Virus record (IMG/VR): IMGVR_UViG_3300017963_000674
Coordinates: 1 to 26,955 of that record
Length of the DNA stretch: 26,955 nucleotides
Source of the DNA: a virus
Reading direction: 5' to 3' (one strand)
The notes under the pieces were generated by a model. That model worked only from the letters and a program-made list of their open reading frames with translations, was not told where the DNA came from and ran no database searches. Position 1 is the stretch's first letter. Each line of letters begins with the position of its first letter. A program made the position numbers and the translations under genes. Positions 1 through 26,955 of this stretch are shown here, one piece after another.

Positions 1-171
1 CTGGCGCTGGGGCTGGGCGATTCGGACGCGCTGGGGCTGGATGATGGTGAAACGCTAGCGCTGGGGCTGGGCGATTCGGATGCGCTGGGGCTGGATGATG
101 GTGAAACACTGGCGCTGGGGCTGGATGATGGTGAAACGCTGGCGCTGGGGCTGGATGATGGTGAAACGCTG
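1..171 (-). repeat. Tandem 30/24-nt repeats encoding a Ser/Pro linker
   Basis: Units of 30 nt (coding SVSPSSSPSA) and 24 nt (coding SESPSPSA) alternate in one reading frame. The order seen is three 30-nt units, then 24, 30, and 24 at the window edge. Copies differ by only a few bases, which points to recent expansion by slippage or recombination. The array continues past the window edge, so its full length is unknown. Confidence 0.9.
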
Positions 172-1094
172 GCCGACGGCGAACTACTTGCGGCAGCTTC
201 TGGATAACCAACCAAGAAAAAATCGACATTCGTGCTTGATATGTTACCTTCTATTAACCGACTGGCGTCCGCTTCAACAATCCCCCATGCATGTTGTTCT
301 CCCGCACATGGGCCGGTTACATTTTCACTTGAACCATTTTCGCGTAACCCATACGTTTGAGACCATACAGTAGATATCACCTCAATAAAGCCGCCGGTTG
401 CTCCTACTGGCAAAGCACTTAAATCCGTCCATGTTCCGGTTGAACCAAGTGAAAGGGCGGTTGCATTGGTATTGAATGTACAGTTATCAGTAATATACCC
501 AACTAACCATAATTCTGCATTGGAATGATCATCAACATTCGCCTCGCAAATTTCCGAATTATCGACCCCAATGATTGCCGCGCTTCTTTGGTCGCAATCA
601 TAAACTCTGTTATCGGTTGAACCATTTTCGCGAATTCCCCAGTCATTAGCTGAAGGCGCGATAACCTGAAAAATTGCGCCTGTTGCGGTATCGCCGCCGG
701 TATCGGTTGAAATATCCACATCGACCCAACTGCTAGAACTGCCCGGCGTTTTGTCAACCGCGTTTGTAAAAAATGATGCGTCCGCGCCAAAATAACCAAC
801 TAACCAAAGATTGTAGTCGCTCCAATCCGCCGAATACGCTTCAAAAATTCGGTTTGAATCAACACCTATTGCCATCCAACAATGCGAATCGTCGCCGTAT
901 AGATAGTCTGACATTGTATCGGTTGACCCATTCTTACGTACACCAAACGAATCTACACTTGCATTTCCAACATTTTGGAAATGCAAAATAACGCCAGTCG
1001 CGCCGCTTGGCACGCTTGACGATACGTCAACGTCAACCCACGAACTATCAGTACCAGGTGTTACATCTGAAGGGGATAACCATGTTATCGCCAT
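1..1094 (-). CDS. Tail protein with three tandem domains and Ser/Pro linker (partial, runs off left edge)
   Basis: An open frame starts at ATG 1094 and stays open for 364 codons to the window edge, so the C-terminus is missing. It begins 6 nt after the preceding gene's stop. Residues 1-300 hold three copies of a roughly 97-residue unit. Each has a W-[VT]-D strand, then an aromatic-G-[VIL]-R-[KE]-N-G-S motif (residues 50-57, 152-159 and 248-255), then an L-V-G-Y motif ending near residues 101, 200 and 297. Residues 303-364 are a low-complexity linker built of SVSPSSSPSA and SESPSPSA units. Last known gene of the tail operon, after the Dit protein, so a tail tip, fibre or receptor-binding component is likely (inference). 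The domain family was not recognised. The complementary strand of the linker is also open, but it has no start, RBS or neighbours on that strand. Confidence 0.8.
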   Translation of the reverse strand, partial: MAITWLSPSDVTPGTDSSWVDVDVSSSVPSGATGVILHFQNVGNASVDSFGVRKNGSTDTMSDYLYGDDSHCWMAIGVDSNRIFEAYSADWSDYNLWLVGYFGADASFFTNAVDKTPGSSSSWVDVDISTDTGGDTATGAIFQVIAPSANDWGIRENGSTDNRVYDCDQRSAAIIGVDNSEICEANVDDHSNAELWLVGYITDNCTFNTNATALSLGSTGTWTDLSALPVGATGGFIEVISTVWSQTYGLRENGSSENVTGPCAGEQHAWGIVEADASRLIEGNISSTNVDFFLVGYPEAAASSSPSASVSPSSSPSASVSPSSSPSASVSPSSSPSASESPSPSASVSPSSSPSASESPSPSA

Positions 1095-1100
1095 TAAATA

Positions 1101-1535
1101 TTATTCCTTGCGTTCCCGCTTTGGCTTTTGGATAGTTATTCCGCGTTCGGTTTTAATCGTTTTGATTGCTTGCGTTGCTTTCGCTGACCGGCGACCTATG
1201 GGGCGATTATCTTTATCGCGAATAATATCATACTTGTTTTCATCATATCGTTTTTCTGCCGGCAGCTTGCGATTTTCTGCATGTAGTTCTTCCGTATAAT
1301 GCAACCAAATTAAACCATGCAAAATATCAAATAGTTCCTTCGATTCTTCGGCAGTTGGTTGCACATCGTAACCGTTCCAAGACTTGCTTTGGCCGTGTTT
1401 CCAGTAGTTATAATATGAGTCTTCTAGGCTGTCATGAAGATTGTTGTAACCCGCGTCAAGATTGCGCCGCAATGCTTCGAATTGTACGCCCGCCAAATTG
1501 CGATTATGATTAAAATATCTTTTGCGCTTCGCCAT
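1101..1535 (-). CDS. Hypothetical basic tail-operon protein, 144 aa
   Basis: ATG 1535 is preceded by a strong Shine-Dalgarno run (AAGGAAGGGG), and the gene sits 15 nt after the Dit gene and 6 nt before the next tail protein. The product is charged and soluble: a basic N-terminus (MAKRKRYFNHNRN), an aromatic helix-rich middle (residues 30-85) and a Lys/Arg-rich C-terminal tail. No signal peptide, membrane segment or catalytic motif is visible. I do not recognise the family. Its place between the Dit protein and the terminal tail protein suggests an assembly factor or a small baseplate part, but that rests on position alone. Confidence 0.75.
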   Translation of the reverse strand: MAKRKRYFNHNRNLAGVQFEALRRNLDAGYNNLHDSLEDSYYNYWKHGQSKSWNGYDVQPTAEESKELFDILHGLIWLHYTEELHAENRKLPAEKRYDENKYDIIRDKDNRPIGRRSAKATQAIKTIKTERGITIQKPKRERKE

Positions 1536-1550
1536 TAGAAACCCCTTCCT

Positions 1551-4088
1551 TTAATCCGCGCTTTTGTAAGCATTCACCCATTCCGCCCATGCGGTTATTG
1601 CCGCCCCGTTATTAATTAAAAACACCGTTATTTCATTATCCCCGGGCAATAGGGATAATTCTCCAAAATCACTATTTGGTAATATTGCATCAAACCGCTG
1701 CCCAAAAAAATCAGAAATTACTGTTTTTTCTTTTGGTTCAAGGTTGATAGATATGGTCTCACCATCTAACAAGCCATAGTTAAAAAACAAGCGGCGGCCC
1801 GTTGTTTCATTGGTAAACGTTGCCATCAATGTAGAAGTCCCGCCGGTACGCTTAAAATACATTTTGGGGTAAACGGGTTGGTTCCCTTCATTGTCAATTG
1901 TAACCAGTCCAGCATAATCAACCGACCCATTAGTGGAAAACCCTATATATAAGTCAAAATTGTTTGGGTTTATTGGATCTGGCGGCCCAAATTCGGGAGA
2001 ATAAACAATTGATACCCCTGGGACTTCCGTATCTACTTGTGCAAATGATGCGCCATTCCAAACGGTCAAATATTCAATGTTATCATTCCCGCCGGCGGAA
2101 GTGAACGCGCCGGAAATGTACAAATCATTATTAGGGGCTAACCTTAACGTCTGCACATTCCCGCCGGCGGATCCAACGCCGCCGCCCATATCAACCCATG
2201 ATACCCCATTCCATTCAGCCAGGCCGGACAACGTGTTACCGCTGGCGGCGGTAAATATGCCGCCCGCGACTAAATTGCCATTTTCCAAAATCACCAAATC
2301 ATAGACAATGGTGCCAGTAAAGCCGCCATCCAAGTCGCTCCATGTGGTTCCATCCCATTGGGCAACATAGTTAACTGTATTGCCGCCGGCGGTCGAGAAA
2401 AAGCCGCCCACATAAATGGTATTATCCAAACCAACCGCAATTGAAGTCGAGTAATTATTTAGCCCGGTTCCCAACGCGGAAAAACTTGAACCGTCCCAAG
2501 ATGCGATACGATTCGCCGCGGTTCCGCCTATGGATGTGAACGCGCCGCCAACATACATTATCCCAGTTTTGTCAAATGCAAAACTTTTAACCAACCCGTT
2601 GGCACCGGTACCCAACGCGGAAAAACTTGAACCATTCCAAGATACTAAATAGTCCGCGTTTGCAATTCCAGCCGCATTTGTAAATAGGCCACCAAAATAA
2701 ATGGTGCCGTCTGGCCCTTCTGCTATTGCTTCAACGTTGCCGTTAATATCGGACGCGCTTCCAATTGTATGCCATGTTTCCGCTTGTGGGTCGTATCTGG
2801 CAATATAATCACGCCCAGCCACGCCGCCCCAACCAGTAAATGAACCGCCTATATAAATATCACCGGTTGAAGCCCGTAAGATTTGGAAAACGGTACCGCC
2901 GGATGTATGCGCGCCAACGCCCAAATTATCCCATTGTTTTGAACTTTTCAACCTGGCGGCGATATTATAAACCGTATGGGTGTCAGTTGTATCTAATCCA
3001 ATGGCATGGTTGCCTATTTCATAGAAAAACGGATCCGGCGCAAAAAAACGAATTGCCGCCCGTTCGACATAACCAGGCGCGCTGGCGGTTATGGATCCTT
3101 CAAGGCCGGATTCATAATATGCTTTTATTTCCTTTTGCACCGCCGCGCCTGAATAACGCAATGTCACGGGTTGCCATCCGCCTGGATCGGCTGGATAGGC
3201 GTCATGGGCTAAAACATCAATTAAGGCCTGGCGTTTGGTTTGCAAATCATCCCAGCCGCCCGACTCGTGAAATGCGCCCGTTATGGTGAAAACTCGAGGC
3301 GGTTGTTTTATACTGTTGAATTGCGCGCCAGGCAAGTCCGCATATGAATCCGCGTTAACCATAATGGGAGAATAACCCGCGCCCAAAAAACCGCTGGTAT
3401 AAAAATCAAAATCATCTTGCAAGTCCCTAACCCGCCCGCCGGCGCGCGCGGTCGCGGCGCGCGTGCTAAATGATTCATTAGCAACGCCATCCCAAACACA
3501 GCCGGGTCTGGATCCATCACAATACGTTGTCCAGTAATCTTTTTCCTCAATTTGCACACCATCCACATACCAGTCACCGGATCCCGCGCCCGATTGCAAA
3601 ATATAAAACGTGGTTGACCCATTGCATTGGGCCGCCGGCAATTGTACGCCATACAGATTCCAGTTTTCATCAATCGACTCAATTAAGGTTGGCACATGGT
3701 AATTGCTGACGTCAATGGTGGTTGTAAGGCCGCCCGCCGGCAAGGTGCCCCGAACGCGAAACGTCGCATAATGAATCGCATTGGCAAGCGATTCAAGGGT
3801 TAAATGTAACCCTTGCCCATTGGCGGCGGATTGCGCGCGATAAGAATATAAGCCATATTTTTGATAAGTGGTTGAACGTGTTACAACGCCGCCGGCAAAA
3901 TTCCCGGTTGTTTCCGCGGATGGATTCAATACTTTGTTTTCCGTTGCTTCTGGCACAACGATTCCCCAATAGGACATGGAATCCCCCTTAAATACAATGG
4001 GCACATAAATATAATAATTTTGTGCCAAAACTGGATTAAAAAAAACAACCCCAAATAGAAGCGAAAATAGCACTATTTTTTTGATCAT
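1551..4088 (-). CDS. Dit-like distal tail protein with inserted beta-propeller, 845 aa
   Basis: Probable baseplate hub protein at the tail end. From ATG 4088: residues 1-22 are a signal-peptide-like segment (MIKK, hydrophobic core, VLA-Q); about 63-205 resemble a carbohydrate-binding jelly roll with W-Y-V-D-G and a P-G-C-x-W-x-G signature common in phage tail proteins; about 220-366 match the Dit/siphovirus tail-component pattern (PPRVFTITG, LQTKRQAL, PVTLRY, FFAPDPFF); about 384-746 are roughly seven blades with recurrent IY[VIF]GG-F-T and W-[ND]-G-[ST]-[ST]-[FW] motifs; about 747-845 return to a Dit-like C-terminal fold (GETISINLEPKE, LLPGDNEITVF). It follows the tape measure gene, as Dit usually does. 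ATG 4088 has AGAAAGG upstream and lies 13 nt after the tape measure stop. An in-frame ATG at 3977 has an even stronger RBS (AAGGGGG) and gives an 808-aa form without signal peptide. Confidence 0.8.
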   Translation of the reverse strand: MIKKIVLFSLLFGVVFFNPVLAQNYYIYVPIVFKGDSMSYWGIVVPEATENKVLNPSAETTGNFAGGVVTRSTTYQKYGLYSYRAQSAANGQGLHLTLESLANAIHYATFRVRGTLPAGGLTTTIDVSNYHVPTLIESIDENWNLYGVQLPAAQCNGSTTFYILQSGAGSGDWYVDGVQIEEKDYWTTYCDGSRPGCVWDGVANESFSTRAATARAGGRVRDLQDDFDFYTSGFLGAGYSPIMVNADSYADLPGAQFNSIKQPPRVFTITGAFHESGGWDDLQTKRQALIDVLAHDAYPADPGGWQPVTLRYSGAAVQKEIKAYYESGLEGSITASAPGYVERAAIRFFAPDPFFYEIGNHAIGLDTTDTHTVYNIAARLKSSKQWDNLGVGAHTSGGTVFQILRASTGDIYIGGSFTGWGGVAGRDYIARYDPQAETWHTIGSASDINGNVEAIAEGPDGTIYFGGLFTNAAGIANADYLVSWNGSSFSALGTGANGLVKSFAFDKTGIMYVGGAFTSIGGTAANRIASWDGSSFSALGTGLNNYSTSIAVGLDNTIYVGGFFSTAGGNTVNYVAQWDGTTWSDLDGGFTGTIVYDLVILENGNLVAGGIFTAASGNTLSGLAEWNGVSWVDMGGGVGSAGGNVQTLRLAPNNDLYISGAFTSAGGNDNIEYLTVWNGASFAQVDTEVPGVSIVYSPEFGPPDPINPNNFDLYIGFSTNGSVDYAGLVTIDNEGNQPVYPKMYFKRTGGTSTLMATFTNETTGRRLFFNYGLLDGETISINLEPKEKTVISDFFGQRFDAILPNSDFGELSLLPGDNEITVFLINNGAAITAWAEWVNAYKSAD
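3978..3990 (-). promoter_or_regulatory. Strong internal ribosome binding site before ATG 3977
   Basis: The minus strand reads TTTAAGGGGGATTCC directly before the in-frame ATG 3977, a better Shine-Dalgarno match and spacing than the upstream start at 4088. The shorter product starts MSYWGIVVPEAT, a usual cytoplasmic virion-protein start. Two initiation sites in one frame are therefore possible. Confidence 0.6.
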
Positions 4089-4101
4089 CGGGCCGCCTTT
4101 C

Positions 4102-6549
4102 TTATCCTGGCGTAAACGCGCGCATTGTTTCAAAGTCTTGAATAACTGTAGAAACCGGCGCATTGCTATTTATAGTCTGATTATAATAATAATTGTTTGT
4201 GGTTGCCGACCCGCCGGCGGCGGATCCGCCGCCCAAAACGGTGCCCGCGGAAACGATTGAACCAATGCCGGCGAGTCCACTTATGCCGCCGGCAACGCGA
4301 GTCATGGCATTCACGCCGCCCAGAGCGTCAGTTATGCCACGTAACCCAATTTCAAGCGGTGTTGGTGACCCGGGAGTCAACCACGCCGGCAATGATAAGT
4401 TACGAATTGAATCCGCCAAATTGCGAATCCTATCCGCGACCCCACTAATAGCGTTTTTTAAGGATCCGGCGGCATCCTTTAAGGAGCTAAATAAACTTTT
4501 AACTTTATCTAAGGCAGATGAAAGCGGGCCGCTTAACGCATCCCCTAGAGATTGGAAAATAGGTGTTAAACTACTGGATATAAAATCCCATATTGATTGC
4601 ATTGCCGGAAGTAATACATTTTCAAACAATGCTTGAACCGTTTCTATCGATTTACTTACATTTGCTTCCAACAAATCAGCCAACGCCAAAAATATGGGCA
4701 TAAGCGGGTCTTGTATGAATGCCCAAACGGATTCAATTGCCGGCAATAACACCGTTTGCCATAAATCGGAAAGCGTTTGTAATGCTTCCGGAATATTTGT
4801 CATAAGCCAGTCAAACAATTCCTTTGAAAGCGGCAAAACCGTATTTTGCACAAACGCCCATACATTCATTAAAGCGGGCAATAATATCGTTTGCCAAAAA
4901 TCGGAAAGCGTTTGTAATGCAATGGGGATTTGAATCTGTAACCAATCCCATAATTGTACCAAATAGGGTTGTATTTGATTCCAAACATTTGTGAGTATAT
5001 CTCTAATGCCGCCCCAATTTTCAGTCCATGCCATTGCTAACAAACCAATTGCGGCAATTACCAATGTTACCGGGTTGGCGATGGCGGCAATAGTCGCGGT
5101 TATGGTTGTAAATACGGTCGCGCCGGCAATCACCGCAATAATTGCAACTAATGCATTCCGGAATCCTTCCCAATGCTGATTAACAAATGTTATTGCCTGG
5201 CTTAATGCCGGCATGATATTGGCGGCGATTTGTTGTAATACTGGAGTCACGGATCCGGAAACAATAACCGCCAGGTTGGAAAATTCCATTTTAATATTTT
5301 CAAGAAGAGTCAAGGCTTCTGGCCCCAAACCTAATGCCTCAAAAAGCCCAGCCGCGCCGCCGGCCTGGAATGCATCAAACAAATTTATAACCTTGCCAAT
5401 TATGTCATCAATCACCGGCCCGACTACATCAAAGATACCTAAAACAAAGTCCGTTATCGGGCCAAACGCCGCCATAACTCCAACGCCCAGCCGACTAAAT
5501 GCCGGCGCAATTCGGTCGCCAACATCGGTTAAGAATACCGCGCCGCGGGCCTTGATTTTATCCAACGTTCGCCCGATTCCGGTTTCCATCCTGTTATATG
5601 CGGTATCGGTTGCGCCGGCGGCGTTCGCCATTTCTTCAAGGTTGGCGGTAAAACGGTCGGTGCCCTTACCAGTTAACCCAAGGGCGGCGTTGCCGGCTTC
5701 AACGGATCCAAACAAGTCGCTTATATTTTTACCACTGGCGGCGGCGGCTTCTTCAAGTATCTGCAAGGCCTGTTGTGTATTGCCGCCCTGGGCAATAAAT
5801 TCCTTAAAAGAAACGCCCGCCGCGTCTTCAAACGTTTTGGCGGTTTTGCTTGTGGCCTTGGATAACTCAACAAACATCTGGCGCATTTGCGTGGTTGCAA
5901 CAGAAGTCGGAGTCCCCTGGGCAGTTAGGGCGGCAATGCCGGCGGTAACATCCCCAAACCCAACGCCCAGCGCGCTAGTGGTTGGAATTACATTGAATAA
6001 ACTCTTGCTTAATTGATTGAAGTCAGTTTTTCCCAATTTAACCGCGGTAAACATTAGGTCGCTTGCTTCTGTAGCGTTTATAATATCGGCCCCATACGCA
6101 TTTACAACGCTTGAGATACCATTTACAGCGGTTTCCAATTCGGTAACGCCGCCAACCGCGGCCTTTTGTGCGGTTCCCAGAAAATCAAATACGTTGTTTG
6201 GTGGAACGCCGGCGGATATAGATTGATACAAGGCCGGTACAACCTTGTCGGGCAAGACTCCAAATTCGGCGGCAAACTCTTTAGTTTGCTGGGTCATCTT
6301 ATCCATTGCCGACTCGGTAATGTTAGGCATTAGGGTAAAAACTTCATTCATCCCAGACTCAAAGCCCATGAAAGCATTAAGCCCAGCCACGCCAAAACCG
6401 GCAACCGCCGCGGTTGCCGCGCCAACGCCGGCAACGACTCCAGTCGCCGCAACCTTGCCGATTCCAGAAAGGCCGCCGGTTATTTCTTTAATACTGGCGG
6501 CCCCTTTAGAATTGACAAAAATTTCAATTTGAATGGTATTTTTTGCCAT
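4102..6549 (-). CDS. Tape measure protein, 815 aa
   Basis: Sets tail length and is packed in the tail tube until DNA ejection. ATG 6549 overlaps the stop of the frameshifted chaperone frame (TAATG). Residues 1-60 are an Ala/Gly/Val-rich N-terminus; about 60-330 match TP901-type tape measure proteins (F-E-S-G-M-N-E-V, Y-Q-S-I-S-A-G-V, ALTAQGTPTSVATTQM). About 465-515 hold hydrophobic helices that could insert in the host membrane. Residues 548-682 are three 45-residue repeats (LxxxWQTxLLPAxxxVWAF-like), followed by an amphipathic helical stretch. At the usual ~1.5 angstrom per residue, 815 aa implies a tail of about 120 nm (inference). Context agrees: after the chaperones and before Dit. Confidence 0.95.
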   Translation of the reverse strand: MAKNTIQIEIFVNSKGAASIKEITGGLSGIGKVAATGVVAGVGAATAAVAGFGVAGLNAFMGFESGMNEVFTLMPNITESAMDKMTQQTKEFAAEFGVLPDKVVPALYQSISAGVPPNNVFDFLGTAQKAAVGGVTELETAVNGISSVVNAYGADIINATEASDLMFTAVKLGKTDFNQLSKSLFNVIPTTSALGVGFGDVTAGIAALTAQGTPTSVATTQMRQMFVELSKATSKTAKTFEDAAGVSFKEFIAQGGNTQQALQILEEAAAASGKNISDLFGSVEAGNAALGLTGKGTDRFTANLEEMANAAGATDTAYNRMETGIGRTLDKIKARGAVFLTDVGDRIAPAFSRLGVGVMAAFGPITDFVLGIFDVVGPVIDDIIGKVINLFDAFQAGGAAGLFEALGLGPEALTLLENIKMEFSNLAVIVSGSVTPVLQQIAANIMPALSQAITFVNQHWEGFRNALVAIIAVIAGATVFTTITATIAAIANPVTLVIAAIGLLAMAWTENWGGIRDILTNVWNQIQPYLVQLWDWLQIQIPIALQTLSDFWQTILLPALMNVWAFVQNTVLPLSKELFDWLMTNIPEALQTLSDLWQTVLLPAIESVWAFIQDPLMPIFLALADLLEANVSKSIETVQALFENVLLPAMQSIWDFISSSLTPIFQSLGDALSGPLSSALDKVKSLFSSLKDAAGSLKNAISGVADRIRNLADSIRNLSLPAWLTPGSPTPLEIGLRGITDALGGVNAMTRVAGGISGLAGIGSIVSAGTVLGGGSAAGGSATTNNYYYNQTINSNAPVSTVIQDFETMRAFTPG
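4504..4908 (-). repeat. Three 45-codon tandem repeats in the tape measure gene
   Basis: Repeats occupy 4908-4774, 4773-4639 and 4638-4504. The first two remain similar as DNA (a shared stretch around 4748-4785 and 4883-4920, period 135 nt), while the third has diverged and is recognisable mainly at protein level. Each has a W/F at position 5 and a W at position 17 of the unit. Confidence 0.85.
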
Positions 6550-6757
6550 TATTTCAATTTTTCCTTTTGCGCCTGGATTTTTTCAATCATTTCCCGGGTC
6601 GTTAAATCCTGCAACATTTCCAGCAAATCACGCCCGCGCGTTTCTCGCAATTGTTGCGGCGTTATACCATACATTTGGCGCAATTGATATTTGATTAGTT
6701 CAAGCGGCGGCTTACCTTGCGCCCCCCATAAGAAGTCGGCAAGCCGCCGTTTCAGTT
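6549..6757 (-). CDS. Tail assembly chaperone, T-like -1 frameshift extension
   Basis: A 68-codon frame, -1 relative to the upstream chaperone, runs from the slippery site to TAA 6551-6549. It has no credible start of its own. After the shift it reads LKRRLADFLWGAQGKPPLEL and continues with a helical, charged sequence ending QAQKEKLK. Joined to the upstream gene it would give a gpGT-type fusion of about 168 residues. Its stop overlaps the tape measure ATG, the usual place for this chaperone pair. Frame arithmetic was checked codon by codon between 6758 and 6645, and the terminal stop is in the same frame. Confidence 0.85.
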
Positions 6758-6761
6758 TTTT
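6705..6761 (-). promoter_or_regulatory. -1 programmed frameshift site with stimulatory stem-loop
   Basis: The heptamer A AAA AAC lies at 6761-6755 in the correct zero-frame phase (GGA AAA AAC TGA), with the zero-frame stop immediately after. Five nucleotides later a 12-bp stem begins: 6749-6738 (CGGCGGCTTGCC) pairs with 6716-6705 (GGTAAGCCGCCG), with one G-U pair and a 21-nt loop. Heptamer, spacer length and downstream structure together match the standard arrangement for -1 frameshifting. Confidence 0.88.
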
Positions 6762-7057
6762 CCCGCAAAATCAGGATTCGCGGCGGCCTTAACCGCATCA
6801 CCGACCGCCTCTTGAATAATGAACAAATCCAACCCACTATAACCACGGTTGCGAACACCGCCAACCACAAGACGGTCGAGAGTATCTAAAACAACGCCCA
6901 TTGTTACACCTTCAACCCGCGGGTCTAGTTTTTCCCAGTCTTCTAATAACATTTCATCTAAATCAATTTCCAATTTGATGGTTTTGCCCTTCTGGGTTGT
7001 AACCGTTGCCGTGTTATCGGGTTGGCTTGCTGCCTTGTTAGTTTTTTGTTTTGCCAC
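6752..7057 (-). CDS. Tail assembly chaperone, G-like zero-frame product, 101 aa
   Basis: Small acidic protein between the major tail protein and tape measure genes, the position of the lambda gpG family. It binds the tape measure protein during tail assembly. The GTG start at 7057 is supported by AAAGGA 9 nt upstream; the ATG at 7064 is in another frame and soon stops. The first 20 residues are Lys/Gln/Thr-rich and polar; residues 26-50 have an acidic LEIDLDEMLLEDWEKLD segment; the rest is helical, ending DFAGKN. Translation ends directly after a slippery heptamer, so a minor fraction should continue into the -1 frame. Identification rests mainly on position and the frameshift signal. Confidence 0.88.
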   Translation of the reverse strand: MAKQKTNKAASQPDNTATVTTQKGKTIKLEIDLDEMLLEDWEKLDPRVEGVTMGVVLDTLDRLVVGGVRNRGYSGLDLFIIQEAVGDAVKAAANPDFAGKN

Positions 7058-7106
7058 GATTCATGATCCTTTCACGCTATGCGATTCAATAAAGAGTATT
7101 AAATTT

Positions 7107-7568
7107 TTAACTGTCAACAATGGTGGTTGTCCAGCCGGGAATCTTGAACTTAAAGCCGCCCATAATTGGGTCACCGCTGGCGGCGTCCAATTGCGGATAA
7201 GTGAAGCCCGTTAACCGCCCTTCACCGCTGGTTAATTGCTCATATCCCGCGCCATCGCCGCGCGGCGTTACGCGGACATAGAATGCGTTATCACATCCGG
7301 TTTGCTCAAACAATTCCCTTACGGTTTCATAAGCGTCCGCATCCGTTTCATTGTAAACAATGTTGATTGACGGTTCAAGCGGTTCTTTTTTGCCCGCGCC
7401 GATAATCGCAGTATTTCCGTCAAGGGTGTAAATCTCACCATTTATAACGGTTTGCTCATTATCAGAAAGGGTGTTAGTTGCGCCTGAAATATCCGTCCAA
7501 CTGGCGGCGTCCGAACTAATTTCAACTTTACCACATGCCATACTTACTTGATTCGATACTTGAGTCAT
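7107..7568 (-). CDS. Major tail protein (tail tube), 153 aa
   Basis: Forms the tail tube as stacked hexameric rings. ATG 7568 has a strong RBS (AAGGAAGGTG). The N-terminal beta-rich segment (ACGKVEISSDAASWTDISG) and the pattern INIVYNETDADAYETVRELF, a polar turn and FYVRVTPRGDGAG are typical of short siphovirus tail tube proteins, as is the C-terminal GGFKFKIPGWTTT strand. Length is normal for this class without an Ig-like extension. It comes after the connector and terminator genes and before the chaperones. The family assignment is by eye. Confidence 0.85.
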   Translation of the reverse strand: MTQVSNQVSMACGKVEISSDAASWTDISGATNTLSDNEQTVINGEIYTLDGNTAIIGAGKKEPLEPSINIVYNETDADAYETVRELFEQTGCDNAFYVRVTPRGDGAGYEQLTSGEGRLTGFTYPQLDAASGDPIMGGFKFKIPGWTTTIVDS

Positions 7569-7610
7569 TTGTTCACCTTCCTTTGTTACCTACTGGCAAC
7601 GGATCACCTA

Positions 7611-7961
7611 TCAATCACCTTTTTTTGGTGCGGGCGGCTCAATTGCCCGCTGGACTTCTGTTTGCCATTTATCAACCGTTTGGGCGGATTTGTGATTAAA
7701 CAAATCGGTTATTTCCGCTTTTTTTTCATCGCTTGCATTGAGTAAATCAGAAACAGAAACAACCCCAATTGTTTCCAGTTTTGCCGCCCGTTTTGACCAT
7801 CCAGCCAATTCAACAATGGGCGGCGTTGCCACTAATGCGACCGCCTTGTTAGCAATAAGGCCGCCCAAAACATCCGCCGGATATTGAGACTCCGGAAATG
7901 TTTGCCCCTTGCTTAACCCGCTGGAAAGCGGCGTTTTTTTTATCACCCTATACCATAACAC
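7611..7961 (-). CDS. Small HhH-like protein upstream of major tail protein, 116 aa
   Basis: GTG 7961 is chosen because GGGGG stands 7 nt before it and no in-frame ATG fits. Residues 1-50 contain a short basic segment and a hydrophobic GGLIANKAVALVAT stretch. Residues 55-105 (GWSKRAAKLETIGVVSVSDL, then a helical part ending DKWQTEV) look like a small helix-hairpin-helix fold of the DUF4332 kind. It is the first gene of the tail operon, 42 nt before the major tail protein. Role unknown; comparable small proteins often sit at the head-tail/tail boundary. It lacks signal peptide and cysteines. Confidence 0.7.
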   Translation of the reverse strand: MLWYRVIKKTPLSSGLSKGQTFPESQYPADVLGGLIANKAVALVATPPIVELAGWSKRAAKLETIGVVSVSDLLNASDEKKAEITDLFNHKSAQTVDKWQTEVQRAIEPPAPKKGD

Positions 7962-8004
7962 TATTTAACCCCCTTTTTTAATATTTGCACAACCTGGATT
8001 TTCT

Positions 8005-8034
8005 ATTATGTCACGCTGTCAGATTGATTCTGGG
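8005..8034 (-). promoter_or_regulatory. Possible extended -10 promoter for the tail operon
   Basis: The minus strand reads TGACATAAT, a TGn extended -10 with hexamer CATAAT (8010-8005), about 45 nt before the GTG at 7961. The -35 region 17 nt upstream is poor (CCAGAA-like), so this is a weak prediction. Confidence 0.35.
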
Positions 8035-8104
8035 CGTTTAAGCGAAAAATAAGGGGATAACACCCCACTAAATTGATCATTTGTCCAATCTAGACAATGC
8101 CCAA

Positions 8105-8124
8105 CATAGTAACACATTACTATA
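8105..8124 (-). promoter_or_regulatory. Third copy of the 20-bp palindromic core motif
   Basis: Minus strand TATAGTAATGTGTTACTATG matches 16 of 20 positions of the core in the 19.9-kb element. Arms ATAGTAA and TTACTAT are perfectly complementary. The right arm includes TGTTACTAT, an extended -10-like string, with TTAATA 18 nt upstream. It may be an operator, a promoter or both, upstream of the tail operon. Confidence 0.5.
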
Positions 8125-8277
8125 AGCCATATTAACACCACTTTTTGTCATCATTGCACAATAAAAAATAAGGCCAAAAGTACAAATAAGGATATAACCC
8201 CAAAACTCGGGTTAAATCGCCCTTTTTTTCGCGCGCCGGCGGCCCAAATTTCCGTAAATAAAAACCGCGGTTTTCCA

Positions 8278-8766
8278 TTAAAACAACCTTAACCGCAAGA
8301 TGAAACGCGCGCCGACATAACTTATAACATCTTGCCCGTATTCAAATGTCACCCTATCCGCGCGCCATTGGAAAGACTTACAATTTACGATTCCAAATGG
8401 TTGGGTACATGGCTGGGCTTTAATTTTGGCCCGAATCGCTTGTACACCATCTATCAATTTCACCATATCATCACCAATATTAGAACGCTGGGTCGCGTAA
8501 TAATCCGCGTGAATAATTATTGTTTCTTGAATAACCGGGCCATCTGAATCACCTAAGGTTAATTTTTGGGTTGCGCCCGAATCGGAGTCCACCGTTTCAA
8601 TTGCTTCCCAATAAACTTGGAACGTTTTGTCCGTGTTTATCCCTTCCGTTAATTCATCATAATTTTGTGGGTCGTTCAAATCCCCGGCGGCTTCTAATTC
8701 CTTGCCTAATTCAAAATAAACCGCGGTTATAATTTCCCCTAATTCATCGGTTGCATAACGAGTCAT
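8278..8766 (-). CDS. Tail terminator-like protein, 162 aa
   Basis: Probably caps the tail tube and joins it to the head connector. The ATG at 8766 overlaps the previous stop (ATGA), indicating translational coupling. The sequence has an N-terminal helix (LGEIITAVYFELGKELEAAG), an acidic middle (VDSDSGATQKLTLGDSDGP), then alternating strands and a helix (IIIHADYYATQRSNIGDDMV, LIDGVQAIRAKI) and a C-terminal strand VISYVGARFILRLRLF. That order resembles small tail-completion proteins of the lambda gpU/HK97 kind, and the place, right after a gp10-like gene, is the expected one. Assignment is mostly by gene order and fold-like pattern. Confidence 0.65.
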   Translation of the reverse strand: MTRYATDELGEIITAVYFELGKELEAAGDLNDPQNYDELTEGINTDKTFQVYWEAIETVDSDSGATQKLTLGDSDGPVIQETIIIHADYYATQRSNIGDDMVKLIDGVQAIRAKIKAQPCTQPFGIVNCKSFQWRADRVTFEYGQDVISYVGARFILRLRLF

Positions 8767-9218
8767 TTTGTCAACCTTTTTACATGATCCTCAAACGCCT
8801 TGTTAATATTTTTCACGTTCGACTCCAGCGCCCTGGCAAGAAACCGGCGCGCCGCCAGGCCGCGCCGCCCGATTGCCCGTACCACAGTATAAGCATTCAT
8901 ACCATGCCGGCGCGCCCAAACTCGCAACGCGGAAATTGGCGGGAAATGCGGTCGCGTTCCTAATTCCATAAAGGGCGCATATTTTACACTCGACCCGACT
9001 ATGCCTTGCACCGAATTCCACAAAGTTTTTACAGCCGGCATAATAGAAGCCCTTAACCGCCCGGTATCAACCGGCGCATTCTGGCGCGCGGATCCGGTAA
9101 CAATTGAAGTTGCCTTTTTCATTGGCGGAACCAAACCCGGGCCGCCAATTCCAGATTCAACCCGTTCTAACTTTCTTATGGTTGCGTTTAATCCCTTAAC
9201 TGTTATGGTATTTGTCAT
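8763..9218 (-). CDS. HK97 gp10-like tail completion protein, 151 aa
   Basis: Head-tail joining/tail completion protein. Characteristic motifs are visible: TGSARQNAPVDTGRLRASIM (the A-P-V-D-T-G-x-L-R-x-S signature of the gp10 family) near residues 41-60, then VGSSVKYAPFMELGTRPHFP (Y-A-x-[FY]-x-E-[FL]-G-T) and a basic C-terminal helical part. ATG 9218 overlaps the upstream stop and its own stop overlaps the downstream start, so connector, gp10-like and terminator genes form a tightly coupled trio. Length is normal for the family. Confidence 0.88.
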   Translation of the reverse strand: MTNTITVKGLNATIRKLERVESGIGGPGLVPPMKKATSIVTGSARQNAPVDTGRLRASIMPAVKTLWNSVQGIVGSSVKYAPFMELGTRPHFPPISALRVWARRHGMNAYTVVRAIGRRGLAARRFLARALESNVKNINKAFEDHVKRLTK

Positions 9219-9874
9219 GCCGGCCTGGGGCGCATAAATCGCCCGTTAACAAGAATCTGTTTAATATCTGGGTCTAATGCTTGCCTGTATAGCAATGTGC
9301 CTAATTCCCCAGAAGCCAACGCATCAGACATGGCCCCTTCATTTCGCTTGAACCATCGCGCCGCTTGCATTAAAGTCGCTTCCCGAATCGGTGCCGGCGT
9401 TTCCGCGGCATAACCCCAACGCGCCGATATTTGAACCATTGGAAGCGCCCGCCCACGGTGCCGGCGCTTGTTCATGCGCCCGCTGGGGAAAATGGAATAG
9501 TTGCCATTAGGGTCAATCATAAGTCCTTGGTATGGCTTGAGTATATCCAGCGGTTGAAAATCTGGCTCGATTGCCGCGCCGCCAAATGCTATCCAATCGG
9601 AATCGGCCCATGCCGTGTAGTCTGTATCGGTTATTGTATCTTTTGCGGCAACCGATACGATAGAAACACAATCCGGAATATACATATAATTTTTACCGGA
9701 TCCAAAAAACACTTTTTCGCTTGCTTCCGAATCCGCCAAAAAACCGACCGGATGATTTGTAAAACTATCTATCATATCGCCGGCGGCGGCAATAATTTCG
9801 TCTAGTATTTCATCTTCAAAACTAGTCGTGCGATTTATACGCTTTCTTAAATCGCTGGCGTTTGCATAGGCCAT
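9215..9874 (-). CDS. Head-tail connector (gp6-like adaptor), 219 aa
   Basis: Forms the ring below the portal. The N-terminus YANASDLRKRINRTTSFEDE followed by a helix with D-x-I-D-x-[FY]-T-N-H-P is the typical phage connector start (helix bundle with a conserved F/Y at the lumen). A beta-rich middle (residues 65-140) and a C-terminal helical part (REATLMQAARWFKRNEGA, LLYRQALDPDIKQIL) complete the pattern. The ATG at 9874 has AAAGGAAAACG upstream and lies inside the end of the preceding methyltransferase gene (28-nt overlap). In most related phages this gene follows the capsid gene directly; here about 6.7 kb of accessory genes intervene. Confidence 0.82.
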   Translation of the reverse strand: MAYANASDLRKRINRTTSFEDEILDEIIAAAGDMIDSFTNHPVGFLADSEASEKVFFGSGKNYMYIPDCVSIVSVAAKDTITDTDYTAWADSDWIAFGGAAIEPDFQPLDILKPYQGLMIDPNGNYSIFPSGRMNKRRHRGRALPMVQISARWGYAAETPAPIREATLMQAARWFKRNEGAMSDALASGELGTLLYRQALDPDIKQILVNGRFMRPRPA

Positions 9875-10470
9875 AATTCGTTTTCCTTTCTATAAATTCC
9901 AACCATTCCATTTTGGTTGGTATCTACAATAGCAATGTCAAAATCTTTACGTCCTAATTCTACTAACATTGTATTTAATGCCGTATATACAATGCGGCTT
10001 TGTGTAGGATGATAGTCATGGAATAACATCAGGCCGCCCGTTTTAAGCATATTAAACCAAGGCAAATCCAACCCGATTCGGTTATGATCACCGTCCACAA
10101 AAATAAAATCAAACGGCTTCCCATAATATCCCTTGAAATAATCCCAACTTTTTGATTGAATTACTTTCACATTCTTGAATGGTTGTAAATTCTTTTCCGC
10201 GGTTACCACTTCATGCGGAACCGGGTTTAATGTTTCTATTTCCGCCATCGGCGCGGCCTGGGCGATGATAGAAGCACTATAACCGGCAAACGTTCCAATT
10301 TCCAAGACCCGGGCCGCCCCAAAATTGTAATGCTCTGCAATTTGATATAATGCCGCGGCCTGATAGCGCAACAATTTCCTTTGGATCCGTTGCGAACGAT
10401 TTAAGGCGTCAACAATATGGGGATGTATTAACCGTTTCTCAAGTATTTCCGGACTATCAAAGTATCTCAT
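9847..10470 (-). CDS. Class I SAM-dependent methyltransferase, O-methyltransferase-like, 207 aa
   Basis: Likely transfers methyl from S-adenosylmethionine to a small molecule or glycan. Motif I is VLEIGTFAGYSAS (residues 55-67); FDFIFVDGDHNRIGL (120-134) and GGLMLFHDYHP (145-155) match the methyltransferase_24/catechol-O-methyltransferase-like pattern, with acidic residues suited to metal or substrate binding. Start ATG 10470 overlaps the upstream glycosyltransferase stop (ATGA) and has GAGG before it, so both are translated together. The coupling suggests methylation of a sugar made or placed by the neighbouring glycosyltransferases (inference). A target within phage or host glycan cannot be told from sequence. 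Confidence 0.8.
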   Translation of the reverse strand: MRYFDSPEILEKRLIHPHIVDALNRSQRIQRKLLRYQAAALYQIAEHYNFGAARVLEIGTFAGYSASIIAQAAPMAEIETLNPVPHEVVTAEKNLQPFKNVKVIQSKSWDYFKGYYGKPFDFIFVDGDHNRIGLDLPWFNMLKTGGLMLFHDYHPTQSRIVYTALNTMLVELGRKDFDIAIVDTNQNGMVGIYRKENELWPMQTPAI

Positions 10471-11393
10471 AAATGCCTCATGACGTATTCAATCCATTTC
10501 TGATAATCCAAACATTCGGCGGCCCATTGAAGCGATTCGGATCCGCGGTCCCGAATCAATTCGGGCCGCTGTATGTAAAATTCCAACTTATCCCGCAATT
10601 CCCCAGCCGATTGAATGTTAATTACCGGCGGCGGCGGGAAATGATTCCAAACTAATTCCGCATCATACATTTTCGAGAAAACAACGGAACCAGAGGCAAG
10701 GGATTCCGTTCCCGTTCGACCCAGACCATAAACCGCCCCATTGGGCGGCATCTGGTCTATTACAATATGCGCCGCCCCTTTACGCTTTAAGCATTCTGCA
10801 AGGGGTTGCATCATAATGCGTTCATAATTGAAATTATCATGCGTTTCTTGTAGTTCACTTATCACCGCTTCAATTTCTTTTGTCCCTTTTTGCTGGGCTT
10901 TTAATTCCCGGCCTGGCGCGTGAATAATGGTTAACTCTTTTTCCTTTGTGGTTTCAAAAACGGGCTGGGGATGGTGAAGGGGAATCGGTGCCAACCGCGA
11001 CCGCGGCATTAGATTCGGGAGCAAAAACAACCTGGCGTTTATATCCGCAACAATACCGTCAAAAAATGCCGGGTGTTTGTGGTAAATTGAATCTCCAAAA
11101 AATGCAATTGTTTGTTTCCCGCGCGCCCAATGTATCCAATTAAGGTCGGGAGAAACAACGCCTAATGTGTAGGCCGCCATTGAATCGCCTAACACAATTA
11201 AGTCGGCGGCGGCGGCCCATGCCTGGGCTTCTGTTATCGCCGCCGGGCCATCCAACAAAAGCCCATTATCATAATCGCGCCAGTCACTTGGGGCAAAAGA
11301 GATTAAACGCGATTCGCCCAGCAAGTTAAACGCCGGGACTAGTGTTTCACTACTGGCAAAATCTGGCCCATATACCAAAATAGCGGTTTTCAT
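10467..11393 (-). CDS. GT-B-like glycosyltransferase, 308 aa
   Basis: Resembles phage and bacterial GT4-type or spore-protein-like glycosyltransferases. Two Rossmann-like halves are seen: N-terminal MKTAILVYGPDFASS with ADLIVLGDSMAAYTLG, and a C-terminal half starting LTIIHAPGRELKAQQKGTKE, the usual 'H-x-P...K-G-T' donor-domain motif, continuing with IVIDQMPPNGAVYGLGRTGT and E-S-L-A-S-G, the conserved acidic/gly acceptor loop. The C-terminus (LDYQKWIEYVMRH) is helical. The start ATG 11393 has AAAGGCGGCGG upstream, within a tandem duplicated RBS region, and overlaps the previous gene by 4 nt. Donor and acceptor are not determinable. It belongs to a block of glycan-modifying genes. Confidence 0.75.
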   Translation of the reverse strand: MKTAILVYGPDFASSETLVPAFNLLGESRLISFAPSDWRDYDNGLLLDGPAAITEAQAWAAAADLIVLGDSMAAYTLGVVSPDLNWIHWARGKQTIAFFGDSIYHKHPAFFDGIVADINARLFLLPNLMPRSRLAPIPLHHPQPVFETTKEKELTIIHAPGRELKAQQKGTKEIEAVISELQETHDNFNYERIMMQPLAECLKRKGAAHIVIDQMPPNGAVYGLGRTGTESLASGSVVFSKMYDAELVWNHFPPPPVINIQSAGELRDKLEFYIQRPELIRDRGSESLQWAAECLDYQKWIEYVMRHL

Positions 11394-11605
11394 CGGATCC
11401 GCCGCCTTTCAAAATTCCGCCGCCTTTCAAAATATAACTTGTGAATTTTAACCGGTTGCAAGCCAACGCCGCCCTTATTGGCGCTTGTGGGATACTCCAA
11501 CGCTTCCGCGTCGACTACTGAAACCAATACCATGCCGGTTTTATCTGCTATCCACTCATGAACTTTGCCCGGCAACCACCAAATTAAAAACAATAACCGC
11601 CACAT
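11390..11605 (-). CDS. Small protein with hydrophobic N-terminus, 71 aa
   Basis: ATG 11605 follows AAGAAAGGA with good spacing, and its stop overlaps the next gene's ATG, so it is probably translated. The first 12 residues are hydrophobic and Trp-rich (MWRLLFLIWWLP), possibly a membrane-associated helix; the rest is soluble. The C-terminus is FERRRNFERRRIR, created by an 18-nt tandem duplication that also carries the RBS of the next gene. The protein end therefore seems shaped by the downstream translation signal. No family recognised; function unknown. Confidence 0.6.
   Translation of the reverse strand: MWRLLFLIWWLPGKVHEWIADKTGMVLVSVVDAEALEYPTSANKGGVGLQPVKIHKLYFERRRNFERRRIR
11398..11433 (-). 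repeat. Exact 18-nt tandem duplication carrying a Shine-Dalgarno sequence
   Basis: The minus-strand unit ATTTTGAAAGGCGGCGGA occurs twice in a row (11433-11416 and 11415-11398), just before ATG 11393. Each copy holds AAAGGCGG. Only the copy next to the ATG is at working distance. Confidence 0.9.
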
Positions 11606-11609
11606 GCTT

Positions 11610-12065
11610 TTATTCCTTTCTTGGCGTTAATATAGCTTTTACATTTCTTTTCTTTATTATACCACTGGATTCTATTTTCCATTTAAATTGGGTATAAAAT
11701 CCTGTTGTTTGCCCGTATTCCGTTGCCGGATCCGCAAAATGTAACGCGCGTTCACTCCAAAACCAACGGTGAGTCGGGTCATCATGTGCCGTTCTGGATG
11801 TATGAACCGGATACTTAATTATTAACCGCCCGCCAGGTTTCAAAAGCCGCCAGCATTCATCAAGCGTCTGTATCAAATCAATTTCCAAATGTTCGGCAAC
11901 GCTTATTAATTGTATTTCATCAAACGTTGAATCATACCAAGGCCACGGCCTAACATTTAAGTTATGGATTACATCTATTTCCGGCCTATGTTTCCATAAA
12001 TCATGATTAACCGCACCCTCAATTATTCGATTGCCAGCCCCTAGATTTAATATACGTTTATCCAT
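11610..12065 (-). CDS. Class I SAM-dependent methyltransferase, 151 aa
   Basis: Short methyltransferase with motif I ILNLGAGNR (residues 5-13), an acidic loop after strand 2 (AVNHDLWKHRPEIDVIHNL), FDEIQLISVAEHLE (motif II region) and LDECWRLLKPGGRLIIKYPV, the standard post-motif pattern of methyltransferase_11-like enzymes. The ATG at 12065 is preferred because GAGGGGGCG stands upstream; a TTG at 12080 is less likely. The ATG overlaps the preceding bifunctional glycosyltransferase stop (ATGGATAA), so co-translation is likely. Such enzymes often accompany glycosyltransferases in polysaccharide clusters, supporting a sugar-modifying role (inference). Confidence 0.8.
   Translation of the reverse strand: MDKRILNLGAGNRIIEGAVNHDLWKHRPEIDVIHNLNVRPWPWYDSTFDEIQLISVAEHLEIDLIQTLDECWRLLKPGGRLIIKYPVHTSRTAHDDPTHRWFWSERALHFADPATEYGQTTGFYTQFKWKIESSGIIKKRNVKAILTPRKE
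11656..11661 (-). promoter_or_regulatory. Possible internal extended -10 promoter
   Basis: Minus strand TGGTATAAT contains a perfect -10 hexamer with TGn extension, about 50 nt before ATG 11605. The -35 is poor and the site lies inside the methyltransferase coding sequence, so it may be chance. Confidence 0.3.
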
Positions 12066-13692
12066 TTTTCGCCCCCTCAAATTGCCGCACCGCGCGCCAG
12101 GCCTGGGGTGAATCTAGGCGGTCGTGAATTCCCTTACCATACCGCCGCGCCTCTACATTATGGTGAATAATAGCCACTTTGCCCGGCGGCATTGGATACC
12201 GGTCGCTTGCGTTCCAAATGTTTGATAAAACAAAGGTGCGCATTGGGTTTTTATAAAATGCCCGTAATAACGCCCCTTGATCACGCCCAGCCCACCGGTC
12301 GTATTCTGCAAGCCAGGACTCAAAAAATGCCGCGGTTGCCGGCGTTCGCCTGTAAGCAAACACGCCGCCGTTATATTGCATAACTCTATTACATCCAATT
12401 TCCGCAACGGTTGCGTTATATTCTTGCTCATTATCGCCGCGATTCATTTGGGCCAAATAATGCCGGTCGTGCATATCCTTACAAATTACAAATTCCCAGC
12501 CGGATTCCAGTATATCAAAAATAAAATCAACCGATTCAGTCAATTCCGTATCGGCATCTAAATATAAAACATAACCCCAATTTTTTGGGGCAAGGCGGTC
12601 AACGCTTAACTTAGCGAATCGACCGCCTATATCCCTATCCGGCTCATTTACAAAATACGTTTCACCGGCGTTCAAAGGTTGGTCACTTGCCAGCATAACC
12701 GGCATATCAGGCATAAACATTTTAATTGAGTTTATTAACCGCCTGGCACAACGCCGTGACGGTTCACCATAGGCAACGCAATAAACACCCCTTAACCCTT
12801 TCTGGATTGCGGGCGGATTTGCCACCAGCGGCCCGGTATTATGCAACAACCTTTCAAACGCGACTCTATGGTCGTACGCCCAATTTGCTGGGCTGTATTG
12901 CGCAACCGCCGCCCGCAATGATTCCGGGTCCGGCGGCGGCGCATCGATTGCCGTATTAAATGCATCTAATAGCGAGTCATAATCGCCAAGTTTGAATCGA
13001 TAAATGCCGCGGATGGTTGGCAAATCATCCAGCATACCAACGCCATGCGGAATGATCACCGGCACCCCACATGCCAAAATTTCCAGCGGCGGCATAGGGA
13101 TTCCTTCAATTCGTGAAGCGCAAATAAACAAATCAAGAGATTGATAAAATGCCGGCAATTGTTTCCAACTATACATTTTTGTCGGCACCGCCCAGCCGCG
13201 CCCGCTGGCGGCCCATTCAACCGATTGACCCGCTGGGCATCCTTTCAAGCGGGTTATTAAATCTTCACCCTTACGATTATCATTGTATAGATAACCACTC
13301 AAGCCAACGCGCCGGCGCGCGCTTGGCTTCCTGGGCGCTGGGACAAAATTATCTAATTCAACCGCCGGCCTAACCATTGCCAGCGGGCCATGCTCAACCA
13401 AATCCGGCCCATAAATGCCGGCGGTAAGCGTTCGCAAATCAACACGGGCGGCAACATCATTCCATAAAGCCGCCTTTTGTGGGTTTTGAGTATCCTTATG
13501 AGTAAACCATGCCGCCGACCGCCCTTCCCATTGCCGGCGCTGTAATTCCAAGTAAGGAAAAAAGTAATTTAATTGTGCTTTTGGGTTTGGCGCTTCACCT
13601 AATGTCCAACCGGTTTCCGCGGAAAGGGTGCGGGCCAAACGCGGCAAAACTCGGTCGGCATTTAAGCGGGCGGCTACAATATGAACATTCAC
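12058..13692 (-). CDS. Bifunctional glycosyltransferase: GT-B (GT4-like) plus GT-A (GT8-like), 544 aa
   Basis: Residues 1-270 look like a GT4-type GT-B enzyme: a YNDNRKGEDL segment and, near residues 175-215, LFICASRIEGIPMPPLEILACGVPVI, the conserved E-x(7)-E donor-sugar motif. Residues 300-540 are a GT-A domain (GVYCVAYGEPSRR, KLSVDRLAP, YVLYLDADTEL with the DxD metal motif near 376-378, YNGGVFAYRR, RDQGALLRAFYKN). The GT-A half is clearly related to the stand-alone enzyme at 14995-15618. The GTG start at 13692 overlaps the upstream stop (GTGA), and no in-frame ATG lies nearby. Two active sites in one chain suggest consecutive sugar additions to the same acceptor (inference). Confidence 0.85.
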   Translation of the reverse strand: MNVHIVAARLNADRVLPRLARTLSAETGWTLGEAPNPKAQLNYFFPYLELQRRQWEGRSAAWFTHKDTQNPQKAALWNDVAARVDLRTLTAGIYGPDLVEHGPLAMVRPAVELDNFVPAPRKPSARRRVGLSGYLYNDNRKGEDLITRLKGCPAGQSVEWAASGRGWAVPTKMYSWKQLPAFYQSLDLFICASRIEGIPMPPLEILACGVPVIIPHGVGMLDDLPTIRGIYRFKLGDYDSLLDAFNTAIDAPPPDPESLRAAVAQYSPANWAYDHRVAFERLLHNTGPLVANPPAIQKGLRGVYCVAYGEPSRRCARRLINSIKMFMPDMPVMLASDQPLNAGETYFVNEPDRDIGGRFAKLSVDRLAPKNWGYVLYLDADTELTESVDFIFDILESGWEFVICKDMHDRHYLAQMNRGDNEQEYNATVAEIGCNRVMQYNGGVFAYRRTPATAAFFESWLAEYDRWAGRDQGALLRAFYKNPMRTFVLSNIWNASDRYPMPPGKVAIIHHNVEARRYGKGIHDRLDSPQAWRAVRQFEGAKNG

Positions 13693-14102
13693 CGGGCTAT
13701 TATCTCAACTTTGCCGGTTAAACGTTCGGTTACTTGCTTACCATCTTGAGTGTAGTCAAATCCAAACAATTTAAGCGGCCTGATTATATAGCCATCAATT
13801 GAATCCGCGACCCGTATAACATCGGTTACGTTTTCCCCATTGAAAAATACACTATTTGTTTTGTGTATTTTTGCCGCATTGCTGGCGGCGTTTATGTTGA
13901 TATTCAAATAAATAATTACTTCCCCATAAACTTTATCAATTGCCGGGTCGTTACCTTCAACAATAATTGCGCCGGCTTCATTCTTGCGTAATATCTTGAC
14001 CCAACCATCTATGTTATCGGCTTCAACACAATCCGCGGTTACATTTTCGCCATCTAAAAAAACCGCTTTTACACTTTTATAGTCCGCCACTGTAACAAAC
14101 AT
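13689..14102 (-). CDS. Hypothetical protein with internal duplication, 137 aa
   Basis: ATG 14102 directly follows the DNA methyltransferase stop and has AAGGTAG upstream; the stop overlaps the next gene's GTG. Residues 18-34 (GENVTADCVEADNIDGW) and 89-105 (GENVTDVIRVADSIDGY) are copies of one motif, each after a V-x-F strand, so the protein is probably two small beta modules joined by a hydrophilic linker. No catalytic motif or signal peptide is visible. The similar size of the modules and its place between head and glycan genes leave both a structural (head fibre/decoration) and an accessory role open. Confidence 0.65.
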   Translation of the reverse strand: MFVTVADYKSVKAVFLDGENVTADCVEADNIDGWVKILRKNEAGAIIVEGNDPAIDKVYGEVIIYLNININAASNAAKIHKTNSVFFNGENVTDVIRVADSIDGYIIRPLKLFGFDYTQDGKQVTERLTGKVEIIAR

Positions 14103-14113
14103 TTAACTACCTT
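14100..14113. repeat. 14-nt direct repeat, distal copy
   Basis: CATTTAACTACCTT, identical to 14988-15001. Each copy includes the start codon and RBS of the following gene on the minus strand. The pair brackets exactly one gene, the DNA methyltransferase, with an 888-nt period. Confidence 0.85.
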
Positions 14114-14990
14114 CTCTGGCTTTTGGTGGTAATAATTCCGATTGGTAGTAATTCGGCTGCAACGTTTTGTTATGTGCCGTAACGGGAAGGCCGGGCAAAG
14201 GTACACGCGCCCCGGCAACCCGTTTGGTTGCCAGGTCACAATACTCTTGACTAATGTCAATACCGATGTACTGCCGGCCTTGCTCAACCGCCATTTTCAG
14301 GGTTGTGCCGCTGCCACACATTGGATCAAGAACGATATCGCCGGGGTTACTCCAAGATATTATATGGTCACGGGCTAGGGCTTCGGGAAATTGCGCGGAG
14401 TGGGCATAAGCAAACTTATCCCGTGTGTTTTTCCAATAACCGGCTGGAATGTACCAAATATTATTTCTAATAGTCGTAGCGGCGTAACCGCCGCCACGCC
14501 ATTGGTTTTTTTTGCCTCCGTCTTTTTGTCGATAAGTTATACCAACCCTATCAAGACCGGCCTTCAATGCCGGTCTTGATAGGGGATTAAAAGTGCTGGG
14601 CGTTCCTTTGCTAAAAACAAACATATATTCAAAGCAGGATTGATACCGATTATTATTCATCGGTGGCTTGTCTGTTTGGTAAATCATTGTATCGTGAACA
14701 TTAAAGCCGATTGACTTAAAATACAGTTTTTGCACATCACTGGTACAAGTCTCACTCCCGTTCACCGTCGCATCAGCCACAATCCAAACCACTACGCCGC
14801 CAGGCTTCGTCACCCGCCAAAGTTCTGCGGCTATTGGTTCAAAATCAAACGTGTATCCGTTGTACTCCCGCATGTCGTCATAAGGCGGAGAGGTTACGGT
14901 TAAGTCTATCGAGTTGTCTGGTATGTGGCGGCGCATTGTTTCGCCACACTCACCACAGTAAATTGTGTTGGTTTCATAAGATTCTTTCAT
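14103..14990 (-). CDS. Beta-class DNA methyltransferase (SPPY type), 295 aa
   Basis: Modifies adenine N6 or cytosine N4 in DNA. Catalytic motif IV is TSPPYDD (residues 34-37 SPPY), followed much later by motif I DPMCGSGTT (about 220-228) and QYIGIDISQEYCDLA; the order IV-then-I marks the beta class. SPPY favours N4-cytosine but does not settle it. A CxxC pair near residues 12-15 (YCGECG) is unusual. The part between the motifs (about 100-200) is probably the target recognition region and includes a perfect DNA hairpin at 14546-14584. No restriction enzyme gene is near, so it is a solitary methyltransferase, perhaps anti-restriction. Identical 14-nt sequences flank the gene. Confidence 0.9.
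   Translation of the reverse strand: MKESYETNTIYCGECGETMRRHIPDNSIDLTVTSPPYDDMREYNGYTFDFEPIAAELWRVTKPGGVVVWIVADATVNGSETCTSDVQKLYFKSIGFNVHDTMIYQTDKPPMNNNRYQSCFEYMFVFSKGTPSTFNPLSRPALKAGLDRVGITYRQKDGGKKNQWRGGGYAATTIRNNIWYIPAGYWKNTRDKFAYAHSAQFPEALARDHIISWSNPGDIVLDPMCGSGTTLKMAVEQGRQYIGIDISQEYCDLATKRVAGARVPLPGLPVTAHNKTLQPNYYQSELLPPKAREGS
14546..14584. repeat. Perfect 16-bp inverted repeat with 7-nt loop inside a coding sequence
   Basis: Left arm CCCTATCAAGACCGGC (14546-14561) and right arm GCCGGTCTTGATAGGG (14569-14584) are exact complements around the loop CTTCAAT. It lies in the methyltransferase gene and codes for PLSRPALKAGLDR. A U-rich tail is absent on the minus strand, so a conventional terminator is unlikely. 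Confidence 0.9.
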
Positions 14991-15001
14991 TTAACTACCT
15001 T
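14988..15001. repeat. 14-nt direct repeat, proximal copy
   Basis: CATTTAACTACCTT at the start of the DNA methyltransferase gene, the same as at 14100-14113. Flanking bases differ on both sides, so the repeat is limited to this stretch. Confidence 0.85.
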
Positions 15002-15618
15002 GCCTTTCCAAATTGATGTTCAATGATTGACCCTTTTTCACTATTCCAATCTAAACCCAAAAGCCAGGTTTTAACTGGATGGCGATGGAACGCCCGTACA
15101 AAAGCCGCCTGGTCTTTATCCCTGAAACGTTCCCACTCCGCGCGCCAGGCCGAAAATAAATCATTACAAGCCATGCGATTAAACATCAGGACGCCGGCTT
15201 GAAATTGAAGCGGCATAGGGTTGGCGGTTTCATCCAACGTTAACCGGCGTTCCCTTTCTTCAATATGCTGAAACATCGCCGCCCCTTGATTTACCGATGG
15301 TGCCAAAACTAAGTCGTAAAAATCCAACATTTTCACCGCCGGCATTAAATCCGCATGGATTCTGGTATCGGCATCCAAATAGATGATGCGATCGTATGGT
15401 GCCAAAATATCAACATTCAACTTTGCCCAGCGCGCGCCCGGGCCGGCATCCGGCATTATAATAGTGTTTACACCCTTACTATCAAACGGTCGGGAGCAAA
15501 TAACAGAAACCGGGAAACCATTATGTTTACGCAAGGTGTTAATACTGGCGGCGGCTTCAATCCGCGCGCGCGCGCCAAACGCGACATAACAGACGCCCGT
15601 TTTATCCAACATATTCAT
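14995..15618 (-). CDS. GT-A glycosyltransferase (GT8-like), 207 aa
   Basis: Compact nucleotide-sugar-dependent glycosyltransferase. GVCYVAFGARAR starts the Rossmann-like fold, KLNVDILAPYDRIIYLDADTRI holds the DxD motif (residues 82-84) that binds the metal and nucleotide sugar, FQAGVLMFNR and KDQAAFVRAFHRHPVKTWLL correspond to the acceptor region, and IIEHQFGK gives the late His. These match the C-terminal half of the 12058-13692 product, so the two are paralogues. ATG 15618 has AGGGA close by; an ATG at 15612 is a possible alternative with better spacing. Substrate unknown; part of the glycan cassette. Confidence 0.82.
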   Translation of the reverse strand: MNMLDKTGVCYVAFGARARIEAAASINTLRKHNGFPVSVICSRPFDSKGVNTIIMPDAGPGARWAKLNVDILAPYDRIIYLDADTRIHADLMPAVKMLDFYDLVLAPSVNQGAAMFQHIEERERRLTLDETANPMPLQFQAGVLMFNRMACNDLFSAWRAEWERFRDKDQAAFVRAFHRHPVKTWLLGLDWNSEKGSIIEHQFGKAR

Positions 15619-15892
15619 GGATCCCTAAATAAAAATCAAGGGTGCCGGTATTTTGGCCCGGGCACATACAACGCGCCCATAATTTTGACCCAGCCGGTGC
15701 ACGGCCTGTTTGCACCTTGGTAATGCCCTTAAAGTCGGCCCAAATTTCAAAGTTTTCCGCGGTTGCCGGCGCGCTTGAGAATCGGCAAGATACATAATTC
15801 AGTTTTGCGTCTGCCTGGGGTTGTATGGTGCGGTTAACCGCGCCCGTTTCTGAAAATCGATATGTTTTTAATGCGAATAAATCAGCTATCAT
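15602..15892 (-). CDS. Hypothetical beta-rich protein, 96 aa
   Basis: The ATG at 15892 is chosen because AAAAGGTG stands upstream and the previous gene ends 10 nt before; a TTG at 15913 is less likely. Its 3' end overlaps the start of the downstream glycosyltransferase by 17 nt. The sequence is mainly beta-like (ALKTYRFSETGAVNRTIQPQ, NFEIWADFKGITKVQTGRAP) with a Cys pair in WARCMCPG and an aromatic C-terminus LDFYLGIHEYVG. No signal peptide or membrane segment. It could be a small virion or fibre component; family not recognised. Confidence 0.65.
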   Translation of the reverse strand: MIADLFALKTYRFSETGAVNRTIQPQADAKLNYVSCRFSSAPATAENFEIWADFKGITKVQTGRAPAGSKLWARCMCPGQNTGTLDFYLGIHEYVG

Positions 15893-15902
15893 AAAACACC
15901 TT

Positions 15903-16526
15903 TTATTGTTCAACCCAAATAGTCGGCAATGCCAAGATATACGGTTTTACTTCCCATAATGCGCGCAATAATGATAAATGCGGATCGCCGCCCGCTTGCA
16001 AATCTGATAGATATAAATCTATCAATTGCTCAGTTGCAATTGCCCGGCGTAAAAACATCATGCCCGGTTCATAAACCGGGACTCGCAAATCCGGAATTAA
16101 AGCCGCGGTTTTCTCGCGTTCGGCGGCGGTTCCGTATTCTTTAGCTAATCTGTTGTAATCTGTTATGGGGACTAAAACTTCAAACTTATCCAGCAAGCTA
16201 AACGCCGCCGGCAATAGTTTAGTATTAAGGAATATTTGCGGATCCCAAATGAGAGTCCGCTCAAATGCTAATTGTGGGTCACCGCTTTTAATTTCCAAGG
16301 TTGTTTGTATATCTGGCTGGGCACCTATGCAAACGATTCCGGATTCGGGCGGTATTACTAAATTAAGGGTTGCCGGGTTGCAAATCTCAACTTGCCCAGT
16401 GGCGACTCGTTGCCTGGCGGCCCCTTTTGGTAATTGAAACCAGTCGCCCGGGTGTTTGGTTTCCATTTCGGCATGTTCATTGGTTATGTAATTTATAGTA
16501 ATTGCCTTAACCCATACGTTTGCCAC
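15903..16526 (-). CDS. Probable GT-A-like protein with phage N-terminal extension, 207 aa
   Basis: GTG 16526 has GGGG upstream and is the first gene after the capsid terminator palindrome. The first about 50 residues (a GDWFQLPKGAARQRVATGQVE stretch is not quoted in full) resemble short phage modules that follow capsid genes. The C-terminal half (VPVYEPGMMFLRR, IDLYLSDLQAGGDPHLSLLR, ALWEVKPYILALPTIW) matches the end of GT-A glycosyltransferases, where D-x-x-L-L-R-A-L-W precedes a conserved W, and parallels DQGALLRAFY in the neighbouring enzymes. Yet the central DxD motif is not obvious (ERTLIWDPQIFLNT is the nearest), so activity is uncertain. It might be a degenerate or divergent glycosyltransferase. 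Confidence 0.55.
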   Translation of the reverse strand: MANVWVKAITINYITNEHAEMETKHPGDWFQLPKGAARQRVATGQVEICNPATLNLVIPPESGIVCIGAQPDIQTTLEIKSGDPQLAFERTLIWDPQIFLNTKLLPAAFSLLDKFEVLVPITDYNRLAKEYGTAAEREKTAALIPDLRVPVYEPGMMFLRRAIATEQLIDLYLSDLQAGGDPHLSLLRALWEVKPYILALPTIWVEQ

Positions 16527-16560
16527 TTTTACCCCAGCAAATAAAATATTAAATTGATAA

Positions 16561-16598
16561 ATTCCAACGGGCGGCCCATATGGGCCGCCCGTTGGAAT
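16561..16598 (-). terminator. 38-bp perfect palindrome, likely terminator of the head operon
   Basis: Arms 16561-16579 and 16580-16598 are exact reverse complements (19 bp each, core GGGCGGCCCATATGGGCCGC). It begins 5 nt after the decoration gene stop on the minus strand and is followed by an AT-rich tail (TTTATCAATTTAATATTTT). This fits a strong Rho-independent terminator, although the U tract is interrupted. Confidence 0.75.
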
Positions 16599-16603
16599 GC
16601 GGT

Positions 16604-17038
16604 TTAATCTACAATTTCATCCCAATTGGCGGTATCAACTGGTTTTGTTTTCGGCTCAACCCCATACAAGGTCGCCCCAAAAATTACGGTTGCACCGGCG
16701 GTTGTAACGTAAAAGCGAACGTAACTGCCATTGACGTCCAATTCTTCGCCGCGTAATTCAATGGCAACCTTTGCCGGCGTATCCCCATCAGCTTGAGCCA
16801 ATTGAGTGATTGTTTTTCCAGAAATTGCCTTGACGCCGGTTCCCGCGGAATCTGACGCCTGTTGAATACCGGCGTCAATGGTTGCGCCCGCGGCGCAATC
16901 GCCAACGTCCAATACCAATAAATGCCGGCTATGTTTACTTGTGGAAAGGTAAGCGGAATTGTGAGTCCCCGGGCCATGATCATCGGGCGGCATAATTGCC
17001 AGCGGTTCCATTTTTTCGGTCGCGCGTTCGGTATACAT
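16604..17038 (-). CDS. Probable head decoration protein, 144 aa
   Basis: Follows the major capsid gene, has a very strong RBS (AGGAGGTAACT) and is closed by a terminator, as expected for an abundant head protein. The N-terminus is extended and polar (MYTERATEKMEPLAIMPPDD), then LLVLDVGDCAAGATIDAGIQ, KAISGKTITQLAQADGDTPA and ELRGEELDVNGSYVRFYVTT form a regular beta-rich core similar in pattern to phage capsid-stabilising or structural proteins of this position. No membrane segment. Assignment rests on context and expression signals rather than on a recognised motif. Confidence 0.65.
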   Translation of the reverse strand: MYTERATEKMEPLAIMPPDDHGPGTHNSAYLSTSKHSRHLLVLDVGDCAAGATIDAGIQQASDSAGTGVKAISGKTITQLAQADGDTPAKVAIELRGEELDVNGSYVRFYVTTAGATVIFGATLYGVEPKTKPVDTANWDEIVD

Positions 17039-17062
17039 TTATAGTTACCTCCTATTATGTTA

Positions 17063-17082
17063 GGGCGGCGGATCCGCCGCCC
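17063..17082 (-). terminator. 20-bp perfect palindrome between capsid and decoration genes
   Basis: GGGCGGCGGATCCGCCGCCC lies between the major capsid stop (17120) and the RBS of the decoration gene. It can form a GC-rich hairpin, but no U tract follows (TAACATAA), so partial termination, RNA processing or mRNA 3'-end protection is more likely than full termination. Confidence 0.5.
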
Positions 17083-17119
17083 CTATTGATTAATCACTTA
17101 ACATGCCATTTGGCTGGGA

Positions 17120-18448
17120 TTAGGTGGTAATGGTGGTTCCCAAAACAACAAAGGGTGAAACCTGGGTCGACCCGTCCTCATAGGTGAAGGGTTTTGATAA
17201 CCACGGTTGCCCGCCAACCCTATGCACCGCGCGCCAGGATGTAATATCATTTCGGAATTTGTAATGCTTGCTTGCATCGACGGTTGTTGCTTTCCGGTCA
17301 CCCACAAGATACTTTTTGAAGTCGTACAAACCAAGGTCGCCCTTGGATCCCAGCGCCGGACAATGCTCGGAAAAAATCACCGGATAACCAAACAAGGTCG
17401 CCGGCATTCCATCGCGCGCATTAGGCATAAACACATATGAGGGATTCCCGGTCGGGCCGGATAATTCCATCAATTCAGATAAAATGTTTTGGCTTGCCAT
17501 CCATACCGGGTTGGATCCCTGGAACGCTTCAAGTATGCGAATCACGTCCTTAATTGAAACCGCGCCGGCGACGTCACGGGTTGCGGTAATGGTTGCCGTT
17601 GCATTGACAACGCCCAACGGTTGCCCGCTTCCGCTGCCTTTCAAGAATGCATTTTCCTCATACCAATTGATTGACCCGCGAAACACCTCACCTAACAAGG
17701 CTTCAAGGCTAACCGCCGAATCTTCCAACAATTCGTCGGTTGCTTCGGTATAACATACCAACTTATGAGCAATTAATTGTTCTTGAATGAATGATGGTTC
17801 CGTTTCATCCTTTTCACCGCCAGACTCAGTCCATTGGGCCAAAACGCCGCCAAACCAATGGGGTTGACCGCTGGTTGTGCCCGTTTGGTTGAGTACCGGG
17901 AATCGGATAGCGCGCCGGCGCATTGGCATGATGGTTGCCCGACTTCGGATAGTAGTGGGCGGCGCTTCAACCATGTAAAGGGTGTTATCTTGCTCCGTTG
18001 GCACCAAAAAGCCGCCGGATGCTCCAACGGATTCGTCAAGGGCTTTCCCTTCCATATCCAGCCAGCCCGTTTTAGTTTCGCCGGTATCATCCGGTTCATC
18101 AGTAAACGTTACCGGATTCAAACGTAGGTCGGGTCGTCCTTTGAACGTTGCGGCATAAATGGCGGAATAGTAATGCCCCATTGTATCGAATACCTTTGAT
18201 TTGGTATTTTGCGGGCCTTCTGGCGGGTTGTGAGTATCCATAACAGACGCCAAGGTTTCCCCAGCGCCCTTGATAGCCAAAAGGGACTCAATTTGGGCGG
18301 TTAAATCTTGTCCGCCCTTAACCATATTTTCGGCTTTTTCCCGGTCTTCCGCGGTTACATCATCAGCGGTTAAAATTGCTTCCGCATCAAAAAACAACTT
18401 GGCGGCCTGTTCTTTCATTTCCAGCATTTTTTGTCCGTTGACTTTCAT
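17120..18448 (-). CDS. Major capsid protein, HK97 fold, 442 aa
   Basis: Main head shell subunit. Residues 1-60 form a charged, helical delta/scaffold-like domain (MKEQAAKLFFDAEAIL, EDREKAENMV) normally removed by the prohead protease. The mature part begins before SVGASGGFLVPTEQDNTLY (about 140-158), the classic 'G-G-[FY]-L-V-P' start of HK97 capsids. Later markers are RFPVLNQTG, WFGGVLAQWTESGGEK, a long helical spine (TEATDELLEDSAVSLEALLG), FLKGSGSGQPLGVVNA, and a C-terminal RNDITSWRAVHRVGG. RBS GGAGGTG is near optimal, and the ATG starts right after the protease stop. All agree with high expression and post-assembly processing. Confidence 0.97.
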   Translation of the reverse strand: MKVNGQKMLEMKEQAAKLFFDAEAILTADDVTAEDREKAENMVKGGQDLTAQIESLLAIKGAGETLASVMDTHNPPEGPQNTKSKVFDTMGHYYSAIYAATFKGRPDLRLNPVTFTDEPDDTGETKTGWLDMEGKALDESVGASGGFLVPTEQDNTLYMVEAPPTTIRSRATIMPMRRRAIRFPVLNQTGTTSGQPHWFGGVLAQWTESGGEKDETEPSFIQEQLIAHKLVCYTEATDELLEDSAVSLEALLGEVFRGSINWYEENAFLKGSGSGQPLGVVNATATITATRDVAGAVSIKDVIRILEAFQGSNPVWMASQNILSELMELSGPTGNPSYVFMPNARDGMPATLFGYPVIFSEHCPALGSKGDLGLYDFKKYLVGDRKATTVDASKHYKFRNDITSWRAVHRVGGQPWLSKPFTYEDGSTQVSPFVVLGTTITT

Positions 18449-18449
18449 T

Positions 18450-19562
18450 TTAGTACACCTCCAACAATTTCAATTTCTGGGTTGCTATTTGCAACCTCAA
18501 AATACTATGATTTGTTTTGGGTGAATCGTCATCCGGCGGCCCGGCGGAATCGGTTTGATCATCCGAGTCCGTGGGTGCGTTTGTGGACTTGCCATCCGGC
18601 CCATTATCAACATTAGAATCAGCGCCCATTGTTTCGGCGCTGGCTAATACCTCATTTATTGCGGCGGCGGCGGCTTGCAGTTTTGCTTTGTTTGCCTTAT
18701 TCAATACCGCGCCGGCTTTTGTTTCCGTTTCCGGTTCATCATCTTTTGGCGGATCCGCTGGCGGGTGCCAATTCTTAAATAACTCACCTTGCAACGCGGC
18801 GTCCGCCGCCATTGCGCGCCCAGCCCATTCGAGCAAGGCCGCGGAAAATTGGGCTAAACTTCTATCAATAATTTCGATTTTTTGGTCTAGTGGGAAGTCG
18901 GTATTATCCGCGCGCAATGTACTAAATAATACTTCATGTAGTGTATCGAAAATTTGCCATCTTTGATCCCATAATTCCGCTTCAATTTGGTTATTACTTA
19001 ATTGGGTTGCAAAGTCGGCAAGTTTCATGCCTTTGGCGTTGGTGGTAGTAGTTGCCTCATTCATACCCCATAACACCGGGCTAACCTCATATAATTTTAT
19101 AGTGCGTAGATTCCGGATAGTATTATCGCCTACGGTTTCAAAATCAAAATCAAGGGCATCATAACCAAAAGACCATTCACGGATCCAATCTTTTGAAAGG
19201 CGATAAAATACCGCCGCGCTTCTGGCATCCTTTGCCGGGTCTGGCTCAAACTTTACAGTAATTTCCGCGCCGCCTAGCGCATCCGGAAACGCTTTGATAA
19301 CTTCTGGCGGCAATTCATCCCGCGGGACTTCACGCAATTTAACGGGTTTTCCGATGGTATCACCGGTTGATTCATATCGGTGATTATCTAATACCAAAAC
19401 CTTTGACCCACGTTCGGCAAATGTTTTAGTAAATGCGCCGGGCCATGTTTTATCGCCGCCGGAATCCACGTTCCCAAATACGGAAAAAATTGCGGTTACT
19501 AACCCTTCCGATTCATCAATATTCGTTACATAAGCGTCGACCGCCTTTCTTTGCCATTTCAT
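18450..19562 (-). CDS. HK97-type prohead protease, 370 aa
   Basis: Cleaves the capsid delta domain during head maturation. His61 in VLDNHRYESTGDTIGK and Ser131 in EWSFGYDALDFD are the expected catalytic His and Ser, followed by RTIKLYEVSPVLWGMNEAT, the conserved L-x-E-V-S-x-V segment. The N-terminal barrel-like part (TAIFSVFGNVDSGGD) is also typical. The C-terminal about 190 residues are an additional acidic, coiled and Ser/Asp-rich region ending near DSDDQTDSAGPPDDDS, possibly serving as scaffold. RBS AAGGGGG precedes ATG 19562. A strong sigma70-like promoter lies about 30 nt upstream. Confidence 0.95.
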   Translation of the reverse strand: MKWQRKAVDAYVTNIDESEGLVTAIFSVFGNVDSGGDKTWPGAFTKTFAERGSKVLVLDNHRYESTGDTIGKPVKLREVPRDELPPEVIKAFPDALGGAEITVKFEPDPAKDARSAAVFYRLSKDWIREWSFGYDALDFDFETVGDNTIRNLRTIKLYEVSPVLWGMNEATTTTNAKGMKLADFATQLSNNQIEAELWDQRWQIFDTLHEVLFSTLRADNTDFPLDQKIEIIDRSLAQFSAALLEWAGRAMAADAALQGELFKNWHPPADPPKDDEPETETKAGAVLNKANKAKLQAAAAAINEVLASAETMGADSNVDNGPDGKSTNAPTDSDDQTDSAGPPDDDSPKTNHSILRLQIATQKLKLLEVY

Positions 19563-19592
19563 ATTAACCCCCTTATGTTACTTTCTGCATAC

Positions 19593-19621
19593 ATTTTATC
19601 ATATTTGCGACCTGCTTTCAA
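19593..19621 (-). promoter_or_regulatory. Sigma70-like promoter of the protease-capsid operon
   Basis: TTGAAA (19621-19616), a 17-nt spacer and TAAAAT (19598-19593) with TGA before the -10 (extended -10). Initiation is expected near 19586, about 24 nt before the protease ATG. It lies in the gap between the zinc-ribbon gene and the protease gene. Confidence 0.75.
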
Positions 19622-19627
19622 TCGCTT

Positions 19628-19837
19628 TTATTTGGTTTCCGCCGGGCCTTTTTTGCGCCCGCGCGCCGGCTTCACTAAAACCACTTCAACCGGTTTTGGT
19701 ACGTATTCATTGCCGCATTCTGGGCAATGCACATTAAAGCCGCCTGGGGTAAATGTTAAATGCCGCCCGCATTTGCCACAATTGCCACTATAAATTGCTT
19801 GCTGCCCGACCGCCGACTGAAATTGTATGTTTTTCAT
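19628..19837 (-). CDS. Zinc-ribbon protein, Com-like, 69 aa
   Basis: ATG 19837 has AGAAAGGA upstream. Four cysteines in two CxxC pairs (C20, C23, C38, C41; NCGKCGRHLTF and HCPECGNEY) form a zinc ribbon, followed by a basic tail (KPARGRKKGPAETK). The arrangement resembles the Mu Com family, small zinc proteins that bind mRNA to activate translation, here located between portal and protease genes. A nucleic-acid-binding or translational role is therefore possible, but similarity is limited to the finger pattern. It may also be a small transcription factor. Confidence 0.65.
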   Translation of the reverse strand: MKNIQFQSAVGQQAIYSGNCGKCGRHLTFTPGGFNVHCPECGNEYVPKPVEVVLVKPARGRKKGPAETK

Positions 19838-19885
19838 TGGTTTTTATCCTTTCTTGATAAATTAAACATAATCGGCTTGCTGTAT

Positions 19886-19956
19886 GCCGTTCTAAGCGGT
19901 TTTTATTGGCGGCGCATAGTAACATACTGCTATGGGTGTATAAACCCGCGTCCGCT
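19886..19956. repeat. Intergenic 72-nt repeat element, copy B
   Basis: About 85% identical to 26820-26891, with one 1-nt indel. Conserved in both are GCCGTT-C/T-TAAGCGGTTTTTA, the 20-bp core at 19915-19934 (plus strand CATAGTAACATACTGCTATG), and GGGTGTATAAACCCGCGTCCGCT. Outer AGCGG/CCGCT and two inner palindromes could fold into a three-way junction as RNA. It begins 31 nt after the portal stop and lies upstream of the zinc-ribbon gene. Confidence 0.85.
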
Positions 19957-19986
19957 GAAATGGGCCTATTTTCCAGCCCGAATCTG

Positions 19987-22176
19987 CTAATCATCCCATA
20001 CCGGTAACACTGTGCAACGGCAATTAATGGTTTCTTTTGCGGATCCGCGCGGATCTCCTGGGAATCTCATTTCGGATCCGCCAACGTCAAAGGATTCGGT
20101 TATTCCAACGGTTTGCCCGCTGGCGCTTTTATGGGTCGGGCGGACTCTATTGTCGCCCGTTGCTAACCATTCTTTTTTCGGTACACCCCAAACGCCAAAT
20201 GTTGCCATTGACGCCGCATTGCTGGCGCGCATGGTTTCCGTTCTTACAATCGCTTCCGTTCGATAATATGGCGCGCGCTGGGCTAACCATTCAAAATCCT
20301 CTGGAGTCAATTCGCCTGTTTTCCATTGTTCAAACATCTGGGCTAAATGTTTGGTTGCTTCATTGGTTCCCCAGCCATCATCAATCCCCTGTTGTAACAA
20401 TTCGGAAATTGCGCCGGCGCTGGTTTCATTTATAGGCTGGGCAAAAATTAGCTTGTATTCTTCCAACCAATTTTGAGATAACACGTCGCCCGGCGGCGTA
20501 TCAAATCCAAATGTTTCATTTAATTGTAACACCTTTGCCGCCGCCAAAATATCGATTGCCGCATCTAATGCGTCAGTCCAAATTGTTTCCGCCAGGCCGC
20601 CCGGCCCATAGTATTCATTCACCGCGTCAATAGTTGCGGTAAAATCAACCGTTGCCTTTGCCGCCCTTGCCGTTTTGCCCGCCTTACCTATCATTGCGGC
20701 AACATCGCGGAAATTTTGTTCAAACGCCGCCCGCACCGATTCCGCAAAAAGCGATTCATGGTCAATCGCCAATTCATCCGTTTTTACCCAAAACTCAAAC
20801 GGGTCAATTTTGGCGGCCTTGGATTCGCTTGCTGGGGATTGCCCAGCCGATTCGGATCCGGATTCACTATCTGAATCCGCGCCCGTTTCCGCTTCTGGCG
20901 CGCCCGATTCGGTTTGCTGGGCATCAACCGGCACCCCCATGCCCAAAACAAACGGCAAAATTGTCCGGTATTCATCCCGGGTTATGCCGCCGGCGGCAAA
21001 TGCTTCCGTTGCAAGTGAAAACCTTTCTTTTGCGGTTAAGGATAGCGCCGGCACTTGGGTTAAATCAAATTGTACAAATTCCCCATTATCCCCTTGTAAA
21101 TAATATCTATAATCCGCCTCAAACCATGCCAATTCTGGGGACATGGTATCTTCCCAAAACATCCGCCTGTCGGTTTCTTTATTTGAATATGTTGATTGCA
21201 CCATTTGCGGCCTGGATTCAATTAGGGTCATGGGAACGCCCAGCGGCCCAACAATCCGCGATTCGTTCCTGGCATCAATAACTGATAAATCCATATCCTT
21301 AAATGATAACCCGATTTGTTGATATTTGCCGCCCTGGTCTAATACTGCAATATCGACCCAGTTTTCATACCCCCCGTAAATTTCCATGAAGCGTTCCCGC
21401 GCGGTTGTAACGTCTTCTGGTTCCATCGGAACATCATACGATAAAACGCCCGGCGGCATTGCGCCATTTTCAAAGAATTGTTTAAGATAATCAGTCGCGC
21501 TATTATCAACGTCAACGGCCCGGGCCATTGGTTTAATGGGAGAAAGGCCATAACCTAAACCCTCCAACGGATCCCCTGGATTAGGCCATTTGATATGAAT
21601 TATATCTTGTGGTAAAAATGGTTCGCCATCTTCAACCGCGACTCCTTCTGGCACATATAAATAACCTATTAAATCGCGCTTGTTTTTCTTAGGCACAATA
21701 TAAACGCGGTCGGGACGCAATAGGTATAACGCCCTGGGCACCTTTGTTTTACGTTGCCGGATAACGGCAATGTAAACATTGCCCGCCAGGTTAAAATATA
21801 AATCGGCAAGCCCTTGGAATTCCCGACCCGATTGCCAACGGTTTGGGCGGCTAACTAATTGCTGTAATGCGTTATCCGCCGGTAATAATTCCGGCGCATC
21901 ATAAGTCCCTGTATAAGCCCGCAAGGGTGCCATTGTAACCGACCGCACCTTGTAAGAAGCCGCCGCAAATAGAATCGCATTTTGTGAGTAACCCTCATTC
22001 ACATAGGCGTCATAATTGGTTAATTGCCAGGTTGGAACGCCATCACGCCAGGCCGGAATCATATAGGGCGCGCGCTGGCGCGCCTTACGGTTAACCATTG
22101 GGCCAAACGCCGCCCAGCCATGCCGGTAAAATGATAGGGCCGCCCGCGCCCGTTGTAACATATTCGGTTTCTGCAT
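19987..22176 (-). CDS. Portal protein fused to Mu gpF-like (minor head) domain, 729 aa
   Basis: Residues 1-about 400 are an HK97/lambda-class portal that forms the dodecameric DNA channel: YSQNAILFAAASYKVRSVTM, LVSRPNRWQSGREF, YLLRPDRVYIVP, EGLGYGLSPIKPMARAVDVD, KQFFENGAMPPGVLS and LGVPMTLIE. After an acidic Ser/Glu linker (about 430-460), residues about 530-729 contain the gpF-like signature: RTETMRASNAASMA, W-x-A-T-G-D-N-R-V-R-P-T-H, PGDPRGSAKETINCRCTVLP. The two functions are usually separate adjacent genes. ATG 22176 is preferred over a TTG at 22194 because AAAGGGGG stands at normal distance. The large terminase ends 10 nt upstream of the TTG. Confidence 0.93.
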   Translation of the reverse strand: MQKPNMLQRARAALSFYRHGWAAFGPMVNRKARQRAPYMIPAWRDGVPTWQLTNYDAYVNEGYSQNAILFAAASYKVRSVTMAPLRAYTGTYDAPELLPADNALQQLVSRPNRWQSGREFQGLADLYFNLAGNVYIAVIRQRKTKVPRALYLLRPDRVYIVPKKNKRDLIGYLYVPEGVAVEDGEPFLPQDIIHIKWPNPGDPLEGLGYGLSPIKPMARAVDVDNSATDYLKQFFENGAMPPGVLSYDVPMEPEDVTTARERFMEIYGGYENWVDIAVLDQGGKYQQIGLSFKDMDLSVIDARNESRIVGPLGVPMTLIESRPQMVQSTYSNKETDRRMFWEDTMSPELAWFEADYRYYLQGDNGEFVQFDLTQVPALSLTAKERFSLATEAFAAGGITRDEYRTILPFVLGMGVPVDAQQTESGAPEAETGADSDSESGSESAGQSPASESKAAKIDPFEFWVKTDELAIDHESLFAESVRAAFEQNFRDVAAMIGKAGKTARAAKATVDFTATIDAVNEYYGPGGLAETIWTDALDAAIDILAAAKVLQLNETFGFDTPPGDVLSQNWLEEYKLIFAQPINETSAGAISELLQQGIDDGWGTNEATKHLAQMFEQWKTGELTPEDFEWLAQRAPYYRTEAIVRTETMRASNAASMATFGVWGVPKKEWLATGDNRVRPTHKSASGQTVGITESFDVGGSEMRFPGDPRGSAKETINCRCTVLPVWDD

Positions 22177-22203
22177 TTTTACCCCCTTTCCCAACTAAGG
22201 GAA

Positions 22204-23736
22204 TCAACCAACAAACACGCCGCGTTTTGGGCCTGGATAGTTTGCCAGTAAAATGGATTCACCTTCATCCGGCGACCGGCCTAACCGTTCAATTATATCC
22301 TCTTTTGGTTCGACTAGTATGCCGCCTGTAGTCGGCTTATATGTTGCCGCGCATAAATCCGCAACAATTTGCGGGCCTGGCGGTAATTTTACATCATCCC
22401 CGTAAATAGGGTCAAGCGATTCGCGCATTCGCCAATAGTATTCCGCCCTTATATTTCGCATTTGCAGAGTCCCGCTTCTATCCGTATATTTCGATGGCCC
22501 GCCGGCGTTAACGGGCTTTACTTTGCCCGGGAATCGTGTTTTTAATGAATCATATGCGCTGGATCCAACGCCAACCACGTCAATATTGATGTAACCCGGC
22601 AGCGTTGGTATTGCCCGGGCTATTAAATCGGCGGCGGTCGGACCATCTGGAGTCAAGCGGCCTGGATAGCTTGTAACCTCATTAAAATAATTACCTTGCC
22701 GATTGCAAACCGTTGTTTTATCACGCCCGCCGCGCGCAACGTCGACTCCCGTTCCTGTGATTGCTGTAACCGGTTGCTCACATTTTAACCAACGTTCTTG
22801 GGCCGCCCGCACCCATGCGGTCGGTATCACTTGCCAGGGATTCGCCTCTTTTGCGGCGGCAAAATTTCCATCTAAAACCTGACTCCGCAACGGTTCCGGC
22901 AATGATTGCAAAATGGACTCGTAATTGGTATCTGCTAACCAAGGGTTATCACTTAATTTTGATGGTATAAAAGTCCGGCTTAACGGTTTGATCATCCGCC
23001 CGTTATGCTCAAACGGGTCACCGTTTTTTAATTCGGTTTCCTTACCATCTATTGTAGCATACCAACGCAATTCACCGGGCCGGGCCGGGTTTGGGTGCGT
23101 AAAATCGTCCGGAAATAGCCATGCTATCCAAGGTAAAAAATAATCCACTACCCAGCCGCCCGACTCATCAGATGGCGGATTAAATGTCATCACAACCCGG
23201 CACCGCTGGGCTGGATCTGTGGAACGCAACCATGCAATAATAAACTCAAATTGACTCCTTGAAAATTCTGTAATTTCATCGAATCCATAAAAGTCCCGCG
23301 GGCGGCCCCTTTGTTTCTCTTTATCTTTTTCATACTGGCAAGACTCAAATTCTATCTGTTTTCCGCCATCCAACATCCAGCGATGTAAGGATTCATTGTA
23401 CGAGTCTTTTGAATGGCTTATATCATCCGGATTCAATATTTCGCGTGAACGTTCAATAACCGCCCGTAAGGTTGGAAAAACGCGCCGGAAAATTACCGAC
23501 CTTTTATGTTGCGTTGCCGCCAAACCTAATAATAAATCCGTTTTGCCGCCGCCCGCTTGCCCGCCAAAACCCAAAATATCCGCCTTGGATTCCATCGCAA
23601 GTCGTTGCGGGTTTGGCGTTCCATCATCGGAGTCCGGATTCGGTTTCCATAGTAAACGGGCGGCGGCATCTTTTGTTTTTAGTCCGCGCCGGCGCGCTTC
23701 AAGATGCGCCCGCGCTTGAATTTCGTAAAACATCAT
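22204..23736 (-). CDS. Terminase large subunit, 510 aa
   Basis: ATP-driven packaging motor and headful/cos nuclease. Walker A is GGQAGGGKT (residues 58-66), Walker B is FYGFDE (149-154) followed by an I-T-E coupling region; VVMTFNPPSD is the adjacent motif III-like region. The nuclease half starts at about residue 330 with TGVDVARGGRDKT (first metal-binding Asp), and later has INIDVVGVGSSAYDSL. The start at ATG 23736 has GGTGAAAG upstream; TTG and GTG codons just before are less likely. It overlaps the small terminase gene by about 38 nt. Length is normal. Confidence 0.95.
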   Translation of the reverse strand: MMFYEIQARAHLEARRRGLKTKDAAARLLWKPNPDSDDGTPNPQRLAMESKADILGFGGQAGGGKTDLLLGLAATQHKRSVIFRRVFPTLRAVIERSREILNPDDISHSKDSYNESLHRWMLDGGKQIEFESCQYEKDKEKQRGRPRDFYGFDEITEFSRSQFEFIIAWLRSTDPAQRCRVVMTFNPPSDESGGWVVDYFLPWIAWLFPDDFTHPNPARPGELRWYATIDGKETELKNGDPFEHNGRMIKPLSRTFIPSKLSDNPWLADTNYESILQSLPEPLRSQVLDGNFAAAKEANPWQVIPTAWVRAAQERWLKCEQPVTAITGTGVDVARGGRDKTTVCNRQGNYFNEVTSYPGRLTPDGPTAADLIARAIPTLPGYINIDVVGVGSSAYDSLKTRFPGKVKPVNAGGPSKYTDRSGTLQMRNIRAEYYWRMRESLDPIYGDDVKLPPGPQIVADLCAATYKPTTGGILVEPKEDIIERLGRSPDEGESILLANYPGPKRGVFVG

Positions 23737-24259
23737 AAGGACTTTCACCGCCGGCAAGTCGCATTATTTGATCATCGGAAAGCGATTCATAATCAATATT
23801 TAATACCGGTTGAACATTGCCGCCTATCAATTTATGAATCCTCACAATATCACGTAATGCGCCCAGCGAATCATGTAGTTTAATTTTTGGCCCGTATCTT
23901 GTATAACTAATTTCACTTACCAAATGCCCGCCGGCCTTAACTTTGTCCATATCTATAACTAATAAGGTGCGGTCACCTTGCGGGCCTGGAACCACTTGCA
24001 CCGATAAGAAGTCGCCCAAATTAGCCCGGGCAATATCCGCCAATCGCGCAACCGCTTCCGCCGCCGGCATACTATGGGCGGCCCAATATTCGTCAATGGC
24101 GGCTTTAATATTCGGCTTTTTAAGATTTTGCGACCCGATATTTGCCCAGCTAACCGAATCGCCATTATATCCCGCCAATTCCGCGGCGCGCGTTGCATTA
24201 AATTTTGCCTCACCTAAATAATAATTCACAAATGCCTTTTGTTTACCCCTTAAGGCCAT
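23699..24259 (-). CDS. Terminase small subunit, 186 aa
   Basis: DNA-recognition subunit of the packaging complex. Residues 1-60 match the terminase_2 HTH pattern: KQKAFVNYYLGEAKFNATRA, AELAGY, IGSQNLKKPNIKAAIDEYW. The middle (VARLADIARANLGDFLSV, KAGGHLVSEISYTRYGPKIK, LHDSLGALRDIVRIHKLIGG) is the usual oligomerisation part of this family. ATG 24259 has AAAGG 9 nt upstream, 4 nt after the methyltransferase stop. The 3' end overlaps the large subunit start, so the two are translationally linked. Confidence 0.92.
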   Translation of the reverse strand: MALRGKQKAFVNYYLGEAKFNATRAAELAGYNGDSVSWANIGSQNLKKPNIKAAIDEYWAAHSMPAAEAVARLADIARANLGDFLSVQVVPGPQGDRTLLVIDMDKVKAGGHLVSEISYTRYGPKIKLHDSLGALRDIVRIHKLIGGNVQPVLNIDYESLSDDQIMRLAGGESPYDVLRNSSAGAS

Positions 24260-24263
24260 GATA

Positions 24264-25505
24264 CTAACCTTTCAATAATTTTGGTACGGATCCTGTATGA
24301 TTTGCCCAGCGGTCGAGTATAACCGCGGCATAACCTGGGTCAATTTCCGCGGCATAACAAAGCCGCCCAATGTTTCCCGCCGCAATTAAAGTTGAACCGG
24401 AACCGGCGAATCCATCAAACACAATACCATCCAGCGGGCACAAATCTCCAATTATTTCTGCGCAAATTCTAACGGGCTTCATGGTTGGATGTATTGCCCG
24501 TTTGCCGCCGGCGGCCTTGACTCGCGCTTCTGTAATCAGATTCCCGCGGAAAAACTCAAGCGCCGCTTTTTCCCTGGCAAAAACAACCGCCATTTCATAT
24601 TGTTCACCATAACCGCCCTTGCCATGTAAACCTGGGCTTTTCTTATCCCAAACAATCACAGTTTCTATATCCCAGCCAGTAAAGGCGGCTATCAATTCGA
24701 CATATGTATGCCATTGCACCCATACAACGCAAAAATTACCCTTGATAACATTGTCAACAATGCCGGGCAATTCAAAAATTGTGTTTGTGTTTTCATCGCC
24801 GGCGATGTAACGCAAACCCAGCCGCCTGCGCCCGTATCCGGTACTATTCCCATAAGGCGGGTCAGTAAAAACCATACTTGCCTTTTTACCGCCCATCAAT
24901 AGCGCCAGGTTTTCAACATTTGTTGAAGAGTCACATAAAAGGCGATGATTGCCCAGCCCCCACAATTGCCCGGCTTCAACCCCATATTTCTGGGCTAATT
25001 CGGCGGCCTGGTCAACATTTGCCGGCGTATCCCGCCCCGTGTTTTGTTGCTCATTTTGATCATTGGTAAATATTTGGCCTATTTCATCGCCATTATACCA
25101 ATGGGATAAATCAACCCCTTTTAAGCTATGGGCCTTCAAGGTTGCCGGATCCATTTTTATTCCAACCTGGGCGGCCCGGTTCAATCCTATTGAAATTTCA
25201 CGCGCTGGATTATCGGGATCCGTTAAATCTAAATCATTATAACGCAAAAAAACCGGGACTCCCGGTTTCGCGTCAACAATTTGTATTTCTTCCATTCCCA
25301 GCGATTTATACATATCACGCCGGTTATTGCCGCCAACAATGCCGCCATGAACATCTAAGACTCCCGCCTCACGCGCGCCATATTGCTGGATTGAATGTTT
25401 TAGCATTTGCGTTCCACGTTGTGTATGTACGTTTGGGTTTTCCGGATCCAAAGTCAATGAATCAAGCCCAGCATTTTCAATTTGCTGGGCGGCTTTTTTA
25501 GTCAT
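24264..25505 (-). CDS. ParB-like domain fused to beta-class DNA methyltransferase, 413 aa
   Basis: Residues 12-115 form a ParB/Srx-like domain (LTLDPENPNVHTQRG, HGGIVGGNNRRDMYKSLG with the G-N-x-R-x loop, IGLNRAAQVG). Residues about 175-410 are the methyltransferase: LWGLGNHRLLCDSS, VFTDPPYGNSTGYG (DPPY at 215-218), HPTMKPV (about 338) and FDGFAGSGSTLIAAG (about 362), ending in EIDPGYAAVILDRW. DPPY suggests adenine N6 methylation, though N4-cytosine is not excluded. This fusion is common next to phage terminases; it may protect DNA from restriction or mark packaging sites. RBS is weak (GAG). A small hairpin region separates it from the upstream gene. Confidence 0.92.
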   Translation of the reverse strand: MTKKAAQQIENAGLDSLTLDPENPNVHTQRGTQMLKHSIQQYGAREAGVLDVHGGIVGGNNRRDMYKSLGMEEIQIVDAKPGVPVFLRYNDLDLTDPDNPAREISIGLNRAAQVGIKMDPATLKAHSLKGVDLSHWYNGDEIGQIFTNDQNEQQNTGRDTPANVDQAAELAQKYGVEAGQLWGLGNHRLLCDSSTNVENLALLMGGKKASMVFTDPPYGNSTGYGRRRLGLRYIAGDENTNTIFELPGIVDNVIKGNFCVVWVQWHTYVELIAAFTGWDIETVIVWDKKSPGLHGKGGYGEQYEMAVVFAREKAALEFFRGNLITEARVKAAGGKRAIHPTMKPVRICAEIIGDLCPLDGIVFDGFAGSGSTLIAAGNIGRLCYAAEIDPGYAAVILDRWANHTGSVPKLLKG

Positions 25506-25597
25506 AACGACTCGCTTTCATTTGGGATAATTGGGGATAAATTGGGAAATTGCTATTGTTGGGAACCCGGTTTCCCAATGTTGGAATTGCAATTATT
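25506..25597. other. 92-bp spacer with hairpin and short repeats
   Basis: Contains a 7-bp stem hairpin around 25559-25578 (TTGGGAA / TTCCCAA) and, at 25521-25550, three degenerate copies of TTGGG(G)ATAA. On the minus strand the hairpin lacks a clear U tract. It could be a partial terminator or a binding site between the lysis-like genes and the packaging genes. Confidence 0.4.
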
Positions 25598-25909
25598 TTA
25601 ATCATCGCCCTTTGATTCGCTAGGTCTGGGCGGCAATGTCACCCCTTCCGCTTCTGCGATGAATTCATACCAACCCGCCAGCGTTGCCAAATCCATAAAC
25701 TTGGCGTCTAGTTCTTCACTTTTTGTTAATAATTCGTCACGGCGTTTTAATAACTTTGCCGCCTCTTTTATTCGTGTTTGATCAATATGCAAGATGTTAC
25801 GCAAATCACGAATCACCAAAAATTGTTGTTGACATAGGTCCCGCATTGTTTCCGCGACTCTATCCATAGTCCGCGCCGGTTGGCGCTGGCTATCTTGTTT
25901 ATTGCTCAC
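25598..25909 (-). CDS. Hypothetical helical protein, 103 aa
   Basis: GTG 25909 is supported by GGGGGG just upstream and by overlap with the end of the preceding gene. The whole protein looks helical and charged, with heptad-like spacing in residues 15-75 (MDRVAETMRDLCQQQFLVIR, IKEAAKLLKRRDELLTKSEE) and a Pro/acidic C-terminus. No membrane segment or catalytic motif. It follows two lysis-module-like genes and precedes the packaging genes. Family not recognised; in Mu-like phages small helical proteins lie at the same place before terminase. Confidence 0.6.
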   Translation of the reverse strand: MSNKQDSQRQPARTMDRVAETMRDLCQQQFLVIRDLRNILHIDQTRIKEAAKLLKRRDELLTKSEELDAKFMDLATLAGWYEFIAEAEGVTLPPRPSESKGDD

Positions 25910-25910
25910 A

Positions 25911-26348
25911 TTACCCCCCGGCGGCTATTTGCTGCCTTAAATTTTGATTTTCAGTTTTTAATAGTTCGATTTGGTTTTGTTGTAGTTCCGATTCGGTTTC
26001 CAATGCGGTTATGCGTTCCCATGCTTGGGCCAAATGTAAGTCACGTTCGGCAATTTTGGCTTTTAGGTCTGCTATATTCGACTCCAGCCCTTGCCTAACC
26101 TGACATAATTCCGCGCGTAAATCCTTAACTTGCTGCCTGTAATATTCCCTATCTTGGGCCATATCATCTAGCAAGTCAGTCGCGGCGGTCGTGGTTGCCG
26201 CTGAAATTTCGGCTTGCCCTTTCTGGCGTTCCAATTCCAGCGCCTTTTGTGCCAATGCGGACTCGGCGCTGAATTTTCTATAAGCCAGGATTGACCCGGC
26301 AAATGATGTTATTGCGGTACCGATGGCGACCGCCGCGGTTGGATCCAT
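25911..26348 (-). CDS. Membrane-anchored coiled-coil protein, spanin-like, 145 aa
   Basis: Residues 4-22 form a hydrophobic segment (TAAVAIGTAITSFAGSILAY), followed by about 120 residues of Glu/Gln/Lys/Leu-rich coiled coil (residues 28-142). An N-terminal anchor plus long coiled coil directly after a holin-like gene resembles i-spanins (Rz), but no partner Rz1 lipoprotein is seen and the anchor is weakly positive at its edge. ATG 26348 lies 8 nt after the previous stop with no obvious RBS, so coupled translation is likely. A structural role is an alternative. Confidence 0.6.
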   Translation of the reverse strand: MDPTAAVAIGTAITSFAGSILAYRKFSAESALAQKALELERQKGQAEISAATTTAATDLLDDMAQDREYYRQQVKDLRAELCQVRQGLESNIADLKAKIAERDLHLAQAWERITALETESELQQNQIELLKTENQNLRQQIAAGG

Positions 26349-26356
26349 TTGAGTTA

Positions 26357-26680
26357 TTATTTACTTGTTAATAGTCGAGTATGGGCCACGGTGCCGGCAA
26401 ATGCCGCCATGCCGCCCGCCATAATTGCGGGCCACCAAACCCCAGCCCAGTCAAGCCACGCGCCATCTATCGCGCCCGTTGCGATGGCGGCAACGGTTGC
26501 GCCGATAGGAATCACAAAACAGGATAAAATAAAAACAAGTCGACTCCATTTCGGTTCCAACTTGTTATACCACGGCACATAATCCGCAAGAAAGGAAAGC
26601 ACAAAACCAACCGCGGTATTAAGGCCGGCACCCATAAGCCATCCTAAAAATTCGGGCCATGTCATCAATTCCGGAATCAC
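26357..26680 (-). CDS. Holin-like membrane protein, 107 aa
   Basis: GTG 26680 is favoured over ATG 26665 because AGGGGGTGA stands at proper distance. Three transmembrane segments are visible: about 10-33 (FLGWLMGAGLNTAVGFVLSF), 47-70 (LVFILSCFVIPIGATVAAIA) and 76-98 (WLDWAGVWWPAIMAGGMAAF). Size and topology are typical of phage holins, and a coiled-coil spanin-like gene follows. No endolysin is in the window, so the lysis role is inferred. First gene after the strong promoter at 26721-26749. Confidence 0.6.
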   Translation of the reverse strand: MIPELMTWPEFLGWLMGAGLNTAVGFVLSFLADYVPWYNKLEPKWSRLVFILSCFVIPIGATVAAIATGAIDGAWLDWAGVWWPAIMAGGMAAFAGTVAHTRLLTSK

Positions 26681-26720
26681 TAAATCACCCCCTATCTATT
26701 TAAAATTTTTGTTTGTGTAT

Positions 26721-26749
26721 AGTATAACAAAACGGCAACGCGGCGTCAA
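26721..26749 (-). promoter_or_regulatory. Near-consensus sigma70 promoter for the packaging operon
   Basis: TTGACG (26749-26744), 17-nt spacer, TATACT (26726-26721), with TG one base before the -10 (TGTTATACT). Transcription should start near 26714, about 35 nt before the GTG at 26680. This is the best promoter in the window and points into the minus-strand operon. Confidence 0.8.
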
Positions 26750-26819
26750 TCGTTTTGTATTGCCGCCAGGCATAAACGGGCCTTTTTTACCATAATTTTT
26801 ATAGGCCAAATCGACAGAA

Positions 26820-26891
26820 GCCGTTTTAAGCGGTTTTTAATGGGCTGGGCATAGTAGTATACTGCTATGGGTGTATAAACCCGCGTCCGCT
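26820..26891. repeat. Intergenic 72-nt repeat element, copy A
   Basis: Partner of 19886-19956. The plus-strand core CATAGTAGTATACTGCTATG at 26850-26869 is a nearly perfect palindrome, next to GGGTGTATAAACCC (imperfect palindrome) and enclosed by AAGCGG and CCGCTT, which are complementary. On the minus strand TTTATA-17-TACTAT could serve as a promoter. It lies about 70 nt upstream of the sigma70-like promoter. Confidence 0.85.
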
Positions 26892-26955
26892 TAACCTGGC
26901 GGCCTGGCGGCGGCGTTTGGCCTGTTTGGAATCCCCATATTTTTAGGCAACAAAA

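Follow-up and report, generated by a model that had tools for sequence, protein, structure and literature searches.

Results

We analysed a 26,955-nucleotide stretch of DNA from an uncultivated phage (IMG/VR record IMGVR_UViG_3300017963_000674; hereafter the window), in which a compact block of glycosyltransferase and methyltransferase genes occupies positions 9847-16526. Every gene of the block and of its flanks is on the minus strand, the junctions within the block are overlaps of 4-23 nt or spacings of 0-4 nt, and the G+C content is level across the whole block. An earlier note on this DNA had placed the block between the capsid and decoration genes (16604-18448) and the connector gene, and profile matches of the flanking genes bear this out. 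On one side lie genes for a protease (18450-19562), an HK97-type major capsid protein (17120..18448; phrog_10, E 6e-51) and a protein at the decoration position (16604..17038; phrog_28483, a family of unknown function, E 4e-21). On the other side the block is bounded by the head-tail adaptor, or connector (9215-9874; phrog_442, E 3e-11), followed by a neck protein identified by profile match (8763-9218). The sole real gap at the block, 77 nt at 16527-16603, separates it from the decoration-position gene and contains a perfect 38-bp palindrome (16561..16598, minus strand; -38.9 kcal/mol, z -6.2). Other hairpins are found at the same junction in relatives, and the palindrome is possibly an attenuator. 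Mis-assembly, which would have undone the earlier proposal, is very unlikely, because a separate contig (L004) carries a nearly identical block at the same place.

One gene of the block (12058..13692) encodes a fused glycosyltransferase, the structure model of which has a pLDDT of 93. Its N-terminal half is a GT-B domain (residues 1-285, about 12838-13692) that matches PF00534 above the cut-off (E 4e-9), contains the E-x7-E motif and the lysine of GT4-like enzymes and, in the model, reaches Z 27.0 against MshA. The C-terminal half (residues 300-530, about 12103-12795) has a GT-A fold in the model, with BoGT6a and EXT among its structure matches, and a DxD motif in 58/58 sequences. K141, E196, E204, D379 and D381 are invariant in all 58. 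A single-domain GT-A glycosyltransferase (14995..15618), 31% identical to the C-terminal half of the fused enzyme, likewise has the fold together with a DxD motif at residues 82-84, D82 and D84 being invariant in 14/14 sequences. The GT8 and Nucleotid_trans matches of these two GT-A domains were below the cut-off (for the single-domain enzyme, GT8 at E 3e-4). The gene at 10467..11393 probably encodes a further GT-B glycosyltransferase, as suggested by weak matches and a GLGRTGTEALA motif in an alignment of seven. The at least four glycosyltransferase modules counted in the earlier note are thus present, two of them in the fused enzyme, and there is a degenerate fifth besides.

This fifth module is the product of the gene at 15903..16526 (c5u), a shortened relative of the GT-A enzymes (hhalign E 5e-7 to the fused glycosyltransferase). 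Its fold is recognized by profile and by model (Z 8.7, rmsd 3.0 over 139 residues against GT-A enzymes), Foldseek by itself giving a weak signal. At the column matched by eye to the DxD of the fused enzyme, however, none of 64 c5u sequences has the motif, as compared with 58/58 fused enzymes, and, when secondary structures are compared by eye, c5u seems to lack helices that the active relative has in its donor-binding half. Given its reduced length and the missing DxD, it is probably a pseudo-glycosyltransferase. It could instead be an active, metal-independent glycosyltransferase, since BoGT6a, which its entry describes as a metal-independent bacterial glycosyltransferase, is among the closest structures to c5u (Z 8.6); with the motif absent and the helices apparently gone we regard this as unlikely, and, concerning one component only, it would be compatible with any of the readings of the block weighed below.

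As proposed earlier, the block also contains two small-molecule-type SAM methyltransferases (11610..12080, PF08241, E 2e-6; 9847..10470, PF13578, E 3e-11) and an N6/N4 DNA methyltransferase (14103..14990; PF01555, E 8e-43). The last of these does not belong to the cassette as had been thought: it is a local extra outside the glycan core, and the nearest relatives, L003 and L004, do not have it here. The remaining genes encode a small phage protein (13689..14102; phrog_3540, E 8e-8, in two stretches), which resembles two copies of a unit of roughly 69 amino acids present as one copy in L003 and L004, a 71-amino-acid product that matches no family in profile searches (11390..11605) and a small protein of no known function found in close relatives only (15602..15913). 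Profile searches gave no family match in the block to a flippase or a lipid-carrier enzyme, and hydrophobicity searches of its proteins revealed no clear membrane segment; one marginal hydrophobic stretch in the fused enzyme (mean 1.72 over 19 residues) is taken as part of a folded domain. The block is also unlike a serotype-converting Gtr operon in having neither a membrane flippase nor a membrane-bound glucosyltransferase.

Relatives of the fused glycosyltransferase were found in 92 viral contigs, whereas a tblastn search with two copies of the fused enzyme found none in cultured phages among 50,697 phage records. The capsid gene is upstream of the fused glycosyltransferase in 81 of the 84 informative loci, as its immediate neighbour or at a remove of two to four genes; a reverse search starting from the capsid protein recovered the same block independently. 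The same block thus recurs at the same site in related phages, a search that the earlier note had called for. Across 42 loci spanning the block, the core consists of the fused glycosyltransferase (42/42), c5u (42/42) and the methyltransferase of the 11610-12080 type (37/42); the 9847-10470 type of methyltransferase is present in 7/42. Variable extras in relatives include GT2 enzymes, UDP-glucose dehydrogenase, TylF-like enzymes and, in 15/42 loci, a sulfotransferase-like protein that is not in the window. Its sequences match Sulfotransfer_3 in 14/14 cases with E no higher than 0.1 (2.5e-8 for the best), the first member falling just under the cut-off (25.1 against 27 bits), and it has the PAPS-type RSGGTF motif expected of a sulfotransferase. 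The block behind the capsid gene is real, but it is a core feature of the sampled lineages rather than a cassette dropped into one phage. Likewise, the view that it interrupts the usual gene order holds against cultured relatives (no glycosyltransferase is annotated at this site in any of the eight capsid relatives inspected), but not within its own lineage, where the order is normal.

The relatives fall into two groups. In group B (64 loci) the capsid gene directly precedes the fused glycosyltransferase, at a distance of up to 250 nt in 62 of them, and no locus has the decoration-position gene or the single GT-A enzyme. The decoration-position gene is confined to group A, and all 17 loci with it also have the single GT-A enzyme. 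Group A makes up one side of a branch in a two-domain IQ-TREE (99*); the nesting of some of its enzymes within group B, seen in a first FastTree of the GT-B domain, was gone in this tree. Three loci with other head types, which the tree places at three separate spots, still have the block among head genes, and in two loci (L088 and L092) its upstream neighbour is not the capsid gene. Long antisense reading frames between portal and glycosyltransferase in G+C-rich contigs were discarded as artefacts, profile hits giving the order portal-protease-capsid.

Discussion

The above results suggest that phages with this block probably decorate their own particles with sugar chains. Virion glycosylation, already proposed in the earlier note, is the best reading of the block and is now better supported, if still in part, because the placement near the capsid gene is fixed, the catalytic residues are conserved and neither a clear membrane component nor one of lipid-carrier type is seen; the active sites of the encoded glycosyltransferases are intact, as phage-encoded virion glycosylation would require. 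We consider it reasonably likely that the block encodes cytosolic machinery for assembling a methylated glycan on a structural protein, the most likely acceptor being the major capsid protein. In the scheme that we infer, sugars and linkage included, the glycan would be added before or during head assembly. One glycosyltransferase domain (that of the single GT-A enzyme, or else GT-B or GT-A in the fused enzyme) would start the glycan by adding a sugar to the protein, the remaining domains would lengthen it, and the small-molecule methyltransferases would cap it; in relatives the ends may be altered by sulfotransferase-like, GT2 or TylF-like enzymes. It is possible that c5u, having lost the donor/metal motif, has no catalytic role and assists as a partner by holding the acceptor or the active glycosyltransferase. 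Such a coat would probably block binding to the particle, or change adsorption or stability.

Simple linkage within a lineage would likewise keep block and capsid gene together, and another head protein may be the acceptor, because the capsid gene does not adjoin the block in L088 and L092. The glycan could be mainly on a decoration-position, tail-tube or tail-fibre protein. Tail-tube glycans have been reported for mycobacteriophages (PMC12619734), the product of positions 3-1094 of the window ends in Ser/Pro-rich repeats, and the decoration-position gene goes together with the single GT-A enzyme. This co-occurrence, however, tracks the division into groups A and B and is confounded by ancestry, and group B has the core block directly behind the capsid gene without any decoration-position gene; we find a target other than the capsid unlikely. 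As for the capsid protein itself, many of those accompanied by the glycosyltransferase end in SGS or in Ser/Thr. The C-terminal serine was nevertheless rejected as the acceptor, since Redi, which has no glycosyltransferase at the site, also ends in SGS. A conserved loop in the capsid proteins is a lead only, being confounded by ancestry.

It is improbable that the enzymes modify glycans of the host surface instead, for example against superinfecting phages. The same kinds of glycosyltransferases do act on host polysaccharides, and many of the GT-B matches are to enzymes that act on small molecules or on glycans of the cell envelope, but neither a flippase nor a lipid-carrier enzyme was recognized in the block, nor any clear membrane segment, and its place among head genes is maintained in other head modules. 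That the enzymes add sugars to a modified base in phage DNA, in partnership with the DNA methyltransferase, appears very improbable. Phage glycosyltransferases that act on DNA are known (cited in PMC12619734), and the methyltransferase does lie within the block of the window; however, it is missing there in the nearest relatives, thymidylate-synthase-type genes occur in 1 of 24 long, possibly incomplete, records, and nothing hints at why DNA-glycosylating enzymes should be tied to a capsid gene. TET-type genes were found in 0 of the same number of long records (0/24), a negative that we did not use, as the search had no positive control and the records may be incomplete.

Glycosylation of the major capsid protein, the reading we favour, has precedents. 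In mycobacteriophages, both capsid and tail-tube proteins are described as glycosylated (PMC12363180, PMC12619734); Che8, Corndog and Myrna are likewise tailed phages whose own glycosyltransferases act on these two targets (Freeman 2023, via PMC12363180, PMC12619734 and PMC11256854). No sequence relationship to the virion glycosyltransferases of mycobacteriophages was detected in the tblastn search with the fused enzyme. In Maravista (cluster F1) the glycosyltransferases lie towards the 3' end of the genome rather than behind the capsid gene (PMC11256854), and a fused glycosyltransferase with a conserved pseudo-glycosyltransferase is not mentioned for mycobacteriophages in the available portions of PMC12363180, PMC12619734 and PMC11256854. 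Virus-encoded glycosylation of a capsid protein is also described for PBCV-1 (PMC9614988), where A064R and A061L resemble the block in joining glycosyltransferase domains in one chain and in capping the capsid-protein glycan with methyltransferases. They differ in that virus and capsid are unrelated, the methyltransferase forms part of a fusion and the glycan has an N-linked core. The link to the block is at the level of the fold only, via c5u, which has the PBCV-1 GT-A domain (2p72) among its structural matches (Z 8.3). Human heparan sulfate polymerase, EXT1-EXT2, matches in structure and also has GT-B and GT-A in one chain, but whole-chain similarity is low (TM about 0.3, rmsd above 13) and nothing here points to polymer synthesis. 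In streptococci, adhesins are O-glycosylated by GtfA and GtfB, the latter a non-catalytic co-activator. The way of working may be similar in that a cytosolic glycosyltransferase acts together with a partner that shares its fold, the GtfA-GtfB heterodimer being described in PMC8561734. Those are, however, GT-B proteins acting on secreted adhesins, whereas c5u is GT-A-like and much shorter.

Glycosylation of tailed-phage virions is so far known from a few mycobacteriophages. More tentatively, large uncultivated lineages may share a module that is devoted to capsid glycosylation and fixed in place after the capsid gene. A fused GT-B/GT-A enzyme would work there with a conserved pseudo-glycosyltransferase partner, and variable methyl (in relatives, sulfate) caps would give each phage a different coat. 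If so, virion glycosylation would be a core trait of sizeable uncultivated phage lineages. It would rely on enzymes for which no relative could be detected among cultured phages, and exchangeable caps, a sulfotransferase-like enzyme among them, would diversify it. We did not accept a host assignment via metagenome-assembled genomes (MAGs), because extra matches per class were few and phage contigs are often mis-binned. Extra matches were found in 0/368 genomes of the class of a Sideroxydans MAG, 1/293 of the class of a Dehalococcoidia MAG and 3/395 (two of them partial) of the class of an Anaerolineae MAG, at most a hint of a host in Chloroflexota.

The enzyme block within the late operon

The late operon lies on the minus strand of the window (26,955 bases) and runs in the order terminase, portal, protease, capsid, decoration-position protein, enzyme block, head-tail adaptor, neck protein and tape measure, the terminase and portal being named from sequence and neighbour-gene profiles. 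The earlier note had placed glycosyltransferase (GT) modules, two small-molecule methyltransferases and a DNA methyltransferase between capsid and connector, and all were indeed found there, at 9847-16526. On the minus strand the block holds a fused glycosyltransferase (12058-13692), a single GT-A (14995-15618), a probable GT-B (10467-11393) recognized only from a conserved motif and weak matches, and methyltransferases at 9847-10470 and 11610-12080; the DNA methyltransferase, of the N6/N4 type, is at 14103-14990. Junctions throughout are overlapping or almost touching. The DNA methyltransferase is absent from that place in L003 and L004, two loci on other contigs, where a 69-aa gene stands alone. 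We noted that this ~69-aa protein, single-copy in L003 and L004, is seemingly tandemly duplicated in the window (13689-14102), and that the DNA methyltransferase gene contains a near-perfect 19-bp inverted repeat (14546-14584; 95%, arms 1 nt apart).

Distribution of the block

When viral contigs were searched with the fused enzyme, 92 relatives turned up, of which 80 were kept; neighbour-gene profiles were run over these, three loci found through the capsid and eight MAG loci. In 64 loci (group B) the capsid gene is immediately upstream of the block, no more than 250 nt away in 62, and in 17 loci including the window (group A) the order is capsid, decoration-position gene, c5u (a core gene, 15903-16526 in the window) and single GT-A in varying order, then fused GT; these counts are of contigs, which are non-independent lineages and include some near-copies. 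In three informative loci (L046, L088 and L092) a capsid gene of this type is missing upstream, and L003 and seven others end too early to inform on capsid placement. The same block was also recovered starting from the capsid protein. Among the nearest capsid relatives (the best 80 of 514 and the best 80 of 460), the fused GT lay downstream of the capsid in 65 and 47, respectively. Nearly all the others were too short or matched no GT profile but that of the single GT-A; L230 alone among the kept capsid relatives had at least 4 kb downstream yet no GT match.

In the 42 loci that each cover capsid through connector, the fused GT and c5u were always present (42/42 each), followed by the methyltransferase of the 11610-12080 type (37/42) and a sulfotransferase-like gene (15/42), with every remaining gene in at most 7. 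The distance from capsid end to connector start was 2.9-10 kb (median 4.5 kb). All 14 members of the sulfotransferase-like family match Sulfotransfer_3 (E up to 0.1); the window itself lacks this gene. Further extras in relatives are GT2 enzymes, a UDP-glucose dehydrogenase and a TylF-type methyltransferase.

Searching 50,697 phage records by tblastn gave no match for the fused GT (copies from the window and L086) or for c5u (L086 copy). Capsid relatives are present among cultured phages; those of Redi, Tarzan, Eesa, Galaxy, phiT45-1 and Vulpecula share ~43-45% identity with a group B capsid protein, and in these phages a lone small gene separates the capsid gene from the adaptor. Kronos has a single hypothetical gene ahead of the connector and Dagobah several hypothetical genes; no GT is annotated at this site in any of these phages.

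Two core proteins

Residues 1-285 of the fused GT form a GT-B domain (Z 27.0 against MshA, rmsd 2.6 over 280 residues) and the remainder a GT-A domain. K141, E196, E204, D379 and D381 are unchanged in 58 of 58 enzymes. In L078, L079, L080, L081, L090, L091 and L092 the two halves occupy adjacent separate reading frames, which may in each case reflect a true gene split or a sequencing error.

c5u, a probable pseudo-glycosyltransferase, matches the GT-A half of the fused GT in profile comparison (E 5e-7). Its AlphaFold model (pLDDT 94) resembles bovine alpha-1,3-galactosyltransferase (Z 8.7), BoGT6a (Z 8.6) and the PBCV-1 A064R domain 2p72 (Z 8.3), with rmsd ~3 over 124-139 residues. Since Foldseek by itself gave weak matches (best E 0.004) and Z values near 8 are modest, the GT-A assignment draws on profile and structure together. 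The DxD motif was found in 0 of 64 members at the corresponding column, located by matching strands by eye in two models because the hhalign register was poor around it. As BoGT6a shows, inactivity cannot be concluded from a missing DxD alone.

Apparent movement between head modules

In a tree of 57 enzymes built on both domains by a quick method, group A forms one side of a branch (value 99), and L046, L088 and L092 take three separate positions within group B. The head genes of these three are not alike: in L046 a phrog_1005 capsid gene lies upstream at a distance of a few small genes, while L088 has a terminase upstream and a portal downstream, and L092 a virion protein upstream and a portal downstream. 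Thus, the fused GT seems to have passed into other head modules, and it stays among head genes. c5u is retained in L088 and also in L092, whose head module is different and where it is fused to a methyltransferase-like region (12367-13614), which ties it to the glycan block rather than to one capsid type.

Possible acceptor and expression

No block protein has a clear membrane segment and no lipid-carrier enzyme was seen in the block, which fits cytosolic transfer; the glycan would be transferred in the cytosol onto a cytosolic acceptor. Placement makes the capsid protein the leading candidate. The virion glycosylation suggested earlier is partly supported; the DNA methyltransferase, missing from its place in L003 and L004, is a local extra.

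Group B capsid proteins (L010-L091) carry a short conserved loop before KPE, which in most reads EANV[TK]-x-x-[ST]-GATGE. The corresponding loop of six GT-less cultured relatives is longer and different, and in group A residues of QTGTT type stand at a comparable position. Y172 and N215 (L086 reading-frame numbering) occur in 54 of 55 capsid proteins from GT-carrying loci versus 0 of 6 from the GT-less relatives. The loop may serve as a lead for the glycan site, though a comparison of sequences confounded by ancestry does not count as evidence of glycosylation.

Between the decoration-position gene and c5u lies a perfect 38-bp palindrome (16561-16598; z -6.2). Strong hairpins of changing sequence occupy the same junction in L004, L005, L006, L029, L067, L083, L084 and L085, or about half of group A as judged by eye. 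Plausibly, the hairpin would be an attenuator holding the enzymes below the structural proteins; more broadly, it is possible that it acts as an attenuator or a processing site.

In outline of working the block resembles known systems. In PBCV-1 A064R, two GTs are combined with a methyltransferase, and together they finish the capsid glycan (PMC9614988). The mycobacteriophages Che8, Corndog and Myrna carry glycosylated proteins (PMC12363180), and the glycans are reported to sit at the C-termini of the subunits of capsid and tail tube (PMC12619734). No sequence relationship of the block to any cultured phage was detectable, and we found no published account of it in the literature searched, which was partial in coverage.

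Elsewhere in the window, the protein of 3-1094 ends in SPSASVSPSSS-type repeats at the record's end and is a possible glycan acceptor or linker. A long tail-region protein (1551-4163) has WNG/WDG repeats, beta-propeller-like, and a signal-peptide-like start, though its true start may be further in. Ahead of the terminase genes, 24264-25505 combines a ParB-like N-terminal part with a DNA methylase (by eye); one L088 protein matches both families.
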